64,000 nucleotides of DNA from Hydrogenophilaceae bacterium (GTDB lineage Bacteria; Pseudomonadota; Gammaproteobacteria; Burkholderiales; Thiobacillaceae), in assembly GCA_024709485.1 (NCBI GenBank), contig JANJWO010000009.1:1-64000 (forward strand). The letters run 5' to 3'. Positions 1-64,000 of the stretch are shown piece by piece. Both the position numbers and the translations under genes were made by a program. Each line of letters opens with the position of its first letter. Position 1 is the stretch's first letter. Below the pieces are notes generated by a model. That model saw only the letters and a program-made list of their open reading frames with translations. It had not been told where the DNA came from and ran no database searches.

Positions 1-66
1 GCCGACCTGCCGCCGATTCCGGCCAGCTTCGACGCCCCCACGACTTCGCAGGAAGAACGACCATGA
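1..66 (+). CDS. C-terminal tail of a conjugation gene (partial)
   Basis: The first frame of the window is open from base 1 and ends at a TGA at 64-66, giving a 21-residue tail (ADLPPIPASFDAPTTSQEER plus P). The TGA overlaps the ATG of trbL as ATGA, so the two genes are translationally coupled. In RP4/Tn4371-type clusters the gene before trbL is trbJ or a small TrbK-type entry-exclusion lipoprotein. Too little is visible to choose between them. Confidence 0.6.
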   Translation, partial: ADLPPIPASFDAPTTSQEERP

Positions 67-1430
67 ACGACGTCGCCATCATCGACCGTTTCCTCATCGT
101 CTTCTCCACCTACATCGACTCGGGCTTTGGCCTGCTGCGGGGTGAAGTTGCTTTCCTGACCGCCACGCTGGTGGCGATCGACATGACCCTGGCCGGGCTC
201 TACTGGGCGCTGGGGCACGCCACCGGCCAGGGTGAGGACGTGATGGCCAAGCTCATCCGCAAGGTGCTCTACGTCGGCGCCTTCGCCTACATCATCGGCA
301 CCTTCAACTGGCTCTCCGGCATCGTGTTTCGATCCTTCGCTGGCTTGGGCCTGACGGCTTCCGGTTCGACCCTGAGCATGGAGACCTTCCTGCAGCCGGG
401 GCGCCTCGCCAAGACCGGCATTGACGCTGCGGCGCCCATCCTGCAGCAGATCAGCGAGATGGCCGGCTTCCCGGAGGTGTTCATCAACATCGCACCCATC
501 GTCGTGATGTTCCTTGCGTGGCTGATCGTCATCGTGTGCTTCTTCGTGCTGGCGGTGCAGCTTTTCGTCACGCTGATCGAGTTCAAGCTGACCACGCTTG
601 CCGGCTTCGTGCTGGTGCCGTTCGCGCTCTGGAATAAGACCGCGTTCCTCGCCGAAAAAGTGCTCGGCAACGTGGTGTCCTCGGGCATCAAGGTGCTGGT
701 GCTGGCGGTGATCGTGGGTATTGGTACGGGGCTGTTCGCCGAATTCCAGGTCACGCCCAATGAACCCTCCGTCGACCACGCGCTGGTGGTGATGCTGGCC
801 TCGCTCGCCATGCTTGCGCTCGGCATCTTCGGACCTGGCATCGCCACTGGCCTGGTGTCCGGGGCGCCGCAGCTTGGCGCGGGTGCGATGGCCGGTGCAG
901 CGTTGGGCGCGGCCGGTACTGCCGTCGCGGTCGGTGCTGCCGCAACCGGCGTAGGCAGCGCGGTTGTGGCCGGGGCGCGCATAGCACCAGCCGCCGCCAA
1001 GATGGCCGCCAGTGGCGCGCGTGCCGCTGCCTCGACCGCAGGCAGTGCGCGGTCGGCATATCAAGCTGGTTCCGCCGCAGCCGGCAGTGGTCTCAAGGGC
1101 GCCGCAGCCGGCTTGGGCAACGTCGCCAAGACCGGTGCGCAGGCAGTCGGCCGGAAGGCCGCCGCCGGTATGCGCTCCATCGGGCAGCGTGCGGCTGCCG
1201 CTTTCCGTTCTGACGATGCGGGGCCGGTATCCGGTGGCGCCGCCGCACCAGGCCAATCCACCTTCGGCGAAGCCAATGCCGGCGCTGCTGACCAGCAACC
1301 CGCCTGGGCCAAGCGCCTTCACCGCCGACAGCAGATCAACCATGCCGCCACGACCGCCGCCCACACGCTGCGTGGAGGTGACGGCGGTGGTTCGAGCAGC
1401 GGCCCGAGCTTGCACGATTCCAACTCATAA
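63..1430 (+). CDS. trbL: Conjugal transfer protein TrbL (VirB6-like inner-membrane channel)
   Basis: A 455-residue polytopic inner-membrane component of the P-type (RP4/Tn4371-like) type IV secretion system, the counterpart of VirB6. Roughly residues 25-260 carry six or so hydrophobic segments, including one near 145-175 (IVVMFLAWLIVIVCFFVLAV). From about residue 265 onward the protein is a low-complexity Ala/Gly/Ser-rich tail of about 190 residues, typical of TrbL. The ATG at 63 overlaps the upstream stop codon, and trbF follows after 12 bases behind an AAGGAG-like site. Family and position in the trb order agree, so the call is firm. Confidence 0.95.
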   Translation: MNDVAIIDRFLIVFSTYIDSGFGLLRGEVAFLTATLVAIDMTLAGLYWALGHATGQGEDVMAKLIRKVLYVGAFAYIIGTFNWLSGIVFRSFAGLGLTASGSTLSMETFLQPGRLAKTGIDAAAPILQQISEMAGFPEVFINIAPIVVMFLAWLIVIVCFFVLAVQLFVTLIEFKLTTLAGFVLVPFALWNKTAFLAEKVLGNVVSSGIKVLVLAVIVGIGTGLFAEFQVTPNEPSVDHALVVMLASLAMLALGIFGPGIATGLVSGAPQLGAGAMAGAALGAAGTAVAVGAAATGVGSAVVAGARIAPAAAKMAASGARAAASTAGSARSAYQAGSAAAGSGLKGAAAGLGNVAKTGAQAVGRKAAAGMRSIGQRAAAAFRSDDAGPVSGGAAAPGQSTFGEANAGAADQQPAWAKRLHRRQQINHAATTAAHTLRGGDGGGSSSGPSLHDSNS

Positions 1431-1442
1431 GGAGAACAAACC

Positions 1443-2147
1443 ATGCGATTCAAGCGACCGCAGGTGCGCTATGCCGATACGCCGCAGCCCGCCACTCCAT
1501 ACCAATCCGCCGCGCAGGTGTGGGACGAGCGCATCGGTTCGGCCCGCGTGCAGGCAAAGAACTGGCGGCTGATGGCCTTCGGTTGTCTGGTGCTTGCGTT
1601 GTTGATGGCCGGTGGCTTGGTCTGGCGCTCTGCGCAGTCCATCGTCACGCCCTATGTGGTGGAGGTGGACCAGGCAGGCCAGGTCCGCGCCGTCGGCGAA
1701 GCCGCCACGCCGTACCGGCCGAACGATGCGCAGATCGCCTACCACCTGGCGCACTTCGTCACGCTGGTTCGCTCGCTGTCGATTGATCCCATCGTCGTGC
1801 GGCAGAACTGGTTCGATGCCTACGACTACACCACCGACCGCGGCGCGGGTGTGCTCAACGAGTACGCCCGCACCCATGACCCGTTCGCGCGCGTCGGCAA
1901 GGAGTCGGTCACGGTGCAGATTATCAGCGTCGTGCGTGCAAGTGATGCGTCGTTCAACGTGCGCTGGACTGAGCAGCGCTTCGTCAATGGCGCGCCGGCC
2001 GGCACCGAGCGCTGGAATGCCGTGATTTCCACCGTCCTGCAAACCCCGCGCACCGAGCAACGGTTGCGCAAGAACCCACTGGGTATCTACGTCAACGGCC
2101 TGTCGTGGAGCCGGGAACTCGATGCCAACGAAGGAGCCAAGCCATGA
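1443..2147 (+). CDS. trbF: Conjugal transfer protein TrbF (VirB8-like)
   Basis: A 234-residue bitopic assembly factor of the mating-pair-formation channel, equivalent to VirB8. It has a short cytoplasmic N-terminus, one membrane segment at about residues 43-60 (FGCLVLALLMAGGLVW), then a periplasmic domain containing the family pattern of an NTF2-like fold (VEVDQAGQVRAVG, later WNAVISTVLQTP and NPLGIYVNGLSWSREL). A ribosome-binding site (AAGGAG) lies 8 bases before the ATG. The stop codon overlaps the trbG start (ATGA), so it is part of one polycistronic trb operon. Confidence 0.95.
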   Translation: MRFKRPQVRYADTPQPATPYQSAAQVWDERIGSARVQAKNWRLMAFGCLVLALLMAGGLVWRSAQSIVTPYVVEVDQAGQVRAVGEAATPYRPNDAQIAYHLAHFVTLVRSLSIDPIVVRQNWFDAYDYTTDRGAGVLNEYARTHDPFARVGKESVTVQIISVVRASDASFNVRWTEQRFVNGAPAGTERWNAVISTVLQTPRTEQRLRKNPLGIYVNGLSWSRELDANEGAKP

Positions 2148-3136
2148 ACCCGTCTTTCCGCTTTTACGCTTTCGTGTTGACGCTTGCAGCGTTGTCGGGC
2201 TGCGCCACGCAGGGCACGCCGCCACCGGCCATCTCACTCGATGAACCGGTGCAGGCCCAGCCGTTGGCCGAACTGCCCAAGCCAGTCGAAGTGGTCGAGG
2301 TGCCGAAGGTGCTGCCAATGTTGGCGCAGATGAAACCGCTGCCCGAGGGCAACGAGGCCAAGACGGCACCAGAACCGGCCGATGAAAAGCTCCGGGTCTC
2401 GCGTGCCAATGCCGAGGCGCGCATTGCGCCCACGCGCGAGGGCTACGTCAACGCCATTCAGGTCTGGCCCTTCACCGATGGCGCGCTGTATCAGGTCTAT
2501 GCGGCGCCGGGACGGGTGACGGTGATTTCTCTCCAACCCGGCGAGGAACTGGTGACGGTCGCCGCTGGGGATACGGTGCGCTGGATCGTCGGTGACACCT
2601 CAAGCGGCACTGGTGATGCGCTACGCGTCAGCGTGCTGGTCAAGCCAATCCGCTCGGGCCTCAAGACCAATCTGGTTATCACTACCAGTCGGCGCACCTA
2701 CCTGATCGAGCTGACCTCGACCGAACGTGCCTGGATGGCTTCGGTGTCGTGGGAATACCCGAAGGATCGGATGCTGGCATTGCAACGCCAGGCACAGGCC
2801 GCGCAGGCGATAACGCCGATCGACACTGGACTGTCGTTGGAGAAGATTCGCTTCCGCTATGCAATCAGCGGCAGTACGCCGCCGTGGAAACCGCTACGCG
2901 CCTTCGATGACGGCGAGAAGGTCTACATCCAGTTCCCTCCGGGCATCGCTCAGGGCGAGCTGCCGCCGCTGTTCGTAATTGGCTCGCAGGGCGATGGCCA
3001 ACTGGTGAACTACCGTTTCCGTTCGCCGTACTACATCGTGGATCGACTGTTCGGCGCGGGCGAACTGCGCCTGGGTGGAGACAAGGGCAACGTGGTGCGC
3101 ATCGAGCGCACGGACGGCATAGCGCGGGGGAACTGA
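2144..3136 (+). CDS. trbG: Conjugal transfer protein TrbG (VirB9-like outer-membrane complex)
   Basis: A 330-residue VirB9/TrbG protein that builds the outer-membrane core of the conjugation channel with TrbI. The start at 2144 is chosen because ATGA overlaps the trbF stop and because it gives a clean lipoprotein signal ending in LAALSGC (Cys20). The N-terminal third is Pro-rich; the C-terminal VirB9 domain is recognisable from SWEYPKDRM through IRFRYAISGSTPPWKPLRAFDDGEKVYIQFP to the end. trbI begins two bases after its stop codon. A longer reading from 2105 would run inside trbF and lose the signal sequence. Confidence 0.95.
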   Translation: MNPSFRFYAFVLTLAALSGCATQGTPPPAISLDEPVQAQPLAELPKPVEVVEVPKVLPMLAQMKPLPEGNEAKTAPEPADEKLRVSRANAEARIAPTREGYVNAIQVWPFTDGALYQVYAAPGRVTVISLQPGEELVTVAAGDTVRWIVGDTSSGTGDALRVSVLVKPIRSGLKTNLVITTSRRTYLIELTSTERAWMASVSWEYPKDRMLALQRQAQAAQAITPIDTGLSLEKIRFRYAISGSTPPWKPLRAFDDGEKVYIQFPPGIAQGELPPLFVIGSQGDGQLVNYRFRSPYYIVDRLFGAGELRLGGDKGNVVRIERTDGIARGN

Positions 3137-3138
3137 GC

Positions 3139-4428
3139 ATGAGCCAGGACGACACCCCCGACCTTGTCACGCCGCAGACAGGCAAGGTGGCTCCAGAGAC
3201 GGTGGCGCTGCGCGCCCAGCCACGGCCGGTAACACGCCTGAACCGGCGTACATTGGCGATCCTGGTCGGCAGCCTCGCCATGGCCGTGCTGGGCGCCACG
3301 ATGTGGTCACTGCAACCGCGCAAGCGCAGTGCGAGCGAACAGACCGAGCTTTATAACGTAGATCGGGTGTCGCGCTCGGAAGGGCTGGACCAGCTTCCGG
3401 CCGATTACTCCAAACTGCCGCAGGCCTTGCCACCGCATGTGCTAGAGCTGGGGCCGCCGCTGCCGGGCGACTTGGGGCCGGCCATTGTGAAATCGCAGCA
3501 GCCAGTGGCACCCACCTACACGCCACCCGGCCACGCTCCGGCGAATGCCGAGCACGATGCACAGCGCAAGGAGGCGGAAGCGGCGGCGGGCGCGTCGGTG
3601 TTCTTCCGTTCCAGCAACCAGCGCGCCGCTGCCACACCGACACAAGCGACTGGTACTGCGCCGGTATCCGGTCTTGCTGGCTTCGATCCGATGGCCGCAG
3701 GGCCGGCCTCGACAGCAGCTCAGCCGGCCGACCCGACCGCTGTGCAGAACCGGCAAGACCAGAAAGAGGCGTTCCTGAAAGCCGGTTCCACGGAAACTCG
3801 TAATTCCGGGAATCTGAAAATTCCTACTTCGCCGTATCAGGTGATGGCCGGGACGGTGATCGCTGGCGCGCTGGTTACTGGCATCAAGTCGGATTTGCCA
3901 GGCGACGTGATTGCCACGGTGACGGAGCCGGTCTATGACACGGCTACCGGTAAGTTTCTGCTGATCCCGCAAGGCTCGCGCATCCTCGGCCGTTACAACA
4001 GCCAGGTGAGTTACGGGCAAAGCCGGGTGCAGGTGGTATGGAATCGGATCATCCTGCCCGACACGTCTTCGCTGACGCTGGACAACCTGGCTGGTGCCGA
4101 CCCTGCCGGCAACTCCGGACTGGAGGATGGCGTCGATTGGCATTGGGATCGCATCTTTTCCGGCGCGGCACTGACGACGCTGCTGGGTGTCGGTGCCGAA
4201 CTGGCCGCGCCGGAGAACCGCCAGAACGGCGATCGCGTCATCAACGCCGGACGCAACAGCTTGCAGGACAGTGTGAACCAGGTCGGCCAGGAGATGACCC
4301 GGCGCAACCTCAACATCCAGCCCACGTTGACGGAGCGGCCGGGCCTGCCGGTGCGCATCATCGTCAATCGGGATCTGGTGCTGCGGCCCTATCAGCCGCT
4401 GTTCTTCAATCGGGGGACTTCGCGATGA
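3139..4428 (+). CDS. trbI: Conjugal transfer protein TrbI (VirB10-like)
   Basis: A 429-residue VirB10 homologue that spans the inner membrane and periplasm and couples ATP-driven steps to the outer-membrane pore. One membrane segment lies at about residues 35-56 (TLAILVGSLAMAVLGATMW). It is followed by a Pro/Ala-rich periplasmic linker and the beta-barrel VirB10 domain from about residue 225 (SPYQVMAGTVIAGALVTGI, then DTATGKFLLIPQGSRILGRY and VNRDLVLRPY near the C-terminus). It ends in ATGA overlap with the DUF2274 gene. Length and motifs are normal for the family. Confidence 0.96.
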   Translation: MSQDDTPDLVTPQTGKVAPETVALRAQPRPVTRLNRRTLAILVGSLAMAVLGATMWSLQPRKRSASEQTELYNVDRVSRSEGLDQLPADYSKLPQALPPHVLELGPPLPGDLGPAIVKSQQPVAPTYTPPGHAPANAEHDAQRKEAEAAAGASVFFRSSNQRAAATPTQATGTAPVSGLAGFDPMAAGPASTAAQPADPTAVQNRQDQKEAFLKAGSTETRNSGNLKIPTSPYQVMAGTVIAGALVTGIKSDLPGDVIATVTEPVYDTATGKFLLIPQGSRILGRYNSQVSYGQSRVQVVWNRIILPDTSSLTLDNLAGADPAGNSGLEDGVDWHWDRIFSGAALTTLLGVGAELAAPENRQNGDRVINAGRNSLQDSVNQVGQEMTRRNLNIQPTLTERPGLPVRIIVNRDLVLRPYQPLFFNRGTSR

Positions 4429-4688
4429 GCACTACGCGCAAGCTGCGGCTGGGGCCGCTGCCCAAGACCGAGAGCATCAAGCTGACCTTCACGTGCCCGA
4501 CCAGCCTCAAGGCGGACCTCGACCGCTACGCCGCGCTGCATGCGCAGACCTATGGCGAAACAGTCGATGCGGCAACGCTGATCCCGCACATGCTTGAGGC
4601 GTTCATGGTCAGAGATCGAGGGTTCCGGCGACAAAAGGAGGAGGGCGGACGGGGTCCTTCGCGTACTCCAGCATCGGAAGGGCGCTGA
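4425..4688 (+). CDS. DUF2274 family protein of trb-type conjugative elements
   Basis: An 87-residue basic protein with no membrane segment. Its core (KLTFTCPTSLKADLDRYAAL, then ETVDAATLIPHMLEAFMVRDRGF) matches the DUF2274 family that regularly follows trbI in Tn4371-like elements; the function is unknown. The arrangement of an N-terminal strand followed by two helices looks ribbon-helix-helix-like, so a regulatory or DNA-binding role is possible but only an inference. The start overlaps the trbI stop (ATGA), so it is the last gene of the trb operon and the last convincing gene of the element. Confidence 0.85.
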   Translation: MSTTRKLRLGPLPKTESIKLTFTCPTSLKADLDRYAALHAQTYGETVDAATLIPHMLEAFMVRDRGFRRQKEEGGRGPSRTPASEGR

Positions 4689-5170
4689 GGATTGTTTTGG
4701 GATTTCTATAAGTTGTTGTTGTCGTAGTCTAGCTACGACCGAATGCGCTTTCTCAAGTCACTGGTGGTCGGCCACAGGGCGGGGCGGGAATGGCAGGATT
4801 CGCTGAACAGCAAAGATGGCGATCTGACCGAATATTCTTGTGGATATGTGCAGGCTAACGCCGATTGCCGAGTCACGTCCTTCATTGAAGGGGCTATTGG
4901 CTGGGTTCAGTGCCGCATTGCGTAATGCACCGATGACGGCAGTTCTCGCAAATTGGATTGCGTTGCCATGCGAAGGGCTGAAGTTTGGTCCTACGTCCGG
5001 TATGATGTGCGTTGGTTGACAATGGTGTTGCCAGAGTTGCCGCCCCGCAAATCGCTCCATCTCCCGCGCCAGCAAAAGATGTGCGCTTCTTACGGTAAAA
5101 GTGACGGTAACGCCTTATGTTGATCACAGTCAATCCCTTTAACCACGCGGGTTTAGGCGACCTGTTGATG

Positions 5171-5185
5171 ATCGAGTGGGAATGA
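5171..5185 (+). other. Candidate attachment site: guaA 3'-end-like sequence
   Basis: ATCGAGTGGGAATGA reads in frame as Ile-Glu-Trp-Glu-stop, the conserved C-terminal end of GMP synthase (GuaA), but no guaA gene precedes it. Conjugative elements that use the 3' end of guaA leave such a duplicated tail at their far end. Its place, between the trb genes and a terminator that could originally have served guaA, fits attR. The match is visible in the sequence; the role as an attachment site is inference, and the 15 bases alone could be chance. Confidence 0.45.
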
Positions 5186-5205
5186 TCGGGGAGAAGGGCA
5201 AGCAG

Positions 5206-5236
5206 TGGGCGGCTGTCTTGGCATGCCGCCCATTTT
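5206..5236 (+). terminator. Rho-independent terminator
   Basis: Arms TGGGCGGC (5206-5213) and GCCGCCCA (5225-5232) form a perfect 8-base stem with an 11-base loop, followed by TTTTCTT. It is oriented for plus-strand transcripts. It lies 20 bases after the guaA-like stop codon, where a guaA terminator would be expected. Confidence 0.75.
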
Positions 5237-5251
5237 CTTGCCTCGCATTTA

Positions 5252-5279
5252 ATTTAACATAATATACATTATGCGAAGT
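5252..5279 (-). other. dif site (XerC/XerD chromosome dimer resolution site)
   Basis: Read on the minus strand, the 28 bases are an XerC arm ACTTCGCATAA, a central region TGTATA and an XerD arm TTATGTTAAAT. The central region and XerD arm are identical to Escherichia coli dif, and the whole site differs from it at only three of the first four positions. Those first bases are the variable part among proteobacterial dif sites. This places the window at the replication terminus. The site is 16 bases beyond the terminator at 5206-5236 and about 560 bases beyond the last trb-operon gene. Confidence 0.93.
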
Positions 5280-5362
5280 TACCAACGGGAAACCGGGGGC
5301 AAGACTGCTCAAGATTTGGGCGCTCTCCACCCCTGAAAACCCGTTGCGCAAACTGGCCCCGC

Positions 5363-5467
5363 TTAGGGATTCGACACGGTTTCGGTTTCGGAGTCGTTCG
5401 GCTCGTCTGGAATGCGAAACTGCTTGCCGACGACAACGGTGTCTTGGACTGCGCGCGGGTTAGCCAT
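5363..5467 (-). CDS. Possible 34-residue reading frame, unknown
   Basis: An ATG at 5467 opens MANPRAVQDTVVVGKQFRIP and continues with an acidic, Glu/Thr/Asp-rich end to a TAA at 5363-5365. The third codon positions are GC-rich, like a real coding segment, but the peptide matches no family I recognise. It may be a remnant of an older gene beside dif rather than a working gene. Confidence 0.2.
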   Translation of the reverse strand: MANPRAVQDTVVVGKQFRIPDEPNDSETETVSNP

Positions 5468-5532
5468 TCAAAGAACTCATCGGCAAGTGCGGCAGCGGTG
5501 ACGGAGCGCAATGTCGAAACCGGATGCATAAT

Positions 5533-5567
5533 TTCCTCGCTGAAGGAAATTCCTCGCTGAAGGGAAA
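5533..5567. repeat. Two tandem 17-18-base repeats before the EamA gene
   Basis: TTCCTCGCTGAAGGAAA (5533-5549) is followed at once by TTCCTCGCTGAAGGGAAA (5550-5567). The second copy contains the GAAGGGA ribosome-binding site for the gene starting at 5571, so the duplication places a second weaker copy upstream. Confidence 0.7.
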
Positions 5568-5570
5568 TAG

Positions 5571-6617
5571 ATGAGTGCTTCCAATCCTGTTTGGCTCGCA
5601 CTGCTGTCGGCCGCGTCGTTTGGCGCAAGCACGCCTTTCGTCAAGCTGTTGGCGGGAGAACTCCCGCCGCTTGTGCTTGCGGGCTTGCTCTATGCCGGCT
5701 GCGGCCTTGGTCTGGCGGCAATCCGGCTTGTGCGCGACCGCGGTTGGCAATCCGGCGGGCTGTCCGAGGGGGAATGGCGCTGGTTCGGCGCAGCCATCGT
5801 CTTCGGTGGCGTGTTGGGGCCGGTGCTGCTGGTGTTCGGCCTGACGCGGATCGAGGCCAGCGCCGCCTCGCTCCTGCTCAACCTCGAGGCGGTTTTCACG
5901 GCGCTGCTGGCCTGGATCATATTCAGGGAAAACGCCGGCCGGCGCGTTGTGCTCGGCATGCTGCTCATCGCCGCCGGCGGCGCGGCGCTGGCCTGGCCTG
6001 CCGCCGGCGCCAAGGCTCCCGATTGGATCGGCCTCCTGGCCATCGCTGCCGCCTGCCTGTGCTGGGGTATCGACAACAATCTGACGCGCCGCGTCTCGGC
6101 TTCGGACGCCCTGTTCATTGCCGGCGCCAAGGGCCTGGCTGCCGCAGCGGTCAACCTTGCCCTCGCCTTTGCCTTGGGCGCCGCCCTGCCCGCCTGGCCT
6201 GCCACAGGCGCCGCCCTGACAGTCGGCTTCATCGGCTATGGCTTGAGTCTCGTGCTTTTTGTCGTGGCCTTGCGCGGGCTGGGCTCGGCACGCACCGGCG
6301 CCTATTTCTCCACCGCGCCCTTCATCGGCGCGGCGGTTTCCCTATTGCTGCTGAACGAGCCCACGCCTGCCCCCTTCTGGTTCGCGGCCGGCCTCATGGG
6401 CCTGGGCGTCTGGCTGCACCTGACCGAATACCACGTTCATGAGCATACGCATGAAGCGCTGGAACACGCGCATCGCCATGTGCACGATGCGCATCACCAG
6501 CATGCGCATGATTTCGCGTGGGACGGCCGGGAACCGCACAGCCATTCGCACCGCCACGCCAGCGTCACGCACAAACATCCGCATTATCCCGACATCCACC
6601 ATCGCCATGAGCACTGA
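5571..6617 (+). CDS. EamA/DMT-family transporter with a histidine-rich C-terminal tail
   Basis: A 348-residue inner-membrane carrier of the drug/metabolite transporter superfamily. Two EamA repeats give about ten membrane segments over residues 1-285 (typical pieces are ASAASLLLNLEAVFTALLAW and TGAYFSTAPFIGAAVSLLLL). The last 60 residues form a cytoplasmic tail with about 24 histidines in HxH and HH patterns (HVHEHTHEALEHAHRHVHDA). Such tails bind Zn, Ni or Co in metal transporters. The substrate is unknown; metal handling is an inference supported only by the tail and by the nearby copper genes. GAAGGGA before the ATG supports the start. Confidence 0.85.
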   Translation: MSASNPVWLALLSAASFGASTPFVKLLAGELPPLVLAGLLYAGCGLGLAAIRLVRDRGWQSGGLSEGEWRWFGAAIVFGGVLGPVLLVFGLTRIEASAASLLLNLEAVFTALLAWIIFRENAGRRVVLGMLLIAAGGAALAWPAAGAKAPDWIGLLAIAAACLCWGIDNNLTRRVSASDALFIAGAKGLAAAAVNLALAFALGAALPAWPATGAALTVGFIGYGLSLVLFVVALRGLGSARTGAYFSTAPFIGAAVSLLLLNEPTPAPFWFAAGLMGLGVWLHLTEYHVHEHTHEALEHAHRHVHDAHHQHAHDFAWDGREPHSHSHRHASVTHKHPHYPDIHHRHEH

Positions 6618-6646
6618 GCCCAGCTCCGCGCCTTGATCCTGGCGGC

Positions 6647-8335
6647 TCAGCGCACGTAGGCATCGCTCGCGTACCGGCGCATCATGCGGTGGCTGTTGAA
6701 GATCGACGCGCTCTTGGCGATCGCGCCTTTCATCACGGCGAGCCAGCCCGGCCGGTCATCGTAGTACAGCGGCAGCACCACGCGCTCCAGTTTGTCATAG
6801 AGCGAAGCCGCGTCATCCTGGCTGGCTTCTCCGTTGCCGACACCCCACCCCGTTACGCCCTCGATGCGCCCTTCCGCCCACCAGCCATCCAGTACGCTCA
6901 GATGCGGCACGCCGTTGAAGGCGGCTTTCATCCCGCTGGTGCCGGAGGCCTCCCAAGGAGGCAGCGGCGTGTTGAGCCAGATATCGACGCCGGAAACCAT
7001 GGCGGCGGCAATTTCCATGTCGTAATTGGGCAGGAACACCACCGGTACGGCGCCGGCCAGTTCGCGCATATGGGCATGGAGCGCCTCGATGGCATTTTTA
7101 CCCGCCTGGTCCCGAGGGTGCGCCTTGCCCGCCAGGACGATTTGAATCGGGCGCTGCGCGGCGATGGCCTTGAGCCGGCCAATGTCCGAGAACAGAAGCT
7201 CCGGCCGCTTGTAGGCCGTCATGCGCCTGGCAAAGCCCATGATGCAGCGGTCAGCGGCGAGGCCGACGCCGGTCAGCGCCTTTATCTGATCGATCAGCTC
7301 CTGCTTGGCCTGCGCGTGCGCCTGCCAGATCGCATCGTCGGCCAGGCAGCAATCGACTCTGACCAGCAACTCGGGCTCATGACACCATCCCGGCAAATGC
7401 CGGTCGTAAAGCCGGGCGAACGCCGGATGCGTCCAGGCATAGGGGTGCACGCCGTTGGTGATTGCGCGCACGCGGTATCCCGGAAACAACTGGCGCGAGG
7501 TTTCGGCGTGACGCTTGGCGACGCCGTTCACGTACTCGCTGGTGTTGAGCGCGAGCCGCGTCATGTTCAGCTGATCTTCGCCGGCCAGCTGTTTCAGCAC
7601 GGGCAGGTCGATGAAATCGCCCAGCACGTTCCGCACCAATCCGTAATCGAACTTGTCATGGCCGGCTTCCACGGGCGTATGGGTGGTGAAGTTGCACAAC
7701 TCGCGCACGCGCGGGATGTCGTAGGGGGTGTCGCCGGGGCGCAGGTCTTCGCTCGGATAGGCGTAGACGTTCAGCAGTTCGAGCCCCAGCAGGGCGGCAT
7801 GGCCTTCGTTCAGATGGTATTGGTGGATGCGAAAGCCCAGGGCGTGGATCATGCGAACGCCGCCGATGCCGAGCACGATCTCCTGCTTCAGCCGGTAACT
7901 TTCGTCGCCGCCGTAGAGATGGTGGGTCAGTTGGCGGTCGTCGGGATTGTTTTCCGCCAGGTCGGTGTCGAGCAGGATCACCGGCTGGCGCCCGCCCATG
8001 CGCCCTTCCAGGACGTAGAGCCATCCGCCGATCCACACATTCCGGCCTTCGATGCTCACCGCAACCCGTGCCTGCAGCGGTTTCGTCCATCTGGCCGGAT
8101 CCCAGGGGTCGGGCTCCTCGTGTTGGCGCCCGGCCTCGTCGATGCGCTGACGGAAATATCCGGCGCGGCTGGCGAGGCTTACCGTGACCAGCGGAATATC
8201 CAGGTCGGCCGCCGAGCGCACGGTGTCGCCGGCCAGCACCCCCAGGCCGCCGCTGTAGGTGGGGATGTCCGGGCGCAGCGCGATCTCCATGGTGAAGTAG
8301 GCGATGCGCTCGATGAGTATGAATTCGCGGGGCAC
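6647..8335 (-). CDS. Alpha-glucan phosphorylase (GT35, short form)
   Basis: A 562-residue enzyme that releases glucose-1-phosphate from glycogen-like alpha-1,4-glucans. It belongs to the short alpha-glucan phosphorylase family (TIGR02094 type), which lacks the N-terminal extension of classical GlgP. Diagnostic parts are FTMEIALRPDIPTYSGGLGV at the N-terminus, HQYHLNEGHAALL, and GFARRMTAYKRPELLF. The C-terminal EASGTSGMKAAFNGVPHLS carries the lysine expected to bind pyridoxal phosphate. It is the last gene of a minus-strand run that includes the copper genes, 37 bases after the preceding coding region. Short phosphorylases of this type occur in low-oxygen or stress loci. Confidence 0.92.
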   Translation of the reverse strand: MPREFILIERIAYFTMEIALRPDIPTYSGGLGVLAGDTVRSAADLDIPLVTVSLASRAGYFRQRIDEAGRQHEEPDPWDPARWTKPLQARVAVSIEGRNVWIGGWLYVLEGRMGGRQPVILLDTDLAENNPDDRQLTHHLYGGDESYRLKQEIVLGIGGVRMIHALGFRIHQYHLNEGHAALLGLELLNVYAYPSEDLRPGDTPYDIPRVRELCNFTTHTPVEAGHDKFDYGLVRNVLGDFIDLPVLKQLAGEDQLNMTRLALNTSEYVNGVAKRHAETSRQLFPGYRVRAITNGVHPYAWTHPAFARLYDRHLPGWCHEPELLVRVDCCLADDAIWQAHAQAKQELIDQIKALTGVGLAADRCIMGFARRMTAYKRPELLFSDIGRLKAIAAQRPIQIVLAGKAHPRDQAGKNAIEALHAHMRELAGAVPVVFLPNYDMEIAAAMVSGVDIWLNTPLPPWEASGTSGMKAAFNGVPHLSVLDGWWAEGRIEGVTGWGVGNGEASQDDAASLYDKLERVVLPLYYDDRPGWLAVMKGAIAKSASIFNSHRMMRRYASDAYVR

Positions 8336-8372
8336 GATGGACTCCTTACATCGATGGCTGGTGCATGGTGCG

Positions 8373-8798
8373 TCAGGGCATCATTGTTTCATTTGACAAG
8401 CGCCAGCGAAATATTCGTTTCGCGCCCCCCACTCCGTCGATATGCAGTTCGATGGTCTGTGGAAAGGCCGGCGAAGGCCGAAACCGGAGCACGCCCTTGC
8501 GATGATGTCCGCCCGGCGGGTCGCCATCCCAGTCGAGCGGCTTTTGCGGCTTGTTCGAGTCCACGATCAGCACAGCCGTATGCACCATGTCTTGATCGAG
8601 CGCCATGCTGTGCGTGCTCAGGCTGATCTCGAAATCCCAGCTCCCCGCGGCGGGGGAAATATTCCTGGGCGTCGCCATTACCGTGACTGAAGCTTCGCGG
8701 TTCGTCTGAGTTGCAAAATCGGCGGCCTGGGCAGGGCCGGACAGGCCAAGCGAAAGCATCGAGAGAAACATGTTCGCCAATACACCGAGCTTATTCAT
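8373..8798 (-). CDS. Exported protein of unknown function
   Basis: A 141-residue protein with a signal peptide cut near residue 25 (LGLSGPAQA-ADFA). The mature part is rich in beta-strand-like segments and ends in RIFRWRLSNETMMP; it has no cysteines and no recognisable domain. Its start overlaps the end of the upstream membrane protein gene by four bases, so the two are co-translated in the copper ATPase operon. A periplasmic role in copper handling or redox is possible only by context. Confidence 0.7.
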   Translation of the reverse strand: MNKLGVLANMFLSMLSLGLSGPAQAADFATQTNREASVTVMATPRNISPAAGSWDFEISLSTHSMALDQDMVHTAVLIVDSNKPQKPLDWDGDPPGGHHRKGVLRFRPSPAFPQTIELHIDGVGGAKRIFRWRLSNETMMP

Positions 8799-9253
8799 TT
8801 GTGCGCCTCCATAAGCGCCATGTGCCTGCTGGCCTGCAGGGTCTTGCGGCCGATGTAGAGCAAGCTGGCCAGATTGAATGCGATGCCGACCCAGAAGAGT
8901 TCGACCTGATATTGAGCCGCCAGCGCAACGACGCCGGTTGCCCCCAGCACCGGCAGCACATTGGCGAGATAATGCGTGCAGCAGGAGATCATGGCCCCGG
9001 TGGAGGTCGCGCCGGAAACGGCCATGACTTTGCCCGAGGCGCCGGAGTGGCGCGTCACCTGCCGCAGCCGCACATAGAGGGCGATCTGCAGGCCGAAGCC
9101 CAAGGCCAGGGCGAGCACGAAATACCAGAATTCGCTGAATTGTCCGAGGGCATAATCCCAGCCCGACACCAGTGTCAGGATCGCAAAATAGGCGGCAAGC
9201 AGAATGAGGCTGCCGGCAAGACCCATCCCGGCGGGTTTGAACCAGGTTTGCAT
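8795..9253 (-). CDS. Four-helix membrane protein with a CC-x-H motif, copper operon
   Basis: A 152-residue protein with four membrane segments (for example LAGSLILLAAYFAILTLVSG and FWYFVLALALGFGLQIALYV). The third segment begins with MISCCTHYLANVLPVLG, a Cys-Cys-x-His pattern that could bind Cu(I) or heme. The start at 9253 is preferred over a TTG 18 bases earlier because AAGGGGA lies just before this ATG. It directly follows the copper ATPase gene (19-base gap) and overlaps the next gene. I do not recognise a characterised family. Confidence 0.75.
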   Translation of the reverse strand: MQTWFKPAGMGLAGSLILLAAYFAILTLVSGWDYALGQFSEFWYFVLALALGFGLQIALYVRLRQVTRHSGASGKVMAVSGATSTGAMISCCTHYLANVLPVLGATGVVALAAQYQVELFWVGIAFNLASLLYIGRKTLQASRHMALMEAHK

Positions 9254-9272
9254 GGCAATCCCCTTGCCCAAT

Positions 9273-11570
9273 CTAAAGTGACAGGCGCCGCAGGCGCAAT
9301 GCGTTCGCCACCACGGACACCGAACTGAAGCTCATGGCCGCCGCGGCGATGATCGGCGAAAGCAGCAGGCCAAAGAACGGATACAGCACGCCTGCCGCGA
9401 TGGGCACGCCGAGGATGTTGTAGATGAAGGCGAAAAACAGGTTCTGGCGGATGTTGCGCATGGTCGCATGCGAGAGCCGGCGAGCGCGGGCGATGCCACG
9501 CAGATCGCCCTTGACCAGGGTGACGCCGGCACTTTCCATGGCCACATCGGCACCGGTGCCCATGGCGATGCCGACCTGGGCCTGGACGAGCGCCGGCGCG
9601 TCGTTGATGCCATCGCCGGCCATGGCGACCATGCGGCCCTCGGCTTGGAGCCGCCTGACCACTTCGGCCTTCTGTTCGGGCAGCACTTCCGCCTGCACCC
9701 GCTCGATGCCCAGCCTGCGCGCGACTGCTTCGGCCGTGGTGCGGTTGTCGCCGGTGAGCATGACGACCTCGATACCTTCCTCGCGCAGCACTTTCAGCGC
9801 TTCCGGCGTGGATTGCTTGATGGGGTCGGCGACACCGATCAGGCCGGCAGCCTTGCCGCCCACGGCGAGGTACATCACCGTCTGGCCGTCCTGGCGCAAA
9901 GCATCGGAGCGCATATGCAGCGGCCCGGCATCAATGCCCATTTCCTCCAACAGCTTGCGGTTGCCCAGCGCAACTTGGTGCCCATCAACCTCTCCGACAA
10001 CGCCGCGCCCGGTTTTGGAATCGAAATTTTGCGGGGAAACCAAATCAATCTTGCGCGCCTCGGCGCCGTGCACGATGGCCGCGGCCAGGGGATGTTCGCT
10101 GCCCCGCTCCACGCTTGCCGCCAGCCGCAGCACGACTGCCTCATCGAACCCCGCTGCCGGCTCCACAGCCACCAGCTTGGGCTTGCCTTCAGTGAGCGTG
10201 CCGGTCTTATCCACGACTAGGGTGTCCACCTTGCGCATGATTTCCAGCGCCTCGGCATTCTTGAAGAGGACTCCCATGGTGGCGCCGCGCCCGGCGCCGA
10301 CCATGATGGACATCGGCGTGGCAAGCCCCAGGGCACAGGGACAGGCGATGATCAGCACGGCCACCGCGTTGATCACCGCATGCGCGAGACGCGGCTCGGG
10401 TCCCCAAAGGCCCCAGACGGCCAGCGTGATCAGCGCGATCAGCACCACTGCCGGCACGAAGTAGCCGGATACCACGTCCACCAGCTTCTGGATGGGCGCG
10501 CGCGAACGTTGCGCCTCGGCCACCATCTGCACGATCCGCGCCAGCACGGTGTCGGCGCCGACCTTCTCCGCCCGCATCAGGAGGCTGCCGGTGCCATTCA
10601 ACGTGGCGCCGATCAATTTCGCCCCGGCCTGTTTCTCCACCGGAATCGGCTCGCCGGTGACCATGGATTCGTCGACGTGGCTGCCCCCTTCCAGCACGAC
10701 GCCATCCACCGGCACCTTCTCGCCGGGGCGGATGCGCAGGCGGTCGCCGGGCCTTACATGCTCGATCGGAATGTCAGCCTCACTGCCATCGTCGCGCACG
10801 ATGCGCGCCGTTTTCGGCGCCATGCCCAGCAACATCTTGATGGCGGCGTTGGTGCGGCTGCGCGCGCGCAGTTCCAGCACCTGTCCGAGCAGCACCAGCG
10901 CAGTGATCATGGCGGCAGCCTCGAAGTACACCGGCACCACGCCCATTTCGTTGAACACCGAGCGCGGGAAGATGCCCGGCGCGAGCGTGGCGACTACGCT
11001 GTACCCCCAGGCCACCAGCACGCCCAGGCTGATCAGGGTAAACATGTTGAGATTGCGCGTGGCCAGCGACTGCACCGCGCGCACATGAAAAACCCAGCCG
11101 CCCCACAGCGCCACCGGCGTCGCCAGCGCGAGTTCGATCCATTGGTGCTGGCGCGGCTCGATGATGAGCATCATTTGTTCAGGCCAGAATTCCGCCGCCA
11201 TGGCGCCGAGGAAGACCGGAGCCGCCAGCAGGGTGCTAATCCAGAAGCGGCGGCTCATGTCGCGCAGTTCCGCGCTCTCCCCCTCCTCCATCGTGACGCC
11301 GCGCGGCTCGAGCGCCATGCCGCAGATGGGACAGTTGCCCGGTTGATCGCGGATGATTTCCGGGTGCATGGGGCAGGTGTAGGAAAGCGGCGCTAACGGC
11401 GTCTTTTCGGATTCGGCTGGCGCCTGCCGGGCGGATAGATAGCTTTGCGGAGCCTGGCGGAATTTGTTCAGGCAGTGCTCGGAGCAGAAGAAATGTGTGG
11501 CGCCCTGGTGAATGAAGCGATATTTGCTGTCTTCTGTCACCTGCATGCCGCACACCGGGTCTCTGAGCAT
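9273..11570 (-). CDS. copA: Copper-exporting P1B-type ATPase with N-terminal YHS and metal-binding domains
   Basis: A 765-residue ATPase that should pump Cu(I) out of the cytoplasm. Residues 1-45 are a YHS domain (DPVCGMQ, FFCSEHC) and residues 64-90 a heavy-metal-binding segment ([19 protein letters not shown]) in place of the usual GMxCxxC domain. Catalytic parts are all present: TGEPIPVEK, the transmembrane CPC at 410-412, the phosphorylated Asp454 in [28 protein letters not shown], and the Cu-type C-terminal YN and [13 protein letters not shown] segments. Flanked by Spy-like proteins and an unknown membrane protein in one operon. Confidence is high for copper or silver specificity, from the CPC, YN and MS-SS signature. 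Confidence 0.95.
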
Positions 11571-11652
11571 ATCGGTCTTGCCCTCAAGGGAAACGCCGGC
11601 AGACGTGCGCCTGCCAGGCGGCAGCGTCAGGGCGGAAAAAATTCCACAGGCT

Positions 11653-12273
11653 TTATTGCCTGCTCATCCATCCGTAGCCGCGCTGCGAACGCGCCAATGC
11701 CTGGCGCTGGGCGTGGGTCAATACGCCGTCGATTTTCCGCTGCAGTTCGATGGCCGATTCATACTGTTGGCGCTGCAGTTCGAAGAGCTTTTGTGTGCTG
11801 CCGCGGATCGCTCCCCAGTCGCGCGGGTCGGCGGCATAGAGTTCGTTGAGGCGCGCTTGGGTTTGCCACATCTGCTGCATCAGCGCGCGGCCGCGTTCGA
11901 ATTGCTCGGCTTGCAACTGCTCAATCTGTCGGGATTGCTCCGGCGTCAGATCGGGCAAGGCGCCTGGCATCGTGCCGTAGCCGGGCATGCCAAACCCCAT
12001 TCCTGGCATGGCGCCGCCGTAGGGGCCCGCCATACCGTAATTGCGCCCAGCAGCCCACCTGTCATCACCCATCCAGCCGGGCCCCATGCCATGCCAGCCC
12101 CACGCGCGGGATGCCGGATAGGGTGCGCTTTCGTCGCTCCGCCCGTCCACCCGCCCCCAGCCATGCCAAGGGCCGTAGCCCATGCCCCAAGGTGCGCGGA
12201 AGAATGCGAAATAGCCGGTAATGACGACGAGGGCGAGCCAGAGTACGGTCCAGAAAGCATGTTTCCGATTCAT
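11653..12273 (-). CDS. Spy/CpxP-like periplasmic metal-stress protein
   Basis: A 206-residue protein with an uncleaved or signal-anchor helix at residues 5-25 ([18 protein letters not shown]). A Met/Gly/Trp-rich linker follows, then an LTxxQ-type helical domain beginning [13 protein letters not shown] at about residue 110. The LTxxQ family (Spy, CpxP, ZraP) are periplasmic chaperones or metal sensors; the Met-rich linker suits Cu(I). The ATG at 12273 is chosen because it opens the signal sequence and the reading frame upstream is arginine-rich, out of character. It lies between copA and the SHOCT gene in the same operon. Confidence 0.8.
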
Positions 12274-12287
12274 GTGTTTCCCCCCGT

Positions 12288-12533
12288 TTACTGGCCGAGG
12301 TCCTGCTTTTTCTTCCGGTATTCCTGCTCGTCGATTTCCCCGCGCGCGTAGCGCTCCTTGAGGATGTCGAGGGCTCGGCTGCCGCTGCCGCTGCCGCTGC
12401 CGCCCCCAGGGCTTGAGCTTGGACCAAGCAACCATTTGACCAGCACGACGATGCCGACGATGATCAAAACCCACCACATGATCATGAAGACGCCGCCAAA
12501 TCCGAACCCCCCCATGCCATAGCCACCCATCAT
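12288..12533 (-). CDS. Small membrane protein with a SHOCT domain
   Basis: An 81-residue protein: a Gly/Met-rich start (MMGGYGMGGFGFGG), one membrane segment at about residues 15-36 (FMIMWWVLIIVGIVVLVKWL), a Gly-Ser linker, and a C-terminal SHOCT domain (ALDILKERYARGEIDEQEYR). SHOCT domains are short oligomerisation modules. It lies 14 bases upstream of the Spy-like gene and is common next to copper ATPases with YHS domains, but its role is not known. Confidence 0.88.
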   Translation of the reverse strand: MMGGYGMGGFGFGGVFMIMWWVLIIVGIVVLVKWLLGPSSSPGGGSGSGSGSRALDILKERYARGEIDEQEYRKKKQDLGQ

Positions 12534-12588
12534 TGCATTCTCCTGGGATAATTTCGGCTGGCTGTCGAACAGCCGGCCAGAAGTGCGC

Positions 12589-13107
12589 TCAATAGCCCAT
12601 CATTCCCCAGCCGTAGCCGCGGCGGAACTGGGATTTCTGTTCCTTGGTGAGAATGTCCGCGAACTTGTTGTCCGCTTCGATGCGGGCCTCGATGGCCTCG
12701 CGCTGCAGCTTCGCGAGCTTTTCATAGGCTTTTCCGATGGCAGAGGGATCGCGTTTCTCGGCGCCGTAAAGTTCGGCGAGCTTTGCCTGCTCTTCCCACA
12801 TCTGGCTCATGAGCTTGCGGTGCTTTTCCCACAAATTGCTTTGAATCTTTTCGGCTTGCTCGGCTTGCGCATCGCTCAACTTGAGCCCTGCACCATAGCC
12901 GCCCATCATGCCGGGGCCCATGCCGTAGCCCGGCCCATAACCGCCCATCATGCCGGGACCCATGCCATAGCCCGGCCCATAACCGCCCATCATGCCGGGA
13001 CCCATGCCGTAGCCTGGGTAGGGGGGCTGTTGGGCCTGGAGCGATGTCACGCCCAGGAGTCCGCAAAGGCCGACGGCCACGAGGGACATGCGAATACGTT
13101 TGCTCAT
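12589..13107 (-). CDS. Spy/CpxP-like periplasmic protein with Gly-Tyr-Met repeats
   Basis: A 172-residue exported protein, signal peptide MSKRIRMSLVAVGLCGLLGV with cleavage after LQAQ. Three tandem 14-residue repeats of the form GYGMGPGMMGGYGP follow, then an LTxxQ-like helical domain (LKLSDAQAEQAEKIQSNLWE to LTKEQKSQFRRGYG). The ATG at 13107 has AAGGAG ten bases before it. It is probably the first gene of the copper operon. The Met/Tyr/Gly repeats resemble periplasmic Cu(I)-binding segments. Confidence 0.85.
   Translation of the reverse strand: MSKRIRMSLVAVGLCGLLGVTSLQAQQPPYPGYGMGPGMMGGYGPGYGMGPGMMGGYGPGYGMGPGMMGGYGAGLKLSDAQAEQAEKIQSNLWEKHRKLMSQMWEEQAKLAELYGAEKRDPSAIGKAYEKLAKLQREAIEARIEADNKFADILTKEQKSQFRRGYGWGMMGY
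12900..13015. repeat. Three 42-base in-frame tandem repeats
   Basis: A 42-base unit (begins GCCCATCATGCCGGG) is repeated almost exactly three times inside the Spy-like gene and encodes the Gly-Tyr-Met repeats. Differences are limited to a few third positions, so the duplication looks recent or is kept uniform by conversion. Confidence 0.85.
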
Positions 13108-13362
13108 GTTGTTGCTCCTTCCTTCCAAGTCCGGAGGGGTGTCGATCGTGACGCCCACACGGGAGAAACCGGGAATTTCATCGTAGTTCAGCCGAGGTCG
13201 CTTACAACAGAAAACCGCCCCGGTTTCATCGAAAAGCGGCGGCGATGCCCGCCTTTTATCTTGAAAAAACAATGGATAATGCGCGGGACTTAACAAGCTT
13301 TGGGAGCCGCGCCGAGTTCACCCCGCCAACGCTGCGGTTGATTTTCGTTTGTTGGTTTTTGC

Positions 13363-13812
13363 TCACGGCCGCAACTTGGCTTCCTTGTTGCGCTCGCGCG
13401 CGATGAGGCGGGTCAGCGCGCCCAGTTCCTCGGCCAGCAGTTCGAGCAGATCGTCGAGCGCCAGGATGCCGATCAGATCGCCGCCCGTATCGACCACCGG
13501 CATGCGCCGCACGCCCCTGTCGCGCATGTAGCGGATGGCCTCGAACACGCCGGCATCTTCCCGCACCGTGGCCAGATCCGGCGTCATGATTTCGCCCACC
13601 TTGAGGCTCGCCGGATCAAGGCCGACGGCGATCGCATCCACCACGATGTCGCGGTCGGTGAGAATGCCGACCGGCGTGCGCAGGCCGCCCTCCTCCATGA
13701 CCACGACCACATCGCCGACATGATGCTGGCGCATCAGCCGCGCCGCCTCGGCGACCGTGGCCGCGCGCGTGACGACGACGACTTCGCGGTTGCAGATTTC
13801 TCCGATAGTCAT
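13363..13812 (-). CDS. Protein of two CBS domains
   Basis: A 149-residue cytoplasmic protein that is essentially one CBS pair (Bateman module), a sensor for adenine nucleotides such as AMP or ATP. The first CBS covers residues 1-60 (AARLMRQHHVGDVVVV, VGILTDRDIVVDAIA) and the second 70-130 (VGEIMTPDLATV, IRYMRDRGVRRMPVVD). No enzymatic domain is fused. Stand-alone CBS proteins of this type are induced by low oxygen in Burkholderia, and the surrounding genes fit that theme, but no regulatory site was found. Confidence 0.92.
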   Translation of the reverse strand: MTIGEICNREVVVVTRAATVAEAARLMRQHHVGDVVVVMEEGGLRTPVGILTDRDIVVDAIAVGLDPASLKVGEIMTPDLATVREDAGVFEAIRYMRDRGVRRMPVVDTGGDLIGILALDDLLELLAEELGALTRLIARERNKEAKLRP

Positions 13813-13887
13813 ACCGCCACCCTTAATGTTCTTTTCTCGAAATAGGCAGCCCGGCGCACCGCGTCGACGGGCTGTCGAGGCCGCGCG

Positions 13888-14340
13888 CTAGCGGGGCACG
13901 ACGCGGGCGCTTTCTCCGCTGCCCTCGATCCGCACCTTCAAGCCTGTCTGCAGGCGCGCGTCCGGTGGCTGCGTAATCGTCACGCGCCCGCCCGTCGCCA
14001 TGTCCACGGTAATGCGCTGGGCATCCTTTTTCTTGAGCTTGCTCTCGGCATAAGTGCCGGCCGCACCCCCGACCACGGCGCCCACCACCGCAGCGGTCTT
14101 GCTGTCGCCGATCCCGGCGCCGAGCAGGCCGCCCGCCACGGCGCCCACGGCGGTGCCCATGCCCAGCTTGTAGCTTTCATCCACCTGGATGTTTTCCAAT
14201 TGGGCAATCGTCCCGTCGCGCTCGGACTGGCTCACGGCGGTGCCGCTCTCGCCGTATTTCGGGCCGCCCAGGCTGCCCATGTCGGCGCAGCCGCCGGCCA
14301 CCGCCAGCAGCAGCGCCGGCAATAGCATTCGCTTGTTCAT
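13888..14340 (-). CDS. Glycine-zipper (2TM) lipoprotein
   Basis: A 150-residue exported protein. The signal ends LLLAVAGGC (Cys18), a slightly weak lipobox. At about residues 60-95 a glycine-zipper double helix (MGTAVGAVAGGLLGAGIG, AAVVGAVVGGAAGTYAE) should insert in the outer membrane, as in SlyB/Pcp-type lipoproteins. A small beta-rich C-terminal part (ITVDMATGGRVTITQ) follows. It is transcribed with the CBS gene downstream. The role is probably envelope stress, by family. Confidence 0.85.
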   Translation of the reverse strand: MNKRMLLPALLLAVAGGCADMGSLGGPKYGESGTAVSQSERDGTIAQLENIQVDESYKLGMGTAVGAVAGGLLGAGIGDSKTAAVVGAVVGGAAGTYAESKLKKKDAQRITVDMATGGRVTITQPPDARLQTGLKVRIEGSGESARVVPR

Positions 14341-14635
14341 GATGCACCTCTCCTGGCTGTAAAAGCTTCAATATAGGCAGCCGGCAAAAAACAGCGAGGC
14401 CGGGCCGCTGCCATGCCGCCGCCCAGTTCCGGGGATTTCATCGGCTGCAGCGCATGCGCGCGGCCTTGCCTCTGCGCCTCTCGGCGCGCCCGCTGTGTTT
14501 TGTTTATAGCTGATGCCGACGCCAGCGTCGCACTGATTGGATGCGCCGGGATCGATGCCAATGATGGCCAGGGCACGCCCTTGCCTGGGCTTGTCCCAAC
14601 CATGGCGAATTCCATCCAGGCGGTCGATGCGCGGA

Positions 14636-17083
14636 TCAGCCATCATCCCCGCCTTCGCCATTTTGCGCTTCGTCGTTGCCGGAGGCGCGCGTCTCGATCT
14701 TCATGGCATAGATGCGGCGCAATTCCGCCAGATAGGCCAGGCGCTCGGCGACCAGGGCGTTGATGCTGCCTGCGGGCAGATAGCCCTCGGCATCGGGAAC
14801 ACCGGCCTCTAGGCCGGTCAGCAATTCCATGGCCTCGTCCACGGTTTCCACCGCATAGATGTGGAAGCGCCCGGCGGCGGCGGCGTCCACCACCTCCTGG
14901 CGCAACATGAGGTGTTCGACATTGGCGGCGGGGATGATCACGCCTTGTTGCCCGCCGAGGCCGCGCTTGTTGCAGATGTCGAAATAGCCTTCGATCTTGT
15001 CGTTCACCGCGCCGATCGCCTGGACGCGGCCGAACTGATCCACCGAGCCGGTGACGGCCAGCGCCTGCCGGATGGGCACATCGGCCAGAGATGACAGCAG
15101 CGCGCACAACTCGGCCACCGAGGCGCTGTCGCCCTCGACCTGCCCATAGGTCTGTTCGAAGACCAGGCTGGCGGACAGCGACAAGGGCTGCTCAGCGGCA
15201 TGGCGCGAGGAAAGGAAAGAGGCCAGGATCATGACCCCCTTGGAGTGGATCGATCCGCCGAGCTTGGCCTCGCGCTGGATGTCGATCAGCTCGCCCTCGC
15301 CGAGGCGGGTGCTGGCGGTGACCCGCGAAGGCTGGGCGAAGGCGAAGTCGCCCAGCAGAAAAACCGACAGCGCGTTGATCTGGCCGACCTTCTCGCCCTC
15401 GGTGTCGATGTGCAGGATGCCGCGCATGATGGCTTCCTGAGTGCGATCGCGCAAACGGTCGACGCGCGCGATCTGGGCCTGGATCGCGCGCTCCACATCC
15501 TTGCGCGCGACCACCTGCCTGCCCTCCTGCACCGCCCAGTAATTGGCTTCGCGTACCAGGTCGGAGAGGCTTTCCATGTGCGTGGAAAGCTTTCTGGCGT
15601 CCTCGGCGCGGCGCGAGCAGTATTCGATCGCGCGCGCGACGGCGCCGCGGTCGAAGGGGTGAAGCTTTTCGCGCCGCGCCAGCGTGCCGATCAGGCGGGC
15701 ATACAGGAGATCGTTGTCGGCGCTGCGCTCGACCTCGTCCTCAAAGTCGGCCACCACTTTGAACAGCTCCGAGAACTCCGTATCGAACTCGGCCAGCAGG
15801 TAATACAGCCTGCGGTTGCCCAGCAGGATCACCTTGACTTCCAACGGCATCGATTCCGGCTCCAGCGAAACCGTGCTCACCAGGCTGTACATCTGCCCCA
15901 GCGACTCGATGCGGATTTCGCGCGTGGCCAGCGCGCGCTTCAACGCCTCCCAGGAAAGCGGCTGGCTCAGCAGCTTGATGGCATCCAGCAGCAGATAGCC
16001 GCCGTTGGCCTGATGCAGCGCACCGGGCTTGATCAGGAGGAAGTTGGTGACCAGCGCGCCGAACTGGGAGATGTGCTCGACCCGCCCCATCAGATTCTGG
16101 AAGCTGGGATGCTCCTCATAGACCACCGGAGCTGACTCCCCCGCATCCCGCCCCACCAGCAGGTTGACCAGATAGCGGTTGAAATTGGGCTGCTCGCCGC
16201 TGAGGATGGCGAGCCCGGACGGAGCTTCCTTGGGCTTGCGGAACGCGTCCATGCTTACGATGACGTCTTCCTGCACCTCGCTCAGATAGCTGGTGACGTC
16301 GGGAAATGCGGCGTAATCGCCGCGCAAGGCATCGATCAGGTGGCCGACGGCGAACAGCACCATCTCTTCGTTGAGCTTGCGCACGCGCTCGATGCGTTCG
16401 CGCCGCCATTGGTGCACCTGGCGGATGACCTTTTCCAACTGCGCCTGCAGATCGTTGACCTCGCCTTCGATCCCGGCTTTTTCCTCATCGGACAGCTTGT
16501 CGTAAGCCTCCGGGCTCATGACCTCGCCGCCCCTGGCCGGGGCGAAGGAAAAGCCGTTCGGGGTGCGCAACAGCGCGATGCCACGCTTGCCGGCGTCGTC
16601 CCCCACCTTGCCGAAGGCGCGGCTCTGGCGCGCCTCGTATTCCTCGTCGATCTGGCCCAGGCGGCGACGGTATTCCTCCCCTTCGAAGACGGCGGGTATC
16701 GTGGCCTGCAGTTCGGCCAGCAATTGCTGCATGTCCGCCTGCAGCCGCGCCCCCATGCCGGCGGGCAGCCGGAGGGCGCGCGGCTTGTGCGGCTGGCTGA
16801 AATTGTTGACATAGCACCAATCGGCGGGTTTGGCCTCGCCCGGCACCTGCTGTTCGAGCAGTTGGTGGACCAGGAAGCGCTTGCCGATGCCGGCCGGCCC
16901 CATGACGTAGAGGTTGTAGCCGGCATGCCGCATGCCGATGCCGAACCGCGCGGCATCGATCGCGCGCATCTGCCCGACGGCTTCGCTCAGGTCTTCGAGC
17001 TCGGCGGTGGTTTCGAACCCGAAACGCTCGGCTTCGCAGGCGTGGCAAAGACGGTCCGGTGAAAGCGGCTGGATTGAAGGCAT
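14636..17083 (-). CDS. LonH/YcbZ-type ATP-dependent protease
   Basis: An 815-residue Lon-family (S16) protease without the classical Lon N-domain. The P-loop is atypical (GPAGIGKRFLV near residue 63), followed by AAA modules with a large helical insertion at about residues 160-260. The proteolytic domain is C-terminal: catalytic Ser in EGDSASVAELCALL and Lys in AVNDKIEGYFDIC, with IPAANVEHLML after it. Both catalytic residues are present, so it should be active. It stands alone between the lipoprotein gene and the divergent acidic-protein gene. Confident family call; the substrates are unknown. Confidence 0.93.
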   Translation of the reverse strand: MPSIQPLSPDRLCHACEAERFGFETTAELEDLSEAVGQMRAIDAARFGIGMRHAGYNLYVMGPAGIGKRFLVHQLLEQQVPGEAKPADWCYVNNFSQPHKPRALRLPAGMGARLQADMQQLLAELQATIPAVFEGEEYRRRLGQIDEEYEARQSRAFGKVGDDAGKRGIALLRTPNGFSFAPARGGEVMSPEAYDKLSDEEKAGIEGEVNDLQAQLEKVIRQVHQWRRERIERVRKLNEEMVLFAVGHLIDALRGDYAAFPDVTSYLSEVQEDVIVSMDAFRKPKEAPSGLAILSGEQPNFNRYLVNLLVGRDAGESAPVVYEEHPSFQNLMGRVEHISQFGALVTNFLLIKPGALHQANGGYLLLDAIKLLSQPLSWEALKRALATREIRIESLGQMYSLVSTVSLEPESMPLEVKVILLGNRRLYYLLAEFDTEFSELFKVVADFEDEVERSADNDLLYARLIGTLARREKLHPFDRGAVARAIEYCSRRAEDARKLSTHMESLSDLVREANYWAVQEGRQVVARKDVERAIQAQIARVDRLRDRTQEAIMRGILHIDTEGEKVGQINALSVFLLGDFAFAQPSRVTASTRLGEGELIDIQREAKLGGSIHSKGVMILASFLSSRHAAEQPLSLSASLVFEQTYGQVEGDSASVAELCALLSSLADVPIRQALAVTGSVDQFGRVQAIGAVNDKIEGYFDICNKRGLGGQQGVIIPAANVEHLMLRQEVVDAAAAGRFHIYAVETVDEAMELLTGLEAGVPDAEGYLPAGSINALVAERLAYLAELRRIYAMKIETRASGNDEAQNGEGGDDG

Positions 17084-17229
17084 GTTTTTTTCGCGTGCTC
17101 CCAGGATCAGGATGGTCGGGCAGGGCCCGAGCGTCGTCTGCTATATATTAAAAATAGATAGCGGGATCGAAAAAGCATCATCAAAGCATCATCGGCTTTT
17201 ATGCCGCGCGCGAGAGACAGGGTAACGCC

Positions 17230-17730
17230 ATGATCCACCACCCCATTGATGTCGCCAGCAGGGTCAGCCCCAGGCTGTCGGAATTGCTCAGGAGCCGAGT
17301 CAACGATCCCGACTGCGAGCAGCCCATCACGCTCGTCATGGTCCGGCGCTTCCTGGCCGGGCTGCTGCCTGTCGATTTCAGGGAAGCCGAACGGCTGCAT
17401 CACTTCGATATCGACGCTTCGCTACTCGACGAGATGGATGCCCTGATCGAGGAATACGGCGAGACCGCGCTTGCCGTGGATTTCGTGCAGGCCAGCGCCA
17501 GCGAGCAGTTGTCGCGCGTGATCGAGACCCTGGTCAACGATGAAAACCGCGAACACCCGCCCACGCTGTCTGCGGTGAAGGATGCCATCGTTTCCGGCCT
17601 GGGCGTGAGGCTGGTCGGCGAAGGGGTGCTGGATGAGGATGAGGACGACACCCTGCTGTCCGAGATCGAGGCGCTGATCGAGCAGTTCGGCGCCGACACC
17701 CTGGCCGAGGATTATCTGCGCTACGAATAG
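17230..17730 (+). CDS. Acidic conserved protein of unknown function
   Basis: A 166-residue soluble acidic protein made of two similar halves: DASLLDEMDALIEEYGETAL near residues 60-80 and DTLLSEIEALIEQFGADTLA near 140-160. The internal duplication suggests an all-helical dimer-like fold. No catalytic motif is visible. It is divergent from the LonH-type protease (147-base gap) and followed by the BCAM0308-like gene, which hints at a shared stress regulon. The start is supported by codon use from the first residue, though the ribosome site (ACAGGGTAAC) is weak. Confidence 0.75.
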   Translation: MIHHPIDVASRVSPRLSELLRSRVNDPDCEQPITLVMVRRFLAGLLPVDFREAERLHHFDIDASLLDEMDALIEEYGETALAVDFVQASASEQLSRVIETLVNDENREHPPTLSAVKDAIVSGLGVRLVGEGVLDEDEDDTLLSEIEALIEQFGADTLAEDYLRYE

Positions 17731-17818
17731 GCGCGGACCGGATTGGCGGCGTGCAGGCGAAGCCGCCTCGCTCGATGGAAAAACCTCGGATGTCTGAAAA
17801 ACCGGAAAGGAGGCCGAA

Positions 17819-18313
17819 ATGAAAACCCGGTTTGCTGGTTTTACGCCCGTACGGCACGATCGCCTGCTGCAAGAATTCAGGCATGACCCCTATCAGGCCA
17901 GGCACAAGCCGCATGAGCCCACGGTCTGCCCGCAATGCGGCGCCGTGTTCCACGATGGCCATTGGCAATGGCTGCCCAAACCCGCAGGCGCGCACGAGGC
18001 CATGTGCCCGGCCTGCCAGCGCATTCACGACGAATTCCCGGCCGGCTACGTGACGATCGGCGGCGCTTTCTTCAAGGATCACCGCGAGGAGCTGCTGCAT
18101 CTGGTGAGGCACGAGGAAGCCAGGGCCAGGGCCGAACACCCCCTCAAGCGGATCATGGGCATCGAGGACCGCGAAGACGGCGTGCTCGTCACCACCACCG
18201 ACATCCACCTCGCGCGCGGCATTGGCGAAGCCTTGCACCACGCCTATCAGGGCGAACTGGAATTCCACTACAACGAACAGGAAAACCTGCTGCGGGTCGT
18301 GTGGGAGCGCTAG
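17819..18313 (+). CDS. BCAM0308-family zinc-ribbon protein
   Basis: A 164-residue cytoplasmic protein with a zinc ribbon built from CPQCG (residues 38-42) and CPAC (62-65), then an alpha/beta part ending YNEQENLLRVVWER. It matches the family named after Burkholderia cenocepacia BCAM0308, a gene in the low-oxygen-activated locus. The ribbon resembles ribosome-export factor NMD3, but function is unproven. AAAGGAGG lies nine bases before the ATG, one of the strongest ribosome sites in the window, pointing to high expression. Confidence 0.85.
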   Translation: MKTRFAGFTPVRHDRLLQEFRHDPYQARHKPHEPTVCPQCGAVFHDGHWQWLPKPAGAHEAMCPACQRIHDEFPAGYVTIGGAFFKDHREELLHLVRHEEARARAEHPLKRIMGIEDREDGVLVTTTDIHLARGIGEALHHAYQGELEFHYNEQENLLRVVWER

Positions 18314-18334
18314 GGCTTTGCAGCGCCGGCCGCC

Positions 18335-18724
18335 TCAGGCGCCGTGCCGGCTCAGCCACTCCTCGATTTCCTTGAACGAATGCTTGCCGAAGTTCGGCAG
18401 CTGCCTGGGGATGATTCCGCTGTCCACCAGTTCACGAACCTGTTGCGGCGAGGGAAAGCCATCGAGGCGCCTGGAATGAGCGCCGCTGGACAGTTCGGAC
18501 ATGATGCGGTTTCTCGTGCGGGTGCTGAGCGAGAACCAGGGGATGCTGTCGTATTCCCGCTCCTGCTCCCGCAGCCTTCTTGCGCCGAGGACCAGCTGCC
18601 GCGCGCGCTCCAGGCTGACGTTGAGCGCAATGCCGATCTGCCGGAAAGTCAGCCCTTCGTTGCGCAGCCGCTCGGCAATCTCGCAGCGCTTGTCCGTGTC
18701 CCCCTTTGCGCACGACTGCGGCAT
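18335..18724 (-). CDS. Small regulator-like protein: HTH plus RNA-polymerase alpha-CTD-like domain
   Basis: A 129-residue basic protein of two parts. Residues 13-50 resemble a sigma-region-4 helix-turn-helix (CEIAERLRNEGLTFRQIGIA, then NVSLERARQLV). Residues 63-127 resemble the RNA polymerase alpha C-terminal domain: FSLSTRTRNRIMSEL, then LVDSGIIPRQLPNFGKHSFKE, the helix-hairpin-helix that in RpoA contacts UP-element DNA. Both parts are DNA-binding folds. It is divergent from the Fur-family gene with 48 bases between them. The ATG at 18724 is the first that avoids reading far into the Fur gene. Function not established; a transcription factor is the natural reading. Confidence 0.75.
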   Translation of the reverse strand: MPQSCAKGDTDKRCEIAERLRNEGLTFRQIGIALNVSLERARQLVLGARRLREQEREYDSIPWFSLSTRTRNRIMSELSSGAHSRRLDGFPSPQQVRELVDSGIIPRQLPNFGKHSFKEIEEWLSRHGA

Positions 18725-18772
18725 GCCGGGATGTAGGCTAGAATTTCGACTGTCTCCGCATTGCTTCATGCC

Positions 18773-19186
18773 ATGTCCCCCGAAGCCGAAAAACTCATCA
18801 AAATACATGGGCGCGCCACCCAGGCGCGCATTTCCATACTTGAACTGCTGCTGCGCGCAAGCCATGCGCTGAGCCATGCGGAAATAGAGTCGGCGCTGCT
18901 TTCCTCGGACCAGCAGATCGATCGCGTGACGATCTACCGAGTGCTGGAGTGGCTGGTCGAAAAGAACGTCGCCCACAAAATTCCCGGCAAGGACCGGACC
19001 TGGCGGTACAGCGCGGCCTATCAGGAAACGCATCACCATGTCCACTTCCACTGCACGCAGTGCGACCAGACCGTGTGCCTGTCCAGCACCAAGCCGGACC
19101 TGATCCGGCTGCCCAAGGGCTACCAGTTCGAGGAATCCATGCTCGTCATCGAGGGCATCTGCCCCCGCTGCAGCAGCCGGATGTGA
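18773..19186 (+). CDS. Fur-family metal-dependent transcriptional repressor
   Basis: A 137-residue Fur-superfamily regulator. N-terminal winged helix (ARISILELLLRASHALSHAE, VTIYRVLEWLVEKNVAHKI), then the dimerisation domain with the His-rich sensing site HHHVHFHCTQCD and two CxxC structural zinc pairs (CTQC and CPRC). Without close comparison Fur, Zur and PerR cannot be separated; the short length and two CxxC pairs are compatible with Zur. The ATG at 18773 gives the normal N-terminus; an earlier TTG at 18761 adds four residues. It is divergent from the alpha-CTD-like gene. Confidence 0.88.
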   Translation: MSPEAEKLIKIHGRATQARISILELLLRASHALSHAEIESALLSSDQQIDRVTIYRVLEWLVEKNVAHKIPGKDRTWRYSAAYQETHHHVHFHCTQCDQTVCLSSTKPDLIRLPKGYQFEESMLVIEGICPRCSSRM

Positions 19187-19248
19187 GGCGGCGGCTCGCG
19201 CCCCTCCTTGCCTTCGATCCTGAGTGTCGCCTGCTGGCAGGATAATAA

Positions 19249-19280
19249 TGCAATGCAGTTGCATATGCAACTGCATTGCA
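19249..19280. repeat. Perfect 32-base palindrome between convergent genes
   Basis: The half TGCAATGCAGTTGCAT is followed at once by its exact reverse complement, with no spacer or mismatch. It lies 63 bases after the Fur-family stop codon and 47 bases before the end of malQ. On the minus strand it is followed by TTATTAT, so it could weakly end malQ transcription, but the spacer-less form suits a protein operator (or a cruciform) better. Confidence 0.9.
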
Positions 19281-19326
19281 ACAAGTTGCGCGGTGTATCC
19301 GCGCGCACGGAAAGCGCGACCGGACC

Positions 19327-21573
19327 CTAGGGGCGGTCGCGCCGCAGCGCCTGGACGACGCCTTGCAGCCAGGGGTGGTGGCGCCAATCCTCAAGCTCGG
19401 CGGGCAACTTGAGGCGCCAATCGGGATAGACCGCTTCGGTGGTGCCCGGCAGATTGGGCTGCTCGGCGACGCCCAGGGCGTCTTCCATCTGCAGCAGCAG
19501 CAGCTTGGCCGGCGAGCGCGCGAGATAGGCATAGACTGCCCGCGCCAGCTCGGCTGTCATGGCCGGGAACGACTCCGGCAGCGTACTGCCGCCGGCAGGC
19601 AGCAAGCCTTCCTGTTCCAGGGCTTGCAGCAAATGCGGACGGTCGGCCGCGCGCGCCGCGATCTGGCGGTCGCGGACTTCATCGGACGGGAACAGCCCGA
19701 GACGGTCGCGCAGTGAAATATCGAGCCCTTGCCAGAACCCGGCGAGCGTCGGCAGGTCATGGGTGGTGACGGCGGCCGCCGCCTGCAGGGGATAGTCCTG
19801 CGGCGGCTTCATGCGGCCATCTTCCCGGCGCTCGAAATACAGCACCCGCGTTGACAGCACGCCGGCGGGGTGCAGGGCATGGCGCACTTCGTCAGGCACT
19901 GTGCCGAGATCCTCGCCCACCACCAGGCAGCGGTTGCGCTGGCTCTCCAGCGCCAGAATGCCGAGCAGGTCCTCGAAGGGATAGCTGACGTAACAGCCGT
20001 CCACGGCCGTGAACCCGCGCACCACCCAGAACAGCCGGTACAGGCCCATGACATGATCGATGCGCAGCGCGCCGGCGAAACGCATGTTGGCGCGCAACAG
20101 TTCGATGAAGGGTTCGTAGGCCGCATCGCGCAGCCGGTGCGGTATCCACGGCGGCAGCCCCCAGTCCTGGCCCATGAGGTTGATCTCGTCCGGCGGCGCG
20201 CCGGCGCTGGCAGTCAACGCGTAGAGTTCAGGGCGGGTCCAGGTGGCCGCCCCGCCCTCGGCCACGCCGATGGCGAGATCCAGCATGATGCCGATGCCCA
20301 GGCCTCGCTCCCAGGAAGCCTGGCCGGCGGCTTCGAGCTGCAGGCAGGCCTGCCATTGCAGGTATTCGTAAAACTCCACCCGCTCCAGGTTCGCTTCGGC
20401 AAACGCCGCCACTTCGGCCGCGCGATGGTCGCGGTAGGCCTCGGGCCAGGCTGGCCAGCCCCAGGCCGCCCCCTCCGCGGCCTGGAAGTGTTCCTGCAGC
20501 GCCTCGAACTCGGCCAGCTTGCGCAGGCTCGCGCCATGCGCGCCCTGGAAGGCGCGGAACGCCCGGCCGCGCGCGCCGCCCGCTTCGAGATGCCCTTGCC
20601 GGAAATGGCGGTACAGCAGTTCGAGCAGCTCGCGCTTGGCGGCGGCGATGCCGGCGTAATCGACCTGCCCTGATTCCCGCAACGCCCCGAGCCTGTGCCG
20701 AAAGACCTGGCTGGCTGCCATTTCCCGCGCCGCCGCGCATTCGGCGAAGTCGGCGATGGCTTCGACATCCAGATACAGCGTGTTGAACCACACCCGGCTC
20801 GAAGGGCTGTAGGGGCTGGCATGCTCGGGCGCAGCCGGGAACAGGGCGTGCAGCGGGTTGAGCAGCACGGTGGCGGCGCCGGCATCGGCGCAGAACTCGA
20901 CCAAGGCGCGCAAGTCGCTGAAATCGCCCATGCCCCAGTTGTGCGCCGAGCGCACGCCATAAAGCTGGGCGGCGATGCCCCACTTCCTGCCTGCCCCCTG
21001 AATGGCGGGCGGCGTGTAAGAGGCGTGCGGCGCCACGATCAGCGTCATTTCGGCCTGCATGCCGTCGCCGCAATCCACGGCAAGGCGGTGATAGCCGGTT
21101 TCGGCGGGCGGCTCGAACACGAGCAGGCGCCGCACCCGCTCGTCCCCGTCCAACTGGTGGCGCCCGCCCGCTTCCAGACTGGCCGGCACAAACTCTTCAC
21201 CCAGCTCCTGGCCGAATTCGGTGCGCAGGCGCCAGCGGCAGGCGGCCTGGTCGAGCGCAACGGGGAGATTGAGCGGGATGCGGCACGGCCCGGAAAGCTC
21301 GCGCACCACCAGCACCGGCGGCAACAGACGGCGCCACTGCCGGTCTTGGTGCGCGCTCAGTGAAGCTTCCACCGCGGCATCGTCCTCGGCCGACACGTCC
21401 ATGGCGGCGAGGATCGCGCGCTTGGTGCGCTCGCTGGTGGGGTGATGCTCACCCCAGATGGTGTAGTACTCCTGGTGCACGCCGTAAAGGGCGCACAGCC
21501 GATCGAGCGGGTTCAAGCCCTGGTCCCCTGCTTTGTCTGGTTCCTGTGATTCAAGCACATGCCATGCCGTCAT
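19327..21573 (-). CDS. malQ: 4-alpha-glucanotransferase (amylomaltase)
   Basis: A 748-residue GH77 enzyme that moves alpha-1,4-glucan chains between maltodextrins. It has the long bacterial N-terminal extension found in E. coli-type MalQ. Catalytic region: nucleophile Asp in RIDHVMGLYRLFW, acid/base Glu in VVGEDLGTVPDEVR, and transition-state Asp in TTHDLPTLAGFW. The ATG at 21573 has no good ribosome site; an in-frame TTG 60 bases later (LNPLDRLCALYG) has AGGGGAC before it and may be the real start. Together with the glucan phosphorylase at 6647-8335 it suggests glycogen use. It does not share an operon with it. Confidence 0.94.
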   Translation of the reverse strand: MTAWHVLESQEPDKAGDQGLNPLDRLCALYGVHQEYYTIWGEHHPTSERTKRAILAAMDVSAEDDAAVEASLSAHQDRQWRRLLPPVLVVRELSGPCRIPLNLPVALDQAACRWRLRTEFGQELGEEFVPASLEAGGRHQLDGDERVRRLLVFEPPAETGYHRLAVDCGDGMQAEMTLIVAPHASYTPPAIQGAGRKWGIAAQLYGVRSAHNWGMGDFSDLRALVEFCADAGAATVLLNPLHALFPAAPEHASPYSPSSRVWFNTLYLDVEAIADFAECAAAREMAASQVFRHRLGALRESGQVDYAGIAAAKRELLELLYRHFRQGHLEAGGARGRAFRAFQGAHGASLRKLAEFEALQEHFQAAEGAAWGWPAWPEAYRDHRAAEVAAFAEANLERVEFYEYLQWQACLQLEAAGQASWERGLGIGIMLDLAIGVAEGGAATWTRPELYALTASAGAPPDEINLMGQDWGLPPWIPHRLRDAAYEPFIELLRANMRFAGALRIDHVMGLYRLFWVVRGFTAVDGCYVSYPFEDLLGILALESQRNRCLVVGEDLGTVPDEVRHALHPAGVLSTRVLYFERREDGRMKPPQDYPLQAAAAVTTHDLPTLAGFWQGLDISLRDRLGLFPSDEVRDRQIAARAADRPHLLQALEQEGLLPAGGSTLPESFPAMTAELARAVYAYLARSPAKLLLLQMEDALGVAEQPNLPGTTEAVYPDWRLKLPAELEDWRHHPWLQGVVQALRRDRP

Positions 21574-21631
21574 GCATTGCGTGGAGCATGGCCCGGAACC
21601 GTGACAGGCAAAAGTCAGCGGCGTTTCCGGT

Positions 21632-24600
21632 TCAGGCCGCCGCCTCCTGGAAGCGCAGCGCCTCCTGCACGTCCACCGCCACGATGCGCGACACCCCCGG
21701 CTCGTTCATGGTCACGCCGGCCAGATGCTGGGCCATTTCCATGGTGATGCGGTTGTGGGTGATGAACAGGAACTGGGTTTCGGCGGACATGCGCTTGACC
21801 ATTTCCGAATAGCGCACGGTGTTGGCGTCGTCGAGCGGCGCGTCCACTTCGTCCAGCAGACAGAAGGGCGCGGGGTTGAGCTTGAACAGCGCGAACACCA
21901 GGGACAAGGCGGTGAGCGCCTTCTCGCCGCCGGAGAGCAGATGAATGCTGGCGTTCTTCTTGCCCGGCGGCTGGGCGATGATCTGCACCCCGGCGTCGAG
22001 CAGTTCCTCGCCGGTCAGCACCAGCTCGGCACGGCCACCGCCGAAGAACTGCGGGAACAGCTCGCCGAGATTGGCGTTGACGGTGTCGAAGGTGGCCTTC
22101 AGCAGCTCGCGGGTTTCCTGGTCGATTTTCCGGATCGCGGCTTCCAGGGTAGTGGTGGCTTCCAGGAGGTCGGCATGCTGGTTGGCGAGATAGGTGCCGC
22201 GCTCCTGCGCCTCGGTGAGCTCTTCCAGCGCGGCGAGGTTGACCGCGCCCAATGCTGCAACTTCGCCGCTCAAGCGGTTGATTTCGCTCTGCAAAGGCCC
22301 GGCCTTGGGGCCGGCCTGCTCATATTTGACTTTAAGGGCTTCCTGGTCGGCCTGGGCCTGGACGAGGTTTTCCTCGAACTGGGTTTCGGTGAGCAAGAGC
22401 TCCTGATCCTTCAGGCGCAACTGCTCCATGCGCTCGCGCAAGGGATTCAGGCCCTGCTCGCACTGGATGCGGGCTTCGTCCTCGTTCCTCAGGCGGTTGG
22501 TGATTTCCTCCAGGGCGTTGCGTGCCGCGGCCAGCGATTCCTCGCGCGCCACGCGCGCGGCCAGGGCGTGCTGCAGCCCGGTTTCCAGCGGCGCTTCGTC
22601 CAGCCCGAACAGCTCCTGCTGCAATGAGGCGAGCGACTGCGCGGACTGGCTCTTCTCCTCTTCCAGCGCGGCCAGCAGCGTGGTCAGTTCGCCGATCTTG
22701 TTGCTGGCCGTGGTCTCGATGAAACGGGTTTCCTGCAGGCTGCGCTCGGCCTCGCGCTGCATCTCGCGCGCCTCGTGCACGGCGCGGTCGGCGATGTCGC
22801 GCGCCTGGCGCGCCTCGTACACGCGCTCGCGGGCGAAGTCGATCTCGCTGCGATGGTTGTGCAGGCGCTCCTCGGTGGCGACGGCCTCGGCGCGCTCCTC
22901 GACCAGGCTGTTCTCGATGTCGGCCAAATCCGCTTCAATCTGGCTGCGGCGCTGAGTCACGCGCTCGACCGCCTGCTGGAAGCGCACGACCTCCATCTGC
23001 ACGGCCTGGTGGCGGCTTTGCGCCTGGTTGACCTGCTGCCTGAGCTGCTGCGCCGCTTGCTGGGCGGCGGCGTAGGTCGCCTGCGCAGCCCGAAGCGCCG
23101 CTTCCAGTTCGCCTGCACGCAGTTTTTGCACTTCCAGTTGCCGGCCCAGGTTTTCGATGTCGCGGCTGCGCGCGAGCACGCTTTCCACGGCGGTGTGCGG
23201 GCCGTGGAAGGTCACGCTGTGGCGGGTGAACACGTGGCCCTGCGGCGTGACCAGACTCTGCCCGGCCTGCAGTTCATGTTGCCGGCGGCGCGCGTCTTCG
23301 GCGCTGTCCGCGGTCAGCACCCCGGCCAGCCAGTCGTGCACGGCGCCGGGCAGGCTGCCGGCGCGGGCGCCCAGTTTGGCGAGCAGGCTGCCGGCTTGCG
23401 CGGCGCCGCCCGCGCCCGCAGCATCGAACACCGTCATGCGCGCCGGCGGCGCCTCGGCAAACCAGTTTTCGCGCGCGTCCGTTTCCAGCGCCTGCAGGCG
23501 TTCGCGCAGCACGGCTTCCACCGCGGCTTCCCAGCCGGGTTCCACGTCCAGCCGTTGCCAGATGCGGGCGGCAGCGTTCAGATTCTGCTGCGCCAGCCAG
23601 TGGCCGAGCTTTTCGTCGGCCTTGAGGCTTTCCTGCAATTTGCTGAGCGCGCCGAGCTCGGCTTCGAGGCGGTGGGATTCGCGGCGCGCCTCGTCCAGTT
23701 CATGCGCGGCCTGGCTGCGTGCCTGGTCCAGCGCAGGCAGTTCGGAATCGTGGATTTCCAGCTCGACTCTGGCCTGGGCCAGGGTTTCGGCAAGCTCGGC
23801 GAGCTCGGCTTCCTTGGCCGAGAGCGCGGCGGCATCCGGGCGCGGCAGCTGGACGAGCTCGCGGTCGAGGCGTTCCTTGCGCTCCTCCAGCTGCTGGAGG
23901 GTTTTCTTCGCATGGGACAGATGGGCCTCGTCCACCTGGCGGTTCTGTTCCGAATTTGAGAGTTCGCGCTGCGCCTCGCCCACGGCCTGCTGCGCCTGTC
24001 TCAAGGCCTCTTCCTTTTCCGGCAGGTGCTGGCTGGACGCGGCGGTGAGCCTGGCCTCGGCCTGGGCCAGCAGGTCGGCGAGGTTGGCGAGCTTGTCGGT
24101 CTGGCTGTCCTTTTCGGCGGCCGCGGCGGCGATGCGCTCGTTCAGCGACTGGTTGCGGGTTTCCAGCTCGGCCTGCTGGCGCGACAGGCGCTCGCGCGTG
24201 GTGCGCAGGTGGCCCAGCGCCTGCTCGATGCGCGAGACTTCGGACTGCGCCGAGTAGTATTCGCCCTGCAGCACGTTGAAGCCGTCCTGCGCGGCGTAAT
24301 GCTCGTTGCGGGTGGTTTCGAGCTGGGCCTCGATTTCCCTGAGGCGCGCGGTTTCCGCTTCCAGGCGATTGCCGGCTTCGCCGAGATCGCGTGCCAGGCG
24401 CCCGCGCGCGGCCTGGGCGTCGCGCTTTTTCGCGTACCACAGCATGTGCTGCGATGCCGTCAGTTGTTCCTGCAAGGCCTTGTATTGCCTGGCGATTTCG
24501 GCCTGGGCGGCAAGCTTCTCGATCTGCTTGTCGAGCTCCTGGCGGATGTCCTCGACGCGGTTCAAGTTGTCGCGCGCGTCCTTCAAGCGCGCCTCGGTTT

Positions 24601-25135
24601 CCTTGCGCCGCTCCTTGTACTTGGAAATGCCGGCGGCTTCCTCCAGATAGGCGCGCAGTTCTTCCGGTTTCGCTTCGATCACGCGCGAAATCATGCCCTG
24701 CTCGATGATGGCGTAGGCGCGCGCGCCGAGGCCGGTGCCCATGAAGAGGTCGGCGACGTCGCGGCGCCGCACGTGCAGGTTGTTGATGTAGTAGCTGGAG
24801 TCGCCGTTGCGGGTCAGCACGCGCTTGACCGAAATCTCGGCGTACTGCGACCACTGGCCGGCGGCCTTGCCCTGGCTGTTGTCGAAAATCAGCTCCACCG
24901 AGGCGCGCGACACCGGTTTTCGCGCCGAGGAACCGTTGAAGATCACGTCCTGCATGGACTCGCCGCGCAGGTGCTTGGCCGAGGATTCGCCCAATACCCA
25001 GCGCACGGCGTCGATGACGTTGGACTTGCCGCAGCCGTTGGGGCCGACGACGCCTGTCAGCTGCGCGGGGATGGGGATGGTGGTGGGATCGACAAAGGAC
25101 TTGAAGCCGGCGAGTTTGATGGATGTGAGACGCAA
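21632..25135 (-). CDS. smc: Chromosome segregation protein SMC
   Basis: An 1167-residue condensin ATPase that compacts and separates sister chromosomes. Walker [10 protein letters not shown] at residues 31-39, ATP-head continuation [15 protein letters not shown], two long coiled coils (about 170-500 and 680-1000), a hinge around residues 505-670, and a C-terminal head with the signature [17 protein letters not shown] and Walker [16 protein letters not shown]. Length is typical. It is transcribed alone here, 58 bases after the malQ start on the same strand. Confidence 0.98.
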
Positions 25136-25368
25136 GGGATGCTTCCTACTCTTACGGCGCCGCCATAACCTGCCGCGCGTCCCGATTGCTGCGTAGTGCG
25201 CCGCACGGAATCCTCATGCCTGTCGATTGCATTCCGGTTCCTGCGCCGCCTGCCTTGCATTCGAGCTGTTCGCTGCGGTTTTGGGTCGCCCTTCTATATA
25301 ATTCCCGAACTATCCAGCCCCTCCTCCGAGGCTGGCGCGATTTTCAGCCATTCTACACCGAGCCTGCC

Positions 25369-25788
25369 ATGCCCTCTGCCCCTTCCAAGGAACTGGAAAC
25401 CTTTCCCAGCCCCAAACCTGAGCGGGATTTTCACATTCACATGGAAATCCCTGAATTCACGTGTCTTTGCCCCAAGACCGGACAGCCGGATTTCGCCACC
25501 TTGCACCTGGACTACATCCCGGACAAGACCTGCGTGGAATTGAAGAGCCTCAAGCTCTACATCTGGAGCTTCAGGAACGAAGGCCATTTCCACGAGGACG
25601 TCACCAACCGCATTCTCGACGATCTGGTGCAGGCGACCCAGCCCCGCTTCATGCGGCTCACCGCCAAGTTCTTTGTGCGCGGCGGGATTTTCACCAACGT
25701 CGTCGCCGAACACCGCAAACAGGGCTGGGAGCCCGCGCCCAGGGTGGCTCTCGCCCAGTTCGAGCAGCAGTCCAACACGCGCGGTTGA
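25369..25788 (+). CDS. queF: NADPH-dependent preQ0 reductase QueF (unimodular)
   Basis: A 139-residue enzyme that reduces 7-cyano-7-deazaguanine to preQ1 in queuosine synthesis. The short, single-domain form is seen, with the catalytic Cys in [20 protein letters not shown], the substrate-binding [21 protein letters not shown], and C-terminal [11 protein letters not shown]. The ATG at 25369 gives the usual length; earlier in-frame starts add an unrelated stretch. No preQ1 riboswitch was recognised upstream. queD, an earlier step in the same pathway, is at 48609-48965, far away. Confidence 0.96.
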
Positions 25789-25868
25789 GGTTTTTTCGCA
25801 AAGAGGACTTGAGGAAAAGCTTCCTTTGCCAAGCCTCTCCTCCCGTCCTTCCGGCCCTGCTTGTTTGA

Positions 25869-27101
25869 ATGGCTTTTTTCCTCGGCCTTGATTTCGGCAC
25901 CTCGGGCGCGCGCGCCTGCGTGCTGGACGAAGCGGGCGGAATCGCGTTCGAAAGCCGCGTTGCCTACGCCGACCCCGCCGATCCGCAGCAATGGCGCGAG
26001 GCCCTGTTCGGGCTGCTTGGCGGCCTGCCCCGCGAAATCCGCGCGCGCCTGTCCGCGCTCGCCATCGACGGCACTTCGGGGACGCTGCTGGCCAGCGATG
26101 CCGCCTTCGAACCCGCCAGCCCCGCCCTGCTCTATCACGATGCGCGCGCCACGGAAGAAGCCCGGGCCATCGCCAACCCGCAGTATGGCCCCGTTTCCGG
26201 GCTGGCCAAACGCCTGTGGCTCGCCCGGCATTACCCCGCTGCCGCCTACTGCTTTCATCAGGCCGACTGGCTGGGGGCGCTGCTTACCGGCAAGGGCGGC
26301 CTCACGGATTATCACAATGCGCTGAAATCCGGCTTCGACGTGGAAAAACTGGCCTGGCCGGAATGGGTGAGCCGGCTTCCCGGCGCGCAATGGCAGCAAA
26401 AGGTGCTGACGCCGGGGGATGTCTTGGGGATGCCGCGTGCGGAAGTCGCGCGGCATCTCGGCCTCAATCCCGCCTGTCGCGTGCGCGCCGGCACCACGGA
26501 CAGCATCGCCGCCTTCATGGCGGCCGGCGTCCGGGAAGCGGGCGAGGCGGTGACCTCGCTGGGCAGCACGCTGGTGATCAAGCTGTTGTCGGAAAGACGC
26601 TTGGACGACCCTGCCAGCGGCGTGTATTCGCACCGCTACGGCAGGCTTTGGCTGGCCGGCGGCGCCAGCAACAGCGGCGGCGGCGTCCTGCGGCGGTTTT
26701 TCGACGACGCCGCGCTGGAACGCCTGTCCGGCCTGATCGATCCGGAGCGGCCGAGCGGCCTCGACTACTATCCCCTGCCCGCTGCGGGCGAGCGTTTCCC
26801 GCTCAACGACCCCGCGCTGGCGCCCCGCATGACGCCGCGGCCGCCAAGCGACGCCGATTTCCTGCACGGCCTGCTGGAAGGCATGGCCCGCATCGAGGCG
26901 CTCGGCTACGCCAGATTGCAGGCGCTGGGCGCCAGTCCGCTGAAAAGAATCCTGAGCTCGGGCGGCGGCGCCCAAAATCCGGCCTGGCGCCGGATCCGCC
27001 ATCTGGCCATGCGGGTGCCGGTGGAGACGGCAAGCCAGGTCGAAGCCGCCTACGGCGCCGCACGCCTCGCCGCCCTGGGCTCGGCCATCATGCCGGGCTG
27101 A
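25869..27101 (+). CDS. FGGY-family carbohydrate kinase
   Basis: A 410-residue sugar kinase, shorter than classical xylulokinases (about 490). N-terminal ATP motif FLGLDFGTSGARACVLDEAG, catalytic region around AIDGTSGTLLA and LLYHDARA, second domain with AGTTDSIAAFMAAG and SLGSTLVIK, and C-terminal ILSSGGGAQNPAWRRIR. The compact form is close to the D-ribulose kinases known from cyanobacteria and plants, so D-ribulose or D-xylulose is the likely substrate, by inference. It follows queF in the same direction with an 80-base gap. Confidence 0.88.
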   Translation: MAFFLGLDFGTSGARACVLDEAGGIAFESRVAYADPADPQQWREALFGLLGGLPREIRARLSALAIDGTSGTLLASDAAFEPASPALLYHDARATEEARAIANPQYGPVSGLAKRLWLARHYPAAAYCFHQADWLGALLTGKGGLTDYHNALKSGFDVEKLAWPEWVSRLPGAQWQQKVLTPGDVLGMPRAEVARHLGLNPACRVRAGTTDSIAAFMAAGVREAGEAVTSLGSTLVIKLLSERRLDDPASGVYSHRYGRLWLAGGASNSGGGVLRRFFDDAALERLSGLIDPERPSGLDYYPLPAAGERFPLNDPALAPRMTPRPPSDADFLHGLLEGMARIEALGYARLQALGASPLKRILSSGGGAQNPAWRRIRHLAMRVPVETASQVEAAYGAARLAALGSAIMPG

Positions 27102-27125
27102 TCTCGCCGGCGCCGCCCTGGCGTC

Positions 27126-27671
27126 CTAGCTTTCCTCGTGCTTGCGCAGGGTCACGCGCTTGGCCTGCAGGCCGTCGCCGGCGGCATCTTCGAGAAAGTG
27201 CACTTCGTCGCCTTCCGCGAGCTGCTCATAGTCGGCGTTTGCCAGGTTGGCGGCCGAAAAATAGAACTCGCGCCCATCCAGGCCGGCGATGAAGCCGAAG
27301 TGCGCTTCGGGCGCCAGCCTGGCCACATGGCCGGACAGCACCGGATCGTGCGTCTTGATCTCGAGGCGCTGGCGGCGCCCGTAGTCCTCGAGTTTCCTGC
27401 GCGCCGCATCGAAGGCATCCCTCAGCGCCACATACACATCCTCGTTTTTCTGGCGATCCACGACGATTTCGCCGCCCGGCACCGTGAGGTCGATGCGGAC
27501 ATTGAAGGGCTTGCCCTTGCTCTGATGCAGGCCGGGCTGGTCGATCACCACCCTGCAACTGATCAGGGCCGAATAGAACTGCTCCAGTTTCTGCGCCTTT
27601 TCCCGAATGTGGTTTTCCAGCGCGTCCGAGTGGCTCACGTCGTGAAAAGTGATTTGCAGCGGAATTTGCAT
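27126..27671 (-). CDS. hpf: Ribosome hibernation-type factor (HPF/RaiA) with extra C-terminal domain
   Basis: A 181-residue protein. Residues 1-105 form the S30AE domain that binds the 30S decoding centre (PLQITFHDVSHSDALENHIR, RKLEDYGRRQRLEIK). Residues 115-180 form a small beta-rich domain (FGFIAGLDGREFYFSAANL, DEVHFLEDA) resembling a cold-shock fold rather than the long-HPF dimerisation tail. This architecture is known among proteobacterial HPF paralogues. It is on the minus strand, before it lies the DksA-like gene, both linked with stringent or stationary control of translation and transcription. Confidence 0.9.
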   Translation of the reverse strand: MQIPLQITFHDVSHSDALENHIREKAQKLEQFYSALISCRVVIDQPGLHQSKGKPFNVRIDLTVPGGEIVVDRQKNEDVYVALRDAFDAARRKLEDYGRRQRLEIKTHDPVLSGHVARLAPEAHFGFIAGLDGREFYFSAANLANADYEQLAEGDEVHFLEDAAGDGLQAKRVTLRKHEES

Positions 27672-27728
27672 GATGGCTCCTCAAAACAATCGCCGGGCGG
27701 CGTTTCATGAAGGAAGGCGAGGCCGAAT

Positions 27729-28127
27729 CTAGAGTGTCGGCCGCCCGTCCTGCGCAAACAGTTGTTCATGCCTTTGCTGGCAGGCCAGGCAGCGCTTGGC
27801 GGTCGGGTAGGCCAGCAGACGTTGCGCCGGAATCTCGGCGCCGCAATCGGTGCATATGCCGAAATCGCCTGCTTTCATGCGGGCAAAGGCGGCATCGATA
27901 TCGCGCAGTTCATGAACCTGGCGATCGGCCCTCAGGATATTCATGTCAGCCAGCGCATCCGCAATCGAAACATCGCCGCTGTCGCCGGGTTCGCGCCCCA
28001 TGAGTTCGATCAGTTGCTGGTTGCCGCGCTGGTCGAATTCGTCCCGCACTTCTTCGAGCAGGGCTTTTTGCCTGTCGCGCAGCTTGCGGGTGATTGCCTC
28101 GCTGTCCTCGCGGCTGAGTCGGGCCAT
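27729..28127 (-). CDS. TraR/DksA-family zinc-finger protein
   Basis: A 132-residue DksA-like regulator. An N-terminal coiled coil (residues 5-75; LRDRQKALLEEVRDEFDQRG) leads to a four-Cys zinc finger, CTDCG and CLACQ, at about 92-117. DksA proteins enter the RNA polymerase secondary channel and work with ppGpp. The coiled-coil tip is GREPGDSGDVSIADA, which lacks the classical DxxDxA motif of DksA in exact form, so it is probably a paralogue and not the main DksA. Confidence 0.88.
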   Translation of the reverse strand: MARLSREDSEAITRKLRDRQKALLEEVRDEFDQRGNQQLIELMGREPGDSGDVSIADALADMNILRADRQVHELRDIDAAFARMKAGDFGICTDCGAEIPAQRLLAYPTAKRCLACQQRHEQLFAQDGRPTL

Positions 28128-28272
28128 TTTCTCCGGCTTTCCATTATCGCTTCACAATTTCATGATAGGAGTTTTGCGCACGCAGGCAACCCGCTGCAGC
28201 GCCGGCACGCCCGCGCGGCGCGCCGCCTGAGAAATTTGCGCAGAAATCCGGCTCGCCCCCTAGCAAAGGCTG

Positions 28273-28294
28273 AAACCCGTACTAGTTTGGGTTT
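28273..28294. promoter_or_regulatory. Inverted repeat before the PAS-domain gene
   Basis: AAACCC (28273-28278) and GGGTTT (28289-28294) are exact inverted copies separated by a ten-base spacer that itself contains ACTAGT. It lies 28 bases before the PAS gene start and could be an operator or a leader hairpin. No family of sites is recognised. Confidence 0.3.
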
Positions 28295-28322
28295 ATTAGC
28301 CGCAATTCCTCAGCAAGCCGGG

Positions 28323-28703
28323 ATGAACATCATGAGCAACCTCTCCGAGCTTCCCGCCGCCGTTCGCGTTGACGCGCAGCCCGGTCCGGCGACGATCGCG
28401 CTGGACGACGCAGGGCTGATCCAGGCATGCAGTGCGTCATGCGAAAAGCTGTTCGGCTACCCCGCCGCCGAACTGCTGGGCCAGCATGTCTCGCTGCTGC
28501 TGCCCAAACTGGAAGATATCGCCCTGATCGTCAGCAACGACATAAATCCCCGCCTGAAACACCTGTGCCATTGCGCCATTCCCTTCCTGGCCCGCCGGCG
28601 CGACGGCCGGGTTTTCGCCAGCGAGGTGTTTTTCAACCGCCTGTACAGCAGCAAGCCGGCGTTGCGGGTCATCGTGCGCAGGCTTGGCATGACGCCCCCC
28701 TGA
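28323..28703 (+). CDS. Stand-alone PAS-domain protein
   Basis: A 126-residue cytoplasmic protein consisting of one PAS domain: IALDDAGLIQACSASCEKLF, GYPAAELLGQHVSLLLP, then RRRDGRVFASEVFFN. No output domain is attached, so it may sense a small molecule or redox state and pass the signal to a partner. ATG codons at 28323 and 28332 are both possible; the second has GGATGA before it. The gene stands alone, convergent with the glyoxalase-like gene. Confidence 0.8.
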   Translation: MNIMSNLSELPAAVRVDAQPGPATIALDDAGLIQACSASCEKLFGYPAAELLGQHVSLLLPKLEDIALIVSNDINPRLKHLCHCAIPFLARRRDGRVFASEVFFNRLYSSKPALRVIVRRLGMTPP

Positions 28704-28752
28704 TTGGCCGCAGCGGCGGGCGCGCGCAGCGGGATGCGGATTCACTCCGTTC

Positions 28753-29136
28753 TTAGTACCCCGTTAGCGGAGCTTCAACGAATTCCAGGGCATTGTCATC
28801 CGGATCCCGGCAAAACAGCGCCGCCCTGCCCGACTGGCTGAGAGTGTAGGGAATGCCGATGGCATCGAGCCGTTCAGCGAGTTCCGCAACCGAGTCCACC
28901 CCTACTGCAACGTGGCGGTCGCGTCCGCCGTGCGCCGGGCGAATCAGGCCCTTTTCCGGGTTGGGCAGGCAGATCAGGTGGATCTGCCGAGAGCCGAGCT
29001 CGTACCAGACGCCGTCGAAACTCATGGCCGGGCGCCTCGGGCTGGGCACGAGGCCCAGCACGCCCTCGTAGAAGGCGCGGGCGCGAGCCAGGTCCTCGAC
29101 CAGCAAGGAGCTATGCAGCAGGCTGTGGATTCTCAT
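28753..29136 (-). CDS. VOC-family (glyoxalase/dioxygenase fold) protein
   Basis: A 127-residue vicinal-oxygen-chelate protein. Paired beta-alpha-beta modules are visible: SLLHSSLLVEDLARARAFYE and HVAVGVDSVAELAERLDAIG, with metal ligands likely His8 in the first strand, the His of IHLICLP, His75 of RHVAVGV and Glu in NALEFVE. The reaction is unknown. It overlaps the downstream end of the EamA gene by 26 bases, so it is co-transcribed after it. Confidence 0.85.
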   Translation of the reverse strand: MRIHSLLHSSLLVEDLARARAFYEGVLGLVPSPRRPAMSFDGVWYELGSRQIHLICLPNPEKGLIRPAHGGRDRHVAVGVDSVAELAERLDAIGIPYTLSQSGRAALFCRDPDDNALEFVEAPLTGY

Positions 29137-30004
29137 GTCTTTTCTCGATGCGGCCGGAAAACAGGCTGCCGGCGATGATCATCGCGGCGCCCACCCATTC
29201 GCGCAGGGCCAGCGCCTCGTTCGCCAGAAACCAGGAGGAGATTGCCGCCACCACCAGTTCGAACAGGAAAATGACGATGGCCTGGTTGGCCGAGGTATGA
29301 GTCAGGCCGTATTGCACCGCCAGCGTCATGAGGCCGATGCACAAGCCGACGCCCAGAAGCAGCAGCCAGACGGCGGGTGCGGCCTGCAAGGCGAACGCGA
29401 AGGGGCGCGACTCGGCCACAAGCGCGATCAGCGCGACCACCGTCACGCCGCCCCAGACGGCGAGCGACTTGGCCCAGAGATCGGCCTCGCTCACGCGGCG
29501 CGTGACGACATTGGCCAGGGCGAAAGTGGCGCCGGCCGAAAGCGCGATCCATTCGGCCTGATTGGCCGGCAGCGGCAGGCCGCCGTCTTCCGGCCACAGC
29601 ATGATCAGGGCGCCGGCGAAGGAAAACACCATGATGAGCCAGCCCCCGACGGACAGCCTTTCACCCAGCAGCCAGCGCGAGAAGATCACGGTCCAGACCG
29701 GCGCCAGATAGAACAGCAGCACCACGCGCATGATTTCGCCGCCGATTACCGCCAGCACGTAGCCCATGTTGGTCCAGCCGGCGGCCACGCCCAGCACCAG
29801 CAGCCAGCCCAGATGGCCCTGGGCGCTCTTCAGGTGCCTCCAGAAAAATGGCAGGGCCAGCACGAAGGGAATGGCATACGAGGCGAGCGAGGACACCACC
29901 CCTCCCACGCCGGCCGCTTCCAGCAGCCGGTAGGGATGCCAGATCAGTCCCCACATGCTGGCGCCGAACAGCAGCCCCAGCACGGGCAGTAAACGCAATG
30001 ACAT
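29111..30004 (-). CDS. EamA/DMT-family transporter
   Basis: A 297-residue permease with ten membrane segments in two EamA repeats (LLPVLGLLFGASMWGLIWHP first, ANQAIVIFLFELVVAAISSW near the end). It belongs to the drug/metabolite exporters; the substrate is not deducible. The ATG at 30004 opens directly on the first membrane helix and is preferred over 30043. It is divergent from dapC with 55 bases between. Confidence 0.88.
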   Translation of the reverse strand: MSLRLLPVLGLLFGASMWGLIWHPYRLLEAAGVGGVVSSLASYAIPFVLALPFFWRHLKSAQGHLGWLLVLGVAAGWTNMGYVLAVIGGEIMRVVLLFYLAPVWTVIFSRWLLGERLSVGGWLIMVFSFAGALIMLWPEDGGLPLPANQAEWIALSAGATFALANVVTRRVSEADLWAKSLAVWGGVTVVALIALVAESRPFAFALQAAPAVWLLLLGVGLCIGLMTLAVQYGLTHTSANQAIVIFLFELVVAAISSWFLANEALALREWVGAAMIIAGSLFSGRIEKRHENPQPAA

Positions 30005-30059
30005 AAAGTGTAAAATTCGCGGTTTCAGGCAGTTAGCGCTCAAAAATAACGCTTCAACG

Positions 30060-31250
30060 ATGAATTCCAGGCTCGATCAACTCCACCCCTATCCGTTCCA
30101 GAAACTGCGGGAGCTGTTTGCCGGCATTGTTCCCAATCCCGGTCTTGCGCACGTCAATCTCTCGATCGGCGAACCCAAGCACGCCACGCCCGAGTTTATC
30201 AAACAGGCCCTGAGCGCCAACATGGCCGGGCTGGCTTCTTATCCCCTGACCCAGGGCTCGGAGGCATTGCGCCAGGCCATCGCGGCCTGGTGCGGCAGGC
30301 GCTACGGCGTCGAACTCGATCCGGCCAGCGAAATCCTCCCGGTCAACGGCAGCCGCGAGGCCTTGTTCGCCTTCGCCCAGGCCGTGGTCGATCCCACCCG
30401 CCACAAGAAGCGCGTGGTGTCGCCCAACCCCTTCTACCAGATTTACGAGGGTGCCGCCCTCTTGGCCGGCGCCACGCCCTACTACCTCAACACCACGGCC
30501 GACAACGGCTACCGCATGGCCTGGGAAAGCGTGCCCGAGGACCTGTGGGAAACGGTGCAGCTGGTCTATGTCTGCACCCCCGGCAATCCCACCGGCAAGG
30601 TCATGGCCCTGGAGGACTGGAAGACCCTGTTCGCGCTGGCCGACCAGCACGGCTTCGTCATCGCCAGCGACGAGTGCTATTCGGAAATCCATTTCGACGA
30701 GTCGAATCCCCCTCTTGGCGCGCTCACCGCGGCGAAGCAGCTTGGCCGCGGCCACCGGAAGCTGGTCGTGTTCAACTCGCTGTCCAAGCGCTCCAACGTG
30801 CCGGGCATGCGCTCGGGCTTCGTCGCGGGCGATGCCGAGGTGATGCAGAAATTCCTGCTCTACCGCACCTATCACGGTTCGGCCATGTCGCCCATGATCC
30901 AGGCCGCGAGCGCCGCGGCCTGGGCGGACGAGGCGCATGTGGTGGAAAATCGCCGCCTCTATGCGGAAAAATTCGCCGCCGTGCAGCCCGTGCTGAATGG
31001 CGCGATGCGCGCGCCCATGCCGGATGCCGCCTTCTATCTGTGGGCGGAAGTCCCCGGCGGCGACGACACCGCTTTCGCGCGTGAGCTGTATGCGCGCAAG
31101 CACGTCACCGTGCTGCCGGGCAGTTTCCTCGCGCGCGAAGCGAAAGGCCGGAACCCGGGCAAGGGCATGGTGCGCATCGCCCTGGTCGACGGCCTCGGCC
31201 CCTGCCAGGACGCCGCACAGCGCATTGTGGAGTTCATCCGGGAAGCTTGA
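30060..31250 (+). CDS. dapC: Succinyldiaminopimelate transaminase
   Basis: A 396-residue class I/II PLP aminotransferase for the fifth step of the lysine/diaminopimelate pathway. Family parts: [61 protein letters not shown], and the PLP lysine in [20 protein letters not shown]. dapD, the preceding enzyme of the pathway, is 316 bases downstream on the same strand, the arrangement seen in many betaproteobacteria, which fixes the function better than sequence alone. Confidence 0.95.
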
Positions 31251-31252
31251 CC

Positions 31253-31537
31253 GTGCGCATACTGCCTGCCCTGCTCATGGCACTCCTGGCCGCCCCGCCC
31301 GCCCTGGCCGACGAGACAAGCGAGCTGGAATACGCCGTGGGCCGGATACTCGAACGGGAGGGCGCGCTGTTCGTCGATTACGAAATCGCCGGGAACGGCA
31401 AGGTAACCGTGCTGTTCGGCGCCAACGAACCGGAATGGCGCATGCGAAACACGGTCGAGGCCTTACAATCCCACCCGAATATCGCGCCGGCGCTGTTCTG
31501 GAGCAGGATGGATTCCGAGTTTTGCGCGATCCGCTAA
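31253..31537 (+). CDS. Small exported protein between dapC and dapD
   Basis: A 94-residue protein with a signal peptide ([19 protein letters not shown]) and a mature part of 75 residues with [23 protein letters not shown] at 31253 is chosen; a TTG six bases earlier overlaps the dapC stop. The family and function are unknown to me. Its place inside the dap cluster hints at a peptidoglycan link, only by position. Confidence 0.65.
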
Positions 31538-31566
31538 TTTTTCATAACCACTTCACAGGAAATACC

Positions 31567-32391
<825 letters not shown>

Positions 32392-32583
32392 TCCCTGCGG
32401 ACCCTAAAGAACGCTCGTCAAGTGCCGTTTAGACCTATACCGGGGCATTGATTAACACCGCCGCTGCGGCAATGCCCATAACGAGAAGCGCACCGGGACC
32501 CGACCTGGCGCGTCAGGTAAAAGGCTGAACCTTCCCTTAAACAGCATCCTTGAATCCATGCCCGCGCAAGCGGGCATTTTTTT
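32392..32583 (+). ncRNA. Possible structured RNA after dapD
   Basis: The 190 bases after dapD carry no gene but several hairpins in a row: GGGCATTG with CAATGCCC (32443-32477), ACCTG with CAGGT (32503-32518), and a strong terminator at 32558-32583. Such a chain ending in a T-run is what a small RNA or a 3'-UTR-derived RNA looks like. No known RNA family is recognised and no promoter is evident. Confidence 0.3.
32558..32583 (+). terminator. Rho-independent terminator
   Basis: Arms ATGCCCGC (32558-32565) and GCGGGCAT (32570-32577) around GCAA, followed by seven T. The T-run overlaps the end of the minus-strand L,D-transpeptidase gene. It ends the dapC-dapD transcript or the RNA described at 32392. 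Confidence 0.9.
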
Positions 32584-33075
32584 AGCTGATGCGCACTTCG
32601 GCGCCTTCCTCGACCAGATCGAAGAGCTCGGCGACATCCGCGTTCTTCATGCGGATGCAGCCGTGCGAGGCCGGCGTGCCGATGAGGTGCTCCTCGTCGG
32701 TGCCGTGGATGTAGATGTAGCGGCTGCGGGTATCCACGCTGCCGCCCTGGTTCTTGCCAGCCTCCAGGCCGTCCAGCCAGAGGATGCGGGTAAGGATCCA
32801 GTCGCGGTCCGGATTGTCCCGCGCCAGTTCGCGCGACCACACCTCCCCTGTCGGCACGCGCGCCTTGAATACCGCATACAAGGGCTGGCCCGCGCCGATC
32901 TTCTCGGCGATGCGGTGGCGCCCGCGCGGCGTGCAGTAGCTGCCGCTTTGTTCGCCCAAGCCGTTTTTCGCCGTCGACACGCGGTATTCGCGGATCAGCC
33001 TGTCGCCATCCGGATAAGGCTCCCACAGGTACAGGCGCTGCAGCCGGCTGTCGATGTCGATGAAGTATCTGGCCA

Positions 33076-33076
<1 letters not shown>
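32582..33076 (-). CDS. L,D-transpeptidase (YkuD family)
   Basis: A 164-residue protein that is nearly only a YkuD domain; catalytic motif HGTDEEHLIGTPASHGCIRM with nucleophile Cys in SHGCIRM at about residue 140. Such enzymes make 3-3 cross-links or attach lipoproteins to peptidoglycan. No signal peptide is visible, which is unusual for a periplasmic enzyme, though cytosol-start members are common in this subfamily. It is last in the operon crcB to ldt; its ATG overlaps the tadA stop codon by one base (TAATG). Confidence 0.9.
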
Positions 33077-34990
<1,914 letters not shown>

Positions 34991-35076
34991 GTATTGGACG
35001 GGTGGATCAGCATGAGCGGCATTTTACCGCCGCGGACGCCGAATTACGCCATGCCCGATTCCGCCTGGCCAGGCGG

Positions 35077-35568
35077 CTACTCGATGGCGTCCTTGATGAT
35101 CTTGACTTCGAGCTTCTCGATGTCGGCCAGCACTTTTCTCAGCTTCGCGTTTTTCGTCTGCACCGGCTTGCGGTAGGACACATAAACGGTCTTGTCGCCG
35201 GGCAGTTGGTACACCGAAATGATGAAGGGGCACAGGGCGATGGCGTGCGGGTCGGCCTCCATCATGGCGCGCGACAGCGTGGCGCTGCAGAATTCGAACT
35301 GTTCGCCGTATTCATAAACCTGCCTGGCGGCGCCGACATCCTTGCCGGTGCGTTCCAGCATGTCGGCGATGTGCCCCATGCTGTTGATTTTGAGGCCTTC
35401 GGATTCGATGCCGGCGTGGATGAAATCGCGCACGTCGGCATACTTGCCCTGGGCCTTGAAGATGACCGCATAGCCGTCGGCGGCGAATGACAGGGCGGGC
35501 AGGAGCGCCAGCAAGCCCAGCGCAATCAGTTTTGGCACGATCGGTTTCGGCGCAATCAATTTTTTCAT
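35077..35568 (-). CDS. Exported DUF302-like protein
   Basis: A 163-residue protein with a signal peptide (IALGLLALLPALSFAADG, cut near residue 30). The mature part has a DUF302-like pattern (YAVIFKAQGKYADVRDFIHA, then ALCPFIISVYQLPGDKTVYV, YRKPV). DUF302 proteins are small periplasmic or cytoplasmic proteins of unclear function. The ATG at 35568 is the one that opens the signal peptide. Confidence 0.75.
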   Translation of the reverse strand: MKKLIAPKPIVPKLIALGLLALLPALSFAADGYAVIFKAQGKYADVRDFIHAGIESEGLKINSMGHIADMLERTGKDVGAARQVYEYGEQFEFCSATLSRAMMEADPHAIALCPFIISVYQLPGDKTVYVSYRKPVQTKNAKLRKVLADIEKLEVKIIKDAIE

Positions 35569-35644
35569 TATCCATTCTCCAGTCCGGACCGGCAAAAGCT
35601 TAACGGCTTATGCCGCCGCCGCCAATGATGATTTAATAACGGGT

Positions 35645-36004
35645 ATGACAAGCAAATCCGTGCAAGTTCAAGGGCGCGTCTGGCTCCGAATGAATGGCAA
35701 ATCCCTGCTGGGCAAGGGCCGGATGGAACTGCTGCGCCAGATCGAGGCGACCGGATCGATCTCCAAGGCGGCCAAGGCGATGAAAATGAGCTACAAGAGC
35801 GCGTGGGACGCCGTCGATGCGATGAACAACGCCATGGGCGCCCCGGTCGTGGAAAGCGCCAGCGGCGGTTCCCGGGGCGGCGGCAGCAGGCTCACCGAGG
35901 CCGCGCGGCGCCTGATCCTGGAATACCAGCGCCTGGAGGAGCGCCACCGGCAGTGGCTGGATGCGGCGGCGCGGGATTTTTCCGCGCGCATGTCGAGGAA
36001 ATGA
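35645..36004 (+). CDS. ModE-type winged-helix DNA-binding protein without molybdate domains
   Basis: A 119-residue protein covering only the N-terminal half of ModE: GRVWLRMNGKSLLGKGRMEL, IEATGSISKAAKAMKMSYKS (helix-turn-helix), AWDAVDAMNNAMGAPVVESA, GGSRGGGSRLTEAARRL. The C-terminal TOBE (Mop) domains that bind molybdate are missing. Full ModE represses molybdate transport genes. Such short forms are common in betaproteobacteria. It overlaps the cytochrome c gene (ATGA) and lies about 4.8 kb from a ModE-like operator in front of moaA. Confidence 0.88.
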   Translation: MTSKSVQVQGRVWLRMNGKSLLGKGRMELLRQIEATGSISKAAKAMKMSYKSAWDAVDAMNNAMGAPVVESASGGSRGGGSRLTEAARRLILEYQRLEERHRQWLDAAARDFSARMSRK

Positions 36005-36468
36005 ACGGCCCGGCGCGCATGGCAATCCAGGATAAGCCGCCTGCGGCCGCAATTCCGTTTGCCCGCGGCCCGCGGGGAAACCCCCGGCGCCGCATCCTGC
36101 CGGCTGCGATCCTGCTGGCCGCGGCGCTGGGCGCTTTGGGACTGAGCGCTTGCGGCAGGCAGGCGGAGGACAGCCAAACCGGAACCGCGCCGGCAACCGT
36201 AGACCCCGCACCGCCGGCGGCCGCGCCTGCGAGCGCAGCCGACCAGTTTGCCGTATTCTGCGCAAACTGCCATGGCGCCAACGGCCAGGGCACGAGCATC
36301 TTCCCGAAACTTACCGGGCTCACGGCCGAAACCGTCAAATCCAGGCTGGCGGATTACAAGGCCGGCAAACAAGTTGGTCCGCAGTCCGCCGTCATGATGC
36401 CGGTCGCGTCCATGCTGAGCGATGCCGAGACGAATGCGCTCGCCACCTACATCGCCGCGTTGAAATAA
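36001..36468 (+). CDS. Class I c-type cytochrome, membrane-anchored
   Basis: A 155-residue exported cytochrome. After a long basic N-terminus comes a signal with lipobox LGLSAC (Cys at about residue 50), an Ala/Pro linker, then one heme site CANCH (about residue 87-91) and a likely axial Met in VMMPVASML. The monoheme fold with KLTGLTAETVKSRLADYKAG resembles cytochrome c553 or c5. ATG 36001 overlaps the ModE-like stop; 36019 is an alternative. It would serve as a periplasmic electron carrier, perhaps for a molybdoenzyme. Confidence 0.88.
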   Translation: MNGPARMAIQDKPPAAAIPFARGPRGNPRRRILPAAILLAAALGALGLSACGRQAEDSQTGTAPATVDPAPPAAAPASAADQFAVFCANCHGANGQGTSIFPKLTGLTAETVKSRLADYKAGKQVGPQSAVMMPVASMLSDAETNALATYIAALK

Positions 36469-36505
36469 GTTATCCCGAAGGCGCAGGCAAGCCGCGCCGC
36501 CCTGA

Positions 36506-36535
36506 GGGCCCGGCCCAGTCCGGGCCCGATTTTTT
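36506..36535 (+). terminator. Rho-independent terminator
   Basis: Arms GGGCCCGG (36506-36513) and CCGGGCCC (36520-36527) with a six-base loop, followed by GATTTTTT. It ends the ModE-like/cytochrome c transcript, 37 bases after the cytochrome stop codon. Confidence 0.9.
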
Positions 36536-36556
36536 CGATTCCCATATCCACCCGGC

Positions 36557-37009
36557 CTATTTGTTCCAGCGCTCCGCGGCGGCGTCGTCGGAGGTTCTGG
36601 CCTCCACCCAGCGCTCGCCTTCGGGGGTGCCCTCCTTTTTCCAGAACGGGGCGCGGGTTTTCAGGTAATCCATGATGAACTCGCAAGCGGCGAACGCCGC
36701 GCCGCGGTGCATGGCCGCCACGCCGACAAAGACGATGCGATCCTGCGGCCGCAGCCTGCCGATGCGGTGGAGCACGCTGACATCCAGCAGCGCCCAGCGC
36801 CGCATCGCCTCGTCGACGATTGCGCGCAGGGATTTTTCCGTCATGGCCGGGTAATGCTCCAGGGTCAGCGTCGAGACGTTCCCGCCTTCGTTCAGATCGC
36901 GCACCAGGCCGACGAAGCTGGCCACCGCGCCGACCCGGGGCTGCCCGGCATGCAGCGCGGCAATCTCGGCGCCGGGGTCGAAGTCGGATTCCTGGACAAG
37001 GATTTTCAT
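36557..37009 (-). CDS. moaE: Molybdopterin synthase large subunit MoaE
   Basis: A 150-residue catalytic subunit that inserts sulfur from MoaD into precursor Z. Key regions: GAVASFVGLVRDLNEG, LTLEHYPAMTEKSLRAIVDE, HRIGRLRPQDRIVFVGVAAM and the catalytic Lys stretch YLKTRAPFWKKE. ATG at 37009 matches the family N-terminus. Its partner moaD lies about 1.4 kb away in another transcript. Confidence 0.97.
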   Translation of the reverse strand: MKILVQESDFDPGAEIAALHAGQPRVGAVASFVGLVRDLNEGGNVSTLTLEHYPAMTEKSLRAIVDEAMRRWALLDVSVLHRIGRLRPQDRIVFVGVAAMHRGAAFAACEFIMDYLKTRAPFWKKEGTPEGERWVEARTSDDAAAERWNK

Positions 37010-37044
37010 GGCAATTTCAGGCAAAAACTGCGATAAACAACCGC

Positions 37045-37089
37045 GGCACGTTAAATCACGGTACTTTAAACCATGGCACTTTAATCTGG
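37045..37089. repeat. Three 15-base tandem repeats between moaE and nfi
   Basis: GGCACGTTAAATCAC, GGTACTTTAAACCAT and GGCACTTTAATCTGG follow each other without gaps. They share the core GGYACKTTAA. They lie 36-80 bases upstream of moaE and 74 bases before nfi, so they could be a repeated operator in the shared promoter region. Confidence 0.6.
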
Positions 37090-37162
37090 ATTATCCAGTA
37101 AGCGGCTCGCCGCCAGTTGGACAATCCGGGTTGATCCTGTCGCCACCACCGAAGACGCCAGC

Positions 37163-37834
37163 ATGCAACGGACCATCGAACACGCCTGGAACCTGAGGCC
37201 GACGGAAGCCATCGCCTTGCAGAAGACGTTGCGCCAAAGGGTGGAGCGCAGCGACCGCCTGCCGGCAATCCGGCACGTGGCCGGCGTCGATGTCGGCTTC
37301 GAGGACAACGGCCGCACCACGCGCGCAGCCGTGGCGGTGCTCTCGTTTCCCGACTTGACGCTCGTGGAGTCGGCCCTCGTCCGCCGCCCCACAAGCTTTC
37401 CTTACGTACCCGGCCTGCTCTCGTTCCGCGAGCTTCCCGCGGTGCTGGAGGCCCTGGACACGCTCAAGACCTTGCCCGACGTCGTCCTCTGCGACGGCCA
37501 GGGCATCGCGCATCCGCGCCGCTTCGGCATCGCCTGCCACCTCGGCGTGCTGCTGGACCTCCCCGCCATCGGCGTCGCCAAATCCCGGCTCATTGGCGCC
37601 CATGCCGAGCCGCCGGACGAGAAAGGCGGCTGGGCGCCGCTGCTCGATAAGGGGGAAACCGTCGGCGCGGCGCTGCGCACCCGGGTCGGCGTGAAACCGA
37701 TTTACGTCTCGCCCGGGCATCGCGTCAGCCTCGCAACCGCGATCGCGCTCACGCTGGCCTGCACCACCCGCTATCGCCTGCCCGAAACCACGCGGCATGC
37801 GCATCGGCTGGCTTCGCTGGAAAAGGATCTTTAG
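37163..37834 (+). CDS. nfi: Endonuclease V (deoxyinosine-specific)
   Basis: A 223-residue DNA repair nuclease that cuts one base 3' of deoxyinosine. Active-site pieces: [53 protein letters not shown], and GVAKSRLIG. All the metal-binding Asp/Glu positions seem present. It has no metabolic link with the molybdenum genes around it. Confidence 0.96.
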
Positions 37835-38319
37835 CCTTTCTTGCAAGCAAGCAGGCGCGGCCGCCAGTGCGCGATGAGCGCGGCCCTGGCCGCGGCGTCG
37901 CCGCCGCCCGCCGCCAGCAACTCGGGGCCCGCACCCAGTTCCGTGCGCTGCCAGCCCGACGCCGTGGCGCATTCCACGATCACCGCCCAGCGCCCTTCCT
38001 TCGGCTCGACGGCATAGAGATGGGCGCGCACCGCCATCTCCTCGAGCAGCGCGTGGACGGCGAGCCTGGCCTGGGCCAGATCGGCTTCGCTGGCCTCGGC
38101 CCCGCCCTGCCCCGCCTTGGATCCCAGCCGCGCGTCGTCGTCGATTTGCCGCAAAAGCTCCTCGACGCGGCGCGCGCCCTCGGGCGTGGCCAGCGCCGCC
38201 AGCGGGGTGCGGCCGCCGAGCTGGACCCGCGGCTGCCTGAGCCACTCGGCCGCCTTGGCCTGGCTGCCCAGGACCCGACTGGCCAAGTCCATGAGATACG
38301 CCGGTTCGTGCTTGTGCAT
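37831..38319 (-). CDS. DUF2384 (MbcA/ParS/Xre antitoxin-like) protein without a toxin
   Basis: A 162-residue protein. Residues 5-65 resemble the toxin-binding DUF2384 module ([40 protein letters not shown]). The remaining hundred residues are Ala/Glu-rich and unfamiliar. No RES-domain toxin gene lies next to it, so it may have another role. GAGGAAAG precedes the ATG. It overlaps the end of nfi tail to tail by four bases. Confidence 0.65.
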
Positions 38320-38437
38320 CTTTCCTCCCCGGCAATTCCAGCCCGGATCGCTCGCGCGCCGCTGACGCGCCTGCACGAAATATAGCCCGCTCTGGCAGGC
38401 TTTGCCGGCGCGATGGCGAAGCGGCGCGGGAATGCCC

Positions 38438-38695
38438 TCAGCCGCCGGTCACAGGCGGAAAGATCGCCACTTCGTCGCCGTCCTGCAGGGGCGTGACGAG
38501 GCCGGCCAACGTCTGGTTCACCGCCATGCGGTAGCCCGCATCGACCCCCAGCGCCTTGCTCCAGGGATCGCCGCGCTTTCTCAGGGCATCGATGATGGCG
38601 GCGGCGTAGGCGCGCTCGCCGGGCAGTTCGAGTTCCTCGGCCTCCACGCCAAAAAGCTCGCGCAAGCGCGCGAAATACAAGACTTTTACTTTCAT
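38438..38695 (-). CDS. moaD: Molybdopterin synthase sulfur carrier MoaD
   Basis: An 85-residue ubiquitin-like protein; starts VKVLYFARLRELFGVEAEEL and ends with the essential Gly-Gly (AIFPPVTGG), which is thiocarboxylated for transfer to precursor Z. The ATG at 38695 overlaps the moeA stop, so it is translated with moeA. Confidence 0.96.
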   Translation of the reverse strand: MKVKVLYFARLRELFGVEAEELELPGERAYAAAIIDALRKRGDPWSKALGVDAGYRMAVNQTLAGLVTPLQDGDEVAIFPPVTGG

Positions 38696-39897
38696 TCGAG
38701 CACCTCGGTAAAGGGGATGAAGCGCACCCACTCGCCGCGGAGCACGGTCTGGCCGACTGCGATATCGACGAAGCCGTCCCCCCACACGGCCGAGGTCAGC
38801 ACGCCGGAGCCCTGATTGGGATAGATGCGGACCTCGGCGGCGCCATCGACGCCCGCGACCATGTGGCCGCGCAGGAACTCGCGCCGCGTGCCCGGCCGCG
38901 GCCAATCGAAGGCGGCGCGCACCGGAAAGGCGCGATAGAGAACCTGGCTCGCGCCCATGCGTTTCAGCAGGAAGGGCCGCGCAAACAGGCAGAAGGTGGC
39001 GAAGGCCGACACCGGGTTGCCCGGCAGGCCGATGAAGTCAGCCTCGCCGATGCGGCCATAGACCACCGGCTTGCCGGGCTTCATCGCCACTTTCCAGATA
39101 TCGACGCGGCCCAGGGTTTCGAGCGCGGCCTTGACGTGATCTTCCTCGCCGACCGACACGCCGCCGGTGGTCATGACCACGTCCGCACGCCCGGCGGCCT
39201 TTTCCAGCGCGATGCGCGTTGCCTCAAACGTGTCCTTGACGACGCCAAGGTCGATGACCTCGACCCCCAGCCCCGTCAGCAAGCCGGCCAGGGTGGCGCG
39301 GTTGGAGTTGTAGATCTGCCCTGCCCCCAGCGGCACGCCGGGTTCGGCCAGCTCGTCGCCGGTGGAAAACATCGCCACCCGGAGGCGGCGCACCACTTTG
39401 GCCTCGGTGCAGCCGATGGAGGCGGCCAGCCCGAGCTCGGCGCCCTTCAGGCGCGCGCCTGGCGTCAGCACGTCGGTGCCCGGCCGGATGTCCTCGCCCG
39501 CGCGGCGGATGTTGTCGCCGGGGTGCGGCACCTTGTAGATCGTGACGGCGTCGCCTTCAAGCGACGTGTCTTCCTGCATGACCACGGCATCGGCGCAAGG
39601 CGGGATCGGCGCGCCCGTGAAGATGCGCGCGGCTTCGCCATGCCCCAGCGGCTCGCCGACCTGGCCGGCGGCGATGCGCTGCGTCACCCTCAGTTTGCTG
39701 TCCGGCTGGCGGCAGTCGCGGCTGCGCACCGCATAACCGTCCATGGCGGTGTTGTCGAGCGGCGGCACGCTGACGAATGAGGTCAGACCTTGCGCGAGCA
39801 CACGCTTGTAAGCATTGGATAACTTGACGGTTTCGGTTTCGTCGAGCACCCGTGCCCGGATGAGAAGTTCCTGCAAGAGTTCGGCTGCACTTAGCAC
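38692..39897 (-). CDS. moeA: Molybdopterin molybdenumtransferase MoeA
   Basis: A 401-residue enzyme that inserts molybdate into adenylylated molybdopterin. Seen are PPLDNTAMDGYAVRSRDC, ARIFTGAPIPPCADAVVMQE, the MPT-binding GDELAEPG and TTGGVSVGEEDHVKAAL, FIGLPGNPVSAFATF, and the C-terminal domain ending FIPFTEVLE. It starts immediately before the mobB stop region, in the order mobB-moeA-moaD. Confidence 0.97.
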   Translation of the reverse strand: MLSAAELLQELLIRARVLDETETVKLSNAYKRVLAQGLTSFVSVPPLDNTAMDGYAVRSRDCRQPDSKLRVTQRIAAGQVGEPLGHGEAARIFTGAPIPPCADAVVMQEDTSLEGDAVTIYKVPHPGDNIRRAGEDIRPGTDVLTPGARLKGAELGLAASIGCTEAKVVRRLRVAMFSTGDELAEPGVPLGAGQIYNSNRATLAGLLTGLGVEVIDLGVVKDTFEATRIALEKAAGRADVVMTTGGVSVGEEDHVKAALETLGRVDIWKVAMKPGKPVVYGRIGEADFIGLPGNPVSAFATFCLFARPFLLKRMGASQVLYRAFPVRAAFDWPRPGTRREFLRGHMVAGVDGAAEVRIYPNQGSGVLTSAVWGDGFVDIAVGQTVLRGEWVRFIPFTEVLE

Positions 39898-40389
39898 TTA
39901 AATCCCTATTTCTTGTTTGATGAATGCGCGGATGCCGGCGATGTCGTCCAGCGCCAGCCAGGCTTTATTGTCGCTTGGTTGCACGTCGCTCGCCACCGCC
40001 AGGATGTTTTCGTCGGCGGGATACAGCCAGGGCTTGGCGTTTGCCGACCTGTGCACTTCGAGCTTGGGAATGGGGTCGCGCTTCCAGCCCTCCACCAGCA
40101 CCAGATCGCAGGGCGCCAGCCGCGCCAGCAGATCCTGCAGCCGCGGCGGTGCCTCCTGCTCGTTCTCGTGCATCAGCGCCCAGCGCACGTCGCTCGCCAC
40201 CAGCACTTCGCCGGCGCCGGCCTTGCGATGGCGCCAGCTGTCCTTGCCCGGCTGGTCCACATCGAAACCGTGATGCGCATGCTTGACGAGGGACACCCGC
40301 ACGCCCTCCGCGCGCAGCAGCGGAATGAGTTTTTCCAGCAGCGTCGTCTTGCCGGCGCCGCTGTAGCCGGCAATGCCCAGTATTTTCAT
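39898..40389 (-). CDS. mobB: Molybdopterin-guanine dinucleotide biosynthesis adapter MobB
   Basis: A 163-residue GTP-binding protein, Walker A GIAGYSGAGKTTLLEKLI, with VKHAHHGFDVDQPGKDSWRH and LVLVEGWKRDPIPKLEVHR. It assists MobA in making the guanine-dinucleotide form of the cofactor; mobA is not in the window. First gene of the minus-strand mobB-moeA-moaD unit, divergent from moaA. Confidence 0.95.
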   Translation of the reverse strand: MKILGIAGYSGAGKTTLLEKLIPLLRAEGVRVSLVKHAHHGFDVDQPGKDSWRHRKAGAGEVLVASDVRWALMHENEQEAPPRLQDLLARLAPCDLVLVEGWKRDPIPKLEVHRSANAKPWLYPADENILAVASDVQPSDNKAWLALDDIAGIRAFIKQEIGI

Positions 40390-40485
40390 GCAGTCGGGGT
40401 GCAGGTTCCGCGCCTGGCCGTCCTGGGCTCGGAACAGCGAGCCTGTGCAGACAGCCGCACGGGATTTCCTGGCGAGAAAAAAATC

Positions 40486-40510
40486 CGGTTATATTTTCAC
40501 ATATATAACG
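40486..40510. promoter_or_regulatory. ModE-type operator between mobB and moaA
   Basis: CGGTTATAT (40486-40494), then an eight-base spacer TTTCACAT, then ATATAACG (40503-40510). The half-sites and the eight-base spacing agree with the E. coli ModE operator (CGTTATAT, 8, ACATAACG). It lies 13 bases before moaA and about 97 bases before mobB, so it could govern both transcripts. The site pattern is established for ModE; use by the short ModE-like protein at 35645 is inference. Confidence 0.75.
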
Positions 40511-40523
40511 CTAGAATTCACTC

Positions 40524-41495
40524 ATGCTAGTCGATCCCTTTGGCCGCAGCATCGAATATGTCCGCCTGTCCGTCACCGACAGGTGCGATTTGCGCTGCAC
40601 CTACTGCATGCCGGAGGGCTTCCAGGGCTTCGAGGAACCCGGGCACTGGCTGAATTTCGCTGAAATCGAGCGCCTGATCGGCGCCTTCGGACGCCTGGGC
40701 GTCAAGCGCGTGCGCATGACCGGCGGCGAGCCGCTGCTGCGGCGCAATCTGCCGCAACTCGCCGCCCGGCTTTCCGCCCTGCCCGGCATCGAGGACCTGT
40801 CGCTGTCCACCAACGCCACGCAACTCGCCAGGCACGCCCAGGCCCTGAAGGACGCGGGCGTGAGCCGCCTCAACGTCAGCCTGGACTCGCTCAGGCCCGA
40901 ACGCGTGGCGCAGATCAACGGCCGCGACGTGTTCAGCCGCATCATGGCCGGGCTCGAAGCCGCGCATCGCGTCGGCTTCGAGCGCATCAAGCTCAACATG
41001 GTGGCCATGGCCGGGGTCAACGACGACGAGATCGACGCCATGGTCGAGTTCGCCATGCGCGGCCACTACATCCTGCGCCTCATCGAAACCATGCCCATGG
41101 GCGATACCGGCCGCGCTTCCTCGTTCCTCGACCTGCAGCCGGTGAAGGCGCGGCTCGCGGAAAAATACGGCCTGGTCGAAGCCTCGCTCGCCGGCGGCGG
41201 CCCGGCGCGCTACCTCGGCAGCCCCGACGGCCGCTTCAACATCGGCTTCATCACCCCGCTGTCGCAGCACTTCTGCGGCACCTGCAATCGCGTGCGGGTG
41301 GCGGTGGACGGCACGCTCTACCTGTGCCTGGGACAGGACGACAAGGCCGAACTGGGCCCCCTGCTGCGCGCCGGCGCGAGCGATGCGGAAATCGAACAGG
41401 CCATCCTGAACGCCGTCGCGCGCAAGCCCGAGCGCCACGAATTCCGCGAGGCGCCGCAGAAGCTGGTGCGTTTCATGTCCATGACCGGCGGTTAG
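40524..41495 (+). CDS. moaA: GTP 3',8-cyclase MoaA
   Basis: A 323-residue radical-SAM enzyme, first step of molybdenum cofactor synthesis. First cluster Cys21, Cys25 and Cys28 in DRCDLRCTYCMPEG, SAM motif MTGGEPLLRRNL, second 4Fe-4S cluster in HFCGTCNRVRV with LYLCLG, and the essential C-terminal Gly-Gly (MSMTGG). moaC, the usual partner, is not in the window. The ModE-like operator lies directly before it. The stop codon lies inside the first of several tandem repeats. Confidence 0.97.
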   Translation: MLVDPFGRSIEYVRLSVTDRCDLRCTYCMPEGFQGFEEPGHWLNFAEIERLIGAFGRLGVKRVRMTGGEPLLRRNLPQLAARLSALPGIEDLSLSTNATQLARHAQALKDAGVSRLNVSLDSLRPERVAQINGRDVFSRIMAGLEAAHRVGFERIKLNMVAMAGVNDDEIDAMVEFAMRGHYILRLIETMPMGDTGRASSFLDLQPVKARLAEKYGLVEASLAGGGPARYLGSPDGRFNIGFITPLSQHFCGTCNRVRVAVDGTLYLCLGQDDKAELGPLLRAGASDAEIEQAILNAVARKPERHEFREAPQKLVRFMSMTGG

Positions 41496-41609
41496 CCGGT
41501 CAAAATCAGTTCTCCCGGCGGTTAGCCGGTCAAGATTCGGCCTCCCGGTGCTTAGCCGGTCAGAATTGGTCTCCCGGCGGCTGGCCGGTCAGACTCGGCT
41601 CTCCCGGCG
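41491..41609. repeat. Four 29-30-base tandem repeats starting at the moaA stop codon
   Basis: Units start at 41491, 41521, 41551 and 41580; the common core is CCGGCGGTTAGCCGGTCA. Each carries a small hairpin (CCGGC and GCCGG around GGTTA). The first copy overlaps the last codons and the TAG of moaA, so the array seems to have grown from the 3' end of the gene. It fills the space to the convergent transaldolase gene and could act in transcription ending from both sides. Confidence 0.85.
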
Positions 41610-41647
41610 GCCTGAGCCCCCGGATTCGCCTGCCCGCCGGCCGCGCC

Positions 41648-42724
41648 TTACATCGCCGCCATCAGCTTGTCGTAGGATTCCGCGAACAGCCGCACGCCGT
41701 CCGCCTGCAATTCCTCGCCCATCCGCATGGGGCTGATGCCCAGCGACTCCAGTTCGACCAGATCATCCTCGGCGCCCAAAACCCCGAGATGCAGCGTCGC
41801 CCCGATCTCGCCGTGGCCTGCCAGCGCCGCCAGCGTGCTGTCGGTCAAGGTGTTGATGGTATCGGAGCCGATCAGCGGTTCGACATAGAGCAGATCGCCG
41901 TAGGCCGGGTTCTTGGTGCTGCTGCTGGCCCACAGCAGGTATTGCGGCCGCACCTTTTGCGCGCGCAGATCGCTGAAATACGCGTCGCCCAGGAAGAAAT
42001 CCAGGTAGCGCTGATAGGCCAGCTTGGCGACGGCGACCGCGGTTTTGCCGCGCAATTTCAAGGCCTGCGCGCTGCCGATCGCCTCCAGCTTCTTGTCCGC
42101 GAGCGTGTCGATGCGCGACAGGAACAGGCTGGCCACGGCTTTCAGTTGCCGCGGATCGCCGCCCTGCTCCAGCCATTGCCGCGCCCCGCGGATATAGGCC
42201 TCGAAGGTGCGCGCGGCGTGGTGCAGGGAAAACAGCAGGGTCACGTTGACGCGAACGCCTTCGGCGGTCAGGCGCTCGAAGGCGCGCAGGCCGGCTTCCG
42301 TGCCCGGCACCTTGATGAGCAGGTTTTCGCGTCCGATGAGGCTGCGCAGGCGCCTGGCCTCGGCAACAGTCATGTCCGCGTCGTGGGCGAAGCGCGGCGC
42401 CACTTCCCAGCTGACGTAGCCGTCGTCTCCCCCGCTGTTCACGAAAACCGGCAGCAACAGATCGCAGGCCGCGCGGATGTCCTCACCGACCAATGCTTCG
42501 TAGCGCCGCTCGGGATCCGGCTGGGATTTCCTCAAGCCGTCCAGCTGCTCGGCGTAATCCGTGCTCTCGGTGACCGCCTTGTGAAAAATCGTCGGGTTGG
42601 AGGTGATTCCCGTCACCCCTTCCGCGATCAGCCCGGACAGGCGGCCGCTGCGCAGATGCCCCCGCGTCAGATTGTCGAGCCAGATGCGCTGCCCCAGGGG
42701 ATGCAGATCGGAAAAAAGCGGCAT
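41648..42724 (-). CDS. tal: Transaldolase
   Basis: A 358-residue pentose-phosphate enzyme of the longer subfamily. It has IWLDNLTRGHLRSGRLSGLI, GITSNPTIFHKAV, NLLIKVPGTEAGLRAFERL (with the Schiff-base Lys in IKVPGT), VNVTLLFSLHHA, LFLSRIDTL and QYLLWASSSTKNPAYGD. No glucose-6-phosphate isomerase domain is fused. The ending is 38 bases from the moaA repeats. Confidence 0.95.
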   Translation of the reverse strand: MPLFSDLHPLGQRIWLDNLTRGHLRSGRLSGLIAEGVTGITSNPTIFHKAVTESTDYAEQLDGLRKSQPDPERRYEALVGEDIRAACDLLLPVFVNSGGDDGYVSWEVAPRFAHDADMTVAEARRLRSLIGRENLLIKVPGTEAGLRAFERLTAEGVRVNVTLLFSLHHAARTFEAYIRGARQWLEQGGDPRQLKAVASLFLSRIDTLADKKLEAIGSAQALKLRGKTAVAVAKLAYQRYLDFFLGDAYFSDLRAQKVRPQYLLWASSSTKNPAYGDLLYVEPLIGSDTINTLTDSTLAALAGHGEIGATLHLGVLGAEDDLVELESLGISPMRMGEELQADGVRLFAESYDKLMAAM

Positions 42725-42901
42725 GGCATTGCTCCATTCATGGTTGCAGGCATTTTCAGTTTAGCCGCTGGAATTGCCGGCGCGACGCCGGCTACGGCAC
42801 CAGGAAGGACTGGCGCCAAGAGCGGCGGGTTCCCGCCGCGGGGGAATACTGCCTATTGGCCATCGGGTCATTAATCGGCATACAGGCCATAAACTAACCG
42901 C

Positions 42902-44368
42902 ATGAGTTTTTTCGCACAGCTTGCATTCGACAACCGCTTCGCCGCCCTGCCGCCGCAATTCCACACCCGCCTGGAACCCACACCCGTTCCCGCCCCTTAT
43001 CTGGTGGCCTGGAATCCGGATGCGCTGGAGCTGCTGGGCCTGCCGCCGGCAGCGGTCGCTTCGGCGGAATTCGTCGCGATTTTTTCCGGCAACGCGCCGC
43101 TGCCCGGCGCGGCGCCGCTGGCCGCGATCTATGCCGGCCACCAGTTCGGCCACTATGTGCCGCAGCTGGGCGACGGCCGCGCCATCCTGCTGGGGGAGGT
43201 GGTGCATCCGTCCGGCAGCCGCTGGGAAGTGCAGCTGAAAGGCGCCGGGCGCACCCCCTATTCGCGCGGCGGCGACGGCCGCGCCGTGCTGCGCTCGTCG
43301 ATCCGCGAATACCTGTGCTCGGAAGCCATGCACGGCCTCGGCATCCCGACCACGCGCGCGCTCTGCCTCACCGGCAGCGATCTGCCGGTGCACCGCGAGA
43401 GCGTGGAAAGCGGCGCACTGGTCACGCGGCTTGCGCCGAGCTTCATCCGCTTCGGCAGCTTCGAGGTGTTCTATTACCGCGGCCAGCATGAGGAAATCAA
43501 AACCCTGGCCGATTTCGCGCTCAGGCACTATTTCCCCGAGCTGCTCGACGAGGCCAGGCCCTACCCCGCGCTGCTGCGCGAGATCACCCGGCGCACGGCG
43601 AGGCTGATGGCGCAATGGCAGGCAGCCGGCTTCTGCCACGGCGTGATGAACACCGACAACATGTCCATCCTGGGGCTGACCCTGGATTACGGCCCCTACG
43701 GCTTCATGGAAGCCTACGATCCGCGCTACGTCTGCAACCATTCCGATCACGACGGCCGCTATGCCTACGACCAGCAGCCGCAGATCGGCGCCTGGAACTG
43801 CACCTGCCTCGCCCAGGCCCTGCTGCCGCTGATGGAGCTGGACGAGGCCAGGGAGGCGCTGTCGGGCTATGGCGACATCTTTGCCACCGAATACATGCGC
43901 CTGATGTGCGCGAAGCTCGGCCTGCCCTTCGAAGAAGCCTCCGCGCCGCTGCTGACCGGGCTGCTCGATCTGATGGCGCAAAACCGCACCGACTACACCA
44001 TCCTGTTCCGCGCGCTGGGCGGATTCGATTCCGGGGCGGCGGCGAAAAACGCCGGCGTGCGCGATCTGTTCATCGCGCGCGAGGCGTTCGACGCCTGGGC
44101 CGCCGGCTACGGCGCGCGCCTGCGCGCCATCGGCAGCGAGGATGCCGCCCGCGCCGCGCGGATGCACCGCGTCAACCCCAAGTACGTGCTGCGCAACCAC
44201 CTGGCCGAAACTGCCATCCGCAAGGCGCGCGACGAACGCGATTACACCGAGATCGAGCGCCTGCGCGGCCTGCTGGCGCGCCCCTTTGACGAACAGCCCG
44301 AATTCGACGACTATGCGAAGGAGCCGCCCGACTGGGCGAGGGAAATCGCCGTCAGCTGTTCATCCTAG
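42902..44368 (+). CDS. selO: Protein adenylyltransferase SelO (YdiU)
   Basis: A 488-residue pseudokinase that AMPylates proteins, linked to redox stress. Family parts: YLVAWNPDALELLGL, YAGHQFGHYVPQLGDGRAIL, VQLKGAGRTPYSRGGDGRAV, LRSSIREYLCSEAMHGLGIP, HGVMNTDNMSILGLTLDYGP, and YNQLVNPKYVLRN-like NPKYVLRNHLAETAI near the end. Typical length. The next gene's GTG overlaps its TAG. Confidence 0.96.
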   Translation: MSFFAQLAFDNRFAALPPQFHTRLEPTPVPAPYLVAWNPDALELLGLPPAAVASAEFVAIFSGNAPLPGAAPLAAIYAGHQFGHYVPQLGDGRAILLGEVVHPSGSRWEVQLKGAGRTPYSRGGDGRAVLRSSIREYLCSEAMHGLGIPTTRALCLTGSDLPVHRESVESGALVTRLAPSFIRFGSFEVFYYRGQHEEIKTLADFALRHYFPELLDEARPYPALLREITRRTARLMAQWQAAGFCHGVMNTDNMSILGLTLDYGPYGFMEAYDPRYVCNHSDHDGRYAYDQQPQIGAWNCTCLAQALLPLMELDEAREALSGYGDIFATEYMRLMCAKLGLPFEEASAPLLTGLLDLMAQNRTDYTILFRALGGFDSGAAAKNAGVRDLFIAREAFDAWAAGYGARLRAIGSEDAARAARMHRVNPKYVLRNHLAETAIRKARDERDYTEIERLRGLLARPFDEQPEFDDYAKEPPDWAREIAVSCSS

Positions 44369-45078
44369 TGAAAGCGCTTTTGACCGTTTTGTTCTGCCTG
44401 AGTCTTGCGGCCTGTTCCGGCAACGCCATCCGGAACAAGGACGGCACCGCCTCCGAACGCGGCCTCAGCCTGTCCGGCATCGCGAAGAGCGACGTGGACG
44501 ACATCACCGAACTGACCCAGCGCGAAGCCATCGCCTGCCTGAAGCGCCTGGCCGAAAAACTCTACCGCCGCAACCCGTCCGAATTGGGCAAGAGCCCGCG
44601 CCAGGGCCTGGATGCCGCGATGGCCGACATCTTCGACCCGCTCAACCACTGGCACCTGTCGGCGCGCCGCAGCCTCGACTGGCAGGCCAGCATCAACAGC
44701 GCCTTCGATGCGAATTACCCGGGCGACCGCATCGCCGCCATGATGAAAGGCCTGCTGACCATGGTCATGGCCTCCTACGGCCACAAGACCGAGATCTACA
44801 TCCTGGACAGCCTCGATCCGCAAAAGCTGTACAACGCCGCGCGCAACATCGAGATCGTCGCCTGGCGCCTGGCGAACGCGAGAAACGACAGGCGCGAGCC
44901 GCTCCTGCTCAGCAACGGCCAGGACCCGGACGGCATCGCCAACTTGAGCTTCGAGCGCGAATTCGGCAAGCTGATCGCCGTCCAGGATCTGGGCGCCCGC
45001 ATCGTGGAAGGCAAGACCAACCGCGCCATTCGTTTCACGGTCGTCAACGTGGCGACCTTGGTTTTTTTACCCATCTAG
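44368..45078 (+). CDS. Lipoprotein of unknown function
   Basis: A 236-residue predicted lipoprotein; signal [13 protein letters not shown] with Cys16. The mature part has mixed alpha/beta, with [20 protein letters not shown] and [20 protein letters not shown]. No family is recognised by me. Its GTG start shares bases with the selO stop, so they are co-transcribed. It is followed after 13 bases by the FKBP gene. Confidence 0.8.
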
Positions 45079-45091
45079 AAAAGGAACACAC

Positions 45092-45418
45092 ATGTCCGAA
45101 CTCATCATCGAAGACCTCACCATCGGCGACGGCGACGAAGCCGTGGCCGGCAACAACGTCGTGGTGCACTACACCGGCTGGCTGACCGACGGCGCGAAAT
45201 TCGATTCCAGCAAGGACCGCGACGACCCCTTCCTCTTCCGCCTCGGCGCCGGACAGGTCATCCGCGGCTGGGACCAGGGCGTGGCCGGCATGCGGATCGG
45301 CGGCAAGCGCAAGCTCACCATTCCGCCGGAGATGGCCTATGGCAGCCGCGGCGCCGGCGGCGTCATCCCGCCCAACGCCACCCTGGTGTTCGAGGTGGAG
45401 TTGCTGGCGATCCGCTGA
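45092..45418 (+). CDS. FKBP-type peptidyl-prolyl isomerase
   Basis: A 108-residue single-domain cytoplasmic FKBP. Conserved pieces: [60 protein letters not shown], and [17 protein letters not shown]. Active-site aromatic residues are all present. AAAGGA lies ten bases before the ATG. Confidence 0.97.
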
Positions 45419-45458
45419 TTCCGGGCCGGGACTGCAGGCCCGCAGCCGGGAAAGCGGC

Positions 45459-45884
45459 ATGCCGATGCGGCCCATGCGGCTTGCCCGCTATGTGTGGGCG
45501 GCGCCCTGCAGCGCGCTGGGCCTGGCGCTGGCCCTGCCCGCCCTGCTGCTGGGCGGCACGGCGCGGCCGGTTGGCGGCGTTCTCGAAATCTCGCTGGCGG
45601 CCGCGCTGCGCCGCCTGCGCCTGCGCCGGCTGCCGTTTCGCGCCATCACCTTCGGCCACGTGATACTCGGCACCAGCCGCACCAATCTGCGCCGACTGCG
45701 CGCGCACGAGCGTATCCACGTGCGCCAGTACGAGCAATGGGGCATCTTCTTCTTCCTGGCCTACCCGCTTTCCAGCCTGCTGCAGCTGCTGCAGGGCCGC
45801 AGCCCATACTGGCACAACTGGTTCGAGCGGCAGGCCCGCGCGAAGGCATCGCCCGCGGAATTTGGCCGGCACAAGGAAACTTGA
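45459..45884 (+). CDS. Membrane protein with an HExxH-like motif
   Basis: A 141-residue protein: two hydrophobic stretches ([20 protein letters not shown] and [17 protein letters not shown]) flank a segment with [20 protein letters not shown] is an HExxH motif as found in zinc proteases, with a further His/Gln nearby, but one motif in such a small protein is weak proof of enzyme activity. The family is conserved in proteobacteria without known function as far as I know. The macro-domain gene follows after two bases. Confidence 0.65.
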
Positions 45885-45886
45885 CC

Positions 45887-46396
45887 ATGCCCGCCAGGCT
45901 GCGCGCCCTCCAGGCCGATATCACCACCCTCGCGCTGGACGCCATCGTCAATGCCGCCAACAACTCGCTGCTCGGCGGCGGCGGCGTGGACGGCGCGATT
46001 CATCGCGCCGCGGGCCCGCAACTGCTGGCGGAATGCCGCGGGCTGGGCGGCTGCGCCACCGGCGACGCCAAGCTCACCCGGGGCCACCTGCTGCCGGCGC
46101 GCTACGTCATCCACACCGTCGGCCCGGTGTGGCGCGGCGGCGCTCAAGGCGAGGCGGAACTGCTGGCTTCCTGCTACCGGCGCGCGCTCGAAGTGGCGGC
46201 GGAAAGCGGCCTGGCCAGCCTCGCCTTTCCGGCCATCAGCACCGGCGCCTACGGCTATCCCGCGGAGCCGGCCGCCAGGATCGCCGTGGGCGCCGTCCGC
46301 GAAGCCGCTCGAATTCACCCAACCGTCCGCGAAATCATTTTCTGCTGCCATTCGCGCAGCTGCCTCGACGTCTACGAAAAGCTGCTCAGCGCCTAG
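45887..46396 (+). CDS. Macro-domain O-acetyl-ADP-ribose deacetylase
   Basis: A 169-residue macro domain: [20 protein letters not shown] with catalytic Asn, [39 protein letters not shown], and [20 protein letters not shown] (the phosphate-binding loop). It removes acetyl or ADP-ribosyl groups, closest in length to YmdB. ATG at 45887 lies just after the preceding stop. Confidence 0.95.
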
Positions 46397-46504
46397 CGCT
46401 GCGGCCGGCGCGGAACTCGGATGAGGAGCGGCCGCTCAAATGCCTGAGCGGAATTGGTCTAGTATCAATTCAAGTTCCCTTCGGTCACGGAAAAGGAGCC
46501 CTGC

Positions 46505-47281
46505 ATGAGCACGCTTTCGATCAAACCCGACACCCGCAACATCGACCTGCCCGCGATCCGGCGCGTGGAGGCGGGCCATGTGCTGCTGTGGCTGAAACAT
46601 GGCTGGAAGGACTTGTTGCGCAACTGGCCTGTATCTCTCGGCACCGGCATACTGTTCACCCTGCTCGGCTACCTGTTGATGGAATACGCCTGGGCGCGTC
46701 CGCATCTGGCGCTGACGCTGACCAGCGGCTTCCTGCTGATATCGCCTTTTCTCGCCATCGTCTTCTACGAGCTGTCGCGCCGGCACGAGACAGCGCGCAC
46801 GCCGCGCTTCGAAGGCGTGCGCAGGAATGCGGCATCGATCGGCATGTACGCCCTGCTGCTCGCCTTCGTCCTGAGCAGCTGGGAACGCATTTCCGCCATC
46901 CTGGTGGGACTGTTCTCGAATGGCGAACTGCTCGTCGGCGGCAGATTCTCGTACGCCCTGCTGTTCAGCCAGGCGCAGCTCGGCTTCACCGTTCTCTATT
47001 TGCTGGCCGGCGGCGTGCTGGCAGCGCTGGTGTTCGCGCTGTCGGCGGTGTCGCTGCCCATGCTGATGGACCGCCGGGTGGATTTCGTCACCGCCATCGT
47101 GACCAGCCTTTGGGTGGTGCGTAAGAATCCCCTGACCATGCTGGTTTGGGCATTCTTGATCGGGGCGCTGACCCTGCTGGCCCAGCTGCTCTGGCTGGTT
47201 CCGCTGGCGCTCATCTTCCCCCTGCTGGGGCATGCCACCTGGCACGCCTACCGCGACCTGGTCACGCGCCACCAGGCCTGA
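46505..47281 (+). CDS. DUF2189 family membrane protein
   Basis: A 258-residue protein with a short polar N-terminus and six membrane segments. Family features: LWLKHGWKDLLRNWPVSLGT, GFLLISPFLAIVFYELSRRH, and VVRKNPLTMLVWAFLIGAL. DUF2189 proteins are often near cytochrome oxidase genes, but the role is unknown. AAAGGAG precedes the ATG. Confidence 0.85.
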   Translation: MSTLSIKPDTRNIDLPAIRRVEAGHVLLWLKHGWKDLLRNWPVSLGTGILFTLLGYLLMEYAWARPHLALTLTSGFLLISPFLAIVFYELSRRHETARTPRFEGVRRNAASIGMYALLLAFVLSSWERISAILVGLFSNGELLVGGRFSYALLFSQAQLGFTVLYLLAGGVLAALVFALSAVSLPMLMDRRVDFVTAIVTSLWVVRKNPLTMLVWAFLIGALTLLAQLLWLVPLALIFPLLGHATWHAYRDLVTRHQA

Positions 47282-47293
47282 CAGGCCCTCGGC

Positions 47294-48604
47294 TCAAGCC
47301 TTGGCGCCGTCAGCCGTTTCGGCGGCGGGGTCGAAGCGCAGCCTGCAATGGGTTTCGCGCGTGAGCGCCAGGCAGAGCACGGCGCCGCAGGCGCTCAGCG
47401 CGAGCCAGAGGAAGGCGGAACGATAGGCGCCGGCATCGTAGATGCGCGCGCCCTCGGCCATGCCGCCGTGCCAGCCGCGGTCCAGCAGCCAGCCCAGCGC
47501 GCTTTGCAGGATCGCGGTCAGGGCGAGCACGGAGGTATTGACCACGCCGCCGACCGTCCCGCCCGCGCCCGGATGGTTGGCTTCGCGCGCGAAGGCGAAA
47601 CCGATGATGATGCCGCCCGCCGCAAAGCCGGTGAAGGCAAACAGCGCATAGCGCGCGGGCAGGGGCATCTCGGGCACGGCGAGCAGCGCGGCCCAGCCGC
47701 CCGCGCTGGCCGCGGCGGCGCACGCATAAGGCAGCCGGCGCAGGCCGATGCGGTCGGAGAGCGCGCCCAGCAGCGGACCGCCCAGGGCATAGCCGAGGAA
47801 CATGGCGGCGGTGAGGCTCGCTGCCTGGCTGCGCGCCATGCCGTGGACCTGGGTCAGATACGGCACCCCCCAAAGCCCGGCGAAGGTCAGCACCGGCGCG
47901 GCCAGCAGCCCGGCGGCGAAAAACAGCAGCCAGGTCTCGCGCCGGGAAACCACCGATTTCAGGCTGGCGCCCAGCGGCATGCCGCCGTTCAGCGCATGCG
48001 GATGCGCGTGGCTGGCATAGCCGCGCTCACCCGGATCATCGCGCACCCACAGCCAGATGGCGCCACCCAGCGCCAGCGTGACCGCAGCGCTGGCCATGAG
48101 CGACGCGCGCCAGCCGATGGCGGCCACCGCCTCGGCCAGCGGCACGCCGGCCAGAATGCCGCCGATATTGCCGATCAGCAGGGAAACGCCGGTCACGGTC
48201 GCAAAGCGGTTGGCCGGGAACCAGTGTCCGGCCAGCTTCATGGCGGCGACGAAGGCCACCCCGAACGAAGCGCCCATCAAGCCGCGGCCCAGCATCGCCT
48301 GTCCCAGGCTGTCCGCGCTGGCGAACAGCAGGATGCCGCCCGAGCCGGTCACGGCGGCGACCGCCGCCAGCCAGCGCGGCCCCCTGGCATCGGCCAGCAT
48401 GCCGCTGATGACCTGCATGCAGGCCTCGGCATAGAAATACGTCGCGGAAAGCGTGCCCAGCAGCGCGGCCGCGATGGAAAATTCGCGCATCAGTTCGCCC
48501 ACCATCACCGCCGGCGCGACGCGCTGGAAGAAGCCGGCGAAGAACAGGGCTGCGACCAGCCCCCAGGTCAGCCAGGCCAACGCGGCGGGCGGCGGGCGCT
48601 GCAT
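47294..48604 (-). CDS. MFS transporter
   Basis: A 436-residue major-facilitator permease with twelve helices; loop 2-3 motif ISGMLADARGPRWLAAV and family signature AMLGRGLMGASFGVAFVAAM. Substrate unknown. It begins four bases after queD on the same strand, so both are on one transcript; no specific transport of queuosine precursors can be claimed. Confidence 0.9.
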   Translation of the reverse strand: MQRPPPAALAWLTWGLVAALFFAGFFQRVAPAVMVGELMREFSIAAALLGTLSATYFYAEACMQVISGMLADARGPRWLAAVAAVTGSGGILLFASADSLGQAMLGRGLMGASFGVAFVAAMKLAGHWFPANRFATVTGVSLLIGNIGGILAGVPLAEAVAAIGWRASLMASAAVTLALGGAIWLWVRDDPGERGYASHAHPHALNGGMPLGASLKSVVSRRETWLLFFAAGLLAAPVLTFAGLWGVPYLTQVHGMARSQAASLTAAMFLGYALGGPLLGALSDRIGLRRLPYACAAAASAGGWAALLAVPEMPLPARYALFAFTGFAAGGIIIGFAFAREANHPGAGGTVGGVVNTSVLALTAILQSALGWLLDRGWHGGMAEGARIYDAGAYRSAFLWLALSACGAVLCLALTRETHCRLRFDPAAETADGAKA

Positions 48605-48608
48605 GCCC

Positions 48609-48965
48609 TCAGTCGCCGGTGTAGACGCAGCCGGAGCGCTGGGTTTCCTGCACGATGATCCTGCACAGGCCGGGCACGGCAGGCTTGAGCCGCTGCCATA
48701 TCCAGCGCGCGAGATTTTCCGAGGTGGGGTTGTCCAGGCCCGCGATGTCGTTCAGATAGCGGTGGTCGATCTGCTGCCGGATCGGCGCAAAGGCGGCGTC
48801 CAGATCGGCGAAATCCATCACCCAGCCGCTGGCGGGATCGACCGGACCGCTGACGCAGACCTGTATCTGGAACGAATGGCCGTGCACGTTCGCACAGGGA
48901 TGCGAAGCCGGCAGCCCCGGCAATTTGCGCGCGGCTTCGACGTGGTAGATGTTGAAGATTTCCAT
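48609..48965 (-). CDS. queD: 6-carboxy-tetrahydropterin synthase QueD
   Basis: A 118-residue enzyme for the second step of queuosine synthesis. Zinc ligands and core: FNIYHVEAARKLPG, CANVHGHSFQIQVCVSGPVD, WVMDFADLDAAFAPIRQQID, HRYLNDIAGLDNPTSENLAR, and VQETQRSGCVYTGD. The catalytic Cys, Asp and His are present. Confidence 0.93.
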   Translation of the reverse strand: MEIFNIYHVEAARKLPGLPASHPCANVHGHSFQIQVCVSGPVDPASGWVMDFADLDAAFAPIRQQIDHRYLNDIAGLDNPTSENLARWIWQRLKPAVPGLCRIIVQETQRSGCVYTGD

Positions 48966-49070
48966 TTATTTTTTCCGAACAATGCATCAAGCCTGTCGCG
49001 CGCGCTTGAAGGCGCCGCAGCGCCGGCAGTGCAGTGCTTCCATGGCGCTATGTTAACCTCATCAGGATAT

Positions 49071-49724
49071 ATGGATTCGCCTCTCGAGCAACTCGACCTC
49101 GGCCAGTGGGCCTGGGAATTCCTGCGCCGCAACCCGGCCTATCAGGCGGATTACCGCGAATTCATCCAAACCTGGCGGGCGCTGGAAGCCGACTACGGCG
49201 CCCCGCCCCATCGCGATTTCCCGCGCTGGAAGAACGACCCGCGCGCGTCGCGCCCGGCCTGGGATCCGGCCCTTGGCACCGGCGCCGCCTGCGTGACCGA
49301 CGAGGAAGACAAGCAATTGATCGAATGCTGGATGGGCGCGAAATGGGGCTTCTACCAGTTCCCGCAGGATCCGCATCTCGCTGCCTGGCAGCTGGAGGCG
49401 CCCATGAACTGGCGGCCGCCGCCCGGATATCGCTTCGACCGGCCGGCCGCCGGCGAAACCGACCTCCTGCTGGCATTCGATCTTGCCCTGCCTTTGCCGG
49501 CCCAGTTCGAGGCTGCCAAGCGCCATCTCGTCAGCCGGCAGCTTGCCTTGAAAAGAAAGGGGCTGGCGGTGCCGCGCACGCTCGAGAACCAGCGCGCCCA
49601 TTGGGCGGAACTGCTCGCGGCCTGGGACGGTCAATCCGGCGCCCGGCTCGACGAGGCGCGCGCCATGGTCGAATGCGGCTATCGCGAAATCCTGCGCCTG
49701 CAGGGCAAGGCGCAAACCGCCTGA
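49071..49724 (+). CDS. DUF6499-type regulator-like protein
   Basis: A 217-residue protein. Its N-terminus (QWAWEFLRRNPAYQADYREF) matches the DUF6499 'transcriptional regulator' domain usually carried by ICE and plasmid genes; the C-terminus is helical (EAAKRHLVSRQLALKRKGLA). ATG at 49071 has AGGA before it; one 21 bases upstream is possible. No element genes surround it, so it is either an old transferred gene or a domesticated family member. Confidence 0.75.
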   Translation: MDSPLEQLDLGQWAWEFLRRNPAYQADYREFIQTWRALEADYGAPPHRDFPRWKNDPRASRPAWDPALGTGAACVTDEEDKQLIECWMGAKWGFYQFPQDPHLAAWQLEAPMNWRPPPGYRFDRPAAGETDLLLAFDLALPLPAQFEAAKRHLVSRQLALKRKGLAVPRTLENQRAHWAELLAAWDGQSGARLDEARAMVECGYREILRLQGKAQTA

Positions 49725-49787
49725 ACGTTCACGGGCTACAATTCTTTTATTCGTATTCGTTTTGTTTTATTGAACCAGGAAAAAATC

Positions 49788-50585
49788 ATGGCAATGGATG
49801 TAGTGGATTTTGAAATTTTCGGCGAAGACATGCAGTACGTGGAAATCGAGCTGGACCCGGGCGAGGCCGCCATCGGCGAGGCCGGCGCCATGATGTACAT
49901 GGACCCGGACATCGACATGGACACCATCTTCGGCGACGGCTCGGCCCAGCAGGGCGGTTTCTTCGGCAAGCTGATGGGCGCGGGCAAGCGGCTTCTCACC
50001 GGCGAATCGCTGTTCACCACGGTGTACCAGAACCAGGGCCGCGGCAAGCGCCGCGTGGCCTTCGCCGCGCCCTACCCCGGCCGCATCCTGCCCATGGACT
50101 TGAGCCAGCTCGGCGGCACGCTGATCTGTCAGAAGGATTCCTTCCTGTGCGCGGCCAAGGGCGTGTCGCTCGGCATCGCCTTCCAGCAGAAGCTGGGCGT
50201 GGGCCTGTTCGGCGGCGAGGGCTTCATCATGCAGAAACTGGAAGGCGACGGCCTCGCCTTCGTGCACGCCGGCGGCATGCTGATGGAGCGCGAACTCGGC
50301 GCGGGCGAAACCCTGCGCGTGGACACCGGCTGCATCGCCGCGCTGTCGCCCACCGTGAACTACGACATCCAGTACGTCGGCAAGCTCAAATCCGCCTTGT
50401 TCGGCGGCGAAGGCCTGTTCTTCGCCACGCTGACCGGGCCCGGCAAGGTCTGGCTGCAGTCGCTGCCGCTGTCCAGGCTCGCCAACCGCATCGTCATGGC
50501 AGCGCCCGCGGCGGGCGGACGCCAGGTGGGCGAAGGCTCGATCCTGGGCGGATTCGGCGGCCTGCTCGACGGCGACAACGGCTAA
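49788..50585 (+). CDS. TIGR00266/AIM24-family protein
   Basis: A 265-residue beta-rich protein of the AIM24-like family: [60 protein letters not shown], and [20 protein letters not shown]. The bacterial function is unknown; members are often next to stress genes. AGGA ten bases before the ATG at 49788. It is followed by a hairpin element and the efflux genes. Confidence 0.9.
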
Positions 50586-50615
50586 CTTTTTAAACTGCAA
50601 TTCACAGCGAGGTTG

Positions 50616-50674
50616 AAGGGAGGAACGGGCGCGAATCGAAACGAACCCTCGCTTGAAGCGCGCCTTCCTCCCTT
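50616..50674. repeat. Purine-rich inverted repeat before the efflux adaptor
   Basis: AAGGGAGGAACGGGCGCG (50616-50633) pairs with CGCGCCTTCCTCCCTT (50659-50674), with only a two-base bulge. A competing pair GCGAGG (50607) with CCTCGC (50647) would exclude the first hairpin. It ends 24 bases before the adaptor's start and may affect its translation or transcription. Confidence 0.75.
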
Positions 50675-50698
50675 AACACTTCCCGACAGGAGCCCATC

Positions 50699-51847
50699 AT
50701 CGCCCGTTCCAGCCTGATCAAGATCGCGTTTGCGCTGGCCGCCGCGCTTGGCCTGGCCGCTGCCGCCTGGTGGCTGCTCCGCCCCCAGCCCATCGAGGTC
50801 AGCGTCGCCACGGTCGATGCAGGGCTGGTCGAGGCCACCGTGGTCAACACCCGGGCCGGCACGGTGGAAGCCTGCCGCCGCTCCAAGCTCGCGCTGCCAG
50901 CAGGCGGCCAGATCAGCCAGATGTGGGTCAAGGAGGGCGAGCGCGTGAAGCGCGGGCAGAAGCTGCTGGAACTGTGGAACCGCGACTTGTCCGCGCAGGC
51001 CGAACTGGCGCAGCGCCAGCTGGCCACGGCGCAGCAGCAGCAGCGCCAGGCCTGCATCCTCGCGGAGAATGCGCGCATCGAAGCCGGGCGCGCCGAGGCG
51101 CTGGCGGCCAAAGGCTTTGTCAGTTCGCAGCGCGTGGACGACGCCCGCGCCCAGGCACGCGCGCAGACCGCCGCCTGCGATGCCGCCCGCACCGAGGTGA
51201 AACGCGCGCAAAGCCAGATCGGCGTGGCGCGCGCCGGCCTGGAAAGGACCGTATTGGTGGCACCCTTCGACGGCATCGTGGCGCAGGTCACCGGCGAGGT
51301 CGGCGAGTTCACCACGCCCTCGCCGCCCGGCATTCCCACGCCGCCGGCAGTGGACCTGATCGACGACAGCTGCCTCTACGTCACCGCGCCCATGGACGAG
51401 ATCGACGCGCCCAAGATCCGGCCCGGCATGCCGGCCAGGATCGCCCTCGACGCCCTGCCCGGCCGCACCTTTCCCGGCACGGTGCGGCGCGTCGCGCCCT
51501 ATGTCACGGAAGTGGAAAAGCAGGCGCGCACCGTGGATGTGGAAGTCGATTTCCAGCACCCCGACGAGGTGCCCCGCAATCTGCTCGCCGGCTACAGCGC
51601 GGACGTCGAGATCATCCTGGAAGCGCGCGACAAGGTGCTGCGCCTGCCCACCCAGGCCATCCTCGAAGGCAACAAGGTGCTGGTGCTGGAAAAGGACGGC
51701 AGGCTGGCCGAGAAAACCCTCACCCCCGGCCTCGCCAACTGGGCCTACACCGAGGTGGCCAAAGGCCTGCAAAAGGGCGAGCGCGTGGTGTCGAGCTTCG
51801 AGAGTGAAGCCATCAAGGCGGGCGCGCTGGCCAGGGCCCGGCAATGA
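50699..51847 (+). CDS. Periplasmic adaptor (HlyD/MacA-type) of an efflux system, AUC start
   Basis: A 382-residue adaptor. N-terminal anchor LIKIAFALAAALGLAAAAWW, then lipoyl-like halves (GGQISQMWVKEGERVKRGQK and VAPFDGIVAQVTGEVGEF) around a coiled coil, and a C-terminal barrel (LPTQAILEGNKVLVLEKDG). No ATG, GTG or TTG precedes the anchor in frame; the nearest upstream stop is TGA about 45 bases before. AGGAG stands seven bases before ATC at 50699, which is the likely start. The first usual codon, GTG at 50840, would remove the anchor. Works with the ATPase and permeases downstream. Confidence 0.8.
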   Translation: MARSSLIKIAFALAAALGLAAAAWWLLRPQPIEVSVATVDAGLVEATVVNTRAGTVEACRRSKLALPAGGQISQMWVKEGERVKRGQKLLELWNRDLSAQAELAQRQLATAQQQQRQACILAENARIEAGRAEALAAKGFVSSQRVDDARAQARAQTAACDAARTEVKRAQSQIGVARAGLERTVLVAPFDGIVAQVTGEVGEFTTPSPPGIPTPPAVDLIDDSCLYVTAPMDEIDAPKIRPGMPARIALDALPGRTFPGTVRRVAPYVTEVEKQARTVDVEVDFQHPDEVPRNLLAGYSADVEIILEARDKVLRLPTQAILEGNKVLVLEKDGRLAEKTLTPGLANWAYTEVAKGLQKGERVVSSFESEAIKAGALARARQ

Positions 51848-51858
51848 CCCCAATTTAA

Positions 51859-52530
51859 ATGATCGAGCTCAGCGGCATCTCCCGCATCTTCACCATGGGC
51901 GACCAGGAGGTGCGCGCGCTCAACCGCATCAATCTCAGGATCGGGCCGGGCGAATACCTCTCGGTGATGGGGCCGTCCGGTTCCGGCAAATCCACCCTGC
52001 TCAACATCATCGGCCTGCTCGACCTGCCGACCCACGGCACCTATCGCCTGGAAAGCCGCGACGTCACCGCGCTCTCCGAAGCCGAGCAGGCCAAGGTGCG
52101 GCGCGAGCGCATCGGCTTCATCTTCCAGTCCTTCCATCTGGTGCCGCGGCTGACCGCCGCCGAGAACATCGAGCTGCCGCTGATACTTGAAGGCCTGCCG
52201 CCCGCCGAGCGCCAGGCGCGGGTGCAAGCCGCGCTGCAGCAGATCGACCTTTCCGACCGCGCCCACCACCGCCCGGCCGAACTCTCCGGCGGCCAGCGCC
52301 AGCGCGTGGCCATCGCGCGCGCCACCATCCTCAACCCGGCCGTGCTGCTGGCGGACGAGCCCACCGGCAACCTCGACCACAAGACCGGCGCCGAAGTGGT
52401 GGCGCTGCTGGAGAAACTGCACCACGCCGGCACCACGGTCATCGTCGTCACCCACGACCGCGAGCTCGGCGGGCGCGCGCACCGCCGCATCCAGATGCGC
52501 GACGGCGAGATCGTGGGGGACGAGTCATGA
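51859..52530 (+). CDS. ABC transporter ATP-binding protein (MacB/LolD type)
   Basis: A 223-residue ATPase: Walker A GPSGSGKSTLLNIIG, signature LSGGQRQRVAIARA, Walker B VLLADEPTGNLDHKT, and H-loop VTHDRE. The LolD/MacB class drives mechanotransmission exporters with FtsX-like permeases rather than importers. It begins 11 bases after the adaptor and precedes two permease genes. Confidence 0.96.
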   Translation: MIELSGISRIFTMGDQEVRALNRINLRIGPGEYLSVMGPSGSGKSTLLNIIGLLDLPTHGTYRLESRDVTALSEAEQAKVRRERIGFIFQSFHLVPRLTAAENIELPLILEGLPPAERQARVQAALQQIDLSDRAHHRPAELSGGQRQRVAIARATILNPAVLLADEPTGNLDHKTGAEVVALLEKLHHAGTTVIVVTHDRELGGRAHRRIQMRDGEIVGDES

Positions 52531-52540
52531 AACAAACCGA

Positions 52541-52695
52541 ACACAGAGGAAGCAGAGGCAACAGAGGAAAACCGTTTTTTAACCACGGAGTTCGCGGAGG
52601 ACGCAGAGTTTTATTCGGCTTTCTTCTGCGTGCTCTGAGAATTCCGCGGTTCGGATTCCTTTCGCCTTACTCTGGTCCCTCTGTTTCCTCTGTGT
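52541..52695. repeat. 155-base inverted-repeat element with ACAGAGG motifs
   Basis: ACACAGAGGAAGCAGAGGC (52541-52559) faces ACACAGAGGAAACAGAGGG read on the minus strand from 52695 to 52677, 17 of 19 matching. Inside, ACGCAGA with TCTGCGT and other short pairs extend the hairpin, and ACAGAGG motifs recur about every nine bases. The whole has the form of a miniature inverted-repeat element without a gene. Confidence 0.75.
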
Positions 52696-52709
52696 AAGGC
52701 GCATTTGCG

Positions 52710-53912
52710 ATGGTCCTCAAGGACGCCCTCACCCTCTCCTACCGCACCGTGGTCAGCTACCGGCTGCGCGCCCTGCTCATTCTGCTGGCGATGGCGCTGG
52801 GCGTGGCGGCGGTGGTGGTGCTGACCGCGCTGGGCGACGGCGCGCGGCGCTTCGTGGTCAGCCAGTTCGCCTCGCTCGGCACCAACCTCATCATCGTGCT
52901 GCCCGGGCGCGCCGAGACTTCCGGCGGCTTTCCCGGCGCGCTGGTGGGGCAGACGCCGCGCGACCTCACTCTCGACGATGCCGCCAGCCTCGCCACGCTG
53001 CGCGGGGTGATGCGCTACGCCCCGCTCAATGTTGGCGCATCCGAAATCAGCGCGGGCGGCCGTCTGCGCGAAGTCACCGTGCTGGGCAGCACGGCCGAGC
53101 TCATCCCCATCCGCAACATGAAGTTCGCGCAAGGCAGGTTCACCGCCGGCAGCGGCCCCAACCCGGCCGAGATCGTGCTGGGTTCGGCGCTGGCGCGCGA
53201 ACTGTTTCCCGCGGGCGATGCCATGGGCCAGCGCCTCCGCCTCGGCGACCGGCGTTTCCGCGTGACCGGCGTGCTGGCTTCGCAGGGCGAAAGCATGGGC
53301 TTCAACACCGACGAGATCGCCGTCATTCCGATCGACCACGCGCAATCGCTGCTCAACACCCAGTCGCTGTTCCGCATCCTGATCGAAGCGCAAAGCCGCA
53401 GCATGATCGAACCGGTGAAGGCGGCGATCCGCAGCACCCTCACCGTGCGCCACGACGGCGAGGAGGATGTCACCGTCATCACCCAGGATGCCGTGCTCTC
53501 GACCTTCGACCGCATCTTCCGCGCCCTCACCTTCGCCGTTTCCGGCATTGCCGCCATCAGCCTGGCCGTGGCCGGCATCCTGGTGATGAACGTGATGCTG
53601 GTCGCGGTCAGCCAGCGCACCGCCGAGATCGGCCTGTTGAAGGCGCTGGGCGCGACCAGGCAGGACATCAAGCGCCTGTTCCTGCTGGAAACCCTGTGGC
53701 TGGCGCTGGCCGGCGCCGGCGTCGGCATCGCGCTCGGCTATGCCGGCAGCCTCGGGCTGCGTCTCGCCTATCCGCAGCTTCCCGCCTACCCGCCGGCCTG
53801 GGCCAGCCTCGCCGCCATCGCCACCGCCATCCTCACCGGCATCGCCGCGAGCCTGCTGCCGGCCAGCCGCGCGGCCAGGCTCAATCCGGTGCTGGCGCTA
53901 TCGAAACGATGA
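52710..53912 (+). CDS. FtsX/MacB-type ABC permease (first)
   Basis: A 400-residue permease: one N-terminal helix (LRALLILLAMALGVAAVVVL), a periplasmic MacB-core domain of about 220 residues, then three C-terminal helices (AIRSTL to AEIGLLKALGATRQDIKRLF). The IGLLKALGATR segment is the family hallmark contacting the ATPase. No own ATPase domain. It follows the inverted-repeat element. Confidence 0.94.
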   Translation: MVLKDALTLSYRTVVSYRLRALLILLAMALGVAAVVVLTALGDGARRFVVSQFASLGTNLIIVLPGRAETSGGFPGALVGQTPRDLTLDDAASLATLRGVMRYAPLNVGASEISAGGRLREVTVLGSTAELIPIRNMKFAQGRFTAGSGPNPAEIVLGSALARELFPAGDAMGQRLRLGDRRFRVTGVLASQGESMGFNTDEIAVIPIDHAQSLLNTQSLFRILIEAQSRSMIEPVKAAIRSTLTVRHDGEEDVTVITQDAVLSTFDRIFRALTFAVSGIAAISLAVAGILVMNVMLVAVSQRTAEIGLLKALGATRQDIKRLFLLETLWLALAGAGVGIALGYAGSLGLRLAYPQLPAYPPAWASLAAIATAILTGIAASLLPASRAARLNPVLALSKR

Positions 53913-53938
53913 AACACATGGCTCAATCTTGCTTGAAC

Positions 53939-54002
53939 AAGGAGGACAGGAGGACAGGAGGCGTGCTTTTTATGGTTTTACTCCTGCCCTCCTGTCCGCT
54001 TT
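53939..54002. repeat. Inverted repeat of AGGAGGAC units between the two permeases
   Basis: An eight-base unit AGGAGGAC repeats nearly three times (53939-53961), and its inverted copy CTCCTGCCCTCCTGTCC lies at 53981-53997, giving a hairpin of about 18 pairs with a T-rich loop. It ends 28 bases before the next start codon. Confidence 0.75.
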
Positions 54003-54030
54003 GTAAGATTATTCTTCCTGCCTGGCCAGC

Positions 54031-55230
54031 ATGAAACTCGCCGACAGCTTCCGCTTTTCCCTGCGCGCGCTCACTGCGCACAAGCTGCGCACCAGCCTGT
54101 CCGCCGGCGGGATCGCCGTGGGCATTGCCGCCATCATCCTGCTGACCGCCATCGGCGAGGGCATCCATCAGTTCGTGCTGGCCGAGTTCAGCCAGTTCGG
54201 CACCCACATCATCAACGTCACGCCTGGCAAGACCCAGACGCATGGGGTGTCGGTGGGCTCCATCGGGTCGACGCGCCCCATCACGCTCGACGACGTGGAA
54301 GCGCTGCGCGCGGTGCCGCATGCGCGCTTCGTCAATGGCGGGGTCGCCGGCAACGCCGAAATCCGCGCCGGCAACAAGCGCCGCCGCGTGATGGTGTACG
54401 GCGAGGGAGCGGATTTCTCGCGCGCCTTCACCATGCAGGTGGCGGTCGGCAGCTTCCTGCCGGCCGACGATCCGGATTCGGCGCGCGCCTTCGCAGTGCT
54501 GGGCTCGAAGGCGCGCGACGAGCTGTTCGGCAGCCAGAACCCGCTCGGCGCGGTGGTCCAGGTCGGCGGCATGCGCTTTCGCGTCATCGGCGTGATGGCC
54601 TCCAAGGGCCAGGTGCTGGGCTTCGATCTCGACGACACGGTGTACATCCCCACCGCGCGCGCGCTGGAGCTGTTCAACCGCGAAGGCGTGATGGAAGCGC
54701 ACGTGGTGTACCGCGCCGGCGCGCCGGTCGACGCCGTGGTGGCGAACATCCGGCGCATCATGCTCGCGCGGCACGGACGCGAGGATTTCACCGTCACCCC
54801 GCAGCAGCAGATGCTGTCCACGCTGTCCACCGTGCTGGATGTGCTCACCTTCGCCGTCGCCGCGCTCGGCGGCATTTCGCTGCTGGTCGGCGCGGTCGGC
54901 ATCATCACCCTCATGCACATCTCGGTGAACGAGCGGGTGGCGGAAATCGGCCTGCTGAAAGCCCTGGGCGCGACGCGCGGCGGCATCCGCAAGCTGTTTC
55001 TCATCGAGTCGGCCGGCCTGTCGCTGCTCGGCGGCCTCGCCGGCCTCGCCGGCGGCGGCGCCATTGCCTGGCTGTTGCAAGTCCTGGTGCCGGCGCTGCC
55101 GGTGCAGGTGCCGTGGGCCTACGTGAGCGGCGCCCTGCTCGCCTCCATGCTGATCGGCCTGGGCGCCGGCGTGGCGCCGGCCTGGGCGGCATCGCGCCTC
55201 GACCCGGTAGAATCCTTGCGTACGGAATAA
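54031..55230 (+). CDS. FtsX/MacB-type ABC permease (second)
   Basis: A 399-residue paralogue of the preceding permease with the same layout: first helix LSAGGIAVGIAAIILLTAIG, MacB-core periplasmic domain, and C-terminal helices with AEIGLLKALGATRGGIRKLF. The two probably form a heterodimer with the ATPase at 51859. It ends 31 bases before another repeat element. Confidence 0.94.
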   Translation: MKLADSFRFSLRALTAHKLRTSLSAGGIAVGIAAIILLTAIGEGIHQFVLAEFSQFGTHIINVTPGKTQTHGVSVGSIGSTRPITLDDVEALRAVPHARFVNGGVAGNAEIRAGNKRRRVMVYGEGADFSRAFTMQVAVGSFLPADDPDSARAFAVLGSKARDELFGSQNPLGAVVQVGGMRFRVIGVMASKGQVLGFDLDDTVYIPTARALELFNREGVMEAHVVYRAGAPVDAVVANIRRIMLARHGREDFTVTPQQQMLSTLSTVLDVLTFAVAALGGISLLVGAVGIITLMHISVNERVAEIGLLKALGATRGGIRKLFLIESAGLSLLGGLAGLAGGGAIAWLLQVLVPALPVQVPWAYVSGALLASMLIGLGAGVAPAWAASRLDPVESLRTE

Positions 55231-55260
55231 AGCTCTCGGGAAATCCTTGAAGAACCCTGG

Positions 55261-55376
55261 ACACAGAGGGAACAGAGGGAACAGAGGGAACAGAGGGAAC
55301 AGAGGGAACAGAGAAACCCAATAGTGAAATTCGCTTGAATATGGATTTTCCTCTGCTCCCTCTGTTACCTCTGTGT
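55261..55376. repeat. Inverted repeat with nine-base AACAGAGGG tandem units
   Basis: AACAGAGGG is repeated four and a half times without a break after ACACAGAGGG (55261-55313). The right side (55350-55376) holds three inverted copies ending in CTCTGTGT. The left arm thus has grown by tandem addition relative to the right. Same motif as the element at 52541-52695. Confidence 0.85.
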
Positions 55377-55414
55377 AATTATTTTGTCTTTGCAACCTTC
55401 GCAAGACCAGGTTA

Positions 55415-56506
55415 ATGACCGAATTCGACATTCTCTATTTCGCCCCCGGCCTGCCCTCGCACGGCGAGAAGGCCCGCGCCGCCTTCGATGACGGCGCACT
55501 TGCCGTCAACGGTCGGCGCGTCGAAGTCGCGCTCGCCGACATCGGCGTGACCCTGGGCGGCTTCAACCATGACCAGCTGTTCCTGTTCTGGCATCAGGAG
55601 GAAGGCCGTTACGCCATCAGTCCTGTGGATGCCAGTGCCCAGGCGCAGCTGATCGCGGCCGCCCCGCCTCCGTTATCCGGATTGCTGCAGGGTGCGCGGA
55701 AGGACGTCTCGCGCGGGCGGCGCCGTTCACGTTTCGGCCTCGGCGCGCTGGGGCTCGTGCTGCTGCTGCCGCTGCTGGCGATCGGGCTCATGGTGTGGAA
55801 GTCGCACGACATCGCCGGCTGGATTGCCGGGCACATCTCGATCGAACAGGAACAGAAGCTGGGCGAGATCGCCTTCGGGCAGGCCACCGCCGGCATGAAG
55901 CTGCGCGAAGGCGGCATGGATGCCGATGCCATCCGCGACATCGGCGCCAGGCTGACCCGGGGCTCGAACTATTCCTACAAGTGGTACGTGGCCGAGGACC
56001 CCGCCATCAACGCCTTCGCCGTGCCGGGCGGCTACGTGGTGGTCAATACCGGCCTCATCCAGGCGGCGAATTCGGCGGAGGAAGTCGCCGGCGTGCTGGC
56101 GCACGAGGTGCAGCATGTGGAGCGACGCCACACCCTCAAGAACCTCGTGCATTCGCTGGGATTGCGCGCGGCCCTGGCCCTGGCCATGGGCGAAATCGGC
56201 AGCGGCATGCTGGGCGATACGGCGGCGCGCCTGAGCGAGCTCAAGTTCAGCCGCGACCTGGAAAGCGAGTCGGACCGACTCGGCCTGCTCGCGCTGAAGC
56301 AGGCCGGCATCGCGCCGCAGGGCATGGTGAGCTTCTTCGACAAGCTGCGCAAACAGGACGGCGCGGCGCCGCCCGCCCTGCTCTCCACCCACCCGGCGAG
56401 CGCAGAGCGCATGCAGGCGCTGCAGGCCATGATCAATGATATCGGCCCCTGGCCGGCGCAGCCGCTGCCCTACGACTGGAAGGTCGTGAAGGCGGCCGAA
56501 AAGTGA
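55415..56506 (+). CDS. M48-family metallopeptidase, membrane-bound
   Basis: A 363-residue protein. Residues 1-105 are a small N-terminal domain, then one helix (LGALGLVLLLPLLAIGLMVW), then an M48 domain with NAFAVPGGYVVVNTGLI, zinc motif AHEVQHVERRHTL, and SRDLESESDRLGLLAL (third ligand Glu). Like HtpX/BepA, it likely degrades or refolds envelope proteins. The next gene's GTG overlaps its TGA. Confidence 0.93.
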   Translation: MTEFDILYFAPGLPSHGEKARAAFDDGALAVNGRRVEVALADIGVTLGGFNHDQLFLFWHQEEGRYAISPVDASAQAQLIAAAPPPLSGLLQGARKDVSRGRRRSRFGLGALGLVLLLPLLAIGLMVWKSHDIAGWIAGHISIEQEQKLGEIAFGQATAGMKLREGGMDADAIRDIGARLTRGSNYSYKWYVAEDPAINAFAVPGGYVVVNTGLIQAANSAEEVAGVLAHEVQHVERRHTLKNLVHSLGLRAALALAMGEIGSGMLGDTAARLSELKFSRDLESESDRLGLLALKQAGIAPQGMVSFFDKLRKQDGAAPPALLSTHPASAERMQALQAMINDIGPWPAQPLPYDWKVVKAAEK

Positions 56507-56808
56507 AGCGCGTCTATCTCGCCGCCGACCTGGCCGATGCGCAGATTGCGCTGGACTGGCTCAACATGCGCGGCATCCGGGCGCACGTTTTCAACACCCA
56601 CGCGACAGGCGGCCTGGGCGAGCTTGCCGCCACGCAGATCTGGCCGGAAGTGTGGGTGGAAGACGACGAAGACGCCGAACAGGCGATACAGCTGCTGAAG
56701 GAGATCCATGCGGCCGAGGACGCCGGCAGCAAGCGCTGCCCGCAATGCGGCGAGGAGAATCCCGGGAATTTCCTGAGCTGCTGGCACTGCGGCCAGGCCC
56801 TGGCTTAG
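56503..56808 (+). CDS. DUF2007 protein with C-terminal zinc ribbon
   Basis: A 101-residue protein: N-terminal DUF2007 fold (VYLAADLADAQIALDWLNMR, AATQIWPEVWVEDDEDAEQA) and a zinc ribbon RCPQCGEENPGNFLSCWHCG. DUF2007 is a PII-like putative signalling domain; the function is unknown. GTG start overlaps the peptidase stop. Confidence 0.88.
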   Translation: MKRVYLAADLADAQIALDWLNMRGIRAHVFNTHATGGLGELAATQIWPEVWVEDDEDAEQAIQLLKEIHAAEDAGSKRCPQCGEENPGNFLSCWHCGQALA

Positions 56809-56863
56809 ATTCGGCTGGGGCTCCTGAGCCAGCGGATCACCGCGGAAACACGCGCGGCGAGCG

Positions 56864-57229
56864 TTATTGAGCTTCCTTGCCGCTTTCCTCCAGCCGCGTC
56901 TGGTAATGGCGGCGGAAGATGATTTCCAGCTCGTCGATCACCTCCACCGCCGGCACGCCGTGCACGAGGTGGCGGGTCATCTGCGCGGAGGTTTCGTGCA
57001 GCAGCCGGTTGCGGTCCAGCATGGGGTAGCTGGACATCAGGCGCTGGATGGCCTTCACCACCGATTCCTGTTCCGGGCGCGGAATCGCCAGCGGCTCCTG
57101 CGGCACGGCGTTGAGGCCCTCGGCCGCGTCGCGCGCGGCGAGGAATTCGGCATATTCGAACAGCGCCCGGCGGCGGGAGTCGGACAGGCCGCGGAACAGC
57201 CGCAACAGCTTTTTGCCCTCGCCGCTCAC
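56864..57229 (-). CDS. Conserved protein of unknown function, after the LysR gene
   Basis: A 121-residue soluble, mostly helical protein (GLSDSRRRALFEYAEFLAAR near the N-terminus, VIDELEIIFRRHYQTRLEES near the end). No motif is recognised. Its start lies three bases after the LysR stop, so it is in that transcript and may be linked to its regulation. Confidence 0.75.
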   Translation of the reverse strand: MSGEGKKLLRLFRGLSDSRRRALFEYAEFLAARDAAEGLNAVPQEPLAIPRPEQESVVKAIQRLMSSYPMLDRNRLLHETSAQMTRHLVHGVPAVEVIDELEIIFRRHYQTRLEESGKEAQ

Positions 57230-57232
57230 GCC

Positions 57233-58177
57233 TTACCGGCCGCCTTTGCCGGCTGCCGTCTTTTTCGCCGGCGTGACGGGCTCGCACATGCGGAAACGTT
57301 CCTCGACAAAGTTGATGAACGCATCCAGCAGCTTGCTGCGGAACTTGTCGGGGGAGAACACCAGCGAAAGCGGGCGATGCAGCGGCGGATCGAGCGGGAT
57401 CGCCACCAGCTCGCCGAGCTTCACTTCCCGGCTGACCGTGGCGGCGGACAGGATCGCCACCCCCAGGCCGGCCTGCACCGCGCCCTTGATGGCCTCGCGG
57501 CTGCCGAGCTCCATCTCGATGTGCAGATCGTCGAGATTGATGCCGTGGTCGCGGAAATACTGGTCGACCACTTCGCGCGTACCGGAACCCATTTCGCGCG
57601 AAACGTAGGGCTGCACCGCCAGATCCTTGGCCTTCACCACGCCCTTCTTGGCGAGCGGGTTGTCGGGCGAGCAGATCATCACCAGCTCGTCGTCGCAGCA
57701 GGCATGCACCTTGAGCGTGGGATGGTGCGGCGCCGACTCGATCAGGCCGACGTCGAGCGCGTGCTCGGCGACCTTGTTCTCGATGGTCTCGGAGTTGGCC
57801 ACCATCAGCCGCGCCTGCACTTCCGGATAGTTCGCCTTGAACTCGCCGAGGATTCGCGGCAGCTGGTATTCCGCGATGGTGGTGGAGGCGCCGATCATCA
57901 GCGGCCCGCTGACCTGGCCGGTAAGCTCCGCCACGCGCGCCTCCATCTCGGAGCCCAGCGCCAGGATGCGCTCGGCGTAGCCCATGACCAGGTTGCCGGC
58001 GGGGGTGAGGGAAATGCGGCCGTGGCTGCGCTCGAACAGGCGGGTGTTGAAATGCTCTTCCAGCTGTTTCACCTGGAAGGTGACGGCGGGCTGGGTCATG
58101 TAGAGCATCTCGGCCGCTTTCGTGAAGCTGAGCTGCTTGGCCACGGTGTAGAATACTTGCAGTCTGCGGTCAGCCAT
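57233..58177 (-). CDS. LysR-family regulator (CysB/CbbR-like)
   Basis: A 314-residue LysR protein. Winged helix LQVFYTVAKQLSFTKAAEML, YMTQPAVTFQVKQLEEHFNT, then effector domain with GPLMIGASTTIAEYQLPRIL, LDVGLIESAPHHP, and REAIKGAVQAGLGVAILSAA. The C-terminus is Lys/Gly-rich. Close in type to CysL/CbbR regulators. Divergent from lplT with a 93-base gap that has a LysR-like box. Confidence 0.92.
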   Translation of the reverse strand: MADRRLQVFYTVAKQLSFTKAAEMLYMTQPAVTFQVKQLEEHFNTRLFERSHGRISLTPAGNLVMGYAERILALGSEMEARVAELTGQVSGPLMIGASTTIAEYQLPRILGEFKANYPEVQARLMVANSETIENKVAEHALDVGLIESAPHHPTLKVHACCDDELVMICSPDNPLAKKGVVKAKDLAVQPYVSREMGSGTREVVDQYFRDHGINLDDLHIEMELGSREAIKGAVQAGLGVAILSAATVSREVKLGELVAIPLDPPLHRPLSLVFSPDKFRSKLLDAFINFVEERFRMCEPVTPAKKTAAGKGGR

Positions 58178-58218
58178 AGCTGTTTGGCCCCAATAAATCC
58201 CGATTCCAGAAAAGTTTT

Positions 58219-58232
58219 TTATTTAATCATAA
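58219..58232. promoter_or_regulatory. Candidate LysR operator
   Basis: TTATTTAATCATAA has arms TTAT and ATAA, in the T-N11-A frame usual for LysR regulators. It lies in the gap between the LysR gene and lplT, 41 bases from the LysR start. It is short, so the call rests mainly on position. Confidence 0.35.
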
Positions 58233-58270
58233 GAGCGCTTGTTGCGCCACTAAGAGCCCCTTAAAACCGC

Positions 58271-59488
58271 GTGAATCGCGTTTTCTGCACCGTTCTCACC
58301 GCGCAGTTTCTGTCCGCCCTGGCCGACAACGCCCTGCTGTTCGCCGCCATCGGCCTGCTCATGTTCTACGGTTCGCCGGAATGGCATCAGCCGCTGCTCG
58401 CCAGCGTCTTCGTCGTCGCCTACATCGTGCTGGCGCCCTTCGTCGGCCCCTTCGCCGACTCCCTGCCCAAGGGGCGCGTGCTGTTCATCGGCAACGCCAT
58501 CAAGTTCATCGGCTGCGCGGCCATGCTGCTCGGCCTCGCGCCGCTCGCGGCCTACTCCATCGTCGGCATCGGCGCCGCCACCTACTCGCCGGCCAAATAC
58601 GGCATCCTCACCGAGATCCTGCCGCCGGAGAAGCTCGTCGCCGCCAACGGCTGGATGGAAGGCCTCACCGTCGCCGCCATCGTGCTGGGCGCCGTGATCG
58701 GCGGCGCGCTCATCAACCCCCACGTGGCGGCGGCCGGCCTGGCGAAATTGCAGTTCGGCGCGGAAATGGCGCCGCCCATGTTCGCCATCGCCATGATCAC
58801 GGCGCTCTACCTGCTCGCGGCGATCGTCAACCTCTTCATTCCGCGCCTGCCCATCGACCATCGCCTGCCCAGCAAAAAGCCGGGATTCATCCTGCACGAT
58901 TTCTGGCACAGCTTCGTGCTGCTGTGGAAGGATCCGCTCGGCCAGGTTTCGCTTGCCGTCACCACCCTGTTCTGGGGCGTGGGCGCGACACTCAGGCTCA
59001 TGGTCATCGTCTGGGCCGCCGCCAATCTCTCCTTCGGCCTCGACCTCGCCACCCAGATCACCGGCCTCGTCGCCTTCGGCATCGCCATCGGCTCGGCGCT
59101 GGCCGGCTGGCTGGTGCCGCTGAAGAAATCGGTCAGCGTGCTGCCGGCCGGCATCGCGCTCGGCATTCTGCCCATTCTGCTCATCGGCGTGCACGACTTC
59201 TGGCTGGCCGCGCTCATTCTCACCCTGCTGGGCGTGCTGGCCGGCTATTTCGTGGTGCCGCTCAACGCGCTGCTGCAGCACCGCGGCCACCTGCTCATGG
59301 GCGCCGGCCACTCCATCGCGCAGCAGAACTTCAACGAGAACATCAGCATACTTTTGATGACCGGCGCCTACGCCCTGATGATCCGCGCCGAGTGGCACAT
59401 CCACACCATCATGGCCATCTTCGGCCTGTTCATCAGCGCGATGATGACGCTGATCTGGAAGCGCCACCGGCATGACGTGGTGCACTAA
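58271..59488 (+). CDS. lplT: Lysophospholipid transporter LplT
   Basis: A 405-residue MFS protein of the LplT family, which flips lysophospholipids inward for re-acylation. Typical elements: FLSALADNALLFAAIGLLMF, VAYIVLAPFVGPFADSLPKG, YGILTEILPPEKLVAANGWM, and VVPLNALLQHRGHLLMGAGH. GTG start at 58271. The acyltransferase partner is not fused or adjacent. Confidence 0.94.
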   Translation: MNRVFCTVLTAQFLSALADNALLFAAIGLLMFYGSPEWHQPLLASVFVVAYIVLAPFVGPFADSLPKGRVLFIGNAIKFIGCAAMLLGLAPLAAYSIVGIGAATYSPAKYGILTEILPPEKLVAANGWMEGLTVAAIVLGAVIGGALINPHVAAAGLAKLQFGAEMAPPMFAIAMITALYLLAAIVNLFIPRLPIDHRLPSKKPGFILHDFWHSFVLLWKDPLGQVSLAVTTLFWGVGATLRLMVIVWAAANLSFGLDLATQITGLVAFGIAIGSALAGWLVPLKKSVSVLPAGIALGILPILLIGVHDFWLAALILTLLGVLAGYFVVPLNALLQHRGHLLMGAGHSIAQQNFNENISILLMTGAYALMIRAEWHIHTIMAIFGLFISAMMTLIWKRHRHDVVH

Positions 59489-59632
59489 ACCATGTCCCGC
59501 AGGCCTTCATCGCCAGCTGGCACGACAGCCCGCGCTCGGAGAAGGCGGGCACGCTAGGCATCTCATCGCCCTAGGCCGCGAGGGCGCAGGCCTGGCGGGA
59601 AGCGATCCAGTGCGGAAGGCCCGGGAGAACGC

Positions 59633-59809
59633 ATGATTGACGCGATGTTGGCCACGGCGATTCTGATGGTGCTTGGCGCCCTGCTCTTGCTGGTGATTTT
59701 CTCGCTACCCTGGTGGGTGACGGTGCTCGCCATTTCCTCCGTCATTTTGCTGCTCGACAAGCTGCTCAACCCGACATCGGATATCGGCGACGGTGAGCCG
59801 GATAAATGA
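59633..59809 (+). CDS. Small membrane protein (58 residues)
   Basis: An ATG at 59633, behind GGGAGA, opens MIDAMLATAILMVLGALLLL and continues through a second hydrophobic stretch (WWVTVLAISSVILLLDKLLN) to an acidic end and a TGA. Two membrane helices. It is too short for many gene finders; the ribosome site and codon use support it. Function unknown. Confidence 0.65.
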   Translation: MIDAMLATAILMVLGALLLLVIFSLPWWVTVLAISSVILLLDKLLNPTSDIGDGEPDK

Positions 59810-59857
59810 TGCGCATCCGCCATCACTGCCGCTTGCAATCCTTGTCTGGCTTGCCAA

Positions 59858-59873
59858 TATAACGGTTGTTATA
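59858..59873. promoter_or_regulatory. Inverted repeat in the promoter of the toxin-antitoxin pair
   Basis: TATAAC (59858-59863) and GTTATA (59868-59873) around GGTT lie 17 bases before the antitoxin start. AbrB-fold antitoxins usually bind such sites and repress their own operon, so autoregulation is likely. Confidence 0.55.
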
Positions 59874-59890
59874 ACACGCTGGAGGCCATC

Positions 59891-60115
59891 ATGCATGCGC
59901 TGAAACTGACCCAGATCGGCAATTCCATCGGCGTTATCCTGCCCAAGGAAGTGCTGGCGCGACTGAAGCTTGAAAAAGGCGACATGGTGTTCATTACCGA
60001 AACGCCTGAGGGCCTGTGCGTAACGCCGTTCAATCCCGAAGTGGCCGAGCAGGTCAAAGCCGGCCGCGCCTTCATGCGCGAGTATCGCGATACCTTCCAT
60101 GAGCTGGCCAAGTGA
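59891..60115 (+). CDS. AbrB/MazE-type antitoxin
   Basis: A 74-residue protein: swapped-hairpin DNA-binding domain LTQIGNSIGVILPKEVLARL and FITETPEGLCVTPF, then a short C-terminal toxin-binding tail. GGAGG precedes the ATG. Its TGA overlaps the GTG of the Doc-like toxin. Confidence 0.92.
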   Translation: MHALKLTQIGNSIGVILPKEVLARLKLEKGDMVFITETPEGLCVTPFNPEVAEQVKAGRAFMREYRDTFHELAK

Positions 60116-60495
60116 GTTGGCGCTGGACAGACAGGCACGCGCTATGCTTGTTGCATGGCGAGAGTCTGGCCCAGCATGGCGGCCTTGCCGGCCTGCGTGA
60201 CGAAGGGCTGCTGGATTCCGCCCTCGCCCGTTTGCAAAACCTTGCCGTGTATGGCGAGGATGCCGCTGCCCTTGCCGCAGCCTACGGCGTAGGGCTCGCC
60301 AAAAATCACCCCTTTGTGGATGGCAACAAGCGCGCGGCTTTTTTGAGCGTGGGTCTGTTTTTGTTCCTGAACGGCTACCGCCTGACCGCAACCCAGGCAG
60401 ACGCGACTTTGGCAATGTTTTCCGTCGCTGCCGGCGAAATGGATGAAACCGATTTCGCCAACTGGCTGCGTGCACACATGGCACCGCGTGACTAA
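60112..60495 (+). CDS. Doc-family (Fic fold) death-on-curing toxin
   Basis: A 127-residue toxin with the Fic motif HPFVDGNKRAAF (catalytic HxFxDGNKR; Doc form). Doc phosphorylates EF-Tu and stops translation. Overlap with the AbrB-fold antitoxin shows a pair; classical Doc partners Phd, so this is the AbrB-Doc variety. It is convergent with the methyltransferase with a four-base overlap. Confidence 0.92.
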   Translation: MSWRWTDRHALCLLHGESLAQHGGLAGLRDEGLLDSALARLQNLAVYGEDAAALAAAYGVGLAKNHPFVDGNKRAAFLSVGLFLFLNGYRLTATQADATLAMFSVAAGEMDETDFANWLRAHMAPRD

Positions 60496-61085
60496 GCCAG
60501 CCTGCGCGCCACCACGGTGTGGAATTTCTTGACGGTGTTTTCCGGCGCCGGGAATGCATCATGGCGCGACAGCAGGATTTCCCAGCCCTTGAATGGTTCA
60601 GACAGCTCGTTCTCGCCGAACAGATAATGGTTGCCCGGCTCCAGCGCGCCGACGAAGCTCGTGCCCTCGGTCAGCACGTTGAGGGCGGCAATACCGCCGG
60701 GCTTGACGTGGCGCACGATGTCGTCCAGCAGCGCATGGGCGCGCGCCTTGGGAAAGAACATCAGCAGGCCGATGGCCACGATGCCGTCGTAGTCGCCGTC
60801 GATGGCGTAGGCGGAGAGATCGACCTGGTAGGCGGCGAGCGGCAGGCCCAGGCGGTTGGCGGCTTCGTTCACCCGGTCCACCGCGGTGCGGCTGCCGTCC
60901 AGCGCGCTGACCGCGCAACCCTTGCGCGCGGCGGCGATCGCAAGATTGCCCAGCCCGCAGCCGAGATCGAGCACGCCGCCGGACAGATGCGGCAGCACCG
61001 CTTCCTCGAACGGATTCAGCGCGAAGTCGCCCCTGGCGGTCTGCTCCTGGAACTGTTTTTCAAAAAAATCGATGCAATGCGTCAT
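60492..61085 (-). CDS. Class I SAM-dependent methyltransferase (TehB-like)
   Basis: A 197-residue methyltransferase: SAM motif VLDLGCGLGNLAIAAARKG, acidic loop SALDGS, VDLSAYAIDGDYDGIVAIGL and the later strand HVKPGGIAALNVLTEG. TehB-like proteins methylate tellurite or selenite, but the substrate cannot be fixed here. The ATG at 61085 is the first after arginine-rich out-of-family sequence. Confidence 0.87.
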   Translation of the reverse strand: MTHCIDFFEKQFQEQTARGDFALNPFEEAVLPHLSGGVLDLGCGLGNLAIAAARKGCAVSALDGSRTAVDRVNEAANRLGLPLAAYQVDLSAYAIDGDYDGIVAIGLLMFFPKARAHALLDDIVRHVKPGGIAALNVLTEGTSFVGALEPGNHYLFGENELSEPFKGWEILLSRHDAFPAPENTVKKFHTVVARRLA

Positions 61086-61331
61086 GAGCCGGTTCCTTTC
61101 ATTGCCTTTTCTCAACCCGGATATTTCACCAGATCGCGGGATGATGGCAAGACCATTCGCCGGCCGGCCACACCGGCCCCGCGCCCGCAGGCGGCCCGCG
61201 GCGAGCTTGCTGCGGAACGGGCTCTCCGGATTGATAAGATGCCGTTTTTTGATACCGTTAGCGTCTGAAGCGCAAGCCGCTCGGGGCGGGCAGGATGCCC
61301 GCGTTCTGAAACCTCACCACGGGAAATGCGC

Positions 61332-62498
61332 ATGAAACCCGACCTCTCCACCCGCTGCGTGCACGCCGGCGAACCGGACGATCCGCATGGCTCGCCGCAC
61401 GCGCCGCTCTACACCACGACCACCTTCAAGTTTCCCTCCACCGCCGCGCTGCTCGACGTGGTGGAGGGGCGCAGGCCGGGCGCGCTCTATACGCGCTACG
61501 GGCTCAACCCCACCATCCAGGCGCTGGAAGAGAAGCTCGCCGCCATCGAAGGCGCCGAGGCCGCGCTCGCCTTCGCCTCCGGCATGGCGGCGGAGTCCGC
61601 GCTATTCCTCGCCCACGGCCGCAAGGGCATCGCCTGCCTGGGCGACGCCTACGGCGGCACGCTGGAACTGCTCGCCAGCCAGTTGCCCGAACTGGGCATC
61701 CCCACGCATCTGCTGCTCGGCGACGAGATCGACCGGCTCGCGGACCTCCTGCAGCAGGGCGCGGGCCTGGTGTTCTTCGAAACGCCCACCAACCCGGCGC
61801 TGGAGTTGTTCGACATCGCCGCCGTCGCCGAGCTCGCCCACGCCCACGGCGCGCTGGTGGCGGTGGACAACACCTTCGCCTCGCCGGTGAACCAGAATCC
61901 GCTCGCGCTCGGCGCGGATTTGGTGGTGCATTCCGCGACCAAGTATCTGGGCGGTCACTCCGATCTCAGCGCCGGGGCCTTGATGGGCCGCCGGGAACTG
62001 CTCATGCCGGTGTGGAACTGGCGCAAGAACCTGGGACAGACCATCGCGCCCGAGATCGCTGCGCAGCTCGCACGCAGCCTGCGCACGCTGACCGTGCGCG
62101 TGGCGCGCCAGAACGAAAGCGCGATGAAAATCGCCGCGGCGATGCGCGCGCATCCCGGCATCGAGCGCGTGCTCTACCCGGGGCTGCCCGACTTCCCCGG
62201 CCATGCTCTGGCGCGCCGCCAGATGCGCGGCTTCGGCGGCATGCTGACCCTGGAAATCAGGGGCGGCGGCGCGGCGGCGACGCGCGTGGCCGATGCGCTC
62301 AGGCTGTTTGCGCTGGCGCCCTCGCTGGGCGGCGTGGAGAGCCTGGTCACCCAGCCCTGCACCACCACCCACCACGGCCTTGCGCCGGAAGAGCGCGCGC
62401 GGCGCGGCATTTCCGACGCCATGCTGCGCCTCTCGGTCGGGCTGGAGGATGCGGATGACCTGATCGCCGACCTGGAACAGGCCCTGACCGCAGGATGA
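61332..62498 (+). CDS. PLP-dependent trans-sulfuration enzyme
   Basis: A 388-residue Cys/Met-metabolism PLP enzyme: LYTTTTFKFPSTAALLD, YTRYGLNPTIQALEEKLA, ETPTNPALELFDI, VDNTFASPVNQNPLALGADL, and PLP lysine in HSATKYLGGHSDLSAGALMG. It may be cystathionine gamma-synthase, cystathionine gamma-lyase or O-succinylhomoserine sulfhydrylase; sequence alone cannot decide. ATG at 61332 gives better ribosome-site spacing than 61326. Confidence 0.9.
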   Translation: MKPDLSTRCVHAGEPDDPHGSPHAPLYTTTTFKFPSTAALLDVVEGRRPGALYTRYGLNPTIQALEEKLAAIEGAEAALAFASGMAAESALFLAHGRKGIACLGDAYGGTLELLASQLPELGIPTHLLLGDEIDRLADLLQQGAGLVFFETPTNPALELFDIAAVAELAHAHGALVAVDNTFASPVNQNPLALGADLVVHSATKYLGGHSDLSAGALMGRRELLMPVWNWRKNLGQTIAPEIAAQLARSLRTLTVRVARQNESAMKIAAAMRAHPGIERVLYPGLPDFPGHALARRQMRGFGGMLTLEIRGGGAAATRVADALRLFALAPSLGGVESLVTQPCTTTHHGLAPEERARRGISDAMLRLSVGLEDADDLIADLEQALTAG

Positions 62499-62555
62499 CA
62501 AGCGCCGCGCGCGCGTCCGCCCGCCGCTGAGGGGGGTGCCCGCCGCCTAACGGGG

Positions 62556-63473
62556 TTATTTCGCCTCGTTCCCCTGCGCCTTCACCACCGTCATGGCCCC
62601 GGCGATGAGGCTGGCAAGATCCGCCATGTTGGAAGGCACGATGAGGGTATTGCCGGTCTTGGCGATGTTGCCGAAGGCGTCGACGTATTTTTCCGCCACC
62701 TTCAAATTCACCGCCTGCATGCCGCCGGGCGTCTGGGTAGCCTGCGCCACCATGTAGAGCGCCTTGGCGGTGGCCTCGGCCACCAGTTTCACGGCCTCGG
62801 CCTCGCCCTGGGCGCGGTTGATGGCGGCCATTTTCTCGCCTTCGGACGCGCGGATGGCCGCCTCGCGCTCGCCGGTGGCGAGGTTGATCTGCTCCTGCAT
62901 CTTGCCCTCGGAGGTGGCGATGACCGCCCGCTTCTCGCGCTCGGCGGTGATCTGCGCCTGCATGGCATGCAAAATTTCTTTGGGCGGGGTGAGATCCTTG
63001 ATCTCGTAGCGCAGCACCTTCACGCCCCAGTTGGTCGAGGCTTCGTTCAGCACCTCCACCACGCTGTGGTTGATGTGCTCGCGCTCCTCGAAGGTCTTGT
63101 CCAGTTCCATGCGCCCGATCACCGAACGCAGCGTGGTCTGCGCCAGCTGGGTGATGGCCATGATGTAGTCGCTCGATCCATAGGAGGCGAGGCGCGGGTC
63201 GGTGACCTGGAAATACAGCACGCCGTCCACGGCAAGCTGGGTGTTGTCCTTGGTGATGCAGACCTGGCTCGGCACGTCGAGCGGGATTTCCTTGAGGATG
63301 TGCTTGTAGGCGACGCGGTCGACGAAGGGGATGACCAGGTTGAGGCCCGGCGCCAGGGTGGCGTGGAAGCGGCCCAGGCGTTCGATCACCCAGGCATGCT
63401 GCTGCGGCACCACGCGCACGCCCTTGCCGATGACGATGAGGACCACAATAAGCAGTGCAACCGCGATTTCCAT
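62556..63473 (-). CDS. SPFH/stomatin-like protein (QmcA type)
   Basis: A 305-residue protein: N-terminal membrane anchor (IAVALLIVVLIVIGKGVRVV), SPFH domain (QQHAWVIERLGRFHATLAPG, RVAYKHILKEIPLDVPSQVC) and a coiled coil (QAQITAEREKRAVIATSEGK). Forms large oligomers that organise membrane proteins or proteases. The NfeD gene upstream is its usual partner. Confidence 0.95.
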   Translation of the reverse strand: MEIAVALLIVVLIVIGKGVRVVPQQHAWVIERLGRFHATLAPGLNLVIPFVDRVAYKHILKEIPLDVPSQVCITKDNTQLAVDGVLYFQVTDPRLASYGSSDYIMAITQLAQTTLRSVIGRMELDKTFEEREHINHSVVEVLNEASTNWGVKVLRYEIKDLTPPKEILHAMQAQITAEREKRAVIATSEGKMQEQINLATGEREAAIRASEGEKMAAINRAQGEAEAVKLVAEATAKALYMVAQATQTPGGMQAVNLKVAEKYVDAFGNIAKTGNTLIVPSNMADLASLIAGAMTVVKAQGNEAK

Positions 63474-63522
63474 AAATACCTCCAGTTATTCGTTGTCAGT
63501 TTTCAGTCGTCAATTTTGCCTG

Positions 63523-63927
63523 TCAGTTGCCCACGATCAGCACGCTGCCGCGCATGGCGCGGATGTACAAAGGCCTGCCGGCATCGACCGCAGGGCTTTC
63601 GGCCTCGGCATCCCACAGCGCGCCGCGGTACTTGACCTGGCCCTTGCCGTTTTGCCAGGTTTCGAGCGTCACGCTGTGGCCGATGTCGAGGTCCTGCAAA
63701 TCGCCGGCAGTGGCTTCGGTGCGCCGCCATTTCTTCAGTGCCAGGGTGCCGGCCAGGCCGATCGCGGCCGCGATCACCAGTTGCGCGACCAGGCCCAGCC
63801 CCAGCCAGGCGGCGATGCCAGCCGCCGCCGCGGCGACGCCGTAGACCAGCAGGTAGAAGGTGCCGGTGGTCAGTTCCAGGCCCACCAGGGCGAAGGCGGC
63901 GATCCACCAGAGGATATGAGCGCTCAT
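63523..63927 (-). CDS. NfeD-family membrane protein
   Basis: A 134-residue protein with three to four helices in the first 70 residues (WWIAAFALVGLELTTGTFYL, LVAQLVIAAAIGLAGTLAL) and an OB-fold C-terminus (GHSVTLETWQNGKGQVKYRG). NfeD and SPFH genes are paired in many genomes and thought to serve membrane quality control. 49 bases separate them. Confidence 0.93.
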   Translation of the reverse strand: MSAHILWWIAAFALVGLELTTGTFYLLVYGVAAAAAGIAAWLGLGLVAQLVIAAAIGLAGTLALKKWRRTEATAGDLQDLDIGHSVTLETWQNGKGQVKYRGALWDAEAESPAVDAGRPLYIRAMRGSVLIVGN

Positions 63928-63934
63928 GGGTTTC

Positions 63935-64000
63935 CTATCGTTTCAGCAGCACGGGTTGGTTGGGCAACTCGTTGGGATTCTCCGGCCCGGGCGGAAAATG
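63935..64000 (-). CDS. C-terminal end of an upstream gene (partial)
   Basis: The minus strand is open from the window edge and ends with NELPNQPVLLKR and TAG at 63935-63937, seven bases before the NfeD start. Twenty-one residues are visible; no family can be named. It is the gene before nfeD in the same direction. Confidence 0.5.
   Translation of the reverse strand, partial: HFPPGPENPNELPNQPVLLKR

Follow-up and report, generated by a model that had tools for sequence, protein, structure and literature searches.

The stretch of DNA analysed here, referred to below as the window, comprises 64,000 nucleotides and corresponds to bases 1-64000 of contig C53 (98,849 bases) in a MAG of 2,544,337 bases, 77 contigs and 83.48% completeness; it begins at the end of that contig. 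Its left part carries the genes trbL, trbF, trbG and trbI and a DUF2274 gene, the remainder of this conjugation module lying beyond the contig end and no relaxase gene being among those assembled, and these genes are followed by a non-coding stretch, a copy of the guaA 3′ end, a stem-loop and a dif site (Table 1). When positions 1-5280 of the window were compared with a plasmid collection, 137 records matched, and among the matches listed (20 of 137) the identity was 80-81% over 87-88% of this segment. The inverted repeat of the stem-loop is present also in two congeners (G007 and G006), and the stem-loop is perhaps the guaA terminator; the consensus terminator scan called none within 4600-5650.

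Table 1. Features of the left part of the window, in order of position.
Feature	Coordinates	Strand	Supporting observation
trbL	63-1430	+	Pfam TrbL, 1.1e-50; two NCBIfam TrbL models above cut-off
trbF	1443-2147	+	VirB8 domain; NCBIfam TrbF above cut-off; 87.6% identical to G052 TrbF
trbG	2105-3136	+	CagX domain; TrbG_Ti above cut-off
trbI	3139-4428	+	Pfam TrbI, 8.4e-61; NCBIfam matches all under their cut-offs
DUF2274 gene, last of the trb module	4425-4688	+	PF10038, 1.1e-23
Non-coding right end of the element (482 bases)	4689-5170	+	block 5034-5110 recurs elsewhere at a near-constant distance from the core
attR core, duplicated guaA 3′ end (IEWE-stop), ATCGAGTGGGAATGA	5171-5185	+	element boundary
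Stem-loop between guaA tail and dif	5196-5243	+	-32.4 kcal/mol, z -3.48, 2 of 200 shuffles as stable
Chromosomal dif	5252-5279	-	XerD arm faces the element, XerC arm faces away

The first-pass annotation had placed a 28-base dif site at this position, about 560 bases from the end of a conjugative element. Using as search pattern what we take to be the E. coli dif sequence, we confirmed the site: its minus-strand letters, ACTTCGCATAATGTATATTATGTTAAAT, differ from E. coli dif at 3 of 28 positions, and the pattern gave a single match in the window and none in 100 shuffles. With a 26-base pattern and up to 3 mismatches, it is the sole dif in all 2,544,337 bases of the MAG, which encodes both XerC and XerD (NCBIfam, above cut-off). 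The same 26-base pattern, with up to 2 mismatches, was found in 19 of 61 genomes including its own, and the sequence is identical to that of the window in three others (G006, G013 and G023), so that the alteration of the XerC arm is the version normal in this lineage. The distance holds good when counted from the stop codon of the DUF2274 gene (4688), which lies 563 bases from dif, but the true edge of the element is the guaA core, separated from dif by 66 bases.

The trb element terminates at this core and not at dif. The core is the only match in the MAG at up to 1 mismatch, the chance expectation for exact matches being about 0.005 by a simple count, and the same core was found at the guaA ends and island edges of relatives. 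The guaA gene of G006 itself ends in the core sequence (one mismatch), and the stretch from core to dif is common to the window and to the empty site of that genome. As in guaA-associated ICEs, the boundary is a duplicated guaA 3′ end with GAGTGGGA. Of guaA, the window has just the tail, which is what insertion of an element in the guaA 3′ end should leave at the far boundary of that element.

The genus is represented by 8 other genomes, in which dif (up to 2 mismatches) was found in 4 and guaA in 5; both were found in G002, G005, G006 and G007, and in G008 guaA was found and dif was not at up to 2 mismatches. The comparison with a related genome devoid of the element, as the first-pass annotation had proposed, was provided by G006, in which the guaA tail (L023:2426) is followed by 55 bp and then by dif at 2496. 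Two congeners carry an occupied site. G007 has a 7.65-kb island between cores at L024:11683 and 19335, the second core lying 67 bases before dif (19417), and no Phage_integrase match was obtained within this island. In G002, contig C11 holds guaA, the core, a 418-aa integrase and trb genes together, and contig C15 holds a second core 71 bases before dif; its TrbL, TrbF, TrbG and TrbI are 64, 80, 75 and 61% identical to those of the window, the trb module being inverted and located beside the integrase rather than beside the right core, which adjoins a DNA methylase gene. In G005, guaA and dif are on one contig, 9.4 kb apart, with no second core, and thus a simple island does not explain the interval.

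As to other contents of these regions, the G007 island (L024:11683-19335) carries genes for an usher, a spore-coat-U protein and AbiEi, and G005 carries a TOTE-type primase-helicase gene (L022:17093-19441) about 0.5 kb downstream of guaA. The gene content to the right of dif (window 5320-21632) differs strongly among congeners: G002 continues directly with window 11557 onward, G005 with 6647 onward, and G006 with about 2.2 kb of other sequence before window 21632 onward.

The right end of the element was then followed across the order by a search of 300 genomes with window 5010-5190, which matched at least 16 of the 300, its own included; this is a lower bound, since G002 was among the genomes searched and was unreported, yet its right end is 69.5% identical. 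In five genomes (G066, G114, G197, G199 and G212) the six matches, 23-35 bases long, fall on the core itself and are thus uninformative on right-end conservation, and G052 and G248 gave longer matches that extend into the core. The remaining 8 genomes match only inside 5015-5124, with the core excluded, and in all eight the degenerate core pattern finds an exact match 50-61 bases further on (47-61 in the window), the spacing being within 3 bases of that in the window. The block 5034-5110 may have an integrase-binding role.

The two genomes with longer matches carry an integrase on the guaA side. In G052, the TrbF, TrbG and TrbI proteins are 88, 84 and 81% identical to those of the window; contig C16 has the same right end (77%) together with the core, and contig C5 has guaA, the core and a 443-aa integrase within its final 15.4 kb; the two contigs presumably hold one element. 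In G248, a genome of one contig, guaA is followed in order by a 408-aa integrase and, at a distance of about 34 kb, by the right end; the integrase is 55.6% identical to that of G002, the right core is ATCGAGTGGGATGGT, which the degenerate core pattern missed, and another core lies inside the interval from guaA to the right end. No match to the Trb proteins of the window was found in the G248 island. The guaA-side integrases of G002, G052, G248 and G212, the four examined, all have Arm-DNA-bind_3 and Phage_integrase domains. Separately, G232, G114 and G212 (L113, L114 and L117) have guaA-type cores, two or three in number, only a few kb from one another, a pattern that would fit tandem insertion of islands at this gene.

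The left end of the element in the window falls outside the MAG. Neither the guaA gene nor a second guaA core (up to 1 mismatch) was found in this MAG at its 83.48% completeness. It has 5 Phage_integrase matches, two of which are XerC and XerD, and a search of the contigs of the three others with the G002 integrase found no match at E 1e-3. The first-pass annotation had named a left boundary with a different direct repeat and its own tyrosine integrase as evidence that would tell against its reading; such a repeat is indeed present at the right boundary, and the integrase is observed in relatives only (G002, G052, G212 and G248), because the left end is not in the MAG. Contig C38 (L121, 6590 bases) was considered as the left continuation of the window and rejected, because it has its own trbL start and because the ends share no exact overlap as long as 15 bases. 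It is a second trb module, with trbB, trbE and trbJ recognised by family search and traG, trbC and trbD by eye, and its trbL start is 93% identical to trbL of the window over 317 bases; it may come from another, related element or represent a strain variant. An adapter-like sequence, presumably Illumina, is present at one end of C38.

The dif at 5252-5279 is the ordinary chromosome-dimer-resolution site of the host at the replication terminus. The check by GC skew that had been recommended was carried out on both sides in G002, on the left side in G007 and on the right side in the window contig, together with raw counts of GGGNAGGG, which we take to be the E. coli KOPS motif. On the left flank, the skew is +0.031 with GGGNAGGG at 16:1 (forward:reverse) over 80 kb of G002, and +0.031 with 23:1 over 104 kb of G007; on the right flank, it is -0.028 with 1:10 over 47 kb of G002, and -0.027 with 4:13 over 94 kb of the window contig. 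The sign thus switches across guaA/dif in relatives, and the right side of the window contig agrees; left of its dif, where only 5 kb of element is available, the skew is +0.010 and GGGNAGGG is absent. This flip of both measures indicates an ordinary terminus site with the islands on its guaA side.

In this Thiobacillus-like lineage, 55-71 bp separate the guaA tail from dif. A scan for the adjacency (exact pattern, 45-75 bases from tail to dif) over one genome from each of 84,980 species, a collection that may omit the window's own genome, gave 7 matches. Three are guaA tails (L130, L132 and L133), taken as G007, G006 and G002, and the other four have no IEWE-stop before dif and were taken as chance. 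Judging from this pattern, which would miss variants, strict adjacency of guaA tail and dif appears in this genus only. Outside the genus, guaA was placed in G012, G013, G019, G020, G023, G030 and G033, and of these genomes G020 alone has guaA together with a dif-like site on a contig, at a distance of about 6 kb. A limited literature search on guaA, dif and XerCD gave no description of the linkage. In G033, two contigs, C169 (L010) and C261 (L020), have dif and the same left flank, and about 1.4 kb on C261 separates dif from the flank that starts about 30 bases past dif on C169; no second dif-like site was found in the 1596 bases inspected, and the difference may reflect either an insertion at dif or a bin that contains two strains.

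Among known systems, Tn4371-type ICEs have a P-type trb module like the visible part of that in the window, whereas the target in the window is guaA. The att core of these ICEs, which we take to be TTTTTCAT, has 3 matches in the window, the nearest at 11085, and none in 1-11084, hence none near the boundary. The guaA gene is reportedly a hot spot, for which guaA-element papers cite Song et al. 2012, and tyrosine integrases beside guaA in guaA-associated ICEs bear the published label 'P4-type'.

Elements in guaA with the GAGTGGGA core have been described, some with trb genes (PMC7419628, PMC7775301, PMC9376610, PMC10386936), as has a Delftia island adjoining guaA (PMC8248536). The 76-kb guaA element of Pseudomonas sp. 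M1 and relatives lies downstream of guaA, like the element of the window, and has a trbBCDEJLFGI operon and traG at its far end, likewise as the trb genes of the window are at the right end; its integrase is beside guaA, an arrangement observed in the present lineage in relatives of the window only, and it differs in host and cargo, and in that guaA of the window's host lies 55-71 bp from dif (PMC10386936). ICE6775 of P. fluorescens SBW25 occupies the guaA 3′ end with a 12-bp repeat, GAGTGGGAGTGA, where the window has GAGTGGGAATGA; its predicted MPF-T conjugation genes are a shared trait and its mercury resistance is a difference (PMC7419628). ICERspD18B and GIsul2 use the guaA 3′ end with GAGTGGGA, like the element of the window, and differ in cargo; insertion of ICERspD18B at guaA was shown in an E. 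coli transconjugant, and the integrase of GIsul2, which is described as a genomic island, was found by knock-out to be needed (PMC7775301, PMC9376610). IMEX such as the gonococcal genetic island resemble the present case in being mobile elements near dif, but they rely on host XerCD and on a dif-like site of their own, and no such site was found in the element of the window (PMC5357621).

Taken together, the trb element almost certainly entered via the guaA 3′ end, and it stands beside dif since guaA does. After integration into the guaA 3′ end, the left boundary would have guaA in full and the right boundary a duplicate of the 3′ end (5171-5185). With dif located about 55-71 bp past the end of guaA, an element entering guaA would come to lie between the two. 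This reading builds on the core, on the conservation of the right end, on the congeners with one empty site and two occupied ones, and on the terminus polarity in relatives, and it supposes for the element itself an integrase and a left end, both outside the assembly. Besides this missing left end, points that weigh against it are the G005 interval with no second core, the G007 island with no Phage_integrase match, the inverted trb module of G002, the G248 island, with its additional core and no match to the Trb proteins of the window, and G008, in which guaA but no dif was found. Most likely the element adds a member to the known guaA-type trb ICEs, and its arrangement is essentially ordinary.

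The suggestion that the trb element either uses dif itself or was inserted next to it is accordingly retained in its second half only, the edge being the guaA core. That an element with a dif-like att site was integrated at dif by host XerCD, in the manner of IMEX, agrees with the closeness of dif and with the presence of XerC and XerD in the MAG, but the second dif-like site that was sought for such an element was not found in the MAG (up to 3 mismatches, 83.48% complete), the core-dif stretch recurs at the empty site of G006, and relatives have an arm-binding integrase beside guaA. After this search and the comparison of the dif flanks of relatives, Xer-based integration was rejected, and we give it hardly any credence. 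Just as improbable is a chimeric contig joining host and element wrongly: the MAG is in 77 contigs and 83% complete and adapter-like sequence ends one of them, yet the expected core is precisely where the junction lies, and like junctions with dif beyond them occur in G002 and G007.

A decayed or rearranged guaA element, no longer mobile, would be compatible with arrival at guaA but is unlikely. Only the right end is assembled, the G007 island is devoid of a Phage_integrase match and the guaA-dif interval of G005 of a second core; on the other hand, the five element genes in the window have open reading frames, with nearly full-length matches of trbL and trbF to their NCBIfam models. Very unlikely, on our estimate, is the idea that the guaA-dif linkage makes the terminus a standing landing strip for conjugative elements whose stability, copy number or excision is influenced by Xer/FtsK activity at dif.

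Entry via guaA removes an apparent Xer-integrating trb ICE and puts a standard mechanism in its place. The sole unusual fact is how near dif this frequently used ICE attachment site is, at 55-71 bp, and this linkage of guaA and dif offers a natural setting in which to ask whether large insertions directly beside dif disturb chromosome dimer resolution.
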